Source: Frigoribacterium sp. ACAM 257 (GTDB lineage Bacteria; Actinomycetota; Actinomycetes; Actinomycetales; Microbacteriaceae). From it: DNA of 64,000 nt. The stretch lies in the NCBI RefSeq assembly GCF_007954365.1, contig NZ_VOLO01000001.1:186001-250000 (forward strand), in the 5' to 3' direction. The translations under genes were made by a program, and so were the position numbers. This document shows positions 1 through 64,000 of this stretch, in pieces; positions within the stretch are counted from its first letter, which is position 1; each line of letters starts with the position of its first letter. The notes below the pieces were generated by a model. The model worked only from the letters and a program-made list of their open reading frames with translations, was not told where the DNA came from and searched no databases.

Positions 1-325
1 CGTCGTGTGGACGACGGAGATCGTGCTCATCGGGGCTCCTGTCTCGGCTGATCGTACTCATCATGGAGACGCACGCCGCACCTCCTCTGTGAGGTGCGGG
101 GCGAGAACTTGCGCACGGTGCACGGATCAGAACATGAGCCGCGAGTCTCAGCAGAGGCCCCGGCGCGGCCTGGTACTACTGAGGGCGCGCCCTTCGCGGG
201 CGCCACCGGCCCGGTCCGGGGACTCCACGCTGTCGGGTGCGTGTGAGCACCCGGGCCGGGTCCTCCTCGTCCGGGGCCGCGCAGGTCGGTGCAGGTCGGT
301 GCTGGTCGTGGCGGTTCAGGGCAGG
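1..325. other. Left-edge region without a supported gene
   Basis: I see no credible coding region here. The open frames that cross it continue antisense through the acylphosphatase gene and look like GC-rich shadows. The one clear structure is a perfect hairpin at 75-98 (arm CCGCACCTC, 6-nt loop), which could be a terminator but has no T run. Confidence 0.5.
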
Positions 326-604
326 TCAGTGCCGGGTCTCGAAGCCGCCCTGCCCCGTGGGCGCGAGCTCCTCCACGTCGACACGCGACACGTCCGCGCC
401 GGCGGGCCCGTCCTCGAGCCAGGCCAGCAGCCGGCCGACGGCTTCGGGCACGCCCTCGACCTCCACCTCGACGGTGCCGTCAGGTCGGTTGCGCACGAAG
501 CCGTCCACCCCGAGGCGATCGGCCTCGCCCTCGGTGGAGAAGCGGTATCCGACGCCCTGCACGGTGCCGTGCACCAGGGCGCGCCGTCTGATCACGTCGT
601 CCAT
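326..604 (-). CDS. acyP: Acylphosphatase
   Basis: 92 residues, the usual size of this family. It hydrolyses acyl phosphates such as carbamoyl or 1,3-bisphosphoglycerate phosphate in the cytoplasm. The N-terminal block VHGTVQGVGYRF carries the phosphate-binding loop and catalytic Arg, and the following GFVRNRPDGTVEVEVEG block carries the catalytic Asn. The ATG at 604 is chosen because the family starts just before this block and because TACGGT lies 6 nt upstream of it, a leaderless-type promoter. The frame stays open further upstream, but that part is low-complexity and overlaps a hairpin. Confidence 0.9.
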   Translation of the reverse strand: MDDVIRRRALVHGTVQGVGYRFSTEGEADRLGVDGFVRNRPDGTVEVEVEGVPEAVGRLLAWLEDGPAGADVSRVDVEELAPTGQGGFETRH

Positions 605-744
605 CGCTCGACCGTACCCGCGCCTCCTCGGCTCGGGGCCGTCTGAACCGCGCCCGCGCCTGCTCGGCCCGGGACCGTGCGGATCGCGCCCGTGTCCCGA
701 CCGCCCGTCGCGCCCCCCAATCAGGCCCGAGGGCGGGTCGAAGC

Positions 745-780
745 CGTCGAGGGCGGGTCGCTGACGACCCGCCCTCGACG
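745..780 (-). terminator. Perfect 16-bp hairpin downstream of the aldo/keto reductase
   Basis: Arms CGTCGAGGGCGGGTCG and its exact complement flank a CTGA loop. It is flanked on both sides by further copies of GAGGGCGGGTC (727-739) and GACCCGCCCTC (786-796) in opposite orientation. It sits about 110 bp beyond the reductase stop and before acyP, so it probably ends reductase transcription. No T run follows, which is common in actinobacteria. Confidence 0.6.
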
Positions 781-837
781 CATCTGACCCGCCCTCGAGC
801 CCGCAACGCAAGGCAGTGCCGTGCCGCGCCCGGCTGA

Positions 838-883
838 GCAGCAGCAGAAGCAGCAGAAGCAGCAGAAGCAGCAGCAGCGGCGG
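838..883. repeat. CAG/AAG trinucleotide tract
   Basis: A simple-sequence run built from CAGCAGAAG units lies immediately 3' of the aldo/keto reductase stop codon. It is probably slippage-prone. No function is evident. Confidence 0.7.
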
Positions 884-887
884 CGAG

Positions 888-1874
888 CTAACGGTCGATC
901 GTCGACATGTCCGAGTAGCGCTCGCCCTTCGGCGCCGCGACGTCGTCGAGCTGGTGCACCTGCTCCTCGGTCAGCTCGATCGCGTCGGCCGCCACGTTCT
1001 CGTCGAGGTAGGTACGGCGCTTCGTGCCGGGGATCGGCACGATTCCCTCGCCCTTGGCGAGCAGCCAGGCGAGCGCGACCTGGCCCGGCTTGGCGCCGAC
1101 CTGGCGGGCGACCTCGTCGACCTGCTCGACGATGCGCACGTTGGCCCTGAGGTTGTCGCCCTCGAAGCGCGGGTTGAAGCGACGGAAGTCGTCGTCGGCG
1201 AGCTCGTCGACCGAGCGCAGCGTGCCCGTCAGGAACCCGCGTCCGAGCGGCGAGTACGGCACGAAGCCGATGCCGAGCTCGCGCACCGTCGGCAGCACCT
1301 CGGCCTCGGCCTCGCGGCTCCAGAGCGACCACTCGGTCTGCAGCGCCGTGATCGGGTGGGTGGCGTGCGCGCGGCGGATCGTCTCGGGCGACGCCTCCGA
1401 CAGCCCGAGGAACCGCACCTTGCCGGCCTCGACCAGCTCGCCCATCGCCCCGACGGTGTCCTCGATCGGCACCAGGGGGTCGACGCGGTGCTGGTAGTAG
1501 AGGTCGACGTGGTCGATCCTGAGCCGCTTGAGCGAGCCGTCGATCGACTTGCGCACGTACTCGGGGCGACCGTCGATCGTGCGCTCGGCCCGCGCCTTCG
1601 GGTCGGTGACGTTGCCGAACTTGGTCGCGACGACGGCGTCGTCCCGGCGGCCCTTCAGCGCCCGGCCGAGCAGCTGCTCGTTCGTGTGCGGGCCGTACAT
1701 GTCCGCCGTGTCGAGCAGGGTGACGCCGTGGCCGAGGGCGGCGTGGATCACGCGCACCGACTCGTCGTCGTCGGTGCCGCTGCCGGTGTAGAAGGCGGAC
1801 ATGCCCATCAGGCCGAGGCCGATGCGGCCCACGTCGAGTCCGCCGTCGACGCTGCCGAGTGTGGTGTTCTTCAT
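888..1874 (-). CDS. Aldo/keto reductase (AKR11/13-like)
   Basis: 328 residues. NAD(P)H-dependent reduction of aldehydes or ketones by a cytoplasmic TIM barrel. The catalytic tetrad is visible in order: Asp and Tyr in LLDTADMYG (about 55-63), Lys in VATKFGN (about 86) and His in LYYQHRVD (about 125). The [10 protein letters not shown] block and the C-terminal IPGTKR cofactor segment fit the subfamily of oxidoreductases related to YajO and Tas. The ATG at 1874 fits the family N-terminus. It follows the zinc dehydrogenase on the same strand, but a strong hairpin at 1975-2011 separates them, so they are probably not one transcript. Substrate unknown. Confidence 0.88.
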
Positions 1875-1974
1875 GACGTCAGGCAACACCCGTGCGCTGT
1901 GCGCCGACCGCCGGAGGTGCGGTGAGCGCCGGGCAGGACCGCAGGAGTCGCGATGAGCGACGGGCGGGACCGCA

Positions 1975-2011
1975 GGAGGCGCGGTGCAGGGCGGGCCTGC
2001 ACCGCGCCTCC
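1975..2011 (-). terminator. Perfect 16-bp hairpin built from the GGAGGCGCGG motif
   Basis: Arms GGAGGCGCGGTGCAGG and its exact complement enclose a 5-nt loop. It lies about 50 bp beyond the stop of the zinc dehydrogenase. A run of TGCCGCCCC-type repeats (about 2020-2050) separates the two. It is likely a terminator for that gene. The arm contains the over-represented GGAGGCGCG word discussed in the findings. Confidence 0.6.
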
Positions 2012-2059
2012 TCGGGTCTGCCGCCCCTGCCGCCCCTGCCGCCCCTGCGGGGCCCGGGC

Positions 2060-3268
2060 CTACGCCGTCGTCAGCTCGACCTTGAGCCAGCCCGGCTCGC
2101 GCCGGTCGAACGCCTCGTACGCGGCGATCGCGTCGCCGACGGGCTCGCGCTCGGTGATGAGCGCGGTGGGGTCGAAGAGCCCGGCTGCGACCCGCTCGAT
2201 CAGCGGGGGAGTGACGGAGTGGTGGTCGCAGTTGCCCATCCGGATCGTCAGGTTCTTGAGCATCGCGGCCCCGATCGGGTACGACTCGACGGTGGGCGAG
2301 TAGACGCCGATGATGCCGATCCGGCCGTACTTCGCGACGATCTCGACGGCCCAGCGCGCCGCCTGCGACGGCGCGCTGCCGGGCACCCACAGGTCGCCCT
2401 GCGGGGCGGCGTCGGGGGCGACCTGGGCGACCTCCTGCTCGAAGCTGCTCTTCTCCTCGTCGGAGGGAGCGGCGGGGCCCGAGACGGGGTGCTGCGCGTC
2501 GACCCCGACGGCGTCGATGACGGCGTCGACGCCGTCGCCTCCCGTGAGGTCCTTCACGGCCTGGACCGGGTCCTCGCGGTTGAAGTCGACCACCTCGGCG
2601 TTCTGGGCCAGCGCCTGGGCCAGGCGGTCCTCGAGGCCGTCGATCGCGATGACGCGGGAGGCGCCCTGCTGGAACGCGGACGCGATCGCGAACTGCCCGA
2701 CGATGCCCGCCCCGAGCACGGCGACGACGTCGCCGCGACGGACGCCGGCGAGCTCCGCCCCGAACCAGCCGGTCGGGTAGATGTCGCTGAGCAGGATCGC
2801 CTGCTCGTCGCTGACCGTGTCGGGCAGCGGGTGCAGCGTGTTGCGCGCCCACGGCACGCGCACGTACTCGGCCTGCAGCCCGTCGATCGGCCCGGTCGAG
2901 GCCGGGCCGCCGAAGAAGGCGGTGCCGGCGTCGCGACCGTTCGCGTTCGCGACGTCGCACTGGGCGGTGTGGCCCTCGCGGCAGTAGCGGCACGCGCCGC
3001 ACGACACCGTGCTGTTGATCAGCACGCGGTCGCCGGGGCTGAAGCCGCGCACCGCGTCGCCGACCTGATCGACGACGCCGACGGCCTCGTGGCCGAGGAT
3101 CGTGCCCTCCTGCATCGGGGCCATCGTGCCGCGCACGAAGTGCAGGTCGGTGCCGCAGATCGCGCTGCGGGTGATTCGGACGACGGCGTCGTTCGCGTCC
3201 TGGATGGTCGGCTTCTCGACCTCGTCGAGACGGATGTCCCCGATGCCGTGCCAGACGACTGCCTTCAT
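2060..3268 (-). CDS. Zinc-dependent alcohol dehydrogenase, glutathione-independent formaldehyde dehydrogenase-like
   Basis: 402 residues, medium-chain dehydrogenase/reductase. Catalytic zinc ligands are visible in SAICGTDLH and GHEAVG; the structural zinc site is the four-Cys block [15 protein letters not shown]. The Rossmann motif GAGIVGQ follows near residue 175. A long insertion between the Rossmann strands and the tail block [15 protein letters not shown] are typical of the formaldehyde dehydrogenase/dismutase branch rather than plain alcohol dehydrogenases, hence the call; the true substrate is not proven. The ATG at 3268 is preceded by GAGGAGG seven bases upstream. Confidence 0.87.
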
Positions 3269-3411
3269 GTGTGCCTCCTCGATCGGTGCGGCGGCGCCCG
3301 AGGGAGTCCGCCGGGCACGGCGTGCACGGTAGGCCGGGCCGCCGGCCGGCACCCGTCGAGTCGCCTCCGCGTCCGGGGTACAGGCACCGCACGGTACGAG
3401 GTCGGACACGG

Positions 3412-3446
3412 CGACGCCCCCGACCCGAGGAGGGGCGGGGGCGTCG
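3412..3446 (-). terminator. Hairpin terminator of the surface-protein gene
   Basis: Arms CGACGCCCCCG and CGGGGGCGTCG (11 bp, perfect) with partial extension into the loop (CCC/GGG). It lies 37 bp beyond the stop of the gene ending at 3483, on its transcribed side. Confidence 0.6.
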
Positions 3447-3482
3447 TGCGGTCCCGGTGCTGCCGAGACGAGGAGGCGCGGG

Positions 3483-5630
3483 TCAGCCCCGCGAGGAGCG
3501 CGCCTCCGCCGCCGTGGCCAGCGCCGCACGACGACGCCGCAGGGCGGCCCCGCCGGCCACGAGGACGACGCCCCCGGCGAGCAGCCCGCCAGCGAGAAGG
3601 AGGGGCTGGTCGAGATCGCTGCCGGTGAAGGCGAGCGGGCCCCGGCCACCGGCGGCTCCGGAGGTCGTGCCGCCGCTCGTGCCGCTGCCTGCGTCGGTGC
3701 CGCTGCCCGCGCCGCCGGCCGGCGGCACGCTCGGCGTCCCCGTGCCCGGGTCGGTCACGGGCGGATCGATCGGGGGCACCTCGTCCGGCAGGAGGGCGAA
3801 GGTCCCCAGGGTCCGATCGACGTAGGCGACGAACTCGACCGGGTCACCGGCTCCGTCGACCGCGAGGCGGTAGGTCGTCCCCGGGACGAGGTCGGTGACG
3901 ACGAACCGTCCGTCGGGGCCCGTGGTGGTGGTCGCGACCGGTGCGTCGCCGTCGACCGGGAGGACGCTCACCGCGACGCCGGGGGCCGGGACGCCCGCCG
4001 GGTCGACGACCGTGCCGTCGACCGCCACGGACGCGGCCGTCGGGACGACGAGACCGACGGGGGCCGACGCCTCTCCCACCTCGGGAGCCGTGAACTCGAC
4101 GGGGTTCTCCGCGTCGTCGCCGACGATGACCAGGTAGTCGGCGCCGGGTGTCAGCCCGTCGGCGGCGAAGCCTCCGTCGGCGTCGGTGACGACGCTCACG
4201 TCCGGCCGTGCCGTCTGGTCCGCGGGGTCGTCGGCGACCGGGACGAAGTCGAGCGTCTGGCCGGCGGCGGGCGTGCCGTCGGGGGCGGTGACGGTGCCCG
4301 TCACGTCGACCGTCTCGGGGGCGTCCGGGACGGCTCGCGTGCCGAAGTCGCCCGGCGCCAGGAACTCCGTCGACTCGCCGCTCGTGACGTCGATGACGGA
4401 GTAGACACGGTCAGGGTCGAGGCCGGGGAACGTGAAGGTGCCGTCCGCACCGGTCGTGGTCGTGGCGAAGGGCGTGTCCGTGTCCTCGGCGATGACCTGC
4501 AGCTCTCGCTCGGGCACGACGACGCCCCGCTCGTCGACGATCGTGCCCTCGAGCGCGACCACCGCGGGGGCCGGCGTCGTCACCGGGAACGCGAAGTCGA
4601 GGTCGGCAGCGTCCCCCGGCACCAGGGAGAACCCGACCTGCGGGGCGGCCTCGTCGCCGCGAGGCGTGATCGCCGCCGCGTAGCCGGGAGACGCGACGAG
4701 GGCCGGGACGGTCCACCTGCCTCGGTCGTCGGTCTCGGTCACGGCGATCACCCGGCCGTCGATGTCCGTGACGGTGACCGTGGCGCCCGGGTAGGGCGTC
4801 GCCGTCTCGCCGGTCCCGATCGTCGCCGTCCCCGACGCGCTGAACGTCTTCGTCGCGAACCAGGTCTGGTACACCGGGAACCCGGTGCGCTGCTGGTACG
4901 TGATCGTCAGCGTCTCGAGCGGCACGCTCGGGCTGAACCAGCCGGCCGCGCCCTCGGTGTCGGCCCCGGCGGGGTTGCCGACCAGCGTCGCCGTGGCGGC
5001 GTCCCAGCGAGGCTGGTCGCGGGTGCCGGCAGCGTCGCACGACGGCGTACCCGTGCCGGCGCAGTGGTTGTAGGTGCCCTGGAAGCCGAGCTGCACAGCC
5101 GTCACGGCCGCGCCTCCGACGCCCGTGGCGGTGATCGTGGCCTGGTCGGCGTCGATGTCGCCGAGCACGAACGACCAGCCCGACGACGGCGTGGCCGAGG
5201 CGAACGTGTAGGTGGTCACCGCGGCGCCGGCCGCGGTCGGCGAGTCCTGTGACGGGCGCTGGTTCAGGTAGGGCAGCCCATTGCTCGTGCCGTACTGGCT
5301 GCCGGGCGGCGTCGAGGCGGCCTGCCAGGTGCTCGAGCCGCTCGGGACGCTCGCCTGCCGCGAGCTCGAGGTGAAGGTGGTGGCGGGGAACCCGCCGGCG
5401 AGGGTCATCGAGCCGGTGTAGGCGCCTGCCGAGCCGAAGACCTGGAACTCGCCCCAGGACGACCCCTGGGCGGCGGAGGCGCTGGTCGCGCCCCCGAGGG
5501 CGAGGGCCAGGGCGACGACGCCGGTGGTGGCCCCGGCGGCGAGGCCGCGGAGCGAGGCTCGACGCGGCAGCCGGGACGGCCGGGGTGGCAGGGCAGGCCG
5601 GGAGGCTCGGACAACGGAACGGACGGGCAT
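3483..5630 (-). CDS. Sortase-anchored surface protein with Cna-B/carboxypeptidase-regulatory-like repeats
   Basis: 715 residues. An Arg-rich N-terminus, a hydrophobic stretch and an Ala-rich AxA site near residues 33-54 make a secretion signal. The next 220 residues are a Ser/Thr/Gly-rich domain I do not recognise. At least four degenerate 80-95-residue beta-sandwich repeats follow (about 275-625), each with a DxxGxxTxxxLxPG-like motif as in Cna-B or CarboxypepD_reg domains. A Gly/Ser/Thr linker, the sorting motif LAFTG, a hydrophobic segment and an RRRR tail end the protein. LAxTG suits actinobacterial class E sortase; no sortase gene is in the window. The ATG at 5630 has GGAGG six bases upstream. 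Probable adhesin or surface scaffold; ligand unknown. Confidence 0.8.
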   Translation of the reverse strand: MPVRSVVRASRPALPPRPSRLPRRASLRGLAAGATTGVVALALALGGATSASAAQGSSWGEFQVFGSAGAYTGSMTLAGGFPATTFTSSSRQASVPSGSSTWQAASTPPGSQYGTSNGLPYLNQRPSQDSPTAAGAAVTTYTFASATPSSGWSFVLGDIDADQATITATGVGGAAVTAVQLGFQGTYNHCAGTGTPSCDAAGTRDQPRWDAATATLVGNPAGADTEGAAGWFSPSVPLETLTITYQQRTGFPVYQTWFATKTFSASGTATIGTGETATPYPGATVTVTDIDGRVIAVTETDDRGRWTVPALVASPGYAAAITPRGDEAAPQVGFSLVPGDAADLDFAFPVTTPAPAVVALEGTIVDERGVVVPERELQVIAEDTDTPFATTTTGADGTFTFPGLDPDRVYSVIDVTSGESTEFLAPGDFGTRAVPDAPETVDVTGTVTAPDGTPAAGQTLDFVPVADDPADQTARPDVSVVTDADGGFAADGLTPGADYLVIVGDDAENPVEFTAPEVGEASAPVGLVVPTAASVAVDGTVVDPAGVPAPGVAVSVLPVDGDAPVATTTTGPDGRFVVTDLVPGTTYRLAVDGAGDPVEFVAYVDRTLGTFALLPDEVPPIDPPVTDPGTGTPSVPPAGGAGSGTDAGSGTSGGTTSGAAGGRGPLAFTGSDLDQPLLLAGGLLAGGVVLVAGGAALRRRRAALATAAEARSSRG

Positions 5631-5740
5631 GCGGGCCTCCCAGACGGAGGCCGTGGCGCCCCCGGGGCTGAGGATATTTCATGAACGGCCTGCTTGTCAC
5701 CCGGTGGCCGCAACACGAGGACGCACTGCCCCCGCGGTCA

Positions 5741-5768
5741 GGGGGATCACGCTGCCGTGACGTCCCCC
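5741..5768 (-). terminator. Hairpin downstream of the small basic protein
   Basis: GGGGGATCACG, a CTGC loop, and CGTGACGTCCCCC pair with a 2-nt bulge. It lies 11 bp past the stop at 5779. Probable terminator. Confidence 0.45.
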
Positions 5769-5778
5769 GACCGACGGT

Positions 5779-5916
5779 CTAGCGCTTCTTGACGTTCGAG
5801 ACCGCGTCCTCGGCGTGCGACGCGGAGCCGTTCTTGGCCTTCTTGTCCGCGCGCTTCTCCTTGAGGCTGCGGACGGCCACCTTCGCGGTGGTCTTCTTCG
5901 CTGATTTCTCTGCCAT
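5779..5916 (-). CDS. Small lysine-rich basic protein
   Basis: 45 residues beginning MAEKSAKKTTAKVAVRSLK and ending VSNVKKR; 14 Lys or Arg residues and no hydrophobic segment. The ATG at 5916 has GGAGG eight bases upstream, and a hairpin follows the stop, so this is a believable independent gene. The composition suggests a nucleic-acid-binding or ribosome-associated protein, but I do not recognise a named family. It is too short for most gene-length cutoffs. Confidence 0.7.
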   Translation of the reverse strand: MAEKSAKKTTAKVAVRSLKEKRADKKAKNGSASHAEDAVSNVKKR

Positions 5917-6089
5917 GGTGGTGCCTCCGTCGTCGGACCGAGCTGGTCCGGTGCGCGGAGCCTACGGGCACATCGTCCCCGCGCCTGCCTCGCCGGGCAC
6001 TCTCACGGCTCGTCCACTGCGGGGACGGTCCGCGCCTCCTCGTCCGGCCCTGCGACCGGACCCTCGTCCGGCGCGGCGACCGGACCCTC

Positions 6090-6332
6090 GTGCGGCCCGA
6101 CGACCGGTCGCTCCGCGGCGGTGCGGGCGATGCGGCGGTCACGACCGACGGCCGCGTGGTCGGCACCTGGCGGTGCACGACGACGCGCAGGTCGGTCGCG
6201 GTCGAGGTCGATCCCTGGGTAGCGTGGACCGAACGTCGACGCGCCCAGGTGCGACGCCGGGCCGAGCAGTACGCGCAGCACCTCGGCCTAGCGCTCGCCG
6301 AGGGCTCCGCGTCGACGCCCACGTCGCCCTGA
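6090..6332 (+). pseudogene. C-terminal remnant of a winged-helix DNA-binding (HTH_42-like) protein
   Basis: The conceptual peptide reads VTTDGRVVGTWRCT, then VEVDPWVAWTERRRAQVRRRAEQYAQHLGLAL. That pattern (DGRVVGTWR, a basic beta strand, then a helix ending in a leucine-rich turn) is the conserved C-terminus of winged-helix DNA-binding-domain proteins (YcaQ/HTH_42 type), normally 350-400 residues long. The preceding 270 or more residues are absent. Instead the frame runs into three degenerate 24-bp tandem units (gaccgga at 6054 and 6078, gaccggt at 6102). I infer a decayed gene upstream of the MFS transporter. A chance resemblance remains possible. Confidence 0.45.
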
Positions 6333-6367
6333 CCCTGCGTCGTGCCGTCCTCAGCACAGGAACCCCG

Positions 6368-7825
6368 ATGACCGACGACGTCGCGACCCCCGCACCCGGT
6401 GCGCCTGCCACACCTTCGCCCGACGCCCCGCGCGGCGCCACGGCCCCGACCCGCACCGAGCGGCTCGACGAGCTGCCCTTCACCCGCAAGCACGGGCGCC
6501 TCCTCGTCGGCTCGGGCCTCGGCTGGGCGCTCGACGCCCTCGACGTCGGGCTGCTCTCGTTCGTCATCGCCCAGCTCGCCGTCGTGTGGAGCAGCGACAA
6601 GGGCGCGCTCGCCTTCGTCGCCTCGGCGGGCTTCGCGGGCATGGCGATCGGCGCCGCCGTCGGCGGCTCGTTGTCGGACCGGCTCGGCCGCAAGACGGTC
6701 TTCGCCCTGACCCTCCTGGTCTACGGCCTCGCGACCGGGCTCAGCGCCCTCAGCTGGTCGGTCGGCGCGCTGCTGGTGCTCCGCTTCGTGGTCGGTCTCG
6801 GCCTCGGCGCCGAGCTGCCGGTCGCGTCGACCCTCGTGTCCGAGTTCTCGCCGCGCCGCATCCGCGGCCGTGTCGTCGTGCTGCTCGAGGCGTTCTGGGC
6901 CCTCGGCTCGATCGCCGCCGCGCTCGTCGGCTGGTTGGTGATCCCGCTGAGCGACGACGGCTGGCGCTGGGCGCTCCTGATCGGCGCGCTGCCTGCCCTC
7001 TACGCCGTCTTCGTGCGTCTGCGGATGCCCGAGTCGGTGCGTTTCCTCGAGTCGAGGGGCCGGCACGACGAGGCCGAGCGCACGGTGCGTGCGTTCGAGG
7101 AGGCGGCGGGCGTGACCCAGCCTGCCGCGGCACCGCGCGCGGCGGCCGACCTGACCCCGGCCGACACGCGCCCCGCCGATGCGCGCCCCGCCGAGGCGCG
7201 CCCTGCCGACGGGCCCCGCGCCTCCTCGGCGGCCGCACTGCTCCGCGACGGTCTGCGCCGCCGCACCGTCGCGATCTGGGTCGTCTGGTTCATGACCAAC
7301 TTCTCGTACTACGGCGCCTTCGTCTGGCTGCCGACCCTGCTGGTCGAGGCGGGCTTCCCGCTGGTGAAGTCCTTCGAGTACACGCTGCTGATCACCCTGG
7401 CGCAGCTGCCCGGCTACGCCGCGTCGGCCTGGCTGATCGAGCGGTGGGGGCGTCGCGGCACGCTGGCCGTGTTCCTGCTCGGGTCGGCCCTCGCCGCGAC
7501 CGCCTTCGGCTTCGGCGCCGTCAGCGGCAGCGCGACGCAGATCGTCGTGTCGGGCATGTTCCTCTCGTTCTTCAACCTCGGCGCGTGGGGCGCGCTCTAC
7601 GCCGTCACCCCTGAGCTCTACCCGACGCGCCTGCGCGGCACGGGCGCGGGCTGGGCCGCGGGGGTGGGGCGGATCGCGTCGATCGCGGCCCCGTTGACGG
7701 TGCCGCCCCTCCTCGTGCTCGGCGGCACGCCGGTGCTCTTCGCGGTGTTCGGGGGAGTGTTCGTCGTCGCGGCCGTGGCGGCGCTGGCCCTGCCCGAGCT
7801 GCGCGGCACGAGGCTCGCCGAGTGA
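6368..7825 (+). CDS. MFS transporter, metabolite:H+ symporter family
   Basis: 485 residues, 12 predicted membrane segments in the plasma membrane. Two hallmark motifs are visible: GGSLSDRLGRKTVF in loop 2-3 and the ELPVASTLVSEFSPRRIRGR signature of the sugar/aromatic-acid porters (NiaP/SV2-like branch), with PELYPTRLRGTG in the second half. The central loop has a low-complexity block of repeated PADxRPA units (about 255-283). The ATG at 6368 is the first reasonable start, with a weak ACAGGA site. Its stop overlaps the GTG of the nuclease gene (GTGA), so the two are co-transcribed. Substrate not predictable, perhaps an organic acid. Confidence 0.85.
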   Translation: MTDDVATPAPGAPATPSPDAPRGATAPTRTERLDELPFTRKHGRLLVGSGLGWALDALDVGLLSFVIAQLAVVWSSDKGALAFVASAGFAGMAIGAAVGGSLSDRLGRKTVFALTLLVYGLATGLSALSWSVGALLVLRFVVGLGLGAELPVASTLVSEFSPRRIRGRVVVLLEAFWALGSIAAALVGWLVIPLSDDGWRWALLIGALPALYAVFVRLRMPESVRFLESRGRHDEAERTVRAFEEAAGVTQPAAAPRAAADLTPADTRPADARPAEARPADGPRASSAAALLRDGLRRRTVAIWVVWFMTNFSYYGAFVWLPTLLVEAGFPLVKSFEYTLLITLAQLPGYAASAWLIERWGRRGTLAVFLLGSALAATAFGFGAVSGSATQIVVSGMFLSFFNLGAWGALYAVTPELYPTRLRGTGAGWAAGVGRIASIAAPLTVPPLLVLGGTPVLFAVFGGVFVVAAVAALALPELRGTRLAE

Positions 7826-8475
7826 GCCGCTCGACCGCGGCCTCGCGTCGCCGCAACTCGTCCCGCAGCAGGTCCGGCGGCCGGTCTCGCAGCGGTGGTC
7901 GCCGCGCGCTGCTCGGCCTCGCGGTCGTGGCCGTCGGCGCCGTGCTCGTGATCGCGTTCCCGCAGCTGCTCGACGGCGGGACGACCGGCGACTCGTCCGA
8001 CGGGACAGTCCGGCCTCCCTCGGCCGACGCCTCCGTCCCCTCGACCGTCCCTGCCGCGGCCGTCCCCGCGACCGTCGAGCGGGTCGTCGACGGCGACACG
8101 GTCGTGGTGGTCCCCGCCGACGGCGCTCGCGAGCGCCTCCGCCTGATCGGCGTCGACACCCCCGAGACCGTCAAGCCCGACGCCCCGGTCGACTGCTTCG
8201 GCCCCGAGGCGAGCGAGTTCACGACCGACGCCCTGCCCCTCGGCTCGACCGTCTGGCTCGAGGACGACGCCTCGCAGGGCGACGCCGACCGCTACGACCG
8301 GCTGCTCCGCTACGTCTGGACCGAGGGAGGCGGCCTGCTGAACCAGCAGCTGGTCGCGTCCGGCCTCGGCACCGAGGACACCTACGACCAGCCGTACCGC
8401 TACCGTGACGCGTTCGTCGCCGCCGAGGCCGCCGCCCGGGCCTCGGGCGCCGGCCTCTGGGGCGCCTGCCGCTGA
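7822..8475 (+). CDS. Thermonuclease (SNase) family nuclease, membrane-anchored or secreted
   Basis: 217 residues. A strongly basic N-terminus (1-27), a hydrophobic segment (28-47) and an Ala/Pro/Ser linker precede a staphylococcal-nuclease fold. Catalytic and calcium-binding blocks are seen: VERVVDGDTV, LIGVDTPETVKP, DRYDRLLRYVW and GLGTEDTY. A Cys in PVDCFGPEA and a C-terminal GACR may form a disulfide, which fits an extracytoplasmic site. The GTG at 7822 overlaps the transporter stop. The gene is convergent with the MMPL exporter, only 30 bp apart. Confidence 0.85.
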   Translation: MSRSTAASRRRNSSRSRSGGRSRSGGRRALLGLAVVAVGAVLVIAFPQLLDGGTTGDSSDGTVRPPSADASVPSTVPAAAVPATVERVVDGDTVVVVPADGARERLRLIGVDTPETVKPDAPVDCFGPEASEFTTDALPLGSTVWLEDDASQGDADRYDRLLRYVWTEGGGLLNQQLVASGLGTEDTYDQPYRYRDAFVAAEAAARASGAGLWGACR

Positions 8476-8505
8476 CCTGCCCCCTCCCGCCCCGGGGCTG
8501 AACCG

Positions 8506-10653
8506 TCAGGAAGTGCTCGCGCCGGCCGCCGGGAGAGCGCTTCCCGCCGTTTCGGCCTCGACCGGCCGACCCGGGCGGCTGGGCCACCAGAACGCGTCGC
8601 CCGTGAGGAACACCAGCGCCGGCACGAGCACGGTCCGCACGACGAGCGTGTCGAGCAGCACGCCGATGCAGACGATCACGCCGACCTGCGTGAGGGCGAC
8701 GACGGGCAGCACTCCGAGCACGGCGAACACGGCGGCGAGCAGCACGCCGGCGCTCGTGATGACCGCTCCCGTCGACGACAGCGCCCGCACCATGCCCTCG
8801 CGGGTGCCGTGCCGCAGCCGCTCCTCCTTCGCCCTCGTCGTCAGGAAGATGTTGTAGTCGACCCCCAGCGCCACCAGGAAGAGGAACGCGTAGAGCGTCA
8901 CGCTCGTGTCGAGGGCCGGGAACCCGAGGAGGTGCGTGAACAGCCACGTCGCCGCCCCGAGGCTCGCCGCGAAGGTGGCGAGCACCGACGCGATGAGCAG
9001 CACCGGCGCCACGAGCGAGCGCAGCAGCACGGCGAGGATCGCGAAGACGATCGCGAGGATGACCGGGGCGATCAGCCCGAGGTCGTGGGAGGCGGCGGTG
9101 CGCTCGTCGTACGCGGTCGCGTCGGTGCCCCCGACGAGGGCGTCGGCCGCCGCGCCTCCGTCGTCGTGCAGGGCGTCGCGGAGGGCCTGCACGGTCGCCG
9201 ACGCCTCGTCGCTCTCGGGCTCGGCGTCGAGCTGGACGTCGACGCGGGTCAGCCCGTCCGCCTGCTCGCCGGCCGCGGCGCTCGCGACGCCGTCGACGCC
9301 CTCGACGATCCGCACGACGTCGTCGGCCGCCGCAGTCGGGGCGAGCACGACCGTCTGGCTCGTGAGCCCGGCCGAGAACGAGTCGTCGACGATCCGCTGA
9401 GCCGTGACGGAGTCGGGGTCGCCGAGCAGCTGGTCGGTCTGCGAGAGGCCGACGGCGTAGCCGCCGAGGCCGAGGCAGAGCACACCGAGGCCGGCGACCG
9501 CGGCGAGCGCGACGCGGCCGGGCCGGCGCTGGACGCCGCGGCCGAGACGTTCCCAGAAGCCCTGGTGGGGGCGGGCGTGGCCGGCGTGCGTGCCGCCGGC
9601 CGACACCGACGCCGACGCCGAGACCGAGGAGGCGCGGGGCACGAACGGCCAGAACAGCCCGCGTCCGCAGACCACGAGCGCCGCGGGCAGCACCACGAGC
9701 GCGAAGGCGATCGCGACGACGACGCCGATCGCGCAGGCGAACCCGAGGGCACGGTTGCCCGACAGCTCGGCGAGCAGCAGCGTCGCGAGGCTGAGGGCGA
9801 CGGTCCCGCCGCTCGCGGCGATCGCCGGCCCGGCGCTCCGCACGGCGGTCCGCATCGCCTCGTGCCGGTCGGGCCGCACGAGCAGCTCCTCCCGGTAGCG
9901 GGCGACGAGCAGCAGCGCGTAGTTCGTGCCGGCGCCGAAGACGAGCACCGAGAGGATGCCCGAGATCGACGCGTCGACGGTCACGCCGAACGGCTCGGCG
10001 AGGGCGGCGACCACGCGCCCGGCGAGGAAGTCCGCGACTCCGACGACGACCAGCGGCACGATCCAGAGCACGGGGCTGCGGTAGGTCACGATGAGCAGCA
10101 CGGCGACCACGACGACGGTGACCAGCAGGAGGCGGAAGTCGGCCCCCGCGAACGCGTTCGAGACGTCGTCCTGGAACCCCACCGGGCCGGTCAGGTACGC
10201 GCTGAGGCCGTCGGGCAGCCCGGCGGAGGCGGCGTCGCGGAGGCTCGTCGCGCTGCCGCTCACGTCGGCCTCGACGTCGGCGGCGGAGAGCGGCACGGCG
10301 ACGAGGGCGGCGGAGCCGTCGTCGCTCACCTGCGGGCGGACGGCCTGCGGCGTGGTCGACTGCTCCGCGAGGGCGGACGCGGCCGTGTCGACGGCGGCGA
10401 GGTCGGCGCTCGACAGCTCCGCGCCTCCTCGGCTCCAGACCAGGATGCCCACTGTCGCGTCGGCCGACGGGAACTCGTCGAGCAGAGCGGTGACCTGTGC
10501 GGCCTCGCTCGAGTCGGGCAGGCCGGACGGCGGGAACGCCTCGTCGTCGCCGGACGGCAGCAGGGCGAGCAGCAGCGCGACGACGACGAGCGTGCCGCCG
10601 AGCACCGCCCAGGCGGTGCGGTGTCCGCTGACTAGTCGGGCGAGTGCGCGCAC
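8506..10653 (-). CDS. MMPL/RND-family exporter
   Basis: 715 residues. Two tandem halves, each with one N-terminal membrane segment, a periplasm-type domain of about 130 residues and a block of five or six membrane segments, as in MmpL and hydrophobe exporters (HAE2). The GVDYNIFLTTRAKEE segment in the second half and GAGTNYALLLVARYREE in the first are the signature TM4 regions. The GTG at 10653 has GGAGGA four bases upstream; the frame extends to an ATG at 10713, but that codon lies inside the operator palindrome. It is divergent from the MarR gene, so it is probably repressed by it and exports a lipid or toxic compound. Confidence 0.85.
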   Translation of the reverse strand: MRALARLVSGHRTAWAVLGGTLVVVALLLALLPSGDDEAFPPSGLPDSSEAAQVTALLDEFPSADATVGILVWSRGGAELSSADLAAVDTAASALAEQSTTPQAVRPQVSDDGSAALVAVPLSAADVEADVSGSATSLRDAASAGLPDGLSAYLTGPVGFQDDVSNAFAGADFRLLLVTVVVVAVLLIVTYRSPVLWIVPLVVVGVADFLAGRVVAALAEPFGVTVDASISGILSVLVFGAGTNYALLLVARYREELLVRPDRHEAMRTAVRSAGPAIAASGGTVALSLATLLLAELSGNRALGFACAIGVVVAIAFALVVLPAALVVCGRGLFWPFVPRASSVSASASVSAGGTHAGHARPHQGFWERLGRGVQRRPGRVALAAVAGLGVLCLGLGGYAVGLSQTDQLLGDPDSVTAQRIVDDSFSAGLTSQTVVLAPTAAADDVVRIVEGVDGVASAAAGEQADGLTRVDVQLDAEPESDEASATVQALRDALHDDGGAAADALVGGTDATAYDERTAASHDLGLIAPVILAIVFAILAVLLRSLVAPVLLIASVLATFAASLGAATWLFTHLLGFPALDTSVTLYAFLFLVALGVDYNIFLTTRAKEERLRHGTREGMVRALSSTGAVITSAGVLLAAVFAVLGVLPVVALTQVGVIVCIGVLLDTLVVRTVLVPALVFLTGDAFWWPSRPGRPVEAETAGSALPAAGASTS

Positions 10654-10702
10654 AGGGTCCTCCGTGGATGGTCGAGCAGGATGAGGTGATTCGTCGACAA
10701 AG

Positions 10703-10721
10703 AGTCTTAGCAAATAAGACT
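10703..10721. promoter_or_regulatory. Putative MarR operator
   Basis: Perfect palindrome AGTCTTA-N5-TAAGACT in an AT-rich stretch between the divergent exporter (start 10653) and MarR regulator (start 10771). Length and symmetry fit a MarR dimer site. Position allows control of both promoters. Confidence 0.6.
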
Positions 10722-10770
10722 ATGGCACACGAGAGGTCCGACGTCCGCGAGAATCAGACCAGGAGGCGCG

Positions 10771-11421
10771 ATGACCGACACGACGACGACGCCCGTCCCG
10801 CGAGGCGAGGGCACCGCTGACGGCGGTGCGCACGGCGGCGCGCACGACGACGTCGTCCGCCGCGACGTGGTCACCTCGATGCAGCGCCTGACGACCGAGT
10901 CGCAGCGCGTCGCCCAGGCGTTCGCCGGGCAGCAGGGCCTCGGCCACATCGACCTCGAGGCGCTGCTGCACGTGATGCAGGCCGAGCAACGCGGCGACCC
11001 CGTCACGTCGGGCCGGCTCGGGGACCTGCTCGGGGTCACGTCCGGCGCCGCGACGGGCGTGATCGACCGGCTCGAGCGCGCCGGCCACGTGCACCGCAGC
11101 CGCGACGACGCCGACCGGCGCCGCGTGCTCGTGCACTACTCGGAGGCCGCCCGCGCGGTCGCCGGCCAGTTCTTCGGCCCCCTCGGCCGGCTCAGCGCGA
11201 CCGTGATGGACCAGTTCGACGCCGCCGAGCTGCGCACCGTCCAGCGGTTCCTCGCCGACATGTCCGTCGCGATGGCCGAGCACGCCCGCGGCACCGGTGA
11301 CCGCTCGGCAGCGGCCGCCGCCCCGACGGCGTCCGCGTCTGCGCCGGCTCCCGTCGCGCCCGCGCCGCCCCTGCACGTCGCGACACCCGACTCCCCGACA
11401 GCACCAGGAGCAGCACGATGA
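10771..11421 (+). CDS. MarR family transcriptional regulator
   Basis: 216 residues. A winged helix is seen in SGRLGDLLGVTSGAATGVIDRLERAGHVHRSRDDADRRRVLVHYSE (about 72-117), the classic recognition helix and wing. The first 25 and last 45 residues are Ala/Pro/Thr-rich tails, the latter unusual for MarR proteins. The ATG follows AGGAGGCGCG, an ideal ribosome binding site. The gene is divergent from the MMPL exporter with an operator-like palindrome between, the standard layout for a drug-sensing repressor. Its stop overlaps the ATG of serine dehydratase (ATGA), so both are in one mRNA. Confidence 0.87.
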   Translation: MTDTTTTPVPRGEGTADGGAHGGAHDDVVRRDVVTSMQRLTTESQRVAQAFAGQQGLGHIDLEALLHVMQAEQRGDPVTSGRLGDLLGVTSGAATGVIDRLERAGHVHRSRDDADRRRVLVHYSEAARAVAGQFFGPLGRLSATVMDQFDAAELRTVQRFLADMSVAMAEHARGTGDRSAAAAAPTASASAPAPVAPAPPLHVATPDSPTAPGAAR

Positions 11422-12842
11422 CCGACTACGTCTCCGGCCTCGACCTCTTCTCGATCGGCATCGGCCCGTCGAGCTCGCACACCGTGGGCCCGATGCGCGC
11501 CGCGCGCCTGTTCCTCGAGACCGTCCGCGACGCGGGCCGTCTCGGCGACGTCGCCCGGGTCGAGGTCGTGCTCTACGGATCGCTGGCCGCCACGGGGCTC
11601 GGGCACGGCACCCCCTCCGCGGTCCTCGCCGGCCTCGCGGGCCTCGCGCCCGAGACCGGCGACCCGGCCGTGATCTCGCGGATGCAGGAGGCGGTCGAGG
11701 CGGGCGGCGGCATCCGCCTGCTCGGCACGCACCAGATCGCCTTCGCCCGCGGCGACCTGCGGATGGCGCCGCTCACGCGCATCCCGCGGCACCCGAACGC
11801 GATGGGCCTCGAGGCCCTCGACGCTGCCGGGCAGAGCATCGCGCGCGACACGTTCTTCTCGATCGGCGGCGGCTTCGTCGTGCGCGACGGCGACGACGAG
11901 CACGCCGTGCCCGCGCGGGAGGCGCCGCTCGCGTTCCGCGACGCCGACGACCTGCTCCGGCTCTGCGACGCAGAGGGCATCGGCATCGCCGAGCTGGCCT
12001 GGCGCAACGAGGTCGCCCTGCACGGCGAGGAGGCGGCGCAGACCGGCCTCGACGCCCGCTGGGCCGCGATGGAGGCGTGCATCGACACCGGCCTCGCCGC
12101 CTCCGGCGTCCTGCCCGGCTGGATGAAGGTGCCCCGTCGTGCCCGCCAGGTCGCCGAGCGGCTGCGCCTGCAGGAGGAGCGGGCCGAGCGGTACGCCCTC
12201 TCCGGCACCGCGATCGAGCAGGGCCAGGCCTCGTCCCTGCTCACCTCCGACCTGCCCGCCCAGTGGCTGCAGGCCTACGCGATGGCCGTCAACGAGGAGA
12301 ACGCCGGCGGCGGACGCGTCGTCACGGCGCCGACCAACGGCGCCGCGGGCATCGTGCCGGCCGTGGGCTACTACGCGATGCGGTTCCACGGGGCGACCCG
12401 CGCCTCCTTGGCTCGCGACTACCTGCTGACCGCCGCCGCGATCGGGTCGCTCTACAAGCGCAACGCCTCGATCTCGGGCGCCGAGGCCGGCTGCCAGGGC
12501 GAGGTCGGGTCGGCCTCGTCGATGGCCGCGGGCGCGCTCACGGGCCTGCTGGGCGGCACGCCGCGCCAGGTCGAGAACGCGGCCGAGATCGCGATGGAGC
12601 ACCACCTCGGCCTCACCTGCGACCCGGTCGGCGGCTTCGTCCAGGTGCCCTGCATCGAGCGGAACGCCATCGCCGCCGGCACCGCCGTGGCCGCCGCGCG
12701 GATGGCCCTGCTCGGCGACGGCAGCCACGTCGTCAGCCTCGACACCGTGATCGAGACGATGCGCCAGACCGGGCGCGACATGGCCGACAGCTACAAGGAG
12801 ACGAGCCGGGCGGGTCTCGCGGTCAACGTCGTCGAGTGCTGA
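11418..12842 (+). CDS. sdaA: L-serine dehydratase (L-serine ammonia-lyase), iron-sulfur type
   Basis: 474 residues, the single-chain form with the small beta domain (1-160) fused to the catalytic alpha domain. It converts L-serine to pyruvate and ammonia using a 4Fe-4S cluster in the cytoplasm. [18 protein letters not shown] at the N-terminus, [14 protein letters not shown], the Cys in [14 protein letters not shown] and the pair in [12 protein letters not shown] mark the family and cluster ligands. ATGA overlap with the MarR gene implies translational coupling. Confidence 0.95.
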
Positions 12843-12921
12843 CGGAGGCGCGGGGCCGGCTCGAGACCGGGGCCGCCGAGGAGGCGCGAGCGCTGTCGGA
12901 CCCCGCCGCTACCGTGGTCGC

Positions 12922-13617
12922 ATGACCCCGCCGCGCCGCCCCTCGTCCCGCTCCGTCGCCAGCCCGGGCGGCGGCACCGACGCCCCGCGGCTCGACCCGC
13001 TCGACCCGCAGGGCCTCGTCGACATGGGCGCCGACCTGCTGGGGCCGCGCGACCACCGCGAGCTCGAGCGCTTCGTGGACGCCGACCTGGCCGACCGCGA
13101 CCTCGAGGGCTCGTCCTTCTCCGAGTGCGTGTTCGAGGCGCCCCGGCTCGACGGCGCCCGGCTGCGCGGCACCCGCATCGTCGAGTCGGTCGTCTCCGAC
13201 TCCTTCGCCCCCGAGCTCTCGTCGGCCCGGGCGACCTGGCGCGACGTGCGTGTCGAGCGGCCGCGCTGGGGCTCGGCCGAGCTGTTCGACGCCTCGTGGC
13301 AGTCGGTGCGGATCGTCGGCGGCAAGATCGACTACCTGAACCTCCGAGGTGCCCGGCTCACCGACGTCGTGCTCGAGGGCTGCGTGGTCGGCGAGCTCGA
13401 CCTGCAGGGGGCCGAGGCGCTGCGCGTCGCGTTCGTCGACTGCCGCGTCGGCACGCTCGACCTGACCGGCGCCTCGCTCGCCCACACCGACCTGCGCACC
13501 ACCGACCTCGACCGGGTCGACGGGCTCGACGGCCTCCGCGGCGCGACGATCGACCACCTCCAGCTCGCGTCGATGGCGGGCGTGTTCGCCACTCACCTCG
13601 GCGTCGTCGTCGACTGA
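12922..13617 (+). CDS. Pentapeptide repeat protein
   Basis: 231 residues. From about residue 50 on, every fifth residue is Leu, Phe, Val or Ile within A(D/N)LxG-like units (LEGSSFSECVFEAPRLDGARLRGTRI, then LNLRGARLTDVVLEGCVV), which form a right-handed quadrilateral beta helix. The function of such chromosomal proteins is mostly unknown; some mimic DNA and protect gyrase, but nothing here shows that. The ATG at 12922 has TACCGT ending 6 nt upstream and no ribosome binding site: leaderless type. Confidence 0.85.
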   Translation: MTPPRRPSSRSVASPGGGTDAPRLDPLDPQGLVDMGADLLGPRDHRELERFVDADLADRDLEGSSFSECVFEAPRLDGARLRGTRIVESVVSDSFAPELSSARATWRDVRVERPRWGSAELFDASWQSVRIVGGKIDYLNLRGARLTDVVLEGCVVGELDLQGAEALRVAFVDCRVGTLDLTGASLAHTDLRTTDLDRVDGLDGLRGATIDHLQLASMAGVFATHLGVVVD

Positions 13618-13667
13618 GCGGACGCCCCGCGGCCTCCGCGGCGGCGGTGCTAGGGTCGCGGTGAGCA

Positions 13668-13803
13668 ACGCGCTCCGGGGTCAGTGCAAATCTGAACCGG
13701 CGGTCACAGCCCGCGACCCGGCACGACGCCCTTCGGGGAGTCGTCCGGTTGAACCGGTTCGATTCCGGTGCCGACGGTCACAGTCCGGATGAGAGGAAGC
13801 GCG
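13668..13803 (+). promoter_or_regulatory. FMN riboswitch (RFN element)
   Basis: The conserved core is easy to follow: GCTCCGGGGTCAGTGCAAATCTGAACCGGCGGT at the 5' side, AGCCCGCGACCC, a variable stem around TTCGGGGAGTCGTCCGG, GAACCGGTTCGATTCCGGTGCCGACGGTCACAGTCCGGATGAGAG, then closing bases. It precedes riboflavin synthesis genes and should switch them off when FMN is abundant. Confidence 0.93.
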
Positions 13804-13888
13804 GGCCGGGCGTCGTCTCCGCGGAGCGCGCCCAGCTGAGCGACCCTGCGTCGTCCCCTGGAGCCGCCCCTTCCGGACGGAGACCGAC

Positions 13889-13999
13889 ATGACCTCGCTG
13901 CACCGCACCTCCTCGTGCGCCCCTGACACCACGCCACGGGCTGCCGCCTGCGCGACGGCTCGAGCAGCCGCTGCCGCGACCGTGACGGCGGGCTGCTGA
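13889..13999 (+). CDS. 36-codon ORF between FMN riboswitch and ribE
   Basis: Begins MTSLHRTSSCAPDTTPRAAA and ends with an Ala/Thr-rich run and a final Cys (VTAGC). GGAG lies six bases before the ATG. Its TGA overlaps the ribE ATG (TGATG), so ribosomes finishing it can restart on ribE. It occupies the position where many actinobacteria have ribD, but shows no deaminase or reductase similarity. A coupling leader peptide is the simplest reading; it may not have a function as a protein. Confidence 0.45.
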   Translation: MTSLHRTSSCAPDTTPRAAACATARAAAAATVTAGC

Positions 14000-14619
14000 T
14001 GTTCACCGGGCTCGTGGAGGAGGTCGGCGAGGTCGTCCGGATCGACGACGTCGGAGACAGCGTCCGGCTCACCGTCCGTGGACCGCTCGTCGTCGACGAC
14101 GCAGGGCACGGCGACTCGATCTCGGTCAGCGGCGTGTGCCTCACCGTCGTCGACCGCAGCGAGGGCGCGTTCACCGCCGACGTGATGAAGCAGACGCTCA
14201 CCGTCAGCACCCTCGCCGGGCTCGGCGCCGGGTCGCCGGTCAACCTCGAGCGCGCCGCACGGGTGGGCGACCGCCTCGGCGGGCACATCGTCCAGGGCCA
14301 CGTCGACGGCACGGCGTCCGTCGTCGAGATCGAGCCGGGCGAGGCCTGGCGTCGCGTCCGGCTGACGCTCGACGACGAGCTGGCGCCGCTGCTCGTCGAC
14401 AAGGGCTCGGTCACCCTCGACGGGGTCAGCCTCACGGTCAGCGCGATCAGCGAGCCGCACGAGCAGCCCGGCTGGTTCGAGGTCAGCCTCATCCCCGAGA
14501 CGCTCGCCGCGACGACCCTCGGCGGCGCGGTCGCCGGCAGCCGGGTGAACGTCGAGACGGACGTCGTGGCGCGGCACGTGCGCCGCATGCTCGCGCTCGG
14601 GGCAGGGGCGACGTCGTGA
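13999..14619 (+). CDS. ribE: Riboflavin synthase, alpha subunit
   Basis: 206 residues in two homologous lumazine-binding barrels. It dismutates two 6,7-dimethyl-8-ribityllumazine into riboflavin and the pyrimidine precursor. MFTGLVEEVG begins the first barrel, with VSGVCLTVV; the second starts near residue 95 with GGHIVQGHVDG and carries TLDGVSLTV. It is under the FMN riboswitch, and its GTGA junction couples it to ribB. Confidence 0.95.
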   Translation: MFTGLVEEVGEVVRIDDVGDSVRLTVRGPLVVDDAGHGDSISVSGVCLTVVDRSEGAFTADVMKQTLTVSTLAGLGAGSPVNLERAARVGDRLGGHIVQGHVDGTASVVEIEPGEAWRRVRLTLDDELAPLLVDKGSVTLDGVSLTVSAISEPHEQPGWFEVSLIPETLAATTLGGAVAGSRVNVETDVVARHVRRMLALGAGATS

Positions 14620-15443
14620 CCGGCGGCGACGGCAGGAGCGCCGACGGCGTCGTGGCGGGGATCGCCGACGGCGTCGTGGCCGGGATCGACGGCGGCGCAC
14701 CCGCCGTGGTCCGGGCCGACCCGTCGACCGTGGCCGACGACGCCGAGGCGACCGGCGCCTCCTCGATCGAGGCCGCGCTCGACCACCTGCGCCAGGGCCG
14801 TCCCGTCATCGTCGCGGACGACGCGGGGCGCGAGAACGAGGGCGACGTCGTGCTCTCGGCCGAGCTCGCCACCCCCGAGTGGCTCGCCTGGACGGTGCGG
14901 GTCTCGTCCGGCTTCGTCTGCGCGCCGATGGCGTCCGAGATCGCCGACGCCCTCGACCTGCCGCCGATGGTCGCCCACAACGAGGACGCCCGCGGCACCG
15001 CCTACACGGTCAGCGTCGACGCGTCGGCGGGCGTCACGACGGGCATCAGCGCCTCCGACCGGGCGAGCACGTTGCGGGTGCTCGCCGACCCGGCGTCGGT
15101 CCGCGACGACCTGCGTCGCCCCGGGCACGTCCTGCCCCTGCGTGCCCGCCCCGGCGGCGTGCGTGAGCGTGACGGACACACGGAGGCGGCGGTCGACCTG
15201 ATGCGGGCGGCCGGCCTCCGTCCCGTCGCCGCCATCAGCGAGATCGTCGGCGACGACGGCGAGATGGCGCGCTGGCCCGGTCTCGTCGCCCTGGGCGCCC
15301 GCGACGGCGTGCCCGTCGTCACCATCGCCCAGTTGCTCGTCTGGCTCGACCAGCGCGACCAGCGCGACCAGCGCGACCAGCGCGACCAGCGCGAATCATC
15401 CACCGCCACCTCCACCCCAGTCACCAGAGGAGACACCGCATGA
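14616..15443 (+). CDS. ribB: 3,4-dihydroxy-2-butanone 4-phosphate synthase, DHBP domain only
   Basis: 275 residues. It makes the four-carbon unit of riboflavin from ribulose 5-phosphate. Residues about 48-250 form the DHBP synthase domain: [19 protein letters not shown] holds the acidic metal site, followed by [23 protein letters not shown] and [14 protein letters not shown]. Actinobacterial homologues are commonly fused to GTP cyclohydrolase II; here that half is missing, and the protein ends in a DQR repeat encoded by five GACCAGCGC copies. A 45-residue Ala/Asp/Gly-rich tail precedes the domain. The GTG overlaps the ribE stop; its own stop overlaps the ribH ATG. Confidence 0.92.
15348..15392 (+). 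repeat. Five tandem GACCAGCGC units inside ribB
   Basis: Five exact 9-bp copies encode a DQR repeat near the C-terminus of RibB. Copy number changes keep the frame. Confidence 0.9.
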
Positions 15444-15928
15444 GCGTCGAGGGCGCCCCCGCAGAGAACGACGTCGACGGGACCGGCGTCCGCGTCGCGA
15501 TCGTCGCCGGCACCTGGCACGAGACCATCACCGACGGCCTGCTCGCCGGGGCCCTGGCCACCGTCGAGCGGCTCGGAGCGACGGCCGAGGTGCTGCGCGT
15601 GCCGGGCAGCTTCGAGCTGCCCGTGGTCGCGAAGGCGGCGCTCGAGGCCGGGGCCGACGCGGTCGTGGCGCTCGGCGTGATCATCCGTGGCGGCACGCCT
15701 CACTTCGAGTACGTCTCCGACGCGGCGACGTCGGGGCTGCTCCGCGTCTCGCTCGACACGGGCAAGCCGGTCGGCTTCGGAGTGCTGACCCTCGACGACG
15801 AGCAGCAGGGCCTCGACCGGGCCGGCCTGCCCGGCTCGAAGGAGGACAAGGGCGCCGAGGCTGCCCACGCCGCCGTCGCGACGGCCGTCCAGCTGCGCGC
15901 CGTCGCCGCGGGCCGCCCCGCCGTCTGA
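15440..15928 (+). CDS. ribH: 6,7-dimethyl-8-ribityllumazine synthase
   Basis: 162 residues. It condenses the DHBP product with the ribitylamino-pyrimidine to give lumazine, usually as a large icosahedral or pentameric assembly. [54 protein letters not shown] (catalytic His in PHFEY) and [16 protein letters not shown] are diagnostic. It is last gene of the riboswitch-controlled operon; a hairpin with a T run follows. Confidence 0.95.
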
Positions 15929-15976
15929 CGGTCGGCCCGGCCTGGCCCGGCCCGGGGTGAGCGTCCGAGCGAGAAT

Positions 15977-16017
15977 GGGACGTCGTGACGTGGGGCCCGC
16001 GGCTACGACGTCCCTTT
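15977..16017 (+). terminator. Terminator of the rib operon
   Basis: Inverted repeat GGGACGTCGT / ACGACGTCCC with an 18-nt loop, followed by TTTCCC. It lies between convergent ribH and the dienelactone hydrolase gene and can serve both. Confidence 0.6.
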
Positions 16018-16077
16018 CCCGGCAGGTAGCGCCCACCAGCGCTCACGGGCTCAGGGGCTGGGTCCGCGGATGGCGGC

Positions 16078-16884
16078 CTAGAGCACCTCGTCGAAGAAGG
16101 CGCGCATCTGCGCCCACGAGCGGCGGTCGGCGACGGCCTGGTACTGGGCGCCGTGCTCGGGGGAGTCGGTGCCGGGCACCGCGAAGGCGTGCATCGCGTC
16201 GCTGTAGCTGACGAGCTGCCAGTCCGGCGCGCCGGCGGTACGGAGCTCGTCCTCGAATGCGACGACGGCGTCGTCGGGAACGACCGGGTCGGCCGTTCCC
16301 GTCATGACGAGCAGCGGCGCCGTCACGGCGCCCTCCTCGGCGGGCAGCTGCGTGCCGAGGCCGCCGTGGAACGACGCGACCGCGGCGACGTCGGCACCCG
16401 AGCGGGCGAGCTCGAGCGCGCCGGAGCCGCCGAAGCAGTAGCCCATCACGGCGATGCGCGCGGGGTCGACGCCGGGCTCGGCCCGCAGCCGCTCGAGGTT
16501 GGCGGCGAGTCGTGCGCGGAACGCGGGGACGTCCCCGTACCAGGCCCCGGCCCGGGCGCCCGCCTCCTCCGGCCCGGGGCGGACGCCCTGGCCGTAGACG
16601 TCGCCGGCGAGGGCGACGTAGCCGAGGCGGGCGAGCATCACGGCTCGCACCTTCACGTGGTCGACGACGCCGAACCAGTCGTGCAGCACGAGCACCGCGG
16701 GGCGCAGCTCGTCTGCGCCGGCCGACGACGAGGCGGTGCCGGGCGTCGCCAGCCAGCCCTCGAGGGGCGTACCGTCGTCGTCCCAGACGACGTCGCCGCC
16801 CTGGACGGTTCCGGTGTCGGGCACCGTGTCGAGCACGGTACGGAGTTCGGGGGAGAGGTCGGGCAGCAGCTCTGTCGTGGTCAC
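16078..16884 (-). CDS. Dienelactone hydrolase family protein
   Basis: 268 residues, alpha/beta hydrolase. HDWFGV is the oxyanion region; the nucleophile is the Cys of MGYCFGG (about 150), the acid is the Asp in TGTADPVVPD, and the base is the His in DAMHAF: the Cys-Asp-His triad of this family. It probably hydrolyses lactones or esters in the cytoplasm; natural substrate unknown. The GTG start at 16884 has TAGCGT ending 7 nt upstream, a leaderless-type promoter. Confidence 0.87.
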   Translation of the reverse strand: MTTTELLPDLSPELRTVLDTVPDTGTVQGGDVVWDDDGTPLEGWLATPGTASSSAGADELRPAVLVLHDWFGVVDHVKVRAVMLARLGYVALAGDVYGQGVRPGPEEAGARAGAWYGDVPAFRARLAANLERLRAEPGVDPARIAVMGYCFGGSGALELARSGADVAAVASFHGGLGTQLPAEEGAVTAPLLVMTGTADPVVPDDAVVAFEDELRTAGAPDWQLVSYSDAMHAFAVPGTDSPEHGAQYQAVADRRSWAQMRAFFDEVL

Positions 16885-16935
16885 GAGCGCGACGCTACTC
16901 CCGGCCCGTGAGGCGAGGACGTGCGGAGGCGCGGG

Positions 16936-17493
16936 TCAGCCGACGAGGCGCCGCACCGCCTCCTCCACGACGTCGCAGCGTCGCTCGTGCGGGCCGCCGT
17001 GCAGGTTCGTCGCGGACGGCGTGACGAACCAGCCGAGGACGACGCCGAACACCATGGTCAGCAGCTCGTCGGCGTTCCAGCCTGGCGCGATGTGGCCGGT
17101 CTCCTGCGCCTCCTGCACCGCGGCGCGGCGCGCCTCGAGCTGGGCGTGGTCGACCACGCCCGGGCTCGGCAGCGAGGCGCCCTCGATCTGGCCCCAGAGC
17201 AGCATGCGCGCGTCGTCGGGGTGCAGGGCGAGGTGGTCGTAGAGGCGACGTGCCCAGTCGGGGAGGTCGTGGGCGTCGAACGGGATGGCCTGCACCCAGC
17301 GGTCGATGCTCTCGCCGAGGACGGCGTCGAAGAGGTCGCGCTTCGTCGAGAAGTGGGCGTAGAGCCGCTCCTTGCTCGCCTCGGCCTCGCGCGCGATGGC
17401 GTCGATGCGGGCACCGGCGAGGCCGGTGGCGGCGAACTCGCCCCTCGCTGCGGCGAGGATGCGCTCACGGGGCGGGGTCGCACGGCGTTCCAT
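16936..17493 (-). CDS. TetR family transcriptional regulator
   Basis: 185 residues. Helix-turn-helix in RERILAAARGEFAATGLAGARIDAIAREAEASKERLYAHFSTKRDLFDAV (about 9-57), the TetR_N consensus. The C-terminal part resembles the TetR_C domains with a conserved trailing GWF/VTP segment. The ATG at 17493 has TACACT 6 nt upstream. Neighbours are dienelactone hydrolase downstream and GNAT upstream, both possible targets; ligand unknown. Confidence 0.87.
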   Translation of the reverse strand: MERRATPPRERILAAARGEFAATGLAGARIDAIAREAEASKERLYAHFSTKRDLFDAVLGESIDRWVQAIPFDAHDLPDWARRLYDHLALHPDDARMLLWGQIEGASLPSPGVVDHAQLEARRAAVQEAQETGHIAPGWNADELLTMVFGVVLGWFVTPSATNLHGGPHERRCDVVEEAVRRLVG

Positions 17494-17520
17494 GGCCCGA
17501 GTGTAGGGCCGGGGACGTCC

Positions 17521-17994
17521 TCAGCGCTCGGTCGCCGCCCGCGACATCGGCACGTGCGGGATGCCGTCCTCGAGGAACCCGGGGCCGTCGACGACGAACC
17601 CGAAGCGCGCGTACCAGCCCTCGAGGTGCGCCTGCGCGTCGAGCCGCACGAGCCGCCCCTCGGCGCGGTCCAGCGCGAGGCGCATCAGGTCGGCGGCGAG
17701 GCCGCGTCCCCGTGCGGCGGGCGCGGTGGCGACCCGCCCGATCCGCAGGGCGTCGGCAGCGGCAGCGGCGCCCGTGTCGTCGGCGTGGTCCACGAGCAGC
17801 CGCACGGTGGCGAGCACCTGCTCGTCCTCCTCGGCCCAGAGCATCACCGCGTCGGGCTCGACGTCGCGGCCGTCGAGCTCCGGGTAGGCGCACTCCTGCT
17901 CGACGACGAAGACGTCGACGCGCAGCCGCAGCAGGTCGTAGAGACGCAGGGGGTCGATCAGGGCGACGGGGGAGATGCGGAACTGGACGGTCAC
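17521..17994 (-). CDS. GNAT N-acetyltransferase, ElaA type
   Basis: 157 residues. DLLRLRVDVFVVEQECAYPELDGRD at the N-terminus is the ElaA signature; the acetyl-CoA loop follows in IGRVATAPAARGRGLAADLM, and HLEGWYARFGFV sits near the C-terminus. It transfers acetyl from acetyl-CoA to an unknown amine. The GTG start has TAGCCT 6 nt upstream (leaderless type). Confidence 0.85.
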   Translation of the reverse strand: MTVQFRISPVALIDPLRLYDLLRLRVDVFVVEQECAYPELDGRDVEPDAVMLWAEEDEQVLATVRLLVDHADDTGAAAAADALRIGRVATAPAARGRGLAADLMRLALDRAEGRLVRLDAQAHLEGWYARFGFVVDGPGFLEDGIPHVPMSRAATER

Positions 17995-18102
17995 GTCACC
18001 AGGCTAGGGCCACGGCGCGCGGGCAGCCGCCGGACGCTCAGCGCAGCGTCTGGGTCTGCGTCTGCGCCTGCGCCGGCGCGGGCGCGGGCGTCCGCTTCGA
18101 CC

Positions 18103-19557
18103 TCAGCGGGCCGGGACAGCCCGCACGCCGATCGTCTGCACTCGCGGCCGGCCCTCCGGCGTCAGCCGGATCTCGATGCGCAACGATCCGCGCCGGGCGG
18201 GCAGGTGCCACACCCGGTGAGAGGGAACGGACGAGGAGGCGGCGGGGACGTCGGGCTCGTCGCGCACGATCGAGGAGGCGCCGATCGGCGCGTCCGGCTC
18301 GCTCCCGAGCCCGCCCAGCGAGTCGACCGCCTCCGCCCAGAGTCGCCGCCGTCGCTCGAGGGGCACGTCGAGCTCGACGTTCTCGCTGAGGAGACCGGCC
18401 GGCACCTCGGCCCCGCGCACGACGGCCTCGACGGCTGCCGCCGCCGCGAGCGTCTCGGGCCACGGCGTCACGACGACCCGCGCCTCCTCGGCGCCGGCCA
18501 TCATGCCGTCGAGCGCGAGCCCCACGGGGACGGACACCTGGGCGTACGTCGCGTTCTCGAACCCGACGACGCCGAGCCCGGTCGCGGTCTGCCAGCGCAT
18601 GTGGGCCGAGAAGCCGGGGTAGCCGCCGCTGTGCGAGACGACCGTGCCGAGGTCGGGGTAGTGCTCGACGACGAGGCCGAAGCCGTAGCCGGAGGGATGT
18701 GCCCCGAGGCCGGGCACGAACCGCTGCAGCTGCTGCATCTCGCGCCGGGAGGCGCGGCTGAGCACCCCGTCGACGTCGCCGCGGCCCTCGGCGTCGAACG
18801 CCGACGCGAGCCAGCGGGCCCAACGGGCGAGGTCGGTGGTCGTGCTGAACAGGCCGCCGATCGGGGAGAAGGCGCCGGGGCCCGAGAAGGGCAGCGGCTC
18901 CCAGCCGTCGTCGCCACGGCGATGGCCCACGGCGAGGCCGCCGGAGGCGTCGACATCGCTCGTGAAGCCCGTCGACGTCAGCCCGAGGGGCCCGAGCACC
19001 GTGCGCTCGACGACCTCGCGGTACGGGCGGCCGGTCACGGCGGACACGACGCGGCCGAGCAGGGCCCAGCCCAGGTTCGAGTACGCGAACGCCGTGCCCG
19101 GCACGCTGTCGAAGCGGAGGCCGCCGCGCAGCAGGCCGTCGAGATCGTCGTCGGTGATCGACTCCTGCCGGTCGCCCCAGGGGTCGTCGGTGGGCAGGCC
19201 GCCCGACATGGTCATCAGCATGCGCACGGTCGGCACGGGCGAGTCCGGGGTCGGCAGCACGACGTCGGCGAACGCGGGCACGAAGTCCGTGACAGGCGCG
19301 TCGAGCACCAGCCGCCCCTCGTCGCGGAGCGCCAGCAGCGCGACGGCGGTGAAGCTCTTCGTGCACGACGCGATGCGATAGGCCGTGTGCGGGCCGGGCA
19401 CGGTTCCCGAGGGCGTGCCGTCGAGCGTGCCGCGGCTGCCGTGGTGGGTCACGCCGTCGTGGTCGAAGGTCGCGAAGACGGAGCTCGGCGCCTTGCCGTC
19501 TGACTGACGGGCGTCGAACACGGTGTCCACGCCGGAGGTGCGGTGCGGGCTGGTCAT
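18103..19557 (-). CDS. Serine hydrolase of the class C beta-lactamase/PBP4* family
   Basis: 484 residues. The active-site SxxK is SCTK (Ser64, Lys67) in HTAYRIASCTKSFTAVALLAL, and the second motif is Tyr-Ser-Asn in FAYSNLGWALLG. The third motif is probably HSGG (residues VVSHSGGYPGFSAHM). No signal peptide is visible, so it is likely a cytoplasmic esterase or D-aminopeptidase-like enzyme and not a resistance determinant. About 130 C-terminal residues form an extra domain. The ATG at 19557 follows GAGAGG. Tandem GCGTCT/GCGCCT repeats lie just past its stop. Confidence 0.83.
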   Translation of the reverse strand: MTSPHRTSGVDTVFDARQSDGKAPSSVFATFDHDGVTHHGSRGTLDGTPSGTVPGPHTAYRIASCTKSFTAVALLALRDEGRLVLDAPVTDFVPAFADVVLPTPDSPVPTVRMLMTMSGGLPTDDPWGDRQESITDDDLDGLLRGGLRFDSVPGTAFAYSNLGWALLGRVVSAVTGRPYREVVERTVLGPLGLTSTGFTSDVDASGGLAVGHRRGDDGWEPLPFSGPGAFSPIGGLFSTTTDLARWARWLASAFDAEGRGDVDGVLSRASRREMQQLQRFVPGLGAHPSGYGFGLVVEHYPDLGTVVSHSGGYPGFSAHMRWQTATGLGVVGFENATYAQVSVPVGLALDGMMAGAEEARVVVTPWPETLAAAAAVEAVVRGAEVPAGLLSENVELDVPLERRRRLWAEAVDSLGGLGSEPDAPIGASSIVRDEPDVPAASSSVPSHRVWHLPARRGSLRIEIRLTPEGRPRVQTIGVRAVPAR

Positions 19558-19618
19558 GCTGCCTCTCGTCGGCAGGAGGGGCGCGTCGCGTCGTGATCAC
19601 GCCGGGGGCAGGGGAATG

Positions 19619-21013
19619 TCACGAGCCGGGCGGCGGGGTGCGCCGCATCCTCTCGTAGGCGTCGAGTGCCTCGCGTCGGGACTGCTTGAGGTCGACCATC
19701 GGCTCGGGGTAGTCGTCGCCGTCGACCTCGGGCACCCACTCGCGCACGTAGCCGCGGTGCCCGTCGAACTTGCTGGCCTGCAGCTCGGGGTTGAACACCC
19801 GGAAGTACGGGGCCGCGTCGGCGCCGGAGCCAGCAGTCCACTGCCAGTTCGCGGGGTTGTTCGCCTCGTCGGCGTCGACCAGGGTGTCCCAGAACCACTG
19901 CTCGCCGACGCGCCAGTCGACCAGCAGGTTCTTGACCAGGAAGCTCGCGGTCACCATGCGCACGCGGTTGTGCATCCAGCCCGTCGTCCAGAGCTGCCGC
20001 ATGCCCGCGTCGACGAGGGGGACGCCCGTGGTCCCGTGCCGCCAGCGGTCGAGATCGGCCTCGGGAAGCTCCTCCCACGGGAACGCGTCGAACTCGGGCC
20101 GGTAGTTCTTCGTCGCGAGGTGCGGGTTCGCGAACAGCACCGTGTGGTTGAACTCGCGCCAGACCAGCTCGCGGAGGAACCCCTGCGCCTGCTCGCGCGA
20201 GGCGGCGGGCAGGTCGGCCTGCATGCGGTGCCAGACCTGGAACGGGCTGACCTCGCCCCAGCGGAGGCGCGGCGACAGACGACTCGTCGCCTCCTGTGAG
20301 GGGAAGTCGCGCTGGTCGTAGTCGGCGAGGTGCCCCGTCGCGAACTCCTCGAGGACGTCGAGGGCGGCGGCCTCGCCCGGCGTCCACGTCTCGCGGAGGC
20401 CGGTGGCCCAGTCGGGATGCGTGGGCAGCAGCTGCCAGGAGTCGAGGTCGTCGCTGGCAGGGAGCACGTCCGGCGCCGTCAGGTGCTCGGGCGCGGCGAG
20501 CGGCTCACGGGGCTCGGGCCGGCTGAGGCAGGCGCGCCAGAACGGGGTGAAGACCTTGAACGGCTCGCCCGAGCCGGTCTGCACCGTCCACGGCTCGAAC
20601 ATCAACGAGCCCTGGAAGCTGTGGGCGTCGACACCGCCCTCGTGCAGCGCCGTCTTCAGGGCCGCGTCGACCTCTCGGGCGGCGAGGCCGTAGCGGCGGT
20701 TCCAGGACACGGCACCGGCGCCGACCTCGGCGACGAGCGCCGGGACCTCCGTCGCGGCTTCGCCCCGGCGCAGCGTCAGCGCGGCGCCGAGCTCGCGCAG
20801 GTCGCGGTCGAGCGACGTGAGGCTGTGGTGCAGCCACCAGCGCGCGGCGCCGCCGAGGGGCCGGATGCCGGGCGACTGCTCGTCGAGCAGGTAGAGCACG
20901 ACGACTGGCCCTCCGCGCGCCACGGCGGCGTCCAGTGCCGGGTTGTCCGCGATGCGGAGATCGTCGCGCAGCCAGACGATCGTCGGGCTGGTGGTCGAGG
21001 AGGCGGTGCTCAC
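19619..21013 (-). CDS. phr: Deoxyribodipyrimidine photolyase (CPD class I)
   Basis: 464 residues. The N-terminal antenna domain begins TIVWLRDDLRIADNPAL. The FAD domain contains SRLSPRLRWGEVSPFQVW, WREFNHTVLFANPH, and TTGWMHNRVRMVTASFLVKNLLVDWRVGEQWF, with NNPANWQWTAG and the Trp electron-transfer chain. It repairs pyrimidine dimers using blue light. GTG at 21013 overlaps the stop of the upstream MarR gene (GTGA), so the pair is a coupled operon; that start fits the family N-terminus. Confidence 0.92.
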   Translation of the reverse strand: MSTASSTTSPTIVWLRDDLRIADNPALDAAVARGGPVVVLYLLDEQSPGIRPLGGAARWWLHHSLTSLDRDLRELGAALTLRRGEAATEVPALVAEVGAGAVSWNRRYGLAAREVDAALKTALHEGGVDAHSFQGSLMFEPWTVQTGSGEPFKVFTPFWRACLSRPEPREPLAAPEHLTAPDVLPASDDLDSWQLLPTHPDWATGLRETWTPGEAAALDVLEEFATGHLADYDQRDFPSQEATSRLSPRLRWGEVSPFQVWHRMQADLPAASREQAQGFLRELVWREFNHTVLFANPHLATKNYRPEFDAFPWEELPEADLDRWRHGTTGVPLVDAGMRQLWTTGWMHNRVRMVTASFLVKNLLVDWRVGEQWFWDTLVDADEANNPANWQWTAGSGADAAPYFRVFNPELQASKFDGHRGYVREWVPEVDGDDYPEPMVDLKQSRREALDAYERMRRTPPPGS

Positions 21014-21537
21014 GCGGTGCTGTCCGTCCTGGCCGCAGGGGCGGCGTCGTCGGTCCGCGGCGCGGGGGAGGTGCCCTCGCCGTCGGTCGTCAGCTCGCCG
21101 TCGGTCGACCCGACGCGCAGCCGGGTGCACAGGTCGGTGAGGGCGACGAGCTCGTCGTGGTCGAGGCTGCCGCCCACCCGCCGCGCGATCGCCGCCGCGT
21201 GGCTCACCGCGGTGCGGCGGTAGAGCGCCGACCCCTGGTCGGTCATCGAGACGATGATGCCTCGACCGTCGCCCGGGTCGCTGTGCTTCTCGACGATGCC
21301 GCGCGAGGCGAGACGGTCGACGAGGCGGCTGATGCTCGGCTGCGTCAGAAGGAGGTGGCGGGTCAGGTCGCGGATGCGGGCCCTGCGGCCGGGCTGGTTG
21401 GACAGGTTGAAGAGGACGTCGTACTCGTTGAACGAGATCTCGTCGGTCGGGAACTGGGCGTTCAGCTCACGCATCACCGTGACCTGCGCCCGGAAGAGCG
21501 ACTCCCAGGCGCCCACGGCCACCGCTGTCTCGCTCAT
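21010..21537 (-). CDS. MarR family transcriptional regulator upstream of photolyase
   Basis: 175 residues. The winged helix is in RIRDLTRHLLLTQPSISRLVDRLASRGIVEKHSDPGDGRGIIVSMTDQG (about 53-102). Asp-rich wing and flanking helices fit MarR. The last 30 residues are a Thr/Asp/Ala-rich tail. The ATG has GAGGAG upstream and a TAGACT box about 31 nt further, so unlike many neighbours it has a leader. It is coupled to the photolyase gene and may autoregulate both. Confidence 0.87.
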   Translation of the reverse strand: MSETAVAVGAWESLFRAQVTVMRELNAQFPTDEISFNEYDVLFNLSNQPGRRARIRDLTRHLLLTQPSISRLVDRLASRGIVEKHSDPGDGRGIIVSMTDQGSALYRRTAVSHAAAIARRVGGSLDHDELVALTDLCTRLRVGSTDGELTTDGEGTSPAPRTDDAAPAARTDSTA

Positions 21538-21653
21538 GCTGCTCCTCGCGCTCTCGGTCCTCTCGAGAGTCTAGGGAACACCGCCGACACGGGGCCGACG
21601 CGGCCCCGACGCCTCGTGCCGCCTCCCCGACGACCCGTCCCCTGCCGCGCCTC

Positions 21654-21695
21654 GCGCCTCGCATCTCGCGCCTCGCATCTCGCGCCTCGCATCTC
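21654..21695. repeat. Three tandem 14-bp units
   Basis: Three exact copies of GCGCCTCGCATCTC in the gap upstream of the MarR/photolyase operon, followed at 21697 by a copy of TCGAGGGCGGGTC that also occurs in the hairpin at 745-780. Confidence 0.85.
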
Positions 21696-21737
21696 GTCGA
21701 GGGCGGGTCCGCATCGCGCAGGCGTCCGGGAACGACA

Positions 21738-21766
21738 GAGGGCCGGTCGCTGAGCGACCGGCCCTC
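21738..21766. terminator. Strong hairpin terminator
   Basis: Perfect 13-bp stem GAGGGCCGGTCGC / GCGACCGGCCCTC with a TGA loop. It lies in the 430-bp gap between the MarR gene and the winged-helix regulator, both on the minus strand, about 200 bp past the regulator stop. It would end either regulator transcripts or a short RNA started in the AT-rich island at 21841-21890. Confidence 0.65.
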
Positions 21767-21845
21767 ATTCCCTTGCACCAGAGTTGTCCTGCAATCACAT
21801 CCTGCCTCGGCCGCCACAGCAAACGACCTCGACCCGCTCACGATA

Positions 21846-21886
21846 TAACGACCAGGTAACGGTCGTCCAGTTATCGAAACGTTATT
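21846..21886. promoter_or_regulatory. Two convergent 11-bp-period direct repeats in an AT-rich island
   Basis: On the plus strand ATAAC-N6-GTAAC (21846-21861); on the minus strand ATAAC-N6-ATAAC (21886-21871). Five-base half-sites with an 11-bp period are what OmpR/PhoB-type dimers such as MtrA bind. A minus-strand CTGGAC-N17-TATATC promoter candidate overlaps. The rest of the 21538-21967 gap shows tandem repeats and a terminator but no gene. Confidence 0.45.
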
Positions 21887-21967
21887 TTCCTGGGAACTCT
21901 CCGCTAGCGCCGACGGGTGCGTGCGTACCCCGTTGTGTACCCCGATCTGACGACGGGGCAGGGCCGC

Positions 21968-22756
21968 CTAGAAGAGGTCGGGCGAGGGCGTCGACGCGTG
22001 CCGGATCGAGACGTCGGCGTGCCGGTCGAAGCGGTAGCCGGCGCCGCGAACGGTGCGGACGACGTCCTCGAACGCGCCGAGCTTCGAGCGCAGGCGACGC
22101 ACGTGGACGTCGATGGTGCGCTCGTTGGGCACCTCGTCGTCGCCGTCTCCGTCGGCCCAGAGGCCGCTGATCAGCTCGGACCGCTCGATGGTGCGGCCCT
22201 CTCGGAGCACGAGGTACTGCAGCAGCTCGAACTCCTTGTACGTGAGGTTCGCGGCCTCGCCGTCGAGCAGGACGCGCTTGCGCGAGATGTCCACGACCAC
22301 GCCCCCGCGGGCGCCGGGCTCCTCGGCCACCTCGGCGGCCTGACGACGAGCGGCGACCGCCGACGGGTCCTGCAGGGCGAGCCGGACGACGTCGACGTCG
22401 CGTCCCCCGGCGCCGGTGGGGGCGATGGCGACGGCGGCGTGCGTCTCCGCGGCGGGCGCGATCTGGGCGACGAGGGCCTTGATCTGCGCGACGATGTCGC
22501 CGAGCTCGGCGCCGGTCTGGGCGGCAGTTACCTCGTCGATGCCGACGTACAGGGCGAAGCCGCGGGCCTCGGTGCCCTCGGGCAGGGCGCGGGGCCGAGG
22601 CGCCGCCGGCTCGGCGGTCGCGGGTGCAGATGCGAGAGCGGAGTCGGGCGCAGGTGCGGCAGCTGGCGCACGAGTCAGGGGAGACGTGGCCGAGGAGGTG
22701 CGGGCGGGCGAGACGGTGCGGGCGGCGGTGACGGGGCGGTCGAGGATGAGGGACAT
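21968..22756 (-). CDS. Orphan winged-helix (OmpR/PhoB C-terminal type) regulator without receiver domain
   Basis: 262 residues. The last 110 form a Trans_reg_C winged helix: GVVVDISRKRVLLDGEAANLTYKEFELLQYLVLREGRTIERSELI, NERTIDVHVRRLRSKLG and VRTVRGAGYRFD. The first 60 residues are Ala/Pro/Ser-rich and disordered; residues about 64-130 are a small alpha/beta region with no recognisable phospho-acceptor site. So it is not controlled by a histidine kinase in the usual way. AAGGA lies 11 bases before the ATG. Its 5' region contains a Met/Cys-rich leader ORF 265 bp upstream. Confidence 0.85.
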   Translation of the reverse strand: MSLILDRPVTAARTVSPARTSSATSPLTRAPAAAPAPDSALASAPATAEPAAPRPRALPEGTEARGFALYVGIDEVTAAQTGAELGDIVAQIKALVAQIAPAAETHAAVAIAPTGAGGRDVDVVRLALQDPSAVAARRQAAEVAEEPGARGGVVVDISRKRVLLDGEAANLTYKEFELLQYLVLREGRTIERSELISGLWADGDGDDEVPNERTIDVHVRRLRSKLGAFEDVVRTVRGAGYRFDRHADVSIRHASTPSPDLF

Positions 22757-23020
22757 GACAGGCGGGTTCCTTGCGGGAGGGCGGGACGGCTCGTCGCCCG
22801 GCGTCTGCCGGTGGCGGGAGCGTCGCGCTCGACGTGTGACGGTGCTCGATCCCGCCGGCGATGGTGCCGTGCGTCACGAGCAGTCGGTGCGGTGCACCGT
22901 CCAGACGCGCGTCGGGTGACGACGCGGAACGTCCGGGAGTCGATGACTCGACGTCCGGGTGGGGACGCGAGCTCAGCTGGCGGTGTCAGCAGCTGCGACT
23001 CGGCGAGGTGTGTGGCCGGG

Positions 23021-23119
23021 TCAGGCACACATTCGACACATGACCGCGTGCATCGACATCATGATGCCGGCGCTCCCGAAGGCCTCGAGGGAGGTCGGAG
23101 CGAACACGTGGGAAGTCAT
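23021..23119 (-). CDS. 32-codon leaderless ORF, Met/Cys-rich leader peptide candidate
   Basis: Begins MTSHVFAPTSLEAFGSAG; the last 14 residues contain five Met and two Cys (ending VMCRMCA). The ATG sits 6 nt after the -10 box of a good promoter, so no ribosome binding site is needed. It is followed by 260 nt without a gene and then the orphan winged-helix regulator on the same strand. The clustering of sulfur amino acid codons suggests an attenuator-type leader peptide, but that is inference. Confidence 0.5.
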   Translation of the reverse strand: MTSHVFAPTSLEAFGSAGIMMSMHAVMCRMCA

Positions 23120-23125
23120 GGGCCG

Positions 23126-23155
23126 ATTCTCGGCCAGGGCCGTCGCTCGTGTCAA
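23126..23155 (-). promoter_or_regulatory. Promoter of the leader ORF
   Basis: TTGACA (23155-23150), an 18-bp spacer and GAGAAT (23131-23126). Transcription should begin at or next to the ATG at 23119. Confidence 0.6.
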
Positions 23156-23167
23156 GGCGACACGACG

Positions 23168-23228
23168 GAGCGCCCGATCCGTGCACCCGTCGCGAGGACG
23201 TGGCCGGATCGGGCGCTCGGGTCGAACA
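23168..23228 (-). terminator. Terminator of upp
   Basis: Perfect 14-bp arms GAGCGCCCGATCCG / CGGATCGGGCGCTC enclose a 33-nt loop that can fold further (CAC..GTC with GACGTG). It starts 18 bp past the upp stop. Confidence 0.6.
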
Positions 23229-23245
23229 GGGCGGGGCCGGGTCGC

Positions 23246-23878
23246 TCAGGCGAGGCCGTAGAGGCGGTCGCCCGCGTCGCCGAGGCCGGGGACGATGTAG
23301 CCGTTCTCGTCGAGCTTCTCGTCGACGGCGCCCAGGATGACGTGCACGTCACGCCCCTCCATGGCGGCCTCGACGGCGGCGAGGCCCTCGGGGGCGGCGA
23401 GGATGCAGACGGCGGTGACGTCGACGGCGCCGCGGTCGAGCAGGTAGTCGATCGCGGCGATGAGCGAGCCGCCCGTGGCGAGCATCGGGTCGAGCACGAA
23501 GCACTGGCGGTTCGACAGGTCGTCGGGCAGGCGCTCGGCGTACGTGGTCGGCTGCAGCGTCTCCTCGTCGCGGACCATGCCGAGGAACCCGACCTCGGCG
23601 GTCGGGACGAGCTTGGTCATGCCCTCGAGCATGCCGAGGCCGGCGCGCAGGATCGGCACGACGAGCGGGCGCGGCTGGCTGATCTCGAGGCCGGTGGCCG
23701 GGCCGACCGGCGTCTCGATGTCGACGGGCGACGTCCGCACGTCACGGGTCGCCTCGTAGGCGAGCAGCGTGACGAGCTCTTCGGTCAGGGCCCTGAAGGT
23801 CGGCGACGGCGTGTTCTTGTCGCGGAGCACGGTCAGCTTGTGGGTGATGAGGGGGTGGTCCGCTACGTGCACTCGCAT
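23246..23878 (-). CDS. upp: Uracil phosphoribosyltransferase
   Basis: 210 residues. Pyrimidine salvage: uracil plus PRPP gives [26 protein letters not shown] at the N-terminus, [10 protein letters not shown], and the PRPP loop [18 protein letters not shown] identify it. The ATG at 23878 is preferred over an in-frame GTG at 23887 because family members begin here and TACCGT ends 7 nt upstream, consistent with a leaderless mRNA. Confidence 0.94.
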
Positions 23879-23934
23879 AGGCTCCACGGTAGCGGAGTCG
23901 ACCGGCCCGCGAGTCCCGTCCCTGGAGCGTCGCC

Positions 23935-24399
23935 GTGCCCCTCGTCCCGTCGCAGCTCGAGGCGTGGATGGGCGATGCGCTCGCCCAGGCCGAGGGCTGC
24001 CGCGTGTCCGACGACGTGCCCGTGGGCGCGGTCGTGCTGGACGCCTCCGGTCGGGTGATCGGCACCGGCCGCAACGAGCGCGAGCTGCTGCAGGACCCGA
24101 CGGCGCACGCCGAGGTCCTCGCCCTGCGCGCAGCCGCCCGGCACACGGGCGACTGGCACCTCACCGGCACGACGCTCGTCGTCACGCTCGAGCCGTGCCC
24201 GATGTGCGCAGGCGCGATCCTCGCCGCGCGGGTGCCGCGGGTGGTCTACGGGGCGTGGGACGACAAGGCAGGAGGTGCGGGGAGCGTCTACGACATCCTC
24301 CGCGACCGCAGGCTGCCGCACCGCGCCGAGGTCTTCGCCGGCGTGCGCGAGGCCGAGTGCCGGGCCCAGCTCGACGCCTTCTTCGCCGAGCGCCGCTAG
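23935..24399 (+). CDS. tadA: tRNA-specific adenosine deaminase
   Basis: 154 residues. It converts adenosine 34 of tRNA-Arg(ACG) to inosine. The zinc deaminase motif is complete: AHAEVLAL (His and catalytic Glu) and [10 protein letters not shown] (two Cys). GTG start at 23935. It is divergent from upp, 56 bp apart. Confidence 0.92.
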
Positions 24400-24423
24400 C
24401 AGTCGCGCCGACGGGCGCAGCCG

Positions 24424-25386
24424 CTAGTCGGCGGCCTTGATCACGATCGCGTCGGTGGGCGGATCGACACGGTCCGGCTCGTGCCACACGTCCGGCTCGA
24501 TGTAGATGACCCGGGCGACGGGCACGGCCTCGCGGACCCGGGCCTCGACGACGTCGATGGCCGCGGACACGTCGCGCAGCGCCGTGCGCCCGTCCATCGC
24601 GACCTTGACGGCGACGAGCAGCTCGTCGGGGCCGAGGTAGAGGGTCTTCATGTGCACGATCTGCTCGACCTCGGGCCCGGCGGTGATCGCGGCGCGGATC
24701 GCCTCGACGTCGCCGGCCGAGGCGCCCTCGCCGACGAGCAGGCTCTTCGTCTCGATGCCGAGCACGACCGCGACGGCCACGAGCAGCAGGCCGATGGCGA
24801 GCGTCCCGATCGCGTCGAAGACGCCGTTCCCGGTGATCCAGGTGAGGACGACGCCGATCATCGCGAAGCTGAGGCCGAGCAGCGCCGCCGCGTCCTCGAG
24901 CAGCACGACGGGCAGCTCGGGCGCCTTGGCCCTGCGGATGAACGCGGGCCAGCTCTGCGCGCCCTTCGCGGGGCGCGCCTCCTTGATCGCGGTGCGCAGC
25001 GAGAAGCTCTCGAGGCCGAGGGAGATGGCGAGCACGAGGACGGGCAGCCAGGGCACGTCGAGGGGGTGCGGCTCGCGCAGCTTCTCGACGCCCTCGTAGA
25101 GCGAGAAGACGCCGCCGACGCTGAACAGGATGATCGAGACGACGAAGGCGTACACGTAGCGCTCGCGCCCGTAGCCGAAGGGGTGCTCCGCGTCGGCGGC
25201 CTTGCGGGCCTGCTTGCCGCCGAGCAGCAGCAGCAGCTGGTTGCCCGAGTCGGCCAGGGAGTGCACGCCCTCGGCGAGCATCGACGACGACCCGGAGAAG
25301 AACCAGGCGACGAACTTCGTCACCGCGATCCCGAGGTTGGCGCCGAGCGCCGCGAAGATCGCCTTGTTGCCGCCGGACGTGCTCAT
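24424..25386 (-). CDS. Cation diffusion facilitator transporter
   Basis: 320 residues with six membrane segments. The signature SGSSSMLAEGVHSLADSGNQ lies in TM2 and the second metal-binding region is VVLLEDAAALLG in TM5; a cytoplasmic C-terminal domain of about 95 residues follows. It exports zinc or a related divalent metal from the cell in exchange for protons. The ATG at 25386 has GAGGGG upstream. It shares a short divergent region with proC. Confidence 0.88.
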   Translation of the reverse strand: MSTSGGNKAIFAALGANLGIAVTKFVAWFFSGSSSMLAEGVHSLADSGNQLLLLLGGKQARKAADAEHPFGYGRERYVYAFVVSIILFSVGGVFSLYEGVEKLREPHPLDVPWLPVLVLAISLGLESFSLRTAIKEARPAKGAQSWPAFIRRAKAPELPVVLLEDAAALLGLSFAMIGVVLTWITGNGVFDAIGTLAIGLLLVAVAVVLGIETKSLLVGEGASAGDVEAIRAAITAGPEVEQIVHMKTLYLGPDELLVAVKVAMDGRTALRDVSAAIDVVEARVREAVPVARVIYIEPDVWHEPDRVDPPTDAIVIKAAD

Positions 25387-25428
25387 GTGGAGTCCCCTCG
25401 TGTCTGGGGTCGATCTTAGGATGGCCCG

Positions 25429-26280
25429 ATGGTCACGACACTCCCCGCCACCGCAGTTCTCGGAGCCGGCTCGATGGGCGGTGCCGTCCTCGCGGGCCTG
25501 CTCGGTCCCGACGTCGTCGTCGAGGGCGGCATCCGCGTCACGAACCGCACCGAGGCGAAGGCGGGGCCGCTCCGAGAGCAGGGCGTCACCTCCCTGGCCA
25601 CCGAGACCGACCCGGCCGCCAACGCGGCCGCGGTGCGAGGCGCCCGCCTCGTGCTGATCGGCGTCAAGCCGTACATGGTGGTCGACCTGCTGACCGAGAT
25701 CGCCCCTGACCTCGAGCCCGACGCCGTCGTCGTCAGCCTCGCCGCGGGCGTCACGACGGCCACGATGGAGGCGGCGCTGCCCTCGTCGGTCGTGGTCGTC
25801 CGCTCGATGCCGAACACGCCGTCGCACGTCGGTCTCGGCGTCACCGGCCTGAGCGCCGGCTCGCGCTCGTCCGACGACGACCTCGCCCTCGCGCAGCGGC
25901 TCTTCGAGGTCGTCGGCGACGTGGTCGTGGTGCCCGAGTCGCAGATCGACGCGCTCAGCACGATCTCCGGCTCGGGCCCCGCCTACGTGTACCTGCTGGT
26001 CGAGGCCCTGCAGGAGGCGGCGGTCGGCCTGGGCTTCACGCCCGCCCAGGCGGCCACGATGGTGCAGGGCACCTTCCGCGGAGCGAGCGAGCTGCTCGCC
26101 GTGAGCGATCTGGCACCCGCCGAGGAGGCGCCCGCCGAGCTCCGCAGGCGCGTCACCAGCCCCGGCGGCACCACCGAGCGGGCCGTCGCCGTGCTCGAGC
26201 AGGGCGGACTCGCCGAGCTCTTCGGCCGGGCGGCCCAGGCCGCCCTCGCCCGCAACCGCGAGATCGCCGAGGGCCGCTGA
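25429..26280 (+). CDS. proC: Pyrroline-5-carboxylate reductase
   Basis: 283 residues. Last step of proline synthesis, NADPH-dependent. Rossmann motif VLGAGSMGGAVLAGLL, RSMPNTPSHVGLG, SGSGPAYVYLLVEALQEAAVGLGF and the C-terminal VTSPGGTTERAVAVLE all match. The ATG has TAGGAT ending 6 nt upstream, leaderless type. Confidence 0.94.
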   Translation: MVTTLPATAVLGAGSMGGAVLAGLLGPDVVVEGGIRVTNRTEAKAGPLREQGVTSLATETDPAANAAAVRGARLVLIGVKPYMVVDLLTEIAPDLEPDAVVVSLAAGVTTATMEAALPSSVVVVRSMPNTPSHVGLGVTGLSAGSRSSDDDLALAQRLFEVVGDVVVVPESQIDALSTISGSGPAYVYLLVEALQEAAVGLGFTPAQAATMVQGTFRGASELLAVSDLAPAEEAPAELRRRVTSPGGTTERAVAVLEQGGLAELFGRAAQAALARNREIAEGR

Positions 26281-26310
26281 CGCTGCCCGACCGCGCCGCC
26301 GCGGCGGGGG

Positions 26311-26982
26311 TCAGCCCTCGAGCGCCGCGAACTTCTCGATGGTCCGGCTGTCGCCCGACACGATGATGAGGTCGTGGTTGCTGATGACCGTCTCGGGCGT
26401 CGCCTCCTTGAAGGCGCCTCCCGGGCTCTTCACGCCCACGACCGTGACGCCGTATTTCGTGCGGATGTTGGACGCCGCCAGGGAGGCGCCCCGCACCGGC
26501 TTCGGCGGGTACATCTTGACGATCGCGAAGGCGTCGTCGAACTCGATGTAGTCGAGCATCCGGCCCGAGACGAGGTGCGCGACGCGCTCGCCAGCCTCGC
26601 GCTCGGGGTAGATGACGTGGTTCGCCCCGATGCGGGCCAGGATCTTGCCGTGCGACTGGCTGATCGCCTTGGCCCAGATCTGGGGCACCTTGAGGTCGAC
26701 CAGGTTGGCTGTGATGAGGACGCTGGCCTCGATCGACGAGCCCACGGCGACGACGGCGATCGAGAAGTCCTGGGCGCCGATCTGCTTGAGCGCGTCGATG
26801 CTGCGGGCGTCGGCCTGGACGGCGTGCGTCACCCGGTCGGCCCACTTCTGCACGAGCCCGGCGTCGGTGTCGACGGCGAGGACGTCCCGGTCCTGCCGCT
26901 CGAGCTGGCCTGCGGTCGCAGCGCCGAAACGGCCGAGGCCGATGACGAGCACCGGCGCGTCGTGCTTGATCCTGTCAACCAA
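26311..26982 (-). CDS. K+ uptake regulatory subunit, TrkA/KtrA family
   Basis: 223 residues. TrkA_N domain with nucleotide-binding VLVIGLGRFGAATAGQLERQ and Asp at the end of strand 2 (LAVDTD), then a TrkA_C domain (about 140-223). It gates the membrane subunit encoded immediately upstream on the same mRNA. TTG start at 26982 overlaps the last codons of that gene by 8 bp. Confidence 0.88.
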   Translation of the reverse strand: MVDRIKHDAPVLVIGLGRFGAATAGQLERQDRDVLAVDTDAGLVQKWADRVTHAVQADARSIDALKQIGAQDFSIAVVAVGSSIEASVLITANLVDLKVPQIWAKAISQSHGKILARIGANHVIYPEREAGERVAHLVSGRMLDYIEFDDAFAIVKMYPPKPVRGASLAASNIRTKYGVTVVGVKSPGGAFKEATPETVISNHDLIIVSGDSRTIEKFAALEG

Positions 26983-28432
26983 CGATCGGTCGCTCCTCGG
27001 CTCTCGTGAACAGCTGGCGTCGCTGGCTGGCGGCCAGGGCGACGGAGAGCGTCACTGTACCAACGCGGCCCATCCACATGGTGACCGCGAGGATGTACTT
27101 CGCCGAGTCGGGCAGCCGGTCGGTGAGCCCGGTGCTGAGGCCCGAGGTGGCGAAGGCCGAGATGCACTCGAAGAGCACGTGGTCGAGCGGCTCCTTCGTG
27201 ATGTGCATGATCAGGATGCTCGAGACGGCGACGATCGTGGCGCCCCAGAGCACGACGCTGACCGCCAGGCGCAGCACGTCGCTGGGGATGCGACGGCCGA
27301 AGGCCTCCATCGAGCGCTGGCCCCGGGCCTCGGCGAACGCCGCGAGGAAGAGGACCGCGAGAGTCGTCACCTTGATGCCCCCGGCGGTCGAGGCCGAGCC
27401 GCCGCCGATGAACATCAGCATGTCGGTGACGAGCAACGACGAGCCGTTCAGATCGGAGATCTGGATCGTCGAGAAGCCGCCCGACCTCGTCATCATGCTG
27501 AGGAACAGCGACTGGAACACGGTCGGGCCGGCCTCGATGTCGCCGAAGGTCTCCGGGTTGTCGAACTCGAGGACGATGTAGAGCACCATGCCGAAGACGA
27601 TCAGGATCGCCGTGGTCAGCAGGGTCAGTTTGACGTGCACCGACCAACGGCGCGGGTTCCGGGGGTTGCGGGCCAGGGCGTAGATCACGGGGAACCCGAT
27701 GCTGCCGAGGAACACCCCGACCATGATCAGGCTCAGGAACCAGTAGTCGTTCTCGAAGGCCGCCAGTCCGTCGGCGTTCGGCGTGAAGCCGGTGTTCGTG
27801 AACGCCATCGCCGAGTAGTAGAAGCTGTCGAGCACGGCGTCGCCGAGGGGGATCCCGTCGATCAGCATCCTCGGGATCATCAGCAGCGCGATGACGAGCT
27901 GGATCACGAACGAGCTGAGGGCGACGGTCGTCAGGAGGCCGCCGATCTCGCCGAGCCGGACTGCCTGGCCCTCGGGCACCGGGCCGGCGTGGGCGCGGAG
28001 CGGGTTGCTGTCGCCGGCCGCCATCAGCCTGGCCCGCAGGCCGAGCTTGCGCGAGACGACGAGGCCCATGATCGACGCCAGGGTCAGGACACCGATCGCG
28101 CCGATCTGGACGCCGACGAAGATCACGACGTGGCCGAAGAGGGACCAATGCGTCGCCATGTCGACCGTGGCGAGGCCCGTGACGCAGATCACCGAGACCG
28201 CGGTGAAGAGCGAGTCGGCGAGAGGGGTGACCGTGCGGTCGGCCGATGCCACGGGCAGGGAGAAGACCACCGTGAAGACGAGGATCAGGCCGGTGAAGAT
28301 CAGGATCGCGAAGCGCGCCGGTGACTTGCGCCCGATGTCGTCGACCCAGTCGGACAGCCGCTGGAACACGCTCGTCGGGGCGGGGGAGGGTCCGCGCCGC
28401 GGCGCGACGGAGGCGCGCGTCACAGCCGTCAT
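26975..28432 (-). CDS. K+ transporter membrane subunit, TrkH/KtrB family
   Basis: 485 residues, eight or more membrane segments plus four pore loops. Selectivity-filter elements are seen as SVICVTGLATVD, MAFTNTGFTPN, MMTRSGGFSTIQ and AFATSGLSTGL. The Lys-rich cytoplasmic loops and size fit KtrB. It forms the K+ channel-like pore with the following regulatory subunit. The ATG at 28432 has a divergent ArsR gene 35 bp away. Confidence 0.9.
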   Translation of the reverse strand: MTAVTRASVAPRRGPSPAPTSVFQRLSDWVDDIGRKSPARFAILIFTGLILVFTVVFSLPVASADRTVTPLADSLFTAVSVICVTGLATVDMATHWSLFGHVVIFVGVQIGAIGVLTLASIMGLVVSRKLGLRARLMAAGDSNPLRAHAGPVPEGQAVRLGEIGGLLTTVALSSFVIQLVIALLMIPRMLIDGIPLGDAVLDSFYYSAMAFTNTGFTPNADGLAAFENDYWFLSLIMVGVFLGSIGFPVIYALARNPRNPRRWSVHVKLTLLTTAILIVFGMVLYIVLEFDNPETFGDIEAGPTVFQSLFLSMMTRSGGFSTIQISDLNGSSLLVTDMLMFIGGGSASTAGGIKVTTLAVLFLAAFAEARGQRSMEAFGRRIPSDVLRLAVSVVLWGATIVAVSSILIMHITKEPLDHVLFECISAFATSGLSTGLTDRLPDSAKYILAVTMWMGRVGTVTLSVALAASQRRQLFTRAEERPIVG

Positions 28433-28466
28433 GGTACATCCGGCCCGTCGTCGTTACTGTGGCTGC

Positions 28467-28985
28467 ATGCCCGACATCTTCGCCGTGATCGCCGACGGCA
28501 CCCGCCGGGACATCCTCACGGTCCTGCTCGACGCCCACGTCTCCGCCGACTCCCGGACCGGCGACGTCAGCGTCGGCGAGATGGTGTCGGCGCTCGGGCT
28601 GAGCCAGCCGACGGTGTCGAAGCACCTGAGGGTCCTCCGCGACGCCGGGCTCGTGCACGTGCGCGAGGAGGGGCAGCACCGCTACTACGGGATCGAGACC
28701 GGCCCGCTCGAGACGGTCGACGACTGGCTCGTCCCGTTCCTCGGGGCCGAGCTCGGTGGCGGCCCCGACGCCGTCTCGGGCGCGTTCGCGGCCTGGGCGG
28801 GCGCGAGCGTCCCCGCTCCCATCCGCCGGGCCGCCGAGTCGCTGCCCGACGCGACCGACGTCGCGAGCGGGCTGGGACGAGCCGTCGCCGATGCGCAGCA
28901 CCGCGCCTCCTCGGCCCTGCACGACGCCCAGAGCGCCCTCGACGAGCGCGTCATCGACCCGGTCCGCAAGCGCCTCGGGCGCTGA
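28467..28985 (+). CDS. ArsR family regulator
   Basis: 172 residues. The winged helix begins at the start of the protein: MPDIFAVIADGTRRDILTVLL, then VSVGEMVSALGLSQPTVSKHLRVLRDAGLVHVREEGQHRYYGI (about 33-75). No metal-binding Cys is present. The C-terminal 70 residues are an amphipathic Ala-rich tail. TACTGT ends 6 nt before the ATG. It is divergent from the K+ transporter and might regulate it. Confidence 0.85.
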   Translation: MPDIFAVIADGTRRDILTVLLDAHVSADSRTGDVSVGEMVSALGLSQPTVSKHLRVLRDAGLVHVREEGQHRYYGIETGPLETVDDWLVPFLGAELGGGPDAVSGAFAAWAGASVPAPIRRAAESLPDATDVASGLGRAVADAQHRASSALHDAQSALDERVIDPVRKRLGR

Positions 28986-28993
28986 TCGGACCG

Positions 28994-29023
28994 TTGCACC
29001 TGCGGCACGAGCGCCCCTAGAGT
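28994..29023 (+). promoter_or_regulatory. Promoter of the bldC-like gene
   Basis: TTGCAC, 18-bp spacer, TAGAGT. A GTGAC-N5-GTCAC palindrome (29022-29036) overlaps the end of the -10 box and transcription start and could be an operator. Confidence 0.5.
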
Positions 29024-29105
29024 GACCACGAGTCACAGGGGCACCTCCTGTCGCTCTCGTCCCGGCGACGTCGTCGGGTCCGCTCTGACAGCCCCAGGAG
29101 GCGAC

Positions 29106-29300
29106 GTGACCCAGGATCTCTCGGACGTGAGGTTCCTGACCGTCGCCGAGGTGGCCGGGATGATGCGCGTCTCGAAGATGACCGTCTACCGGATGGTGCA
29201 CTCCGGCGAGCTTCCCGCCATCCGCTTCGGCCGGTCGTTCCGCGTGCCCGAGTCGGCCGTCGCCGCGGTGCTGCAGAACGGCGTCGCCGACGTCGGCTGA
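29106..29300 (+). CDS. bldC: BldC-like MerR-type helix-turn-helix protein
   Basis: 64 residues. DVRFLTVAEVAGMMRVSKMTVYRMVHSGELPAIRFGRSFRVPESAV is the excisionase/MerR-type winged helix of BldC, a developmental regulator conserved in actinobacteria that binds direct repeats cooperatively. The GTG at 29106 has AGGAGG six bases upstream; an upstream in-frame start would add residues not seen in the family. Confidence 0.85.
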   Translation: MTQDLSDVRFLTVAEVAGMMRVSKMTVYRMVHSGELPAIRFGRSFRVPESAVAAVLQNGVADVG

Positions 29301-29307
29301 CCCGTTT

Positions 29308-29336
29308 TCGACAATCACGGGTCGCCCTAGTACACT
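29308..29336 (+). promoter_or_regulatory. Promoter of the bS22 gene
   Basis: TCGACA (preceded by TTT), 17-bp spacer, TACACT. It is in an AT-rich region, as expected for a highly expressed ribosomal protein gene. Confidence 0.65.
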
Positions 29337-29406
29337 GACCCGAGGCATTTTTCCGCGGTTCTGTTTCGGACCCGGTCGTCCGATCCATGAATCAGTGAGG
29401 TCCTCT

Positions 29407-29505
29407 ATGGGTTCTGTCATCAAGAAGCGTCGCAAGCGCATGGCGAAGAAGAAGCACCGCAAGCTGCTTCGCAAGACTCGTCACCAGCGTCGCAACAAGA
29501 AGTAG
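29407..29505 (+). CDS. 30S ribosomal protein bS22 (AURKAIP1/COX24 domain)
   Basis: 32 residues beginning MGSVIKKRRKRMAKKKHRK and ending RRNKK; 21 Lys or Arg. This tiny protein is conserved across actinobacteria next to bldC and was seen in mycobacterial ribosome structures between 16S rRNA helix 44 and 23S rRNA. GAGG lies seven bases before the ATG, and a strong promoter and terminator frame it. Confidence 0.93.
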   Translation: MGSVIKKRRKRMAKKKHRKLLRKTRHQRRNKK

Positions 29506-29515
29506 ACGTTGTACG

Positions 29516-29556
29516 AAGTGGCCCTCGACCGTTCCGGTCGGGGGCCACTTGCTTTT
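29516..29556 (+). terminator. Rho-independent terminator of bS22 gene
   Basis: AAGTGGCCCTCGACC, GTTCC loop, GGTCGGGGGCCACTT (one mismatch), followed by GCTTTT. The best textbook terminator in the window. Confidence 0.85.
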
Positions 29557-29602
29557 CCCTCCGATCTTCCCGGCTTCCTCTCGTCGCCTGAGCCTGTCCC
29601 AG

Positions 29603-29686
29603 CCGCAAATGCCGACCGCATGCAGCCGAAAGGCCCTCTGACGCGGGAAATCCGGTCGTCAGACGCGCCGAGGTCGGGTTCTGCGG
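29603..29686. repeat. Dispersed 84-bp intergenic element, copy A
   Basis: Bounded by CCGCAAATGCCGACC (29603-29617) and GGTCGGGTTCTGCGG (29672-29686), which are imperfect inverted repeats of each other. It shares both ends with the element at 52216-52300. Between them is a smaller TCTGACG / CGTCAGA inverted repeat. No gene occupies 29560-29762. Confidence 0.6.
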
Positions 29687-29762
29687 CCAGCACGTGCCGA
29701 CAGCGCAGGAGGCGGCGGCGCGACCCAGCACCTGCTGCGACAGCCGCGCTAGGGTCGAGGGC

Positions 29763-30029
29763 GTGCCCGTTCCCCGCATCTCCCTGCTGACGAAGCCCGG
29801 CTGCCACCTCTGCGACGAGGCGCGCACCGCCCTCGAGGCCGTGCTGTCGGAACCCGAGTTCGCACAGGCCGACCTCGGCTACGCCGAGACGGACATCCTC
29901 GGCGACGAGGCCCTGCGTGCCGAGTACGCGGAGGAGATCCCGGTCGTCCTGCTCGACGACCGCGTGCACACCATCTGGCGCGTCGAGCCCGAGCGCCTCC
30001 GCACCGCCCTCCGGAAGGCCCTCGCATGA
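29763..30029 (+). CDS. Glutaredoxin-like (DUF836) thioredoxin-fold protein
   Basis: 88 residues. Starts VPVPRISLLTKPGCHLCDEA, with the redox CxxC (CHLC) after the first beta strand, and VPVVLLDDR as the cis-Pro strand. Probably a small thiol-disulfide protein in the cytoplasm. GTG at 29763 is chosen since TAGGGT ends 7 nt upstream and the fold begins there. Its stop overlaps the next ATG (ATGA). Confidence 0.82.
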   Translation: MPVPRISLLTKPGCHLCDEARTALEAVLSEPEFAQADLGYAETDILGDEALRAEYAEEIPVVLLDDRVHTIWRVEPERLRTALRKALA

Positions 30030-30328
30030 CCGTCAAGCACATCGTCATCTGGAACCTCGTCGCGACCGACGACACGTCGCGCGACCACGCCGCCGCCCGC
30101 ATCGACGAGCTGCTCACGGGCCTCGTGGGCACCGTCGAGTCGATCCGCTCGCTCGAGGTCGTCCGCAACGTCGCCTACCCCGAGACGAACGGCGACGTCG
30201 CCGTCGTCGCGGAGTTCGACGACGCCGCCGGGCTCGACGCGTACATCGTGCACCCGGCCCACCAGGAGGCGGCAGCCGAGATCCGCACGCTCGTCACGGG
30301 CCGCGGCGCCATCGACTACCAGGCCTGA
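30026..30328 (+). CDS. Dabb family (stress-responsive alpha/beta barrel) protein
   Basis: 100 residues. MTVKHIVIWNL, a central LEVVRNVAYPETNGDVAVVAEFDDAAGLDAYIVHPAHQEAAAEIR pattern, dimeric alpha/beta barrel. The conserved His residues of Dabb proteins are present (KHIVIW, HPAHQ). Function in bacteria unknown. Coupled to the glutaredoxin-like gene. Confidence 0.85.
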   Translation: MTVKHIVIWNLVATDDTSRDHAAARIDELLTGLVGTVESIRSLEVVRNVAYPETNGDVAVVAEFDDAAGLDAYIVHPAHQEAAAEIRTLVTGRGAIDYQA

Positions 30329-30373
30329 CGCCCAGCGCGAGAGCCACCGCGATTCAGGACGGGCGCCTCCCGC

Positions 30374-30401
30374 GTTCCTGATCAGTGCACGGATCAGGAA
30401 C
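30374..30401. repeat. Palindrome GTTCCTGATC-N8-GATCAGGAAC at a convergent junction
   Basis: A perfect 10-bp inverted repeat whose 8-nt centre is AGTGCACG, flanked about 20 nt out on both sides by TTCAGGA / TTCCTGA. The same design occurs at 36983-37010. It sits between the convergent Dabb gene and aspS, so it may work as a bidirectional terminator. Confidence 0.6.
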
Positions 30402-30455
30402 ACTCGTCCTCTCCCCGCGGGGATCAGGCAGGAAGTTCCTGAACGAGGGGAAGAG

Positions 30456-31790
30456 CTACGGCGTGAGGCGGGTCGGCCCGCGGAACAGGAACGTCACCTC
30501 GCGCAGGTTCGGCTGGTGCAGCATCAGCATCAGCACTCGGGCCAGGCCCATGCCGAAGCCGCCGTGCGAAGGCGCGCCGTAGCGGAAGAAGTCGAGGTAC
30601 CCGCCCAGCTCCTCCGGCTTCATGCCCTTCTCGCGGATCTGCGCCTCGAGCACGTCGACGCGGTGCTCGCGCTGGGCGCCGGTGGTGATCTCGGTGCCGT
30701 TGTAGATGAGGTCGTAGCTCTTCGTGAGCTGCGGGTCGTCCTCGTGGCGCATGTGGTAGAACGGCCGGATCGACGCGTCGTAGTCGGTGAGGAACACGAA
30801 GTCGTGGTCGAAGGTCTCCTTGACGTACGCCGCGATCTGGCGCTCGCCCTCGGGGTCCATGTCGGCGTCCGCACGGGGCACGACGTAGCCGCGGTCGGCG
30901 ACGATCTGCTTCGCCTCGGCCAGGGGGATGCGGGGGAACGGCGTCGTCGGCACCGTCAGGTCGACGTCGAAGAGCTCCTTGATCGCGGCGCCGTGCTTCT
31001 CGACGACGGCGGTGAACGCGGCGACGAGCAGCTCCTCCTGCATCTGCATCACGTCTTCGTGGCTGTCCACGTAGCTGATCTCGGCGTCGACGCTGGTGTA
31101 CTCCGTCGCGTGGCGCGAGGTGAACGAGGGGTCGGCGCGGAACACGGGGGCGATCTCGAAGATCTTGCCGAAGCCGGCCGACTGGGCCATCTGCTTGAAG
31201 AACTGGGGGCTCTGCGCGAGGAACGCGCTGCCCTCGAAGTACTCGACCTTGAAGAGCTCGGCGTTCGACTCGCTCGCCGACGCCATGATCTTGGGCGTGT
31301 GCACCTCGACGTAGCCGCGCTCGACCCAGTAGGTGCGCATCGCGTGCTCGAAGGTGGTCTGGACGCGGAAGATGAGGGCGTTGCGAGGGACGCGCAGGTC
31401 GAGGAACCGCCAGTCCATCCGCTTGTCGATGCCGCTGTCGGCGGCGATCGGCGTCTCGGGGTCGGCGAGGCTGTCGACGACGAGGCCGTCGATCTTCACC
31501 TCGATGCCGCCGAGCTTCACGCGCTCGTCGTGCTTGAGCTGGCCCGTGACCGTCACGAAGCTGCCCTGGGAGAGACCCGAGATCGCATCGGCGATCTCGT
31601 CGGTCTCGCCTGCCTCGGCGAGGACGTCGGCGGCCGTGCGGGGACGGACGAGCTGGACGGCGCCGGACTCGTCGCGGAGGACGACGAACTGCACCTTCTT
31701 CTGGTCGCGGACCGTGTCGACCCAACCGGACACCGTCACGGGGCCGTCGGGGAGGGGCGAGAGGTCGCTGATGAGGGTGCGTTCGATCAC
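30456..31790 (-). CDS. aspS: Aspartyl-tRNA synthetase, archaeal type (likely nondiscriminating)
   Basis: 444 residues, the short form without the bacterial GAD insertion. OB-fold anticodon domain 1-105, then class II core: LIFRVQTTFEHAMRTYWVERGYVEVHTPKI, motif 2 IFEIAPVFRADPSFTSRHATEYTSVDAEI, and motif 3 GGFGMGLARVLMLML. TTGAQREHR is the archaeal pattern. Enzymes of this branch often charge both tRNA-Asp and tRNA-Asn, needing GatCAB; the anticodon-domain residues that decide this cannot be judged with certainty. GTG at 31790 is chosen: TAAACT ends 8 nt upstream and MIERTLISDL is the family N-terminus. Confidence 0.93.
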   Translation of the reverse strand: MIERTLISDLSPLPDGPVTVSGWVDTVRDQKKVQFVVLRDESGAVQLVRPRTAADVLAEAGETDEIADAISGLSQGSFVTVTGQLKHDERVKLGGIEVKIDGLVVDSLADPETPIAADSGIDKRMDWRFLDLRVPRNALIFRVQTTFEHAMRTYWVERGYVEVHTPKIMASASESNAELFKVEYFEGSAFLAQSPQFFKQMAQSAGFGKIFEIAPVFRADPSFTSRHATEYTSVDAEISYVDSHEDVMQMQEELLVAAFTAVVEKHGAAIKELFDVDLTVPTTPFPRIPLAEAKQIVADRGYVVPRADADMDPEGERQIAAYVKETFDHDFVFLTDYDASIRPFYHMRHEDDPQLTKSYDLIYNGTEITTGAQREHRVDVLEAQIREKGMKPEELGGYLDFFRYGAPSHGGFGMGLARVLMLMLHQPNLREVTFLFRGPTRLTP

Positions 31791-31872
31791 GGGGCGAGAG
31801 TTTACCGCGACGTCGAGCTTTCGGGCTCCCGTGAGGGAGGTGGGAGTGCGGGCCCGATCTAGACTGGGGGCC

Positions 31873-32520
31873 ATGCCCGCCCAGCAGATCCACCTCGTGC
31901 GCCACGGCGAGGTGCACAACCCCGACCACGTGCTCTACGGCCGACTCGAGGGCTTCGGGCTCAGCGAGCTCGGCCACCGGATGGCCGCCTCCTCGGCCGC
32001 GATGCTGCAGGCGCAGGGCGCCCCCGTCGCCGCGGTCGTCGCCAGTCCGCTGCAGCGCACCCGCGAGAGCGCCGCTCCCTGGGCCGCTGCGTTCGGCCTC
32101 GACGTGCAGGTCGACGAGCGCCTGATCGAGCCCACGAACAAGTACGAGGGCCGCCGTTCCGACTTCACCGTCGCCAAGCAGCTCGCGGTGCCCGCCGAGT
32201 GGCCGTGGATCGTCAACCCCCTCAAGCCGAGCTGGGGCGAGGCCTACGTCAGCATCGCCGCGCGCATGCTCGCCGCGGTCGACGAGGCCTGGTCGAGCGT
32301 CGACTCGGGCGACGTCGTGCTGGTCAGCCACCAGCTGCCGATCTGGATGGTGCACCGCAGCGTGACGGGCGCGCGCCTGTTCCACGACCCTCGTCGCCGT
32401 CGTTGCTCCCTGTCGAGCATCACGACGCTCGAGCGGCACGGCGGCCGCTTCGTCGAGGTCGGCTACCAAGACCCGGCGGCCGACCTGCTCGAGCGCGCAG
32501 TCGACCTCGGGGCGGTCTGA
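31873..32520 (+). CDS. Histidine phosphatase family protein (phosphoglycerate mutase-like)
   Basis: 215 residues. The phospho-acceptor motif is LVRHGEVHNP, with the second Arg in SPLQRTRESAAP and the second His in VVLVSHQLPIWM. Cytoplasmic phosphatase of unknown substrate. TAGACT ends 7 nt before the ATG. Its stop overlaps the next start (TGATG), so it heads the cytochrome c maturation operon. Confidence 0.87.
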   Translation: MPAQQIHLVRHGEVHNPDHVLYGRLEGFGLSELGHRMAASSAAMLQAQGAPVAAVVASPLQRTRESAAPWAAAFGLDVQVDERLIEPTNKYEGRRSDFTVAKQLAVPAEWPWIVNPLKPSWGEAYVSIAARMLAAVDEAWSSVDSGDVVLVSHQLPIWMVHRSVTGARLFHDPRRRRCSLSSITTLERHGGRFVEVGYQDPAADLLERAVDLGAV

Positions 32521-33128
32521 TGCGCCGCGCCTCCTTCGCCGTGGGCGCCGTCGCGGCGGCCTCCGCCCTCGCGCTCGTGCTGACGGGCTGCACCTCGCAG
32601 TCCGACCCCCTGGCCGAGCAGTACCGCGCCGGCGGCACCGAGAACTACATCAGCGGCGCGGGCACGGTCACCGAGCGTCCCGTGTCCGAGCGCACCGATC
32701 CGGTCGACTTCACCGGCACGACCGACGAGGGCGACGAGTTCACGCGGGCCGACCACGACGGGGAGGTCGTCGTCCTCAACTTCTGGTACGCCAGCTGCCC
32801 GCCCTGCCGCAAGGAGGCGCCCGACCTGCAGCAGCTCAGCACCGACTTCGCCGACCAGGGCGTCCAGTTCGTCGGCGTCAACGTGCGCGACCAGGCCGAC
32901 ACCGCCCGCGCCTTCGCCGAGAAGTTCGACATCACCTACCCGTCCATCGTCGACACGAACGACGGCGCGGTCCAGCTCGCCCTCGCCGGCACCATCGCGC
33001 CGAACGCGGTGCCGACGACGATCGTCCTCGACAAGCAGGGCCGCATCGCGGCCCGCGTGCTCGGCGGCCTCGACGGTCCCAGCACGCTGAAGACGCTGAT
33101 CAGCGACGCCGTCTCCGAGCAGGACTAG
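32520..33128 (+). CDS. resA: ResA/TlpA-like thioredoxin lipoprotein
   Basis: 202 residues. Lipobox LVLTGC (Cys24) anchors it to the outer face of the membrane. The thioredoxin fold has the redox motif in VVLNFWYASCPPCRKEAPDL and the cis-Pro loop AVPTTIVLD. It reduces the haem-binding CxxCH cysteines of apocytochrome c, receiving electrons from CcdA encoded next. Upstream histidine phosphatase is translationally coupled. Confidence 0.9.
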   Translation: MRRASFAVGAVAAASALALVLTGCTSQSDPLAEQYRAGGTENYISGAGTVTERPVSERTDPVDFTGTTDEGDEFTRADHDGEVVVLNFWYASCPPCRKEAPDLQQLSTDFADQGVQFVGVNVRDQADTARAFAEKFDITYPSIVDTNDGAVQLALAGTIAPNAVPTTIVLDKQGRIAARVLGGLDGPSTLKTLISDAVSEQD

Positions 33129-33130
33129 AG

Positions 33131-33976
33131 GTGTACCAGGGCAACCCCTTCTTCGAGGCGGTCGCGGGCGGCCAGCTCGCCGTCGCCCTGCCGGTGGCCC
33201 TGCTCGCCGGCCTGATCTCGTTCCTCTCGCCCTGCGTGCTGCCGCTCGTGCCGGGCTACCTCGGCTACGTCGGGGGCCTCGCCGGAGGCGGTCGTCGCGC
33301 CGCCGAGACCGGTGCGGCCGGCGACGCTGCCGGCACCGCTGTCCGAGGGCGGACCGCCACGGCCGTCGCCCCGTCGCCCGCGACCACCGCCTCCCGCGAC
33401 CGCCGCCGCATGGTGATCGGCGTCCTGCTCTTCATCGCCGGCTTCTCGCTCGTCTTCGTCGGCGGCAGCCTCGCGTTCTCGGCCGCGGGCTTCTGGCTGA
33501 TCCAGTGGCGCGACCTGATCGTGCGCCTGATGGGCCTCGTCGTGATCGCGCTGGGCCTCGTCTTCGTCGGCCAGTTCACGTTCCTGCAGCGCACGATCAA
33601 GCCCGGGTTCGCCCCGGCCACCGGCCTGGCGGGCGCCCCCTTGCTCGGCATCGTGTTCGGCATCGGCTGGACGCCGTGCATCGGCCCGACCCTCACCGCG
33701 ATCTACGCCCTGTCGTTCACGAGCGGCTCGGCCACGTCGAGCGTGCTGCTCGGGCTCGCCTACTGCGTCGGCCTCGGCGTGCCGTTCCTGCTCGTCGCGC
33801 TCGGCTTCGGCTGGGCGACGCGCTCCATCTCGTTCGTCAAGCGCCACATGCGCGTCGTCAACATCGTCGGAGGCTCGATCCTGATCGCCATCGGTCTGCT
33901 CATGGTCACCGGGCTCTGGTCCTCCCTCATGTCGCACCTCGGGGCGGTGATCGCGAGCTATGGCACGATCGTCTGA
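33131..33976 (+). CDS. ccdA: Cytochrome c biogenesis protein CcdA
   Basis: 281 residues, six membrane segments. Redox Cys pair: LISFLSPCVLPLVPGYLGYVGG in TM1 and FGIGWTPCIGPTLTAIYAL in TM4. It carries reducing power from cytoplasmic thioredoxin across the membrane to the ResA-like lipoprotein. GTG start 3 bp after the previous stop; its end overlaps ResB by 17 bp. Confidence 0.93.
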   Translation: MYQGNPFFEAVAGGQLAVALPVALLAGLISFLSPCVLPLVPGYLGYVGGLAGGGRRAAETGAAGDAAGTAVRGRTATAVAPSPATTASRDRRRMVIGVLLFIAGFSLVFVGGSLAFSAAGFWLIQWRDLIVRLMGLVVIALGLVFVGQFTFLQRTIKPGFAPATGLAGAPLLGIVFGIGWTPCIGPTLTAIYALSFTSGSATSSVLLGLAYCVGLGVPFLLVALGFGWATRSISFVKRHMRVVNIVGGSILIAIGLLMVTGLWSSLMSHLGAVIASYGTIV

Positions 33977-35846
33977 CCCCGCGAGCAGCCGCCCGGCCGA
34001 CGCCGCCGACCTGCAGGACGTGACCGACGTCTCGTCCGACCCGCTCCGCCCGAGCGACCACTACGACTCGGCTCCCGCACGCACCCCGGGCGACCAGGGC
34101 GCGGGCTCCGCCGACGTCGTGCAGCCCCGCCTCGGGCTCGTCGGCTACCTCCGCTTCTTCTGGCGCCAGCTGACGAGCATGAAGACGGCGCTGTTCCTCC
34201 TCATGCTGCTCGCCGTCGCGGCGATCCCCGGCTCGCTCGTGCCGCAGCGCACCTCCGACCCGAACGGCGTCGTCCAGTACCGCGCCGAGCACCCCGACCT
34301 GTTCCCGGTGCTCGACAAGCTGGGCGTCTTCGACACCTACTCGTCGCCGTGGTTCTCCGCGGTCTACCTGCTGCTCTTCATCTCGCTGATCGGCTGCATC
34401 GTTCCGCGCACGAAGCACCACTTCGAGGCCCTCCGCTCGAAGCCGCCGAAGACGCCGGCGCGGCTCTCGCGGCTGGCGGGCTACCGCTCCGTGACGCTGC
34501 AGACCGCAGGAGGCGCGGCGGACGCCGCCCTCGCCCCCGCCTCCGTCGTCGAGCAGGCCCGCGCGCAGCTGAGGCGCGCCGGGTACCGCACGCAGGTGTT
34601 CGGCGACTCCGTCAGCGCCGAGCGCGGCTACCTGCGCGAGACCGGCAACCTCGTCTTCCACACCGCGCTGGTCGGCGTGCTCCTCACGGTCGGGATCGGC
34701 GGCGGCTTCGGCTACACCGGCCAGCGCGTGGTCGTCGAGGGCCAGACCTTCACGAACGCCCTCGTCTCGTACGACTCGTTCAACCCCGGCCGCTGGTTCA
34801 GCGACTCCCAGCTCTCGCCCTACAACATCACGCTCGACGAGTTCACGACGACCTACGAGGAGTCGAACGCCGACGCGCTCGGACAGCCGCTCGACTACAC
34901 CGCCGACGTCACGACGACGACGCAGTCGGGCGACACGAGCGAGCACGAGATCAAGGTCAACAGCCCGCTGTCGATCGGCGGCTCGAACGTCTACCTGCTC
35001 GGCAACGGCTACGCCGTCGACGTCACGGTGACGGCGCCGGACGGCTCGGTCGCCTTCCGCGACACCATCCCGTTCCTCCCTCAGGACGCGAACCTCACCT
35101 CCCAGGGCGTCGTCAAGGTGCCCGACGGGCTGTCGGACCAGATCGGCATGATCGGCTTCTTCTACCCGTCGGCCGTCGAGACCGGCGACGGGTCCGGCAT
35201 CCTGGCCTCGAGCTACCCCGACCTGCTGAACCCGGTGCTGAGCCTCAACGTCTACCAGGGCGACCTCGGCCTCGACGCGGGCGTGCCGCAGTCGGTCTAC
35301 TCGCTCGACACCGACGGCATGACCGAGATCGCGGGCGCCGCCGCCGACCAGTCCGCGCTGCAGCTCTCGCCGGGCACCACCGCCGACCTGCCGGACGGGC
35401 TCGGCACCGTGACCCTCTCCGACGTCAAGCGCTTCGCCTCCCTCGACGTGCACCACGACCCGTCGCAGCTCTGGGTGCTGCTCTTCGCGGGCCTCGTCTT
35501 CGCCGGGTTGCTCACGGCCTTGTTCGTGCCCCGCCGCCGCGTGTGGGTCAAGGCGAGCACGACCGACGGGGGAGTCCGGCTCGAGTACGCCGGCCTCGCC
35601 CGCGGCGAGGACCCGACGCTCGCCCGCGCCGTCCGCGACATCGCCCGGACGCACCTCGCCGGGCTCGGCGTGCCCGCCGACGCGGCGCGTGCCGCGACGA
35701 GCGACGACGACACCGGCGGCGACGCCCGCGGCGACGCCGGCGACGACCCGGGCGCCGGCCCGGCGTCCCCGCCCGGCTCGACCTCGAACGACCCTGCCCG
35801 CTCGACCGAGGCGCCCAGCCGCGCCGGACGTAGGATGCGACCGTGA
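33960..35846 (+). CDS. resB: Cytochrome c biogenesis protein ResB
   Basis: 628 residues. Cytoplasmic N-terminus (1-65), FWRQLTSMKTALFLLMLLAVAAIPGSLVPQ as the first membrane segment, two further segments around 130 and 225, a large extracytoplasmic domain (250-505) and a final segment near 510-525 followed by a charged, Ala/Asp-rich tail. With CcsB it forms the System II haem export and attachment complex. The ATG lies inside the end of ccdA and its stop overlaps the ccsB GTG. Confidence 0.93.
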   Translation: MARSSDPASSRPADAADLQDVTDVSSDPLRPSDHYDSAPARTPGDQGAGSADVVQPRLGLVGYLRFFWRQLTSMKTALFLLMLLAVAAIPGSLVPQRTSDPNGVVQYRAEHPDLFPVLDKLGVFDTYSSPWFSAVYLLLFISLIGCIVPRTKHHFEALRSKPPKTPARLSRLAGYRSVTLQTAGGAADAALAPASVVEQARAQLRRAGYRTQVFGDSVSAERGYLRETGNLVFHTALVGVLLTVGIGGGFGYTGQRVVVEGQTFTNALVSYDSFNPGRWFSDSQLSPYNITLDEFTTTYEESNADALGQPLDYTADVTTTTQSGDTSEHEIKVNSPLSIGGSNVYLLGNGYAVDVTVTAPDGSVAFRDTIPFLPQDANLTSQGVVKVPDGLSDQIGMIGFFYPSAVETGDGSGILASSYPDLLNPVLSLNVYQGDLGLDAGVPQSVYSLDTDGMTEIAGAAADQSALQLSPGTTADLPDGLGTVTLSDVKRFASLDVHHDPSQLWVLLFAGLVFAGLLTALFVPRRRVWVKASTTDGGVRLEYAGLARGEDPTLARAVRDIARTHLAGLGVPADAARAATSDDDTGGDARGDAGDDPGAGPASPPGSTSNDPARSTEAPSRAGRRMRP

Positions 35847-36919
35847 CCGAAGACCTCGCCAACTTCTCGCTCGTCGCCGTGTACTCGGCGATGGCGATCT
35901 ACACGATCTCGTTCGTGGCCTTCGCCCTCGACCTGGCGAAGCGCTCGGGCGACGCCCAGCAGGAGTCCGCCTCGAGCGCGACCGCGACGGCGGGGCCCGA
36001 CGCGGGCTCGGTCGGCGGCGCGGCCCGCGGCTCCGCCCGGGCCGCCGTCTCTGGCGGCAGCACGATCGTCCTCGACCGCGAGGCCGCGACCACGGTGTCG
36101 GGCGTCGGCAGAGGTGGCGGCGGGGCAGGCGCGGTCGGCACCTCCGGTCCCGGCTCGACCCGACGCCGCCGCGGCTCGAGCTTCGAGCGCGTCGCCACCG
36201 CGATGATGGTGCTCGGCCTGCTCGTGCACGTCTCGAGCGTCGTGACCCGGGGCCTCGCCGCGGACCGCGTGCCGTGGGCCAACATGTTCGAGTTCTCGCT
36301 CACGGGCACCGCGATCATCGTGGCGGTCTACCTCGTGGCCGGTCGCTTCGTCGACCTGTCGTTCCTCGGCGCCTACGTCATGGGCCTGAACCTCGTGCTG
36401 CTCGCGATCGGCAGCGTCAACTACTACGTCGAGGTCGTCCCGCTGCAGCCGGCCCTCCAGTCGGCCTGGCTCGTGATCCACGTGCTCGTGGCGATCCTCG
36501 GGACGGGCTTCTTCGCGATCGCTGCCGGTCTCTCGATCGCGCAGCTGATCCAGACCAAGCGCGAGCAGGCGCGGCTGTCCGGCCTCCGGTTCATGGACAC
36601 CCTGCCCGCGGCGGACCGCCTCGAGGACCTCGCCTATCGCGTCGCCCTCGTCGGCTTCGTGCTCTGGACCTTCACCCTCATCGCCGGGGCCGTCTGGGCC
36701 GAGCGCGCGTGGGGCCGCTACTGGGGCTGGGACACCAAGGAGGTCTGGACCTTCATCATCTGGGTCCTCTACGCCGGCTACATCCACGCCCGCGCGACCC
36801 GTGGCTGGCGGGGTGCCCGGTCGTCGTGGCTGTCGATCATCGGCTTCGCCGCGGTGCTGTTCAACTTCGGCGTCGTCAACGTCTTCTTCAAGGGTCTGCA
36901 CGCCTACTCCGGCCTCTGA
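35843..36919 (+). CDS. ccsB: Cytochrome c haem lyase subunit CcsB (ResC/CcsA)
   Basis: 358 residues. The tryptophan-rich haem motif is WGWDTKEVWTFIIWV, with conserved His in HVLVAI and HA near the C-terminus. Eight membrane segments; a Gly/Ser/Arg-rich cytoplasmic loop of about 80 residues follows the first. Despite coupling to resB (GTGA-type overlap), TAGGAT ends 6 nt before its GTG, so a second leaderless promoter inside the operon is possible. Confidence 0.93.
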   Translation: MTEDLANFSLVAVYSAMAIYTISFVAFALDLAKRSGDAQQESASSATATAGPDAGSVGGAARGSARAAVSGGSTIVLDREAATTVSGVGRGGGGAGAVGTSGPGSTRRRRGSSFERVATAMMVLGLLVHVSSVVTRGLAADRVPWANMFEFSLTGTAIIVAVYLVAGRFVDLSFLGAYVMGLNLVLLAIGSVNYYVEVVPLQPALQSAWLVIHVLVAILGTGFFAIAAGLSIAQLIQTKREQARLSGLRFMDTLPAADRLEDLAYRVALVGFVLWTFTLIAGAVWAERAWGRYWGWDTKEVWTFIIWVLYAGYIHARATRGWRGARSSWLSIIGFAAVLFNFGVVNVFFKGLHAYSGL

Positions 36920-36982
36920 CCCTCCTCGCCCCCCTCCTCATTCAGGAAGATCGGTCCTGATCTGCGCAGCAGGGTGATCGAT

Positions 36983-37010
36983 CGTCCTGATCCGTGCACG
37001 ACTCAGGACG
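36983..37010. repeat. Second GTGCACG-centred palindrome at a convergent junction
   Basis: CGTCCTGATC, centre CGTGCACG, ACTCAGGACG: 8 of 10 arm bases pair. Flanking TTCAGGAAG (about 36940) and CTTCCTGA (about 37022) form an outer pair as at 30353-30440. It sits between the convergent ccsB and menC. Confidence 0.55.
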
Positions 37011-37097
37011 CCGACGGCCTGACTTCCTGAGTGCTGCACCGGCACGGTCGACGCCGCGGGGCTCGGACTCGGTCCTGGCCCAGCCGGCGACCCGACC

Positions 37098-38114
37098 TCA
37101 GCGGGCGAGCAGCCCGTAGGAGGCGCGCACCCGACCCAGCCACCACTCGCGTCGGGCGTCGGGCGCGGCGTGGGCACGCAGCAGGTCGACATCGACGTCG
37201 ACGCGTCGCACGTCGATCGACCCGTCCACGGGCACCAGCGGCTCGCGCGTGACGTCGGCGGCCAGCAGAGCCGCGGTCCCCAGGCCGCAGTCGTGGGACA
37301 GCTCGGGCAGGGCGCCCGCGAGGTACGCCCCCATGCTCAGCCCCACCGACGTGTCGAGAGCGCTCGAGACGACGACGGGCAGCCCGGCCTGCGAGGTGAT
37401 GCGGAGCGCCGAGCTGATCCCGCCGAGCGGCTGCGCCTTGACGACGAGCAGGTCGGCCGCGCCCGCACGCGCGACGGCGAGCGGGTCGGCGGCCTTGCGG
37501 ACGCTCTCGTCGGCCGCGACGAGCACCCCGACGTCGGCCGTGCGGCGCCGCAGCTCGGCGAGCTCGGGCACGGTGGCGCAGGGCTGTTCCGCGTACTCGA
37601 GACCGAATGGGGCCAGGGCCCGCAGCGCCTCCTCGGCTCGGTCGACTGTCCAGCCGCCGTTGGCGTCGACCCGGACGCGGCCCTCGGGGCCGACGTGCTC
37701 GCGGGCCGCGGCCACGCGGGCGACGTCGTCGGGGAGCGACTGCCCGCGCTCGGCGACCTTGACCTTGACGGTGCGGCAGCCGGGGAACCGGGCGAGCACC
37801 CCCGCGACCTCGCCGGGCCCGACGGCGGGCAGGGTCGCGTTGACGGCCACGCGGGAGGTGCGGGGCGCGAGGGCAGGACCCCAGCCGAACTCGACGGCCG
37901 CGGCCAGCCAGGCCGCCGCCTCCTCGGGCCCGTACTCGACGAAGGGGCTGAACTCGGTCCAGCCACGAGGGCCCTCGACGAGGAGCGCCTCGCGGACGTC
38001 GATGCCCCGGAACCTCGTGCGGAGGGGCAGCTGCACGACGTGCGCACCGGCCAGCAGGTCGTCGAGCGGCGGCAGCTCGGTGCGGGGGAGGAGGGGGTCG
38101 GCGGGCGTGCTCAC
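37098..38114 (-). CDS. menC: o-Succinylbenzoate synthase
   Basis: 338 residues, enolase superfamily. Dehydrates SHCHC to o-succinylbenzoate in menaquinone synthesis. RTRFRGIDVREALLVEG at the N-terminus, the catalytic Lys pair in VKVKV and LLVVKAQPLGG, and metal ligands in RVDANGGW, EYAEQP and AADESVRK. The GTG start has GAGACT 6 nt upstream. It is the only men gene besides menF on the minus strand. Confidence 0.92.
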   Translation of the reverse strand: MSTPADPLLPRTELPPLDDLLAGAHVVQLPLRTRFRGIDVREALLVEGPRGWTEFSPFVEYGPEEAAAWLAAAVEFGWGPALAPRTSRVAVNATLPAVGPGEVAGVLARFPGCRTVKVKVAERGQSLPDDVARVAAAREHVGPEGRVRVDANGGWTVDRAEEALRALAPFGLEYAEQPCATVPELAELRRRTADVGVLVAADESVRKAADPLAVARAGAADLLVVKAQPLGGISSALRITSQAGLPVVVSSALDTSVGLSMGAYLAGALPELSHDCGLGTAALLAADVTREPLVPVDGSIDVRRVDVDVDLLRAHAAPDARREWWLGRVRASYGLLAR

Positions 38115-38153
38115 CTCGCCAGTCTCGCACCGCGCCCGCTAGGGTCGGTCTCC

Positions 38154-38612
38154 ATGGCCGCGCGCGATCTGACCCCGTCCGACGACGCCGAGTCCCCTGC
38201 CGGCGAGCACGCCGAGCACGCACAGCCCGACGAGGGCACGGACGGCGCCGAGTCCACGGACGGCGGGTCGCGCGACGCCGAGGGGCTCGCGATCTTCGAC
38301 GACCAGACCCACGACGACTCGGTCGAGCCGGCCCGCAGCTCGCGGCTGGGCGTCGTCGTCCTCGTGCTCGCCGTGCTCCTGCTCGTCCTCGACGGCGTCG
38401 CGATCGCCCTGCTCGCGGCCGACGGCGTCACGGCCGCGGCGTCGATCGCGCTGGTCACGATGCTCGCCTCGATCGGCGTGGGCGTCGTCGCGCTCGTCGC
38501 CGTCGCGACGCGCCGGGGCCGCTGGCCCGCCGTGGCCGCGGTGCTGCTGAGCGTCCTCGCCAACCCGTTCGTGTTCGTCTGGCTGCTGGGCAACCTCGTC
38601 CCCTCGCTCTGA
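38154..38612 (+). CDS. Hypothetical membrane protein
   Basis: 152 residues. An acidic, disordered first half (Glu/Asp/Ser-rich, about 1-60) then three membrane segments: LGVVVLVLAVLLLVLDGVAIALLA, AASIALVTMLASIGVGVVALVAV and AAVLLSVLANPFVFVWLLG. I do not recognise a family. It is placed between menC and menB and starts 8 nt after TAGGGT; the start codon is otherwise without a ribosome binding site. Confidence 0.75.
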   Translation: MAARDLTPSDDAESPAGEHAEHAQPDEGTDGAESTDGGSRDAEGLAIFDDQTHDDSVEPARSSRLGVVVLVLAVLLLVLDGVAIALLAADGVTAAASIALVTMLASIGVGVVALVAVATRRGRWPAVAAVLLSVLANPFVFVWLLGNLVPSL

Positions 38613-38649
38613 CCGTCGGCGACCTGCCTCCGGTCGTAGGCTGGTGGGC

Positions 38650-39558
38650 ATGTCCGCCGCCGTGTCCGACCTGTTCGATCCCGCTGAGTGGCGAGAGGTG
38701 CCGGGCTTCGACGGCCTGACCGACGTCACGTACCACGTCGACGTCGAGGGCCGGGTGGCCCGCGTCGCGATCGACCGGCCCGAGGTGCGCAACGCGTTCC
38801 GCCCGCGCACCGTCGACGAGCTGTACCGCGTGCTCGACCACGCGCGGCAGCAGAGCCGCGTGGGCGTCGTCCTGCTGACCGGCAACGGCCCCAGCCCCAA
38901 GGACGGCGGCTGGGCCTTCTGCAGCGGCGGTGACCAGCGCATCCGCGGCCGTGACGGCTACAAGGCCGAGGGCGCCGAGGCGAACGTGGCCGACCCTGCC
39001 TCGGCGGGGCGCCTCCACATCCTCGAGGTGCAGCGGCTGATCCGGTTCATGCCCAAGGTCGTCATCGCGGTCGTGCCGGGCTGGGCGGCGGGCGGCGGCC
39101 ACTCGCTGCACGTCGTCTGCGACCTCACGATCGCCAGTCGTGAGCACGGCAAGTTCAAGCAGACGGACGCCGACGTCGGCTCGTTCGACGCCGGCTACGG
39201 CAGCGCCTACTTCGCGAGGCAGATCGGCCAGAAGCTCGCCCGCGAGGTCTTCTTCCTCGCCGAGGAGTACAGCGCCGACCGCGCCCACGAGATGGGCGCC
39301 GTCAACCGCGTCGTCGCCCACGGCGATCTCGAGAAGGAGGCGCTCGCCTTGGCCCGCGTCGTCCTCACCAAGTCGCCCACCGCGATCCGCATGCTCAAGT
39401 TCGCGTTCAACGCCACCGACGACGGCATCGTGGGCCAGCAGGTCTTCGCGGGCGAGGCGACCCGCCTCGCGTACGGCACCGACGAGGCCGTCGAGGGGCG
39501 CGACTCGTTCCTCGAGAAGCGCGAGCCCGACTGGTCGCCCTTTCCCTGGCAGTACTGA
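38650..39558 (+). CDS. menB: 1,4-dihydroxy-2-naphthoyl-CoA synthase
   Basis: 302 residues, crotonase fold. It closes the second ring of menaquinone. RPEVRNAFRPRTVDELYRVLDHAR, the oxyanion hole GGDQRIRG and VPGWAAGGGHSLHVVCDLTIAS, catalytic Asp/Tyr region FKQTDADVGSFDAGYGSAYFARQIG and the C-terminal DWSPFPWQY are diagnostic. ATG at 38650 is preferred to the GTG two codons earlier because TAGGCT ends 7 nt before it. Confidence 0.94.
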   Translation: MSAAVSDLFDPAEWREVPGFDGLTDVTYHVDVEGRVARVAIDRPEVRNAFRPRTVDELYRVLDHARQQSRVGVVLLTGNGPSPKDGGWAFCSGGDQRIRGRDGYKAEGAEANVADPASAGRLHILEVQRLIRFMPKVVIAVVPGWAAGGGHSLHVVCDLTIASREHGKFKQTDADVGSFDAGYGSAYFARQIGQKLAREVFFLAEEYSADRAHEMGAVNRVVAHGDLEKEALALARVVLTKSPTAIRMLKFAFNATDDGIVGQQVFAGEATRLAYGTDEAVEGRDSFLEKREPDWSPFPWQY

Positions 39559-39633
39559 CGTGGCAGTGCCGACCCTGGCGCCGCTGACCCTGACGCCGCA
39601 CGCGGCAGGGCACGAGACGAGGAGGCGCGGCGC

Positions 39634-40794
39634 GTGACCCGCCCCCTCCTCCCTGTCGACGCGCGCCGCCCGCTCGACGTGCTCGAGGCCCTCCGCGTCG
39701 CCCTCGCGGGCGGTCCCGCCGTCGCCCCGCGCACGGACGACCACGTCCCCGCCGACCTGCCCGCCACCGTGCCGCAGCCCGTGGCCCTCGTCGTCGAGAC
39801 GAGCGGGTCGAGCGGCGTGCCGAAGCGCGTGATGCTGCCCGCCGACGCCCTGCTGGCCGGGGCGGCCGCGGCCGACGGCGCGCTCAGCGGGCCCGGGCAG
39901 TGGGTGCTGGCGCTGCCGGCGCACTACGTCGCGGGGACGAACGTCCTCGTCCGGAGCATCGCCGCCGGCACCGAGCCCGAGGTCCTGGCCCCCGGGCACT
40001 TCGACCCGACGGCGTTCGCCGAGGCTGCCCGTCGCCTCGAGCACCCCGTCCGCTACGCGTCGCTCGTGCCGGCACAGCTGGCGGCGGTGCTCGACGCCGC
40101 CGCGGGCGACGCCGACGTGGCGGCCGCGGCACGGAGCTTCGCCGCGGTGCTGGTGGGCGGGCAGGCGACTCCCGCCTCCCTCGTCGACCGGGCTCGCGCC
40201 TCCGGCGTGACGGTCGTCCGCACCTACGGCTCGAGCGAGACGAGCGGGGGCTGTGTCTACGGCGGCGTCCCCGTCGGACGCACCAGGGTCGAGGTCGTCG
40301 ACGGTCAGGTCGAGCTCGCCGGGCCGTCGCTCGCGCTCGGCTACCTGGGCGACGAGGCTCGCACGGCGGCGGCCTTCGTGGACCGCGACGGGGAGCGCTG
40401 GTACCGCACCGGCGACGCCGGCACGCTGTCGGTCGAGGGGGTGCTCACGGTGAGCGGCCGGCTCGACGACGTCGTCGTCTCGGGCGGCGAGAAGGTCTCG
40501 CTCGGGCTCGTCGAGCGCGTGGTCCGCGAGCAGCCGGGGCTCGGCGCCGCGGTCGTCGTGCGGGCGCCGCACGACCGGTGGGGCGAGGTGCCGGCGGTCG
40601 TCGTGGGGGAGTCCGGCAGCCTCGACCTGCCCGGCCTGCCCGAGCTGCGTGCGGTCGTCGCCGCAGCCCTCGGCCGCGCTGCCGCGCCCGACCGGCTCGT
40701 CGTCCTCCCCGAGCTGCCCCTCCTCGCGAGCGGCAAGCCCGACCGCCGCGCCCTGGAGGCTCTCGTCGCGGGCGGGGACGCCGCCCGGAACTAG
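39634..40794 (+). CDS. menE: o-Succinylbenzoate-CoA ligase
   Basis: 386 residues, short adenylate-forming enzyme. AMP-binding loop VETSGSSGVPKRVML, adenine motif VRTYGSSETSGGC, YRTGDAG hinge and C-terminal catalytic Lys in LLASGKPDRRAL. GTG at 39634 with AGGAGG upstream (part of an AGGAGGCGCGG motif). The stop TAG overlaps the TAGGAT box of menA. Confidence 0.9.
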   Translation: MTRPLLPVDARRPLDVLEALRVALAGGPAVAPRTDDHVPADLPATVPQPVALVVETSGSSGVPKRVMLPADALLAGAAAADGALSGPGQWVLALPAHYVAGTNVLVRSIAAGTEPEVLAPGHFDPTAFAEAARRLEHPVRYASLVPAQLAAVLDAAAGDADVAAAARSFAAVLVGGQATPASLVDRARASGVTVVRTYGSSETSGGCVYGGVPVGRTRVEVVDGQVELAGPSLALGYLGDEARTAAAFVDRDGERWYRTGDAGTLSVEGVLTVSGRLDDVVVSGGEKVSLGLVERVVREQPGLGAAVVVRAPHDRWGEVPAVVVGESGSLDLPGLPELRAVVAAALGRAAAPDRLVVLPELPLLASGKPDRRALEALVAGGDAARN

Positions 40795-40804
40795 GATCGG
40801 TCGC

Positions 40805-41752
40805 GTGGCACGAGCGACGACATCCCAGAAGAAGAAGCGCGGCGGCCGACCGGGAGGCCGACCGGGCGCCCAGCGCGCCCGCCGCGTCACGCCCGGCGAC
40901 TGGATCGGCGGTGCCCGGCTGCGCACGCTGCCCCTCGGCGTCGCGCCCGTCGCGCTCGGCACCGGCGTCGCCCGGGCGAACGGAAGCTGGGACCTGCCGC
41001 TGGCCCTGCTCTGCCTCGCGATCGCCGTGTTCCTCCAGATCGGCGTCAACTACGCCAACGACTACTCCGACGGCATCCGCGGCACCGACGCGCACCGGGT
41101 CGGGCCGGCGAGGCTGACGGGCTCGGGCAGCGTGCGGCCGAAGACCGTGCTGCGCGTCGCCCTCGTCTTCTTCGGCCTCGCCGCGCTCGCCGGCGTCGTG
41201 GTCGTCGTGACGACCGGCTACTGGTGGATGCTCGCCGTCGGGGCCGCAGCCGTGGTCGCCGCCTGGTACTACACAGGCGGCAAGCGCCCCTACGGCTACA
41301 ACGCCCTCGGCGAGGTCTTCGTCTTCGTGTTCTTCGGGCTGGTCGCGACCGTCGGCACCGCCTTCGTGCAGGTGCACCGGTTCCCCGCCGACGCGTGGGT
41401 CGCGGGGATCGCGGCCGGGCTGTTCGCCTGCGCCGTGCTCATGGTCAACAACATCCGTGACATCCCGCAAGACGCGGCGGCCGGCAAGCGCACCCTCGCG
41501 GTCGTCGTCGGCGACACGGTGGCGCGGGCCCTCTACGCGCTCTTCCTGCTGCTGCCGTTCCTGCTGTTGGTGTACTTCGGCTTCCTGTACTTCAACGCGC
41601 CGTACGTCTACTTCACGTTGATCACGGCCGTGCCCGCAGCCGTCATCGGCGTGACCGGCAAGACGCCGCGCGAGCTGATCCTCGCGCTGCAGCTGTCGTC
41701 GCTCACGGCGCTGCTGTTCGGCCTCGGCCTCGGGGCCGCGCTCTTCTTCTGA
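40805..41752 (+). CDS. menA: 1,4-dihydroxy-2-naphthoate polyprenyltransferase
   Basis: 315 residues, UbiA superfamily, eight or nine membrane segments after a basic 30-residue N-terminus. Prenyl-diphosphate motifs NYANDYSDGIRGTD and NNIRDIPQDAAAGKRT are visible. Attaches the polyprenyl tail made by the synthase near 49 kb. GTG at 40805 follows TAGGAT by 7 nt; that box overlaps the menE stop codon. Confidence 0.93.
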   Translation: MARATTSQKKKRGGRPGGRPGAQRARRVTPGDWIGGARLRTLPLGVAPVALGTGVARANGSWDLPLALLCLAIAVFLQIGVNYANDYSDGIRGTDAHRVGPARLTGSGSVRPKTVLRVALVFFGLAALAGVVVVVTTGYWWMLAVGAAAVVAAWYYTGGKRPYGYNALGEVFVFVFFGLVATVGTAFVQVHRFPADAWVAGIAAGLFACAVLMVNNIRDIPQDAAAGKRTLAVVVGDTVARALYALFLLLPFLLLVYFGFLYFNAPYVYFTLITAVPAAVIGVTGKTPRELILALQLSSLTALLFGLGLGAALFF

Positions 41753-41755
41753 CCG

Positions 41756-41880
41756 GGAGGCGCGTCCCGCGTCCTGCCTGGGAGGCGCGTCCCGCGTCGT
41801 GTCCAGGAGGCGCGTCCCGCGTCGTGTCCAGGAGGCGCGTCCCGCGTCGTGTCTAGGAGGCGCGTCCCGCGTCGTGCCCG
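41756..41880. repeat. Five tandem 25-bp units
   Basis: Five contiguous 25-bp copies, each starting GGAGGCGCGTCCCGCGTC; units 2-4 are nearly identical. The array starts 4 bp after the menA stop and runs into the 3' end of the convergent DUF4229 gene, whose stop codon lies in unit 4. Confidence 0.92.
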
Positions 41881-42185
41881 TCGCGAGCAGCGTCGGCCTG
41901 GTGGGCGTCCCGAGCGGCGTCGTCCTCACGGGCGTCGCGCTCGGCCAGCTCGGCGTCCTCGGCGAGGCTGTCGCCGTCGAGCGGTTCCGGCTTGGAGCGC
42001 CGTTCGGCGAGCTCGAGCGCGACCTGCCGACGCAGCGGAGCGAAGAAGAGGTACGAGACGCAGAACGCGACCACGGCGGCGATGAGCGTCGCGAGGTACG
42101 GGTTCGGCAGCAGGAGCACGAGCACGACCAGCGCGACCAGGAACACGCCGAGGCGCACGATCGAGTACTTGACCCAGGGTTTCAC
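41853..42185 (-). CDS. DUF4229 family membrane protein
   Basis: 110 residues. Two membrane segments: VKYSIVRLGVFLVALVVLVLLL and LATLIAAVVAFCVSYLFFA, followed by a basic stretch (LRRQVALELAERRSK) and an Asp/Ala/Glu-rich tail. This size and layout fit the actinobacterial DUF4229 family, which often sits in menaquinone loci. GTG start with TAGACT 6 nt upstream. The C-terminal ten residues are encoded by the 25-bp tandem repeat, so the end may vary between strains. Confidence 0.78.
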   Translation of the reverse strand: MKPWVKYSIVRLGVFLVALVVLVLLLPNPYLATLIAAVVAFCVSYLFFAPLRRQVALELAERRSKPEPLDGDSLAEDAELAERDAREDDAARDAHQADAARDGHDAGRAS

Positions 42186-42296
42186 GCGGCGAGTCTACGC
42201 GCGCCCCCTGCGCCTCCCCGCACGCGTGGCGAGCTGCGGACGGGGCTCCCTGCCGACCATCAGGCGACGTCCTGCCGGCCCGCCTATGCTCGGTCC

Positions 42297-42671
42297 ATGG
42301 TGAAGTTCTTGGTCGTGGCGATCGTCGCAGCGTCAGCGTTCGTCATCTATGCCCTGATCGACTGCCTCTTCGCCGAGTCGTCCAAGTTCCGGGCGCTCAA
42401 CAAGCCCATCTGGGCCCTCGTCATCGTGCTGCTGCCCGTCATCGGTGCCGTGCTCTGGTTCCTCCTGGGCCGGGCGCGCAAGTCGGGTCAGTCCGAGTCG
42501 CGCCGCTTCGTCGCTCCCGATGACGACCCCGAGTTCTCGGGTCGTTCGAGCTCGACCGTCAGCGACCTCGACCGCGAGACGACCGACGAGCGCATCCGCC
42601 GTCTCGAAGAAGAGCTGGCACAGCTCGACGGCGACGACAAGAACGACACGAACGACAAGAACAACGCCTGA
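42297..42671 (+). CDS. PLD nuclease N-terminal domain (PLDc_N) membrane protein
   Basis: 124 residues. Two membrane segments with the PLDc_N pattern: ALIDCLFAESSKFRALNKPIWALVIVLLPVIGAVLWFLLGR. Residues 70-124 are a charged cytoplasmic tail with a coiled-coil-like TTDERIRRLEEELAQLD and a terminal Asp/Lys/Asn repeat. No phospholipase domain follows. TATGCT ends 6 nt before the ATG. It immediately precedes menD. Confidence 0.85.
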   Translation: MVKFLVVAIVAASAFVIYALIDCLFAESSKFRALNKPIWALVIVLLPVIGAVLWFLLGRARKSGQSESRRFVAPDDDPEFSGRSSSTVSDLDRETTDERIRRLEEELAQLDGDDKNDTNDKNNA

Positions 42672-42681
42672 GGCCGACGGC

Positions 42682-44505
42682 GTGGTGCTTCACGGGGGCG
42701 ACCGCCCCGACGCGGCCGAGTCCGAGCTGCCTGAGGGTGCAGACCGTGCCGCAGGCGTCCCGTCCACGACCTCGGCCAGCCTCGCCAGCGACTACGCCGT
42801 CGCGCTGCTCGCCGGCCTGGTCGACGCCGGGGTGCGCGAGCTCGTCCTCAGTCCCGGCTCGCGGTCGCAGGCGATCGCCCTCGCCGCCGCCGAGTTCGAG
42901 CGCGCCGGTCGGCTGCGCCTCCGCGTGCGGATCGACGAGCGCTCCGCAGGCTTCCTCGCTCTCGGCCTGGCGGTCGAGTCCGGTGTCCCTGCCGTCGTCG
43001 TCACCACCTCCGGCACCGCGGTCGCCAACCTGCACCCTGCGGTGCTCGAGGCCCACCACTCCGGCGTCCCGATGATCGTGCTGACGGCCGATCGTCCCGT
43101 CGAGCTCCGGGGCACAGGCGCGAACCAGACCACGCAGCAGCCCGGCGTCTTCGGCGTGGCCGTCCGGATCGGACACGACCTCGAGGCCCCGCGCGCAGGC
43201 GCCGTCGACTCCGGGGCGGTCCGCACGGTCGCGCGTGCCGCCGTCGCGACGGCGCTCGGCGCCCCGGACGCCGACCGGGCCCCCGGCGCCCCGTCCGTCC
43301 CGGGTCCGGTGCACCTCAACGTCGCGTTCCGCGAGCCGTTGTCGGCTGCTCTCGACGCGCTTCCCGCAGCCCGTCCCGAGCCGGTCGAGGTCGCCTCCTG
43401 GTCGCAGGCGGCCCGTGCCGGTGCCGTCCGCGTCGAGGTCGACGTCGAGCCGGCCACGGTCGTCGTCGCCGGCCACGGCGCCGGACCCGAGGCCGAGTCG
43501 CTGGCCCGCGGCCTCGGCGCGCCGCTCGTGGCGGAGGTCTCCAGCGGGTCCCACTTCGGGCCGAACCTCGCGCTCGGGTTCCGCACGCTGCTCGGCGAGC
43601 CCGAGCTCGGCGGTGCCGTGCGCCGGGTCGTGGTGCTGGGGCACCCGACACTGACCCGCCAGGTCCCTGCCCTGCTCACGCGACCGGGCGTCGAGGTCGT
43701 CGTCGTGCGCGGGGCCGCCGCCGACGCCTACGACCCTGGCCGATCGGCCACGGTCGTCGACGCCGTCGACGTGGTCGACACCGCAGGAGGCGCGCCCGAC
43801 GACCGCGCCCACCGCGCCTGGGTGGGCCGCTGGGTCCACGCCGGACGCCGGGTCGTCGGCGACGACGAGGCCGCGCCCGACCTCGAGGCGGCGACCAGCG
43901 ACGACGGCTCGGCCCGGGCGCAGTTCCTCCGGGGCGAGGTCGCTCTGCTGCGCCGCTCGGTGACCCGACGTGCCCTGGCCGAGACGCTGTGGCGCGTGAC
44001 GTGGCCCCACGACCGGCTGGTCCTCGGCGCCTCCCGCCTCATCCGCGAGGTCGACGAGGTCGTGCCGGGCAAGAAGATCCGCGTCCACGCCAACCGCGGC
44101 CTCGCCGGCATCGACGGCACGATCGCGACGGCCGCCGGCATCGCCCTCGCGAGCCAGGTCGACGACGGCGCCCCCGGCGTCACCCGGGTCCTCGTCGGCG
44201 ACCTGACCCTGCTGCACGACGTCGGCTCGCTCTTGTTCGGCGAGGGCGAGGTGCGGCCGCGGCTGCAGGTCGTCGTCGGCAATGACGGGGGCGGCACCAT
44301 CTTCGACGGACTCGAGGTCGCGGCCACGGCTCCCGTCGACGCGATGCGCCGGGTGCAGTTCACGCCGCACTCGGTCCAGCTCGCCGGGCTCGCGACGGCG
44401 TACGGCTGGCACCACGTGCTCGCCTCGACGCGTGCCGAGCTCGACCAGGCGCTCGCCAGGGCCTGGGACGGTCCCGTGCTGGTCGAGGTGCCGCTCGCCC
44501 GCTGA
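42682..44505 (+). CDS. menD: 2-succinyl-5-enolpyruvyl-6-hydroxy-3-cyclohexene-1-carboxylate synthase
   Basis: 607 residues, ThDP-dependent enzyme that commits isochorismate to menaquinone. The N-terminal core ELVLSPGSRSQAIALAAAEFE, RIDERSAGFLALGLA (catalytic Glu), TTSGTAVANLHPAVLEA and LTADRPVELRGTGANQTTQQ are clear; the ThDP/Mg block near the C-terminus is GDLTLLHDVGSLL, then VVGNDGGGTIF. GTG at 42682 (or the adjacent 42685) is the only start near the family N-terminus and gives a 35-residue acidic extension; it is 10 bp after the PLDc_N stop. Confidence 0.93.
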   Translation: MVLHGGDRPDAAESELPEGADRAAGVPSTTSASLASDYAVALLAGLVDAGVRELVLSPGSRSQAIALAAAEFERAGRLRLRVRIDERSAGFLALGLAVESGVPAVVVTTSGTAVANLHPAVLEAHHSGVPMIVLTADRPVELRGTGANQTTQQPGVFGVAVRIGHDLEAPRAGAVDSGAVRTVARAAVATALGAPDADRAPGAPSVPGPVHLNVAFREPLSAALDALPAARPEPVEVASWSQAARAGAVRVEVDVEPATVVVAGHGAGPEAESLARGLGAPLVAEVSSGSHFGPNLALGFRTLLGEPELGGAVRRVVVLGHPTLTRQVPALLTRPGVEVVVVRGAAADAYDPGRSATVVDAVDVVDTAGGAPDDRAHRAWVGRWVHAGRRVVGDDEAAPDLEAATSDDGSARAQFLRGEVALLRRSVTRRALAETLWRVTWPHDRLVLGASRLIREVDEVVPGKKIRVHANRGLAGIDGTIATAAGIALASQVDDGAPGVTRVLVGDLTLLHDVGSLLFGEGEVRPRLQVVVGNDGGGTIFDGLEVAATAPVDAMRRVQFTPHSVQLAGLATAYGWHHVLASTRAELDQALARAWDGPVLVEVPLAR

Positions 44506-44543
44506 CCACGCGGCGGAACGCCCCCGGCCGTAGGCTCGGAGGC

Positions 44544-45395
44544 ATGGCCAAGACCTGGACGACCCAGCCGACCGAGATCCTCCGTGCCGGCCCCGACCTG
44601 AGCCTCGCCGAGGTCGACCCTGCCTCGACGCCCGGCTTCCCCGGCGACAAGCGCTACGCCGCGCAGGTCCTCGAGTCGGGCCGCGACACGCTCGGCGAGC
44701 TGCAGGAGAAGCTCTTCGCCGGCAGCCGCACCGGAGGGTCGCAGGGGAACGTCCTGCTCGTCCTCCAGGGCACCGACACCGCGGGCAAGGGCGGCATCGT
44801 GCGGCACGTCGTCGGTGCGGTCGACCCGCAGGGCGTCGCGCACCACGCCTTCAAGGCGCCCACCGAAGAAGAGCTGGCACACGACTTCCTCTGGCGCGTC
44901 CGTCGCGAGCTGCCGGGGCCGGGCATGATCGGGGTCTTCGACCGCTCTCACTACGAGGACGTCCTGATCGGCAAGGTCCGACGGCTCGCTCCGCCCGAGG
45001 AGATCGAGCGCCGCTACGAGGCGATCGTCGAGTTCGAGCGCGAGCTCGCCGACGCCGGCACGACGATCGTCAAGGTGATGCTCCACCTGTCCCGCGACGA
45101 GCAGAAGGCACGCCTGACGGAGCGTCTCGACCGGCCCGACAAGCACTGGAAGTTCAACCCCGGCGACATCGAGGAACGCCTGGTGTGGGACGACTACCAG
45201 GACGCCTACGAGACCGCCGTCCGTCGCACGTCGACCGATGCGGCGCCGTGGTTCGTGGTGCCGGCCGATCGCAAGTGGTACGCCCGCGTGGCCGTCCAGC
45301 GCCTGCTCGTCGACGCCCTCGAGGCTCGGGGTCTCGACTGGCCGGCCGCCGACTTCGACGTCGAGCTCGAGCGGACGCGCCTGGCCTCGACCTAG
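44544..45395 (+). CDS. ppk2: PPK2 family polyphosphate kinase
   Basis: 283 residues, single PPK2 domain. Walker A is QGTDTAGKGGIVRHVVG, Walker B region GMIGVFDRSHYEDVLIGKV, and lid residues around RLDRPDKHWKFNPGD. It moves phosphate between polyphosphate and (deoxy)nucleoside mono- or diphosphates; class not certain, but the length and the ERLVWDDYQDAYE segment suit single-domain enzymes. TAGGCT ends 7 nt before the ATG. Its stop overlaps the convergent MFS stop by 3 bp. Confidence 0.9.
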   Translation: MAKTWTTQPTEILRAGPDLSLAEVDPASTPGFPGDKRYAAQVLESGRDTLGELQEKLFAGSRTGGSQGNVLLVLQGTDTAGKGGIVRHVVGAVDPQGVAHHAFKAPTEEELAHDFLWRVRRELPGPGMIGVFDRSHYEDVLIGKVRRLAPPEEIERRYEAIVEFERELADAGTTIVKVMLHLSRDEQKARLTERLDRPDKHWKFNPGDIEERLVWDDYQDAYETAVRRTSTDAAPWFVVPADRKWYARVAVQRLLVDALEARGLDWPAADFDVELERTRLAST

Positions 45396-46879
45396 GCGCG
45401 CCTCCGCAGAGAGTCGCCCGCGCCCCTCGGCAGCCGCAGCCCCTCCGGCAGGCTCAGCAGCGCCAGGGCAGCGAGCACGACGAGCGCGACCTGGTAGCCG
45501 GTGGCCGCGCCTCCGACGCCCTCGGCCGTGGCGACCGTGTCCGCGACCCGCACGGTGAGCGCGGTCAGCGCGACGCCGAGGCCGACGGCGAGCTGTCCCG
45601 TGATGGAGGCGATGGCGTTCGCCGGGGCGATCTGGGCGGCGGGCACGTCGGCGAACTGCAGGGTGTTGTAGGCCGTGAACCCCACCGAGCGGAACACGCC
45701 GCTGACGAGCAGGATCGCCGCCACGAGCACCGGCGACGTCCCCGGCCCCACGAGCGCCGCGGCGACGAAGGTCGCGGCCAGCCCGACCGTGGCGACGACG
45801 ATGATGGGCACGATCCGGAACCTGTGCATCAGGGGAGTCGTGAACGGCTTCACGCCGAGGTTGCCGACGAAGACCCACATCAGCATCAGGCCGGCCTCGA
45901 CGGGCGACCAGCCGAGGCCGTCCTGCAGCAGCAGGGGCACGACGAAGGGCACCCCGTTGACGACGGCCCGGTAGAGCGAGCCGCTGAGGTTCGTGACCCT
46001 GAACGTCGCGACGCGGAAGGGCTCGAGGTCGAGGAGGGGGTGCCTGGCTCGACGGAACCACCGGCCGGCCGCGAGCCCCAGGGCCAGCGCCACGACGGCG
46101 AGGAGAACCCCGAACAGCACCGTGGCCTTGTCTCCCAGCAGCTCGAAGGCGACGACGAGGGCCACGATCGCGCCGACGACGAGCAGCAGCCCCGGCCAGT
46201 CGAGCGGGTGCCGGTCGCCGACCTCGGGCGACGGCACGACCCGCCACGCCGCGACGAGCAGCAGCGCGCCGATCGGCACGTTGACCAGGAACACCCACTC
46301 CCAGCCCAGGTGCTCGGTGAGCAGGCCGCCGATCAGCGGCGCCACGACGGGCGCCGCGAGGGCCGGCCAGGTCAGGTAGGCGATGGCCTTGATCAGCTCG
46401 GACTTCTCGGTGCTGCGCAGCACGATGAGGCGGCCGATCGGCACCATCATCGCGCCCGCGGCCCCCTGGACGACCCGCGCCGTCGTGAGCGCGACGAGAT
46501 CGGGGCTGAGCGCGCACGCGAGCGACGCGAGCGTGAACAGCACCACGGCCGCGAGGAACACCCGCCGCGCACCCCAGCGCTCGGCGAGCCAGGCACCCAG
46601 CGGGATGAACGCCGCCACCGCGACCAGGTAGCCGGTGACGGCGATCCCGAGCTGGGCCGGCTGCACCCCGAAGTCGCGAGCGACGGAGGCGGTGGCCGTC
46701 GACAGGATCGTGGCGTCGAGGTTCTCCATGAAGAACGCCGCGGCGACCACCAGCGCCACCGGGCGCGACCAGCGCGGCGCGGCCGCCGCCTCCTCGGCTC
46801 CGGCCTGCCCGTCGACGGCGTTCGCCTCGTCGGGCTGCTCGGACCCGGCCCCTGGCCCGGACGCCGGTCTCGACGTCAC
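45392..46879 (-). CDS. MFS drug exporter, DHA2/EmrB-like
   Basis: 495 residues, about 14 membrane segments after a 40-residue disordered N-terminus. Motif ENLDATILSTATASVARDFGV in TM1, GAWLAERWGARRVFLAAV in loop 2-3 and the motif C region LAAPVVAPLIGGLLTEHLGWEWVFLVNVPIG in TM5-6 mark drug:H+ antiporters. GTG at 46879 overlaps the menF stop (GTGA), an unexpected coupling of an exporter to menaquinone synthesis. Substrate unknown. Confidence 0.87.
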   Translation of the reverse strand: MTSRPASGPGAGSEQPDEANAVDGQAGAEEAAAAPRWSRPVALVVAAAFFMENLDATILSTATASVARDFGVQPAQLGIAVTGYLVAVAAFIPLGAWLAERWGARRVFLAAVVLFTLASLACALSPDLVALTTARVVQGAAGAMMVPIGRLIVLRSTEKSELIKAIAYLTWPALAAPVVAPLIGGLLTEHLGWEWVFLVNVPIGALLLVAAWRVVPSPEVGDRHPLDWPGLLLVVGAIVALVVAFELLGDKATVLFGVLLAVVALALGLAAGRWFRRARHPLLDLEPFRVATFRVTNLSGSLYRAVVNGVPFVVPLLLQDGLGWSPVEAGLMLMWVFVGNLGVKPFTTPLMHRFRIVPIIVVATVGLAATFVAAALVGPGTSPVLVAAILLVSGVFRSVGFTAYNTLQFADVPAAQIAPANAIASITGQLAVGLGVALTALTVRVADTVATAEGVGGAATGYQVALVVLAALALLSLPEGLRLPRGAGDSLRRRA

Positions 46880-48108
46880 AGCGAGAACGCGCCGACGACG
46901 GGCTGGAACTTCATCGTCGTCTCGGCGACCTCGCGCTCGGGGACCGACTCGGCGACGACGCCGGCGCCGGCGAAGGCCCTGACGGTGCCGTCCGCGTGCA
47001 CCTGGGCGCAGCGGAGCGCGATCGCCCACTCGCCGTCGCCGTCGGCGCCCACCCAGCCGACCGGCCCGGCGTAGCGTCCGCGGTCGAAGGGCTCCAGGCG
47101 CCGGATCAGCTCCAGCGCCCGCGGCGTCGGGGTGCCGGCCACGGCGGCGGTCGGGTGCAGCGCGGCGATCAGGTCGAGCGACGACGACCCGTCCGTCAGC
47201 CGCCCGCGCACGTCGCTGGCGAGGTGCCACAGGTTCGGGAGCTTCAGCGTGAACGGCTGCTCGCCGGTCACGACGTCGTCGGCGTGCGGGCCGAGGGAGA
47301 GGAGCAGGCTGCGGAGGGCGAAGGCGTGCTCGTCGAGGTCCTTGGTCGAGGTCGCGAGGGCGTGGGCGGCCTGCTCGTCGGTCACCGCGTCGACGCCGCG
47401 GGCGCTGCTGCCCGCGAGCACCCGCGCGCTCACCTCGCCCCGCTCGGTCCGGACGAGGGTCTCGGGGCTGGCCCCGACCAGCCCGTCCACGGCGAAGGCG
47501 TAGCAGTCGGGGTAGGCCGTGAGGAGGGTCGCGGCCACGAGTCGCAGGTCGGCCTCGGCCGGCAGCCGGCCGACGAGGTCGCGCGCGAGCACGACCTTGC
47601 TCACCTCGCCGTGTCGGATCGCCTGGACTGCCTGCGCGACGGCGGCGCCGTAGCCCGGCCCGGACAGCTCGCCGTCGACGAGCCGGAGCTTCGCGGAGGC
47701 GCCCACGGGCGACGCCGGGGGCAGCTCGGCACCGTCGACCCGCGTGATCCAGGCGACGCCGTCCCGTCGGCCGAGCACGATGCTCGGCACGATCAGGACG
47801 CTCGTGTCGGCCGACTCGTCGTCGAAGGCGAAGGAGCCGAAGGCCATCAGGCCCGTGCCCGGCACGCCCACCTCGTCGACGACGGAGGCGCGGCTCGCGA
47901 CCGCACGCCAGGCGTCGGCTGCGTCGCGCATCCGGTCGGGCCCGGTGAACTCGAGGCGCAGCGCCTCGCCGATGCCGGCCATGCCCGCACCGCCCCGCAC
48001 GAAGATCAACGGGCTGCGCGGGTCGACGACGTCGAGCAGCGGGCTGATGTGGTCGATCTGCGTGGTGCGGACGGACAAGGCAGGAACGTGCAGCGACGGG
48101 AGGACCAC
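46876..48108 (-). CDS. menF: Isochorismate synthase
   Basis: 410 residues, chorismate-binding fold. GEVSKVVLARDLVG, PDCYAFAVDGLVGASPETLVRTERGEVSARVLAGSSARG, HLASDVRGRL, LHPTAAVAGTP and GRYAGPVGWVGADGDGEWAIALRCAQV are all present with Lys and Glu catalytic positions. First committed step of menaquinone (or of siderophore) synthesis; the men genes around it favour the former. GTG start, TAGGGT ends 6 nt upstream. Confidence 0.92.
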   Translation of the reverse strand: MVLPSLHVPALSVRTTQIDHISPLLDVVDPRSPLIFVRGGAGMAGIGEALRLEFTGPDRMRDAADAWRAVASRASVVDEVGVPGTGLMAFGSFAFDDESADTSVLIVPSIVLGRRDGVAWITRVDGAELPPASPVGASAKLRLVDGELSGPGYGAAVAQAVQAIRHGEVSKVVLARDLVGRLPAEADLRLVAATLLTAYPDCYAFAVDGLVGASPETLVRTERGEVSARVLAGSSARGVDAVTDEQAAHALATSTKDLDEHAFALRSLLLSLGPHADDVVTGEQPFTLKLPNLWHLASDVRGRLTDGSSSLDLIAALHPTAAVAGTPTPRALELIRRLEPFDRGRYAGPVGWVGADGDGEWAIALRCAQVHADGTVRAFAGAGVVAESVPEREVAETTMKFQPVVGAFSL

Positions 48109-48160
48109 GTCTCGACCCTACTCGGGCCACGCACGGGGCATGCCGGTAGGATCGACCATC

Positions 48161-48892
48161 GTGACCAAGGCCGACATGAACAAGCAACCTGACGAGGTCG
48201 CGTCGATGTTCGACGGCGTCGCCCGCCACTACGACCGCACGAACGACGTGCTCTCCGCGGGCAACGCCGTCCTCTGGCGCGTCGCCACCGTCAAGGCGAT
48301 CGGTGCGGGCCCGGCCGACCGGGTCCTCGACATCGCCGCCGGCACGGGGACGAGCTCGGCGGCGATCGCGGCCCGCGGCGCCGAGGTGGTCGCGCTCGAC
48401 TTCTCGCACGGCATGGTCGAGGTCGGCCGTGAGCGCCACCCCGAGATCGAGTTCGTCGAGGGCGACGCCGAGCAGCTGCCCTTCGACGACGCCAGCTTCG
48501 ACGCCGTCACCATCTCGTTCGGCCTGCGCAACGTCAACCGGCCGAAGCAGGCGCTCGCCGAGATGTACCGGGTACTCAAGCCCGGTGGCCGGCTCGTCGT
48601 CTGCGAGTTCTCGACGCCGCCGTTCGGCCCCCTGCGCGCCGCCTACGGCACCTACCTGCGGCACGTCATGCCGGTCGTCGCCCGGGCCGTGAGCAGCAAC
48701 ACGCCCGCGTACTCGTACCTCGCCGACTCGATCGACGCGTGGCCCGAGCAGCAGGTGCTGAGCCAGTGGCTGCGCGGCGCGGGGTTCACCCGGGTGGCGC
48801 ACCGCAACCTGACGCTGGGCATCGTCGCCCTGCACCGGGGCCGCAAGCCGGCCGACCCGTCGACCCGCGCCTCCGCGGCGAAGAAGAAGTAG
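48161..48892 (+). CDS. menG: Demethylmenaquinone methyltransferase
   Basis: 243 residues, UbiE/MenG family. MFDGVARHYDRTNDVLSAGNAVLWR, SAM loop VLDIAAGTGTSSAAIA, FGLRNVNRPKQALAEMYRVLKPGGRLVVCEFSTP and SYLADSIDAWPEQQVL. Final methylation of menaquinone. GTG with TAGGAT ending 8 nt upstream; divergent from menF, so the two share a 52-bp promoter region. Confidence 0.93.
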   Translation: MTKADMNKQPDEVASMFDGVARHYDRTNDVLSAGNAVLWRVATVKAIGAGPADRVLDIAAGTGTSSAAIAARGAEVVALDFSHGMVEVGRERHPEIEFVEGDAEQLPFDDASFDAVTISFGLRNVNRPKQALAEMYRVLKPGGRLVVCEFSTPPFGPLRAAYGTYLRHVMPVVARAVSSNTPAYSYLADSIDAWPEQQVLSQWLRGAGFTRVAHRNLTLGIVALHRGRKPADPSTRASAAKKK

Positions 48893-48937
48893 CCGCCGCC
48901 CCCGGGCGGTCGACCAGACCAGACGAAGGTGACCCCT

Positions 48938-50029
48938 GTGAACCCGAGTGTGCCGCTCACCCGCCGCAGCAGCTCCCTGAGCTCGTCGCTCGGCCTCGGC
49001 GAGAAGCTCTTCGCCTCGCCCGCCGACCGGCGCTTCGTGCAGTCGGTCGACGACGGCCTCGAGCTCGTCGAGCAGGGCCTGCTCCGCGAGATCGCGTTCG
49101 CCGACGAGATCGCCGACGCGACGACGCGCTACCTGCTCGCCGCCGGCGGCAAGCGCGTGCGCCCGACGCTGACCCTCCTCATCGCCCAGCTCGGCGACGG
49201 GGCGACCCCGGGGATCGTCGCGTCGGCGCAGGCCACCGAGATCACGCACCTGGCGTCGCTCTACCACGACGACGTCATGGACGAGGCGCAGATGCGCCGT
49301 GGCGTCCCCAGCGCCCAGACGGTGTGGGGCAACAACGTGGCGATCCTCGCCGGCGACCTGCTCTTCGCCCGGGCCAGCACCATCGTGTCGGGCCTCGGGC
49401 AAGAGGCGATCCTGCTGCAGGCCGAGACCTTCGAGCGCCTGTGCCTCGGCCAGCTGCACGAGACCATCGGGCCGCGCGAGGGCGACGACCCGATCGCGCA
49501 CTACATCGACGTGCTCGGCGACAAGACGGGCTCGCTCATCTCGACCGCCGCCCGTGCGGGCGTCATGTTCTCGGGCGCGCCCCGCGAGTACCTCGCCCCC
49601 GTCGCCGAGTTCGGCGAGAAGATCGGCATCGCGTTCCAGCTGATCGACGACGTCATCGACCTCTCCGACCAGGCCGAGGAGACGGGCAAGCGCGCCGGCA
49701 CCGACCTGCGCGCGGGCGTCGTGACGCTGCCGCTCCTCTACCTCCGCCAGGAGGCGCAGACCGACATGGAGGCGGCGGCCCTGCTGGGCCTCATCGACCA
49801 GGTCGTCGACGCCACCCGCGCGGCAGACGACGGCACGGACCCGGTGGACGAGGCGGAGTTCGCCGAGATCGTCCGTCAGCTCCGTGAGCACGAAGTCACC
49901 GACCGCACGCGCCGCGAGGCGCACCGGTGGGCGTCGGAGGCGCTGGCCGCCCTCGAGGCACTGCCGGCGGGCCCCGTCAAGAAGGCCCTCACCCGCTTCG
50001 CCGACCGCGTGGTCGAGCGCTCCGCCTGA
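48938..50029 (+). CDS. Trans-polyprenyl diphosphate synthase
   Basis: 363 residues. Makes the long isoprenoid tail used by MenA. First Asp-rich motif LYHDDVMDEAQMRRG, second QLIDDVIDLSDQAEETGK; GGKRVRPTLTLL binds isopentenyl diphosphate. Chain length cannot be fixed from sequence alone. GTG at 48938 has GAAGG eight bases upstream and is preferred to the GTG three codons before it. Follows menG by 45 bp, probably one operon. Confidence 0.9.
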   Translation: MNPSVPLTRRSSSLSSSLGLGEKLFASPADRRFVQSVDDGLELVEQGLLREIAFADEIADATTRYLLAAGGKRVRPTLTLLIAQLGDGATPGIVASAQATEITHLASLYHDDVMDEAQMRRGVPSAQTVWGNNVAILAGDLLFARASTIVSGLGQEAILLQAETFERLCLGQLHETIGPREGDDPIAHYIDVLGDKTGSLISTAARAGVMFSGAPREYLAPVAEFGEKIGIAFQLIDDVIDLSDQAEETGKRAGTDLRAGVVTLPLLYLRQEAQTDMEAAALLGLIDQVVDATRAADDGTDPVDEAEFAEIVRQLREHEVTDRTRREAHRWASEALAALEALPAGPVKKALTRFADRVVERSA

Positions 50030-50129
50030 TCGGCGACGCGCCTCCTCGGCACTGCCCCACCCACCCCAAGACACCGCACCGTCAGCACGGCCGGCATCGC
50101 CGCGCCGCCCACCAGGAGAGAGACAACTC

Positions 50130-51527
50130 GTGACCACCCTTCGACTGGCCATCGTCGGAGCCGGCCCCGCCGGCATCTACGCCGCCGACATCCTGCTCAA
50201 GGCCGAGAAGGCCTTCGACGTGTCGATCGACCTCTTCGAGCAGCTGCCGGCCCCCTACGGTCTCGTCCGCTACGGCGTGGCGCCCGACCACCCGCGAATC
50301 AAGGGCATCGTCAACGCCCTGCGCGACGTGCTCGACAGCGGCGACATCCGGGTCTTCGGCAACGTCCGGTACGGCGAGGACATCACGCTCGACGACCTCA
50401 AGAAGCACTACAACGCCGTGATCTTCTCGACCGGCGCCATCAAGGACGCCGATCTCGACGTCCCCGGCATCGAGCTCGAGGGCAGCTACGGCGCCGCCGA
50501 CTTCGTGAGCTGGTTCGACGGCCACCCCGACTTCCCGCGCACCTGGCCGCTCGACGCGAAGTCGGTGGCGGTCGTCGGCGTCGGCAACGTCGCCCTCGAC
50601 GTGTCGCGCATCCTCGCCAAGCACGCCGACGACCTGCTGCCGACCGAGATCCCCGACAACGTCTACGCCGGGCTCAAGCAGTCGTCGGTCACCGACGTGC
50701 ACGTCTTCGGCCGACGCGGCCCCGCACAGGTCAAGTTCACCCCGCTCGAGCTGCGCGAGCTCGGCGAGGTGCGCGACGTCGACATGGTCGTCCACGACGA
50801 GGACTTCGACCACGACGAGGCCTCGAAGACCGCCATCGCGACCAACAAGCAGGTCTTCGTGATCGACAAGGTGCTGAACCAGTGGCGTCAGCGCGAAGTC
50901 GGCACTGCCTCGCGTCGGCTGCACCTGCACTTCTACGCGAAGCCGCTCGAGGTCGTCGGCGACGACGCGGGCCGGGTGGCTGCCTTCCGGTACGAGCGCA
51001 CTCGCCCCGACGGCCAGGGCGGCGTCGAGGGCACCGGCGAGATCCGCGAGGTCCCGGTCCAGGCGATCTACCGCGCGGTCGGCTACTTCGGCTCGCCCCT
51101 CGACGGCATCCCGTTCGACGAGCGCCGTGGCGTCATCCCGAACCACGAGGGCCAGGTGATGGACGACGACAACCAGATCATGCCCGGCGTCTACGCCACC
51201 GGCTGGATCAAGCGCGGACCGGTGGGGCTCATCGGCCACACGAAGTCCGACGCCATGGAGACCGTCAAGCACGTCATCAACGACCAGGCGAGCTGGTGGC
51301 AGCCCGCCGACACCTCCGACGAGGCCATCCCGGCCCTGCTCGAGCAGCGCGGCGTCGAGTACACCGACCTCGAGGGCTGGCACCGCCTCGACGAGCACGA
51401 GCAGTCGCTCGGGGCGCAGCACGAGCACGAGCGCGTGCGCGTCAAGGTCGTGCCTCGCGACGAGATGGTCCGCGTCTCGCGGTCGGGCTCGGAGCCCGTC
51501 GCCGGCGCGGAGTCCGTCTCGGCCTAG
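50130..51527 (+). CDS. fprA: NADPH:ferredoxin/adrenodoxin-type reductase (FprA)
   Basis: 465 residues. FAD motif [18 protein letters not shown], then [23 protein letters not shown] motif [37 protein letters not shown] and the C-terminal [24 protein letters not shown]. It passes electrons between NADPH and ferredoxins, for example for P450 systems. GTG at 50130 with AGGAG about 11 bases upstream. Confidence 0.92.
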
Positions 51528-51655
51528 GGGCAGGCCCGGCCGCGCCTCCTCTCGGGGGCGTGGCCCACGCCTCCTGCGCACTGCCTCCCGCGCACAGCCT
51601 CCTGAGCACCGTCCCCTGCACACGGGCGCCTGTGCTCGTGGCTAAGCTGGTGGGC

Positions 51656-52144
51656 ATGGCAGACAGCTCTTTCGACGTGGTCAGCAAGGTCGACAAGATG
51701 GAGGCGGACAACGCCCTCCACCAGGCGCAGAAGGAGATCGAGCAGCGCTACGACTTCAAGGGCGTGGGCGCGTCGGTCGACTGGAGCGGCGAGAAGCTGC
51801 TGCTCAAGGCGTCGACGGAGGAGCGGGTCAAGGCCGTCCTCGACGTCCTGGAGTCGAAGTTCATCAAGCGGAGCATCAGCCTCAAGCACCTCGACGCGGG
51901 TGAGCCCTTCGCCAGCGGCAAGGAGTACCGGATCGAGGCCGCCCTCAAGGAGGGCATCGAGCAGGACGCCGCGAAGAAGATCGGCAAGATCATCCGCGAC
52001 GAGGGTCCGAAGAGCGTCAAGAGCCAGATCCAGGGCGACGAGCTGCGCGTCCAGTCGAAGAGCCGTGACGACCTGCAGGCCACCATGGCGCTGCTCAAGA
52101 AGGCCGACCTCGACGTCGACCTCCAGTTCGTCAACTTCCGCTAG
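51656..52144 (+). CDS. yajQ: YajQ family (DUF520) nucleotide-binding protein
   Basis: 162 residues, two ferredoxin-like folds. [36 protein letters not shown] is the family signature, with FVNFR as the usual end. Homologues bind cyclic di-GMP or RNA/tRNA in other bacteria; role here unknown. TAAGCT ends 7 nt before the ATG. Confidence 0.94.
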
Positions 52145-52215
52145 CGCTTCTCGATCGCACGGCCGCTCCGCCCCGCCCTTCCCGGGCCATCCTGCCGCCG
52201 CCCTGCGCTCCAGGC

Positions 52216-52300
52216 CCGCAGATGCCGACCGCAGGCGGCCGAAGCGCGTTCACGTGACCGGATCTGCCACATTTCTGGCTCCTCCGGTCGGGTTCTGCGG
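52216..52300. repeat. Dispersed intergenic element, copy B
   Basis: Ends CCGCAGATGCCGACC (52216-52230) and GGTCGGGTTCTGCGG (52286-52300) match those of copy A at 29603-29686 with 14 of 15 and 15 of 15 bases; the centres differ. Confidence 0.6.
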
Positions 52301-52354
52301 GCGTCCTCGTGTGAGAAGGCGCGAGATGGCCGCCACCGCGCCGGCCTGGTCGAC

Positions 52355-52411
52355 GGGCTCGTGCATGACGGGAAATCCCGTTCTCAGAGGGCCCGCGGTC
52401 GGCATGTGCGG
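52355..52411. repeat. Half element, inverted orientation
   Basis: Read on the minus strand from 52411: CCGCACATGCCGACCGC, GGGCCCTCTGA, CGGGATTTCCCG. The order CCGCA.ATGCCGACCGC ... GGCCCTCTGA ... is the left half of copy A, so this is a third, inverted copy or half-copy. Confidence 0.5.
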
Positions 52412-52468
52412 ACCGGGGGCAGGGAGGAGGGGCGGGGTGGTCAGCGGGACCCGCCGGAGGCTGTATAT

Positions 52469-52498
52469 TTGTCTGGCGCCTCCGGTCGGTGATTACAT
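52469..52498 (+). promoter_or_regulatory. Promoter candidate of tRNA-Tyr
   Basis: TTGTCT, 18-bp spacer, TTACAT, 15 bp before the mature tRNA 5' end. Confidence 0.45.
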
Positions 52499-52513
52499 GG
52501 GCCGGGCGTGCAT

Positions 52514-52595
52514 GGCAAGTTACCCAAGCGGCCAAAGGGATCTGACTGTAAATCAGCTGGCGTAGCCTTCGGGGGTTCGAATCCCTCACTTGCCA
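52514..52595 (+). tRNA. tRNA-Tyr (GTA)
   Basis: Acceptor GGCAAGT pairs with ACTTGCC; anticodon loop CTGTAAA gives GTA; long variable arm as in class II tRNA-Tyr; T-loop GGTTCGAATCC. CCA is not encoded. Confidence 0.95.
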
Positions 52596-52698
52596 CAGTC
52601 CTCCTGCCTCACAGGCACGAGGCACCACGACGGACTCGAGAGATCGGGTCCGTTCGTCGTATCGGGGGCAGATCGAGCGCGCACCCGAGGAGACCTCC

Positions 52699-53544
52699 AT
52701 GGACGACAGCACCAGCACCAGCCCGAGCACCGGCACCAGCACCGCGGACGTCGCCGAACTCCTGGCCCTCGCCGTCGACGTGACGACGGCCGCTGCTCGG
52801 CTCGCCGCGCGCAGGCGTGCCGAGGGGGTCGAGGTCGCCGACACGAAGAGCAGCCTCGTGGACGTGGTGACGCACACGGACCGCGAGGTCGAGGACTTCC
52901 TCCGCAGCCGTCTCGCCGAGCTCCGTCCCGGCGACGGCTTCCTCGGCGAGGAGGGCGACCCCGACGACTCCGTCACCGGCCTCACCTGGGTCGTCGACCC
53001 GATCGACGGCACCGTCAACTTCCTCTACGGGATCCCGCAGTGGGCGGTGAGCGTCGCCGTCATCGAGGGCGGTCCCGACCCGCTCACGTGGACGGCTCTC
53101 GCCGCCTGCGTCGTGAACCCGCTCTCGGGCGAGGTGTACACGGCCAGCCGAGGAGGCGGCGCCTGGCTGGGCGAGGACCGTCTCGCGCCGTCCGCCCCGG
53201 CCTCTCTCGCGGAGTCCTTGTTCGCGACGGGGTTCTCGTACGACGCCGACCGGAGGGTCGAGCAGGCTGCCGTGGTCGCTCGCCTGATCGGCCGCGTGCG
53301 CGACGTCCGTCGCCTGGGCGCCGCCTCCCTCGACCTCTGCGCCGTCGCGGCGGGCCGTCTAGACGTGTACGCCGAGCGCGGCCTCAAGCCCTGGGACCAC
53401 GCCGCCGGCGTCCTCGTCGCGCAGGAGGCGGGTGCCGTGGTGCGCGGCGAGGCAGGGCAGGCGCCGAACGGCCAGCTGGTGGTGGCCTCCGCGCCGACCG
53501 TCGCTCGAGAGGCCGATGTCCTCCTCGAGGACTCCCAGTTCTGA
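52699..53544 (+). CDS. Inositol monophosphatase family protein
   Basis: 281 residues. Metal-binding motifs: GFLGEEGD (Glu), VVDPIDGTVNFLYGIP (Asp-x-Ile-Asp-Gly-Thr) and the C-terminal LKPWDHAAGVLVAQEAG. Mg-dependent removal of phosphate from inositol phosphates or related sugars; in actinobacteria such enzymes feed phosphoinositides or histidinol. GAGGAGA precedes the ATG. Confidence 0.92.
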   Translation: MDDSTSTSPSTGTSTADVAELLALAVDVTTAAARLAARRRAEGVEVADTKSSLVDVVTHTDREVEDFLRSRLAELRPGDGFLGEEGDPDDSVTGLTWVVDPIDGTVNFLYGIPQWAVSVAVIEGGPDPLTWTALAACVVNPLSGEVYTASRGGGAWLGEDRLAPSAPASLAESLFATGFSYDADRRVEQAAVVARLIGRVRDVRRLGAASLDLCAVAAGRLDVYAERGLKPWDHAAGVLVAQEAGAVVRGEAGQAPNGQLVVASAPTVAREADVLLEDSQF

Positions 53545-53622
53545 CCTCAGCTCGGGATACCTGCCCTGACCAGGCATTCGTGCGCGTCCTCGACCGCAGG
53601 CGAGGGCGTGACACCCGAAGGC

Positions 53623-53680
53623 GGGTAGCCATCTGGTGAACGAACGGCTACCCTTGACGAGTTCGTTACTTCTCCGTGAC
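53623..53680 (+). promoter_or_regulatory. Interleaved palindromes and GTNAC direct repeat upstream of the M23 peptidase
   Basis: GGGTAGCC (53623-53630) pairs with GGCTACCC (53646-53653). The loop segment GTGAACGAAC (53636-53645) can instead pair with GTTCGTTAC (53661-53669). GTTAC-N6-GTGAC (53665-53680) is a direct repeat with 11-bp period, and TTGACG (53654-53659) resembles a -35 box. The repeat resembles MtrA-type sites known upstream of cell-wall hydrolase genes; that link is inference. Confidence 0.45.
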
Positions 53681-53759
53681 CTTCGTCCGGAGTCGTCTCG
53701 ATGCAGACCTCGAGAGCCGATGAGCCCTCTCCCGCCCGAACCCCGAGGATCCATCACAC

Positions 53760-54947
53760 GTGTCGAAGTCCCACCCCATCGCCGAGCCCGAAGGCGACCA
53801 GCAGTCGCGTCGTGCACCCGTCGATCAGCGGGATGATGCGCACGGAGCCCCGGCGCCGCAGGTGTTCCTGACGCGTCGCGAGGCCCGAGAGGCCGAGCGC
53901 CGTGCCGAGGCCGCCGCCGCACCCGTCGTCGCCGCTCCGTCCGTCCCTGTCGCCGCCGCTGCACCGATCGTCGTCGAGACGGCCCCCGTCTCCTCGTCCG
54001 CCTCCGAGGCGTCCCTCGCCTCCGCGCCGGCCCACGCCACGCGCGCCGAGCGCCGCGCCGCCGAGGCCGAGGCCGCTCGTCGCCGCGGTCGACGCCCCGC
54101 CGTCACGGGGGCGTCGTCCTCTCCTCGTGCCGGTGGCCCTGCGCCCCGCGCTCCTCGCCGCAGCGTCGCCCCCGCACCTGTGGCCACGGCCCGCGTCGCC
54201 TCCAGGGCTGTCGCTCCTGCGGCCGCGTCGGCCGGTCGCCAGCGCAGCGCGTTCCGCAGCGCCGGCAAGCGCGTCACCGTCGTCGGCGCCATGGTCTTCG
54301 CGGGTGCGATGCTCGTCTCCACCTCCGTCCCCGCGAACGCGTTCTTCGTCGACACCGACGAGCGCACGGTCGCGAAGAAGGCGGCGGCCAGCCAGTCGTT
54401 CGTGGCCGGTGCCACCGCGGAGGACGCCGCCTCGCGTGACGGGTACTCCGTCACCGAGATGAAGGTCGCGCCCGTCAGCGAGTACGCCTCGACGAGCTCC
54501 AGCACGTTCTCCAACGACGTGGCCGGCACCGTCCAGTGGCCGTTCGCGACCGGCGTGCCGATCAGCAGCGGCTTCGGCGCCCGTCACGTCTCGAACTGCG
54601 GCTTCTGCAGCACGTTCCACAACGGCCTCGACTTCGTGCCCGGCGCTGGCTCGCCCATCCAGGCCATCGCCGACGGCACGGTCAGCGCGGTCACCGGCCC
54701 GGGCGGCGCCTTCGGGAACCACGTCGAGATCGAGCACGTCATCAACGGCCAGAAGGTCGTCTCGACCTACTCGCACATGCAGACCGGATCCGTCCAGGTC
54801 TCCGTCGGCCAGACCGTCACGGTGGGGCAGCTCGTCGGCAAGGTCGGCAGCACCGGCAACAGCACCGGCGCGCACCTGCACTTCGAGATCCACCTCGGCG
54901 GCGTCCCGGTCGACCCGTACCCGTGGCTCACCGCCAACACGAACTGA
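53760..54947 (+). CDS. M23 family metallopeptidase (LytM-type peptidoglycan hydrolase)
   Basis: 395 residues. A long, charged, Ala/Arg/Pro-rich N-terminal region (1-175, cytoplasmic), one membrane segment VTVVGAMVFAGAMLVSTSVPANAFF (about 174-198), a linker, then the M23 domain (260-390). Zinc ligands HNGLDF (His, Asp) and HLHFE are intact, so it should be active. It cuts cell-wall cross-links. The GTG at 53760 is the first start that gives this layout; the 215-bp gap before it holds a complex regulatory region. Confidence 0.88.
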   Translation: MSKSHPIAEPEGDQQSRRAPVDQRDDAHGAPAPQVFLTRREAREAERRAEAAAAPVVAAPSVPVAAAAPIVVETAPVSSSASEASLASAPAHATRAERRAAEAEAARRRGRRPAVTGASSSPRAGGPAPRAPRRSVAPAPVATARVASRAVAPAAASAGRQRSAFRSAGKRVTVVGAMVFAGAMLVSTSVPANAFFVDTDERTVAKKAAASQSFVAGATAEDAASRDGYSVTEMKVAPVSEYASTSSSTFSNDVAGTVQWPFATGVPISSGFGARHVSNCGFCSTFHNGLDFVPGAGSPIQAIADGTVSAVTGPGGAFGNHVEIEHVINGQKVVSTYSHMQTGSVQVSVGQTVTVGQLVGKVGSTGNSTGAHLHFEIHLGGVPVDPYPWLTANTN

Positions 54948-55022
54948 CACTCGTCGGAGGCGCCCGTCGGCCTGAGCAGGTCGGTGCGTGCCCCCGGTAC
55001 GCCTCAGTGCGTGCCTCCCGAG

Positions 55023-55060
55023 ACGACGAAGCCCCCGACCACGGTCGGGGGCTTCGTCGT
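55023..55060. terminator. Bidirectional hairpin terminator
   Basis: Perfect 17-bp stem ACGACGAAGCCCCCGAC with a CACG loop between the convergent peptidase and glucosidase genes. Confidence 0.75.
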
Positions 55061-55083
55061 GCGTGGGGGCCGGGGGCCGGCGC

Positions 55084-56838
<1,755 letters not shown>

Positions 56839-56913
56839 CCCGCCACGATACGGCAGCTGCGGGGCCCGTCCGCCCGGTAGCGTGGGACTCCCACGACACG
56901 GATCGGCGGACCC

Positions 56914-57882
56914 CTGGACTCCTTCAGCGACCTCGCGAACGGCGACTGGTCCGACGACCCCCGCCCGTTCCCCCTGGCCCTCGGCACGAACGTCTTCGGC
57001 TGGACGGTCGGCGCCCCGACGGCGCTCGAGCTGCTCGACCTGTTCGTCGGCGACGGGGGTCGCGTCGTCGACACGGCCGACGTGTACTCGGCCTGGCTCC
57101 CGGGCAACTCGGGCGGCGAGTCCGAGGCGATCATCGGGCGGTGGCTCGCCCGCCCCGGCAACCGCGACCGTGTCCTCGTGAGCACGAAGTGCGGTCAGCA
57201 CCCGGCCGCGCCCGGCCTGTCCAGGGCGAGCATCCGCGCCGCCGTCGAGGCCTCGCTCACCCGTCTCCGCACCGATCGCATCGACCTGTACTCGGCGCAC
57301 TTCGACGACGACGAGACGCCGCTCCGCGAGACCGTGACGGCCCTGAGCGAGCTGGTCGACGAGGGCAAGATCCGCTTCGCCGGGGCCTCCAACTACTCGG
57401 CCGCCCGCCTGCGCCAGGCCCTCGCCATCGCCGACAGCGACGGCCTGCACCCGTTCTCCGTCGTGCAGCACCCCTACAACCTGGTGAGGAGGGGCGAGTA
57501 CGAGACCGAGACCGCCCCGGTCGTCGACCACTTCGGCCTCGCCCTCCTCCCGCACTCGTCGCTCGCCAGCGGCCTGCTCACGGGCAAGTACCGGGGCGGA
57601 GACGCCCCGCGGTCGTCGCCGCGCGAAGGGCGGGCGGCGAGCTACGCCACCCCACAGGCCCTCGGGGTGGTCGAGGTCGTGGCCGAGGTCGCCGAGCGGC
57701 ACGAGGTCGCGCCCGCAGCCGTCGCCGTGGCCTGGCTGGCATCGAGGCCAGGTGTCGTGGGGGCACTGGCCAGCGCTCGCACCGTCGAGCAGCTGGACGA
57801 CCTGCTGGGAGCGGCGTCGGTCGAGCTCGACGCGCGCGACCTGGCGGCCCTCGACGCGGCGTCCGCACCGCAGCCGACCTAG
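56914..57882 (+). CDS. Aldo/keto reductase without a canonical start codon
   Basis: About 322 residues if begun at CTG 56914 (reading LDSFSDLANGDW). Barrel strand 1 is PLALGTNVFGWTV; catalytic Asp/Tyr in VVDTADVYSAW, Lys in LVSTKCGQ, His in LYSAHFDDDE. The frame has no ATG, GTG or TTG before the first strand; the first GTG (57082) would remove the catalytic Asp. TAGCGT at 56878 is a promoter candidate. Either CTG is used or the start has been lost. Confidence 0.75.
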   Translation: MDSFSDLANGDWSDDPRPFPLALGTNVFGWTVGAPTALELLDLFVGDGGRVVDTADVYSAWLPGNSGGESEAIIGRWLARPGNRDRVLVSTKCGQHPAAPGLSRASIRAAVEASLTRLRTDRIDLYSAHFDDDETPLRETVTALSELVDEGKIRFAGASNYSAARLRQALAIADSDGLHPFSVVQHPYNLVRRGEYETETAPVVDHFGLALLPHSSLASGLLTGKYRGGDAPRSSPREGRAASYATPQALGVVEVVAEVAERHEVAPAAVAVAWLASRPGVVGALASARTVEQLDDLLGAASVELDARDLAALDAASAPQPT

Positions 57883-57929
57883 GCGGCGCCTCCCCGGCGG
57901 GCCGAGCGGGCTCCCCGGGAGGCGGGGCG

Positions 57930-58502
57930 TCAGCGGCCGAGGACGACGATCGTCCGGGCGCCCGGGTCCCAGCGCCGACCCGCGACGAGGCCCGTGACCG
58001 TGACCGTGCCCGTGGCCTTGGCGCCCGCGTCCTCGGGGGCCCCACGCGCCTCCTCGTCCTCGAACGCCTCGACGGCGGTGAGGGCCTGGCCCACGGACTC
58101 GGCGTCGAGCCGGCTCGCCAGGGTGACGTGGGGCACCCAGAGCCCCGGAGAGGAGTGCGGCACGTCGTCGTCGCCGCCCACGATCGCGTGCACCTCGGCG
58201 TGCAGCTCGAGGAGAGCGCGCGTGGCGACGACCGAGCGCACGAGCACGTGCCCTCGACCGCGTCCGAAGACCAGCGGCGCCCCCAGCTCGATCGGCAGCG
58301 GCAGCAGCCGGTCGAGCAGCGCGGCCAGCGCCTGGTCGGTCCTGCCGTCGATGCTGCGCCGTGCCAGCAGCGTCACGTGAGGGGCGTTCGAGCTGCTCGC
58401 GTGGTCGGCCTGCGAGGGCAGCCCGGCATCGGACAGCGCGGCCCACTGGGCACGTATCCGGGCGTCGGCCGGGCCGTCGAGCAGGAGTTCGATGCTGTGC
58501 AC
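57930..58502 (-). CDS. 2'-5' RNA ligase family (2H phosphoesterase) protein
   Basis: 190 residues. Two HxT motifs, NAPHVTLLARR (about 41) and WVPHVTLASRL (about 122), form the active site of the 2H superfamily. The role may be cyclic phosphate hydrolysis on RNA ends or nucleotides; unknown here. GTG start at 58502. Confidence 0.85.
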   Translation of the reverse strand: MHSIELLLDGPADARIRAQWAALSDAGLPSQADHASSSNAPHVTLLARRSIDGRTDQALAALLDRLLPLPIELGAPLVFGRGRGHVLVRSVVATRALLELHAEVHAIVGGDDDVPHSSPGLWVPHVTLASRLDAESVGQALTAVEAFEDEEARGAPEDAGAKATGTVTVTGLVAGRRWDPGARTIVVLGR

Positions 58503-58624
58503 CCGTCGATGATGCCCTCGTCGAGGAGGCGCGGGCGGGGTGTCCTCAGAGCGGTCTCGGCTCTGCTAACCTTGTCTGGTGCCGAACGGCAGTCGCCCTC
58601 CTGGGGTCGACTGAAAGCGGTCAC

Positions 58625-58696
<72 letters not shown>

Positions 58697-58732
58697 CCGG
58701 CTGGTCACGGTCACACCGTGCAGACAGCTTGC

Positions 58733-58806
58733 GGCGGGGTAGCTCAGTTGGTTAGAGCACACGGCTCATAATCGTGGTGTCGCGGGTTCGAGTCCCGCCC
58801 TCGCTA
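58733..58806 (+). tRNA. tRNA-Met (CAT), elongator type
   Basis: Acceptor GGCGGGG pairs with CCTCGCT using two G-U pairs; D-arm TAGCTCAGTTGGTTAGAGCA; anticodon loop CTCATAA gives CAT; T-arm GCGGGTTCGAGTCCCGC. It lacks the initiator-specific GGG/CCC anticodon stem, so it is the elongator or, less likely, a tRNA-Ile2. Confidence 0.92.
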
Positions 58807-58812
58807 CCGCAA

Positions 58813-58843
58813 GGCCCTGATCGTGCACAGCACGAGCGGGGCC
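58813..58843 (+). terminator. Hairpin downstream of tRNA-Met
   Basis: GGCCC-TGAT-CGTGC-ACA-GCACG-AGCG-GGGCC: two stacked 5-bp stems separated by an internal loop. Likely tRNA terminator, placed just before the polyketide synthase promoter. Confidence 0.45.
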
Positions 58844-58927
58844 ACTGTGTTTCCTGGAGCGGTTCCGCTGCTCGCCGACGCGGCCCTTCCTGATCGCGGC
58901 GACCCGGCCGTCGCATACGCTCAGGGG

Positions 58928-60145
58928 ATGTCCCCGAGCATCCACAGCATCGGCACCGCCGTCCCGTCGACGATCATCGGGCAGGACCACATCCGTGACG
59001 TGTTCCGCAGCCAGCCGGGGCTCGGCCGCCTCGCCCCCCGCCTGATCGGGGCGGTGTTCGACGGCGCCCAGATCGCCACCCGCCACACGGTGATCGACGA
59101 GCTGGGGTCCGAGCAGACCGAGCACGCCGGACAGACGCGCGAGGGCGCCGAGCAGCCCGGGGGCGCCGACTCCGCACCCATCCCGGTGTTCTTCGACCGG
59201 GCCGGGGGCCGGATCCTCCGCCCCGGCACCGGGGCCCGCAACGACGTCTACGTCCAGCGCAGCCCCGACCTCTTCGTCCGGGCGGCCGAGGAGGCGCTGG
59301 CCGGCGCCCCGGGGATCACCGCAGCAGACGTCACCCACGTCGTCACCGTGTCGTGCACCGGCTTCTTCGCGCCCGGGCCCGACTACCTGCTCGTGCGCCG
59401 CCTCGGGCTCGCGCCCTCGACCCGCCGCCTGCACATCGGCTTCATGGGCTGCTACGGCGCCTTCCCCGCCTTGCGGGCCGCCCGCGACACCTGCCTGGCC
59501 GAGCCCGACGCGGTCGTGCTCGTCGTCTGCGCCGAGCTCTGCACCCTGCACCTGCGGAGCTCGGACGACCCCGACGCGATCGTCGCCTCCTCCGTCTTCG
59601 CGGACGGTGCCGCCGCCGCCGTCGTGTCGTCGCGACCAGCCGCGAGCAGGTCGCCGGTGCTCGACCTCGACGTGCTCGAGACCGTGCTCACGCCCGTCGG
59701 CGCGGACGACATGGCCTGGAGCATCGGCGACCAGGGCTTCGACATGGTGCTGAGCAGCTACGTGCCGCACATCGTCGAGGAGCACGTCGACTCCGCGCTG
59801 GCACCGCTGCTCGAAGCCGGCGGCGTCACCGTCGCGGACGTCGACGACTGGGCCGTGCACCCGGGGGGCCGCAGCATCCTCGACCGGGTCGAGTCGCAGG
59901 TCGGCCTCAGCGAGGCGCAGCTGGCGCCGTCGCGCAGGGTGCTGCGCGACTACGGCAACATGTCGAGCGCGACGGTGCTGTTCATCCTCCGGGAGCACCT
60001 CGAGGGCCGCAGGGTCGAGGGTCGAGGAGGCGAGGGCGCGGACGACGCGCCCGTCACCTCGGCCGCACGGCGGGTCTGCGCGATGGCCTTCGGGCCGGGC
60101 CTCACCGTCGAGAGCGCGCTGCTCACCCGCCGGGTCGGCGCCTGA
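58928..60145 (+). CDS. Type III polyketide synthase
   Basis: 405 residues, chalcone/stilbene synthase fold. The catalytic Cys143 is in VVTVSCTGFFAPGPDYLLV, the His in WAVHPGGRSILDRVE and the Asn in YGNMSSATVLFILRE: the complete triad. RILRPGTGARND is also typical of bacterial enzymes. Starter and product unknown; bacterial relatives make alkylresorcinols, alkylpyrones or tetrahydroxynaphthalene. TACGCT ends 6 nt before the ATG. It leads a tight operon with a methyltransferase and a flavin monooxygenase. Confidence 0.93.
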   Translation: MSPSIHSIGTAVPSTIIGQDHIRDVFRSQPGLGRLAPRLIGAVFDGAQIATRHTVIDELGSEQTEHAGQTREGAEQPGGADSAPIPVFFDRAGGRILRPGTGARNDVYVQRSPDLFVRAAEEALAGAPGITAADVTHVVTVSCTGFFAPGPDYLLVRRLGLAPSTRRLHIGFMGCYGAFPALRAARDTCLAEPDAVVLVVCAELCTLHLRSSDDPDAIVASSVFADGAAAAVVSSRPAASRSPVLDLDVLETVLTPVGADDMAWSIGDQGFDMVLSSYVPHIVEEHVDSALAPLLEAGGVTVADVDDWAVHPGGRSILDRVESQVGLSEAQLAPSRRVLRDYGNMSSATVLFILREHLEGRRVEGRGGEGADDAPVTSAARRVCAMAFGPGLTVESALLTRRVGA

Positions 60146-60147
60146 GC

Positions 60148-60912
60148 GTGGTCCTCTCCGAGGTGCAGCCGTCGCGGGACCCGCGTGGTCCCGTCGTCGA
60201 CGTGGCGAGGCGCGAGGTCGGGCTCCGCGAGCTGATGGACGACCCCGACTGCGACCTCGGCCAGCTGAGGCGCACCTACGCCGTCTTCCCCGTCGTCAAC
60301 GGCCTCGTCGCCGGCTGGCGGCGGGCGTACCGCGAGAGGATCCGTCCGCTCCTGTCCGCGGATCGGTCGACGACCCTGCTCGACCTCGGATCGGGCGGCG
60401 GGGACCTCGCGCGGTCGCTCGCCCGGTGGGCCCGCCGCGACGGGCTGCGCCTGGCGGTGACGGCCGTCGACCCCGACCGTCGGGCCCACGACTTCGCGAG
60501 CGCCCGACCAGCCGTCGGCGTCGTCCACCGGTGCGCGTCGAGCGGCGACCTCGTCGACGCGGGCGAGCAGTTCGACGTCGTCGTCTCGAACCACGTGCTG
60601 CACCACCTCGACGACTCGTCCAGGGCTGCAGTCCTGTCCGACAGCCGCGCGCTCGCCCGGCGGCTCGTGCTGCACAGCGACATCCGGCGGTCGCGGGCCG
60701 CCTACGCCGGGTACTGGGTCGGGACGCTGCCGCTGGCGCGCACCTCCTTCGTCCGGGTGGACGGGCTGCGCTCGATCCGCCGCAGCTGGACCGACGCGGA
60801 GCTGGCCCGCGAGCTGCCCGTCGGCTGGACGGCGGTCCGCCGGCCGCCCTTCCGCGTCTGGGCCGTGCTCGACCTCGCCGCGGGCGCCGCGGACCCTGGG
60901 CCGCGCTCGTGA
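60148..60912 (+). CDS. Class I SAM-dependent methyltransferase
   Basis: 254 residues. SAM loop TLLDLGSGGGDLARSLARWA (about 73-92), acidic ribose residue VTAVDPD and post-loop FDVVVSNHVLHHLDD. A 70-residue N-terminal extension contains RELMDDPDCDLGQLRRTYAVF, a pattern common in methyltransferases of this type of cluster. GTG starts 3 bp after the PKS stop; it probably methylates the polyketide or a hydroxyl made by the next enzyme. Confidence 0.87.
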   Translation: MVLSEVQPSRDPRGPVVDVARREVGLRELMDDPDCDLGQLRRTYAVFPVVNGLVAGWRRAYRERIRPLLSADRSTTLLDLGSGGGDLARSLARWARRDGLRLAVTAVDPDRRAHDFASARPAVGVVHRCASSGDLVDAGEQFDVVVSNHVLHHLDDSSRAAVLSDSRALARRLVLHSDIRRSRAAYAGYWVGTLPLARTSFVRVDGLRSIRRSWTDAELARELPVGWTAVRRPPFRVWAVLDLAAGAADPGPRS

Positions 60913-62102
60913 TCACGCACGACGTCGTCGTCGTCGGCGGGGGGCCGGTCGGCGTGCTGGCCGCCGCCCTGCTCGCCGCTCGTGGCCTCGACGTCCCCGT
61001 CTGGGAGCGTCGCGCCGAGGAGCCGAGCCTGTCCCGCGCCATCGGCGTGCACCCGCCGTCCCTGGACGTGCTCGACCGGGTCGGCGCGGCCAAGCCGCTC
61101 GTCGCCGATGCGGTGCCCGTGCGTCGCGGCGTCGCGCGCAGCGGCGGGCGCACCCTCGGCACGGTCGACTTCGACCGGGCACATCCCCGCTGGCCGTTCG
61201 TCGCCGCCCTGCCGCAGCACCGCACCGAGCAGCTGCTGCGCCAGCGGCTCGAGTCGCTCGCACCGGGCTCGCTGCGGCGGGGCGTCTCGCTGGACGCCCT
61301 CGAGCAGGAGCCCGAACGCGTCCTGCTCCACGGGACGGCCGAGGGGCGGACGGTGGAGGCGGCAGCCCGCTTCGTCATCGCGGCCGACGGTGCGCGCAGC
61401 TCGCTGCGCGGCGCCCTCGGGATCGACGCGCCCCTGAGGCGCTACCCCGATCGCTACGTGATGTGCGACGTCGCGGACGACACCGGTCTCGGCGCCGACG
61501 CCGTGGTGCACCTGGAGCGTCGGGGCGTCGTCGAGTCGTTCCCCCTGCCGGGCGGGGTGCGCCGCTTCGTGGTCCTGCTCGACGCGGACGGCGACGACGA
61601 CGGCGACGTCGGCGTGGTGCAGGATCGCGACGCCGCACCCGACGCCGAGCTGGTCGCGAGCCTCGTCGCCGAGCGCACCGGCCTCGACCTCGACCCCGGC
61701 ACGGCGACCATGACGAGTGCGTTCGGCGTGCAGCGGCGGCTGGCCCGGCGCACCGTCGCCGGACGGGTCGTCCTGATCGGCGACGCCGCCCACGAGATCA
61801 GCCCGATCGGCGGCCAGGGGATGAACCTCGGCTGGCTGGACGCGGCCGCCGTCGCACCCGTCCTCGCCCGGGCGCTCCGCGCCGCAGGAGGCCGACGCCT
61901 CGACCCGGCCGCCTTCCGGGCCTACGAGGAGGCGCGTCGCCGGTCGGTCGTCCGCTCGGCGCGCCAGGCGGAGATCAACATGGCCCTCGGCCGTCCCGTC
62001 GGGACCGTCGTCGGTGCAGCTCGGCAGGTCGGCCTGTCGGCGGCCCTCCACCTGCCGACCCGCCGCCTCCTCGCCTCGCTCTACTCGATGCGCTTCGTCT
62101 GA
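60909..62102 (+). CDS. FAD-dependent aromatic monooxygenase (PHBH fold)
   Basis: 397 residues. FAD motif HDVVVVGGGPVGVLAAALLAARG, the DG motif in FVIAADGARSSLRGALGI and the GD motif in GRVVLIGDAAHEISPIGGQGMNLGWLDA are intact. Such enzymes hydroxylate phenols; here the PKS product is the likely substrate, giving a quinol or quinone. GTG overlaps the methyltransferase stop (GTGA). Confidence 0.91.
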   Translation: MITHDVVVVGGGPVGVLAAALLAARGLDVPVWERRAEEPSLSRAIGVHPPSLDVLDRVGAAKPLVADAVPVRRGVARSGGRTLGTVDFDRAHPRWPFVAALPQHRTEQLLRQRLESLAPGSLRRGVSLDALEQEPERVLLHGTAEGRTVEAAARFVIAADGARSSLRGALGIDAPLRRYPDRYVMCDVADDTGLGADAVVHLERRGVVESFPLPGGVRRFVVLLDADGDDDGDVGVVQDRDAAPDAELVASLVAERTGLDLDPGTATMTSAFGVQRRLARRTVAGRVVLIGDAAHEISPIGGQGMNLGWLDAAAVAPVLARALRAAGGRRLDPAAFRAYEEARRRSVVRSARQAEINMALGRPVGTVVGAARQVGLSAALHLPTRRLLASLYSMRFV

Positions 62103-62138
62103 CCGACACACCTCGCCCGCCAGGTAGGTCCGTGCAGA

Positions 62139-63002
62139 TCAGGCGACGAGGGCCGTGCCCGCGAGGGCGAGCGACACGACGAGCACGAGTGCAGCGGCGA
62201 TGACCAGCCGGAACAGCCCTCGCGTGGCCGCGCCCCGACGCACGAGCCTCGCCCCGACGACGGACAGCACGAGGGCGGCTGCCGCCCCGACGAGACCCGC
62301 GCCCGTGCGGACGGGCGTCAGGGACCCGTCGAGGAGGAGCCCACCGGCCGTCACGACCGCCGCCGTCCCCAGGGCGGCGAAGGCCACGAGCCCCGCGCGC
62401 AGGCGTCCGAGGCGGTGGGGGAGCCCGACGACGCCGGTCCGGGCGTCGTCCTCGAGGTCGGGCAGCACGTTGGTGAAGTGGATCGCGACGCCGAAGGCCG
62501 CGCCCACGACCAGGGCCCAGGCCGCAGGTGCAGCCGGCGGCGCGTCGGCGAGGGTGACCACGGCGGGCAGGGCCCCGAAGCCGAGGAGGAACGGCACGGC
62601 CGACCAGGCCGTGCGCTTGAGCCCGAGGTTGTAGGCCCAGCCGGCGGCGAGGAAGACGAGGTGGGCGATGCCGGCGGCCCAGCCGAGGACGAAGGTCAGG
62701 CCGATCGCGAGGACGGTGACGACGCTGACAGCGACGACCGCGGCGGCCGTCGAGACGAGGCCGAGGGCGAGGGGCTTGTCGCGGCGCCCGACCTGACGAT
62801 CGCGTGCCGCGTCGACGAGGTCGTTGGAGAGCCCGATCGACAGCTGGCCGGCCAGCACGGCGGCGCCGAGAAGCAGGGTGCGACCGACCCCGAGGCCGAC
62901 CGCCGTCGCGAGGACGACCGAGAGCACCGTCACCGCGACGGTAGGGCCGGGGTGCGTGGACCGGGCCAAGGCCGCGATCGTGGAGACGCGCGAGGCCGTC
63001 AC
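62139..63002 (-). CDS. UbiA family prenyltransferase
   Basis: 287 residues, eight or nine membrane segments. First Asp motif LSNDLVDAARDRQVGRRDKPLALG and second FTNVLPDLEDDARTG bind Mg and prenyl diphosphate. It is distinct from menA (40805), shorter, and faces the PKS operon 36 bp away. It may prenylate the polyketide-derived phenol, or act in another quinone or lipid route. GTG start. Confidence 0.87.
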   Translation of the reverse strand: MTASRVSTIAALARSTHPGPTVAVTVLSVVLATAVGLGVGRTLLLGAAVLAGQLSIGLSNDLVDAARDRQVGRRDKPLALGLVSTAAAVVAVSVVTVLAIGLTFVLGWAAGIAHLVFLAAGWAYNLGLKRTAWSAVPFLLGFGALPAVVTLADAPPAAPAAWALVVGAAFGVAIHFTNVLPDLEDDARTGVVGLPHRLGRLRAGLVAFAALGTAAVVTAGGLLLDGSLTPVRTGAGLVGAAAALVLSVVGARLVRRGAATRGLFRLVIAAALVLVVSLALAGTALVA

Positions 63003-63075
63003 GCGTACGACCTGCGGAGACGAGAGCGCACGCGGGGGGAGGCCCGAGAAGTGGGTCGAGGGGGAGAACGAGTGA

Positions 63076-63228
63076 GCACGTCCGGGCCGGGGGAGACCCG
63101 GACGTGCCCGTCAGCCGCTCGGGACCCGTGAAGGGACAGATGGATCAGGACCTGTCCCGGGCCGTCGATCGAGGGCTCGCGTCGAGTTACCATCCCAGAC
63201 GTGGGGGAAGTGTACGACGCGAGCCCTC
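63076..63228. terminator. Three hairpins between UbiA and DUF3072 genes
   Basis: GCACGTCCGGG / CCCGGACGTGC (63076-63107), GGGACAG / CTGTCCC (63133-63158) and GAGGGCTCGCGTCG / CGACGCGAGCCCTC (63171-63228, 30-nt loop). The last lies just past the DUF3072 stop and is its likely terminator. The 255-bp gap has no supported gene. Confidence 0.5.
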
Positions 63229-63257
63229 GCAGCGGTAGAGCCATCGAGCAGACTCGG

Positions 63258-63587
63258 CTACTGGCCGCGACCGGTCTTCTCCTGGAGGCGGTCGATGTGC
63301 TCGCTCGCCTTGGCCTTGCTGAGGTCGGCGGGCAGCTCTTCGCCTGCCTCGCGGGCGAGCGTGTCGAGGTAGCTCTTCTGCGGGCCGGTCATCGGCTCGT
63401 CGCCGGTGACCCAGTCCTCAGGGTCTTTGGAGGCGGTGGTGGAGGGGTCGGGACGTTCGCCGCCCAGGGTCTCGCCGCTGCCTTCGTCGGCGCTGCCAGC
63501 GTCGGCGCCGGAGGCAGGTGCTCCGCCGCCCTCGGGTGCTGCGGGGTCGACGGGCGTGATGTCAGGGTCGATGTTCGAGTCGCTCAT
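63258..63587 (-). CDS. DUF3072 domain protein
   Basis: 109 residues. Acidic Ser/Asp/Ala-rich half (1-60) followed by WVTGDEPMTGPQKSYLDTLAREAGEELPADLSKAKASEHIDRLQ, the DUF3072 signature. Function unknown. TACGTT ends 6 nt before the ATG, leaderless type. Confidence 0.88.
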   Translation of the reverse strand: MSDSNIDPDITPVDPAAPEGGGAPASGADAGSADEGSGETLGGERPDPSTTASKDPEDWVTGDEPMTGPQKSYLDTLAREAGEELPADLSKAKASEHIDRLQEKTGRGQ

Positions 63588-63639
63588 GGGGAGAACGTAC
63601 GCCGCGCCCCCGACATCGGCCCCGGTTAGACTCGACGCC

Positions 63640-64000
63640 GTGCCTGTGAACCCCGATCTGCAAGGGCGGGTCCTCCCGCCGGCCCCCGCCTACCTCGTCG
63701 GCCGGGAGAAGGTGCGCGAGTTCGCCCGCGCCACCGGCTCGACCAGCGCCCTGTCGCTCGACCCCGAGGCCGCGCGTGCCGCGGGCCACGCCGACGTCGT
63801 CGCCCCGCCGACCTTCCCCGTCGTCGTGCAGGAGGCGACCCTCGCGCAGCTCCTCGCCGAGCCCGACGCGGGCATCGACTTCTCCCGGGTGGTGCACGGC
63901 GAGCAGCGCTTCCGCTACAGCCGGCCGGTGGTGGCGGGCGACGAGCTCACGGCCACGCTGACGGTGACCAGCGTCAAGTCCCTCGGCGGCAACTCGATGG
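63640..64000 (+). CDS. MaoC-family dehydratase, N-terminal hot-dog domain (cut by window edge)
   Basis: 120 residues visible. Reads VPVNPDLQGRVLPPAPAYLVGREKVREFARATG, then APPTFPVVVQEATLAQLL and FSRVVHGEQRFRYSRPVVAGDELTATLTV: the FAS1-dehydratase/HadA-like pattern (UPF0336). A MaoC partner gene usually follows, outside this window. GTG with TAGACT ending 7 nt upstream. Confidence 0.85.
   Translation, partial: MPVNPDLQGRVLPPAPAYLVGREKVREFARATGSTSALSLDPEAARAAGHADVVAPPTFPVVVQEATLAQLLAEPDAGIDFSRVVHGEQRFRYSRPVVAGDELTATLTVTSVKSLGGNSM

Follow-up and report, generated by a model that had tools for sequence, protein, structure and literature searches.

A Microbacteriaceae Type III Polyketide Synthase Locus With a UbiA Prenyltransferase, a Probable Source of a Prenylated Aromatic Polyketide

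Introduction

Several described gene clusters combine a type III polyketide synthase (PKS) with tailoring enzymes that modify its product. The agqABCD cluster of Actinoplanes missouriensis yields alkyl-O-dihydrogeranyl-methoxyhydroquinones, as summarized in later papers (Awakawa 2011, via PMC10896814 and PMC7093587), and orthologs of agqA–D have been assigned in Phytohabitans (PMC7692728). In the los cluster of Micromonospora endolithica, genes for a UbiA protein, a methyltransferase, an acyl-CoA dehydrogenase and the losA PKS lie together, and the loseolamycins reported from heterologous expression are alkylresorcinols (PMC7587189). The srs and pkq genes make quinones with three genes, and in mycobacteria and Streptomyces polyketide quinones take part in respiration (PMC9927152).

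The locus described here lies in the window, which is the whole 64,000-nucleotide stretch of Frigoribacterium sp. ACAM 257 that was analyzed. It encodes a type III PKS, a methyltransferase, a flavin-dependent monooxygenase and a UbiA-family prenyltransferase (Table 1), and it probably specifies a pathway of the agq/los kind leading to a prenylated aromatic polyketide.

Organization of the Locus

The PKS, methyltransferase and monooxygenase genes form a tight three-gene operon. Two bases separate the PKS stop codon from the GTG of the methyltransferase gene (60148), which overlaps the monooxygenase gene (GTG 60909) by four bases. The UbiA gene is convergent with this operon, with 36 bases between its end and the monooxygenase stop codon on the opposite strand. 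An earlier note on this DNA had described a compact operon facing a UbiA gene tail to tail, and both parts of that description hold at the place it gave; its PKS start (58916) lies 12 bases upstream of the ATG at 58928, which matches the N-termini of relatives in an alignment. Each of the four reading frames in the window is open and intact, and the Pfam scores of their products are well above the gathering cut-offs. The layout is not a matter of chance, because the same gene order is found in many further Microbacteriaceae genomes. A promoter and terminator scan of the locus, which is uninformative at this G+C content, gave no signal.

A pair of tRNA genes lies directly upstream of the operon. 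The idea of a recent island at this pair is unsupported, since the flanking genes are common to genomes of the same genus and to one other genus. Elsewhere, the window carries an FMN riboswitch and a non-discriminating aspartate--tRNA(Asn) ligase gene.

Table 1. Positions of the locus and of other features in the window
Feature	Position	Strand	Details
Type III PKS, "PKS-A" type	58928..60145	+	405 aa, ATG; Pfam Chal_sti_synt_N/C, triad, W264, PKS tree
Class I SAM-dependent methyltransferase	60148..60912	+	254 aa, GTG; NCBIfam NF004851 (PRK06202)
Flavin-dependent aromatic monooxygenase	60909..62102	+	397 aa, GTG; FAD_binding_3 (PF01494)
UbiA-family membrane prenyltransferase	62139..63002	-	287 aa; Pfam UbiA, Asp motifs, AlphaFold2 model
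tRNA-Thr and tRNA-Met pair	58625-58808	+	
Menaquinone set (MenC-, MenB-, MenE-, MenA-, MenD-, MenF-like and polyprenyl synthase)	37098-50026		
MenA	40805-41752		Passes own curated cut-off
FMN riboswitch	13667-13805	+	Rfam RF00050, 84.6 bits
Non-discriminating aspartate--tRNA(Asn) ligase	30456-31790	-	Above two curated NCBIfam cut-offs

The PKS, Methyltransferase and Monooxygenase

The PKS triad (Cys175-His311-Asn344) is invariant among aligned relatives, and Trp264 occupies the position of Gly256 of CHS, which we take to be equivalent to Trp281 of ArsB. Trp281 of ArsB favors a resorcinol product, and Gly284 of ArsC a pyrone (PMC6274091). By its likeness to ArsB, Trp264 suggests a resorcinol ring in the window product, but this residue alone does not settle the ring type, because the pyrone-forming PKS11 shares a Trp at the aligned position. 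Assignment of the window PKS as DpgA was rejected (NF042429, 151 bits against a cut-off of 425).

The methyltransferase scores 309.7 bits against NF004851 (PRK06202; cut-off 243), a family of unknown function, and also matches Pfam Methyltransf_23, Methyltransf_25 and Methyltransf_11. These matches place it in class I, as the earlier note had proposed in calling it a soluble enzyme of this class rather than one of the srs type. The monooxygenase matches FAD_binding_3 with 170 bits, and profile and homology searches return polyketide, phenol and ubiquinone hydroxylases as its relatives. Judged by profile scores, the monooxygenase and the methyltransferase are only distantly like the Ubi hydroxylases and UbiG.

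The UbiA Protein and Its Paralogues

The window UbiA scores 84 bits against Pfam UbiA (cut-off 34.2). Its Asp motifs, ND..D..RD and PD...D, were already thought to be intact; they are, and they are invariant in 11 relatives. The AlphaFold2 model (pLDDT 88.6) has the UbiA fold, and a structure search pairs it with UbiA homologues from archaea and with digeranylgeranylglyceryl phosphate synthase. UbiA-family genes number four in this genome, namely CtaB (heme O synthase), MenA, a PRK13105-type prenyltransferase and the window UbiA, so that the earlier mention of a second UbiA besides MenA was right about an extra gene but understated the number.

UbiA genes are functionally diverse, and this one stands alone in some genomes, as would suit an enzyme of another, known pathway (that of menaquinone, heme O, carotenoids or decaprenylphosphoryl-arabinose) that came to lie beside the operon by accident. 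Such an origin is most improbable: CtaB, MenA and the PRK13105-type protein are present and each passes its own curated cut-off, whereas the window UbiA exceeds no named NCBIfam cut-off and falls far under every named family (42.5 against 269 bits at best). Decaprenyl-phosphate phosphoribosyltransferase, the assignment that had been singled out as fatal to a joint pathway, was rejected at 22.6 bits against a cut-off of 474. MenA, CtaB and carotenoid-type enzymes were likewise rejected, the scores being too low and separate genes passing those models.

The menaquinone set of the window lies about 9–22 kb upstream of the PKS operon, and the genome has three polyprenyl synthases. A genome search for a prenyl-tail reductase gave no TIGR02032 match above the cut-off; therefore, a saturated (dihydrogeranyl) tail like that of agq is not predicted from the TIGR02032 family.

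Distribution Within the Microbacteriaceae

Two PKS types were distinguished among 150 genomes of the family: type A, that of the window (at least 54% identity), and the distant type B (mostly about 30–40%). Type A occurs in 53 genomes and type B in 59, which gives 112 of 150 with any type III PKS and 38 with none. The methyltransferase accompanies type A in 53/53 genomes and the monooxygenase in 43/53. UbiA is found in 57 of the 59 type-B genomes, 23 of the 53 type-A genomes and 4 of the 38 without a PKS (Fisher p 2.8e-11, uncorrected for relatedness). Within type A, it occurs in 23/43 genomes with the monooxygenase and in 0/10 without it (p 0.0029, relatedness ignored). The genome sets for these tests were compiled by hand from search lists, and type-B neighborhoods were read for a subset of genomes. 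Since UbiA is absent from 20 of the 43 type-A genomes that have the monooxygenase, it would not be needed for the core pathway, and prenylation appears to be optional in the family.

Most UbiA-bearing type-A genomes, from many genera, have UbiA convergent beside the monooxygenase; two (G050 and G120) have it on the PKS side instead. In four genomes of two genera (G031/G105 and G045/G116), the PKS and methyltransferase genes are at one locus and the monooxygenase and UbiA genes are paired at another. This split is probably one event, because the UbiA proteins of all four form one clade in the tree. Many type-B genomes of the family have a lone UbiA gene, away from any PKS. Such genes were suspected of belonging to the menaquinone region, an idea given up because their neighbors (a trehalase-like gene, an MFS transporter gene and others) are unrelated. 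In the small-genome members G030 and G104, genes for PKS, ICMT, FAD oxidoreductase and UbiA are consecutive on one strand (L065 6944-10369 and L067 2793-6222).

Linkage Across the Actinomycetes

Among 345 sampled genomes of the class Actinomycetes, a type III PKS occurs in 194 and a UbiA of the window subfamily in 180, where automatic annotation leaves it unnamed. The present locus offers a candidate function for it and raises the claim that window-type UbiA prenylates the ring of a type III PKS. Among the matches listed, UbiA and PKS genes lie at most 3.5 kb apart in 51 of the 83 genomes having both, and the linkage spans at least 17 families; the chance expectation for such closeness in a genome of several million bases is about one in a thousand. 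Conserved co-occurrence, which the earlier note had looked to a neighborhood comparison to reveal, is thus present, and the absence of UbiA beside the PKS in relatives, which it had set against its proposal, is not what many relatives have. The joint pathway of four genes is well supported by this linkage and co-occurrence.

Two further arrangements recur. In variant B, UbiA is divergent from an srs-like PKS-ICMT-FAD oxidoreductase operon; in variant C, which is agq/los-like, it is divergent from a class I methyltransferase, an acyl-CoA-dehydrogenase-like flavoprotein and a PKS. Gene calling on the loci and the UbiA tree thus place the same UbiA lineage with three different ring-making sets. 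A geranylgeranyl-reductase-family gene is often beside UbiA in variant B. The copies next to UbiA in several clusters across the class (L156 4056-5186, L185 6972-8153, L263 7770-8909) are candidates for the enzyme that saturates the prenyl tail. A named-genome scan with a variant-C UbiA returned 80 loci, mostly of Micromonosporaceae, and 60 of these have the PKS, acyl-CoA-dehydrogenase-like (ACAD) and methyltransferase genes with divergent UbiA. Several agq-type loci of Pseudonocardiaceae have no called ACAD-like gene and a FAD_binding_3 monooxygenase nearby, which fits both flavoenzymes doing the same job. One family of tiny-genome actinobacteria has a divergent UbiA of the window subfamily, mostly without any PKS. 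For instance, UbiA has no adjoining PKS in L288 and L285, and in L288 it is next to a MutM/Fpg-like gene.

These distributions also bear on whether UbiA belongs with the operon at all. The three genes might by themselves make a product without a prenyl group (a phenolic lipid or a polyketide quinone), like srsABC and pkqABC, with UbiA an independent neighbor that serves another acceptor. Three genes suffice for quinones in srs and pkq (PMC9927152), UbiA is dispensed with in nearly half of the type-A genomes that have the monooxygenase, and it stands away from the PKS in many type-B genomes. This is nevertheless unlikely, given that the linkage extends over 17 or more families and three distinct PKS sets, that even a lone UbiA still accompanies a PKS (57/59 type-B genomes) and that UbiA tracks the monooxygenase.

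Descent of UbiA and the PKS

UbiA and PKS trees were built by quick searches. In the UbiA tree, a branch with support 100 separates the window-family UbiA from most other B- and C-associated UbiA. The type-A-paired UbiA form one group with two lone genes (support 97), and the named Microbacteriaceae member Diaminobutyricibacter tongyongensis (L273) falls inside the clade of window-family UbiA. The PKS tree joins types A and C as sister groups (support 100), sets type B apart and nests the UbiA-less type-A lines within UbiA-bearing ones. Read most simply, the trees would mean that UbiA was handed down by descent, that one ring-making gene set was substituted for another around it, and that some type-A lines lost UbiA afterwards; inheritance of UbiA would be largely vertical.

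If most members of a large bacterial family make a compound, an occasional antibiotic is a less likely identity for it than a membrane lipid or quinone with a physiological role. It has also been considered that the tail is a long polyprenyl chain and that the product serves alongside menaquinone as another respiratory quinone, an analogue of ubiquinone with a ring of polyketide origin. The breadth of the PKS in the family (112/150) and the largely vertical UbiA suit a physiological role, the monooxygenase and methyltransferase bear their distant likeness to Ubi hydroxylases and UbiG, and polyketide quinones have respiratory functions in mycobacteria and Streptomyces (PMC9927152). Yet the dihydrogeranyl group of the agq product, as summarized in the papers cited above, is short; many genomes lack UbiA, the locus has no linked quinone oxidoreductase, and menaquinone genes are present in the window. 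A respiratory quinone of this kind is very unlikely. A broader proposal is that a single UbiA lineage, inherited vertically across the Actinomycetes while three PKS tailoring sets were swapped around a constant prenyl step, points to a widely distributed prenyl-polyketide of the membrane, which might even be a non-shikimate respiratory quinone; this is speculative and doubtful.

A Proposed Pathway

In the favored scheme, which leads to a prenylated product, the type III PKS would condense an acyl-CoA starter with malonyl-CoA and close a ring, presumably of the resorcinol type. The flavin monooxygenase would then hydroxylate this ring to the hydroquinone level and the class I methyltransferase would methylate it, at a site and step that the scheme only proposes. 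The membrane UbiA would attach to the ring an isoprenoid of provisional length, taken from a prenyl diphosphate. This step is placed after hydroxylation because the type-A genomes that lack the monooxygenase all lack UbiA too; the site of prenylation is likewise provisional. The scheme would end with a prenylated (methoxy)hydroquinone or quinone bound to the membrane. Linkage of UbiA to the monooxygenase, co-occurrence with the PKS, dependence on the monooxygenase and the shared UbiA lineage count for this pathway. The position of UbiA on the opposite strand, the 20/43 genomes without it and the tiny genomes that have UbiA mostly without a PKS count against it. A literature search found no product for any type-A cluster.

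Comparison With Known Systems

Both srsABC of Streptomyces griseus and pkqABC of Mycobacterium smegmatis share the order PKS, methyltransferase, FAD oxidoreductase with the window operon, and the earlier note had taken srsABC as its model. The gene order is indeed alike, but agqABCD and los, both with a UbiA gene, are the better precedent. The srs methyltransferase is an ICMT-type membrane enzyme, as found in type-B operons, whereas that of the window is class I; the srs-like PKS, represented by the ICMT-linked type B, are on a branch distant from type A (support 100; srsA itself is not in the tree); and the described srs operon has no UbiA, although srs-like operons beside UbiA are common. 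The hidABC operon of cyanobacteria and a planctomycete operon also unite a PKS, a methyltransferase and an oxidoreductase, with an alkylresorcinol product, but they belong to other phyla, differ in gene order and have no UbiA reported in the operon (PMC10896814).

The comparison with agq was made through the loci of Phytohabitans flavus and P. suffuscus (L225 and L240), A. missouriensis not being among the loci compared. These two show the agq arrangement and were equated with the published agqA–D orthologs by chromosome position, not by locus tags. Over the aligned part only, the window UbiA shares 44–46% identity with its Phytohabitans counterparts, and it matches them at 1e-34 (L225) and 1e-27 (L240), whereas its own-genome paralogues do not match. 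As in agq, a type III PKS, a class I methyltransferase, a flavoenzyme and a UbiA of the same subfamily share one cluster, and the PKS of the window (type A) and of agq-type loci (type C) are sister groups. The agq-type flavoenzyme is Acyl-CoA_dh-like whereas that of the window is a FAD_binding_3 protein, the window methyltransferase is from another subfamily, and UbiA is divergent from the operon in agq-type loci and convergent here. The los cluster likewise has UbiA, methyltransferase and PKS genes with a flavoenzyme, again of the acyl-CoA dehydrogenase class rather than FAD_binding_3. The closest known system is thus agqABCD/los, with its prenylated alkylresorcinol hydroquinones, and not srsABC. 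By gene content and homology, the window locus appears as a Microbacteriaceae variant of agq/los with a different flavoenzyme and methyltransferase, a variant that shows non-homologous flavoenzymes and methyltransferases swapped around a constant prenyltransferase.
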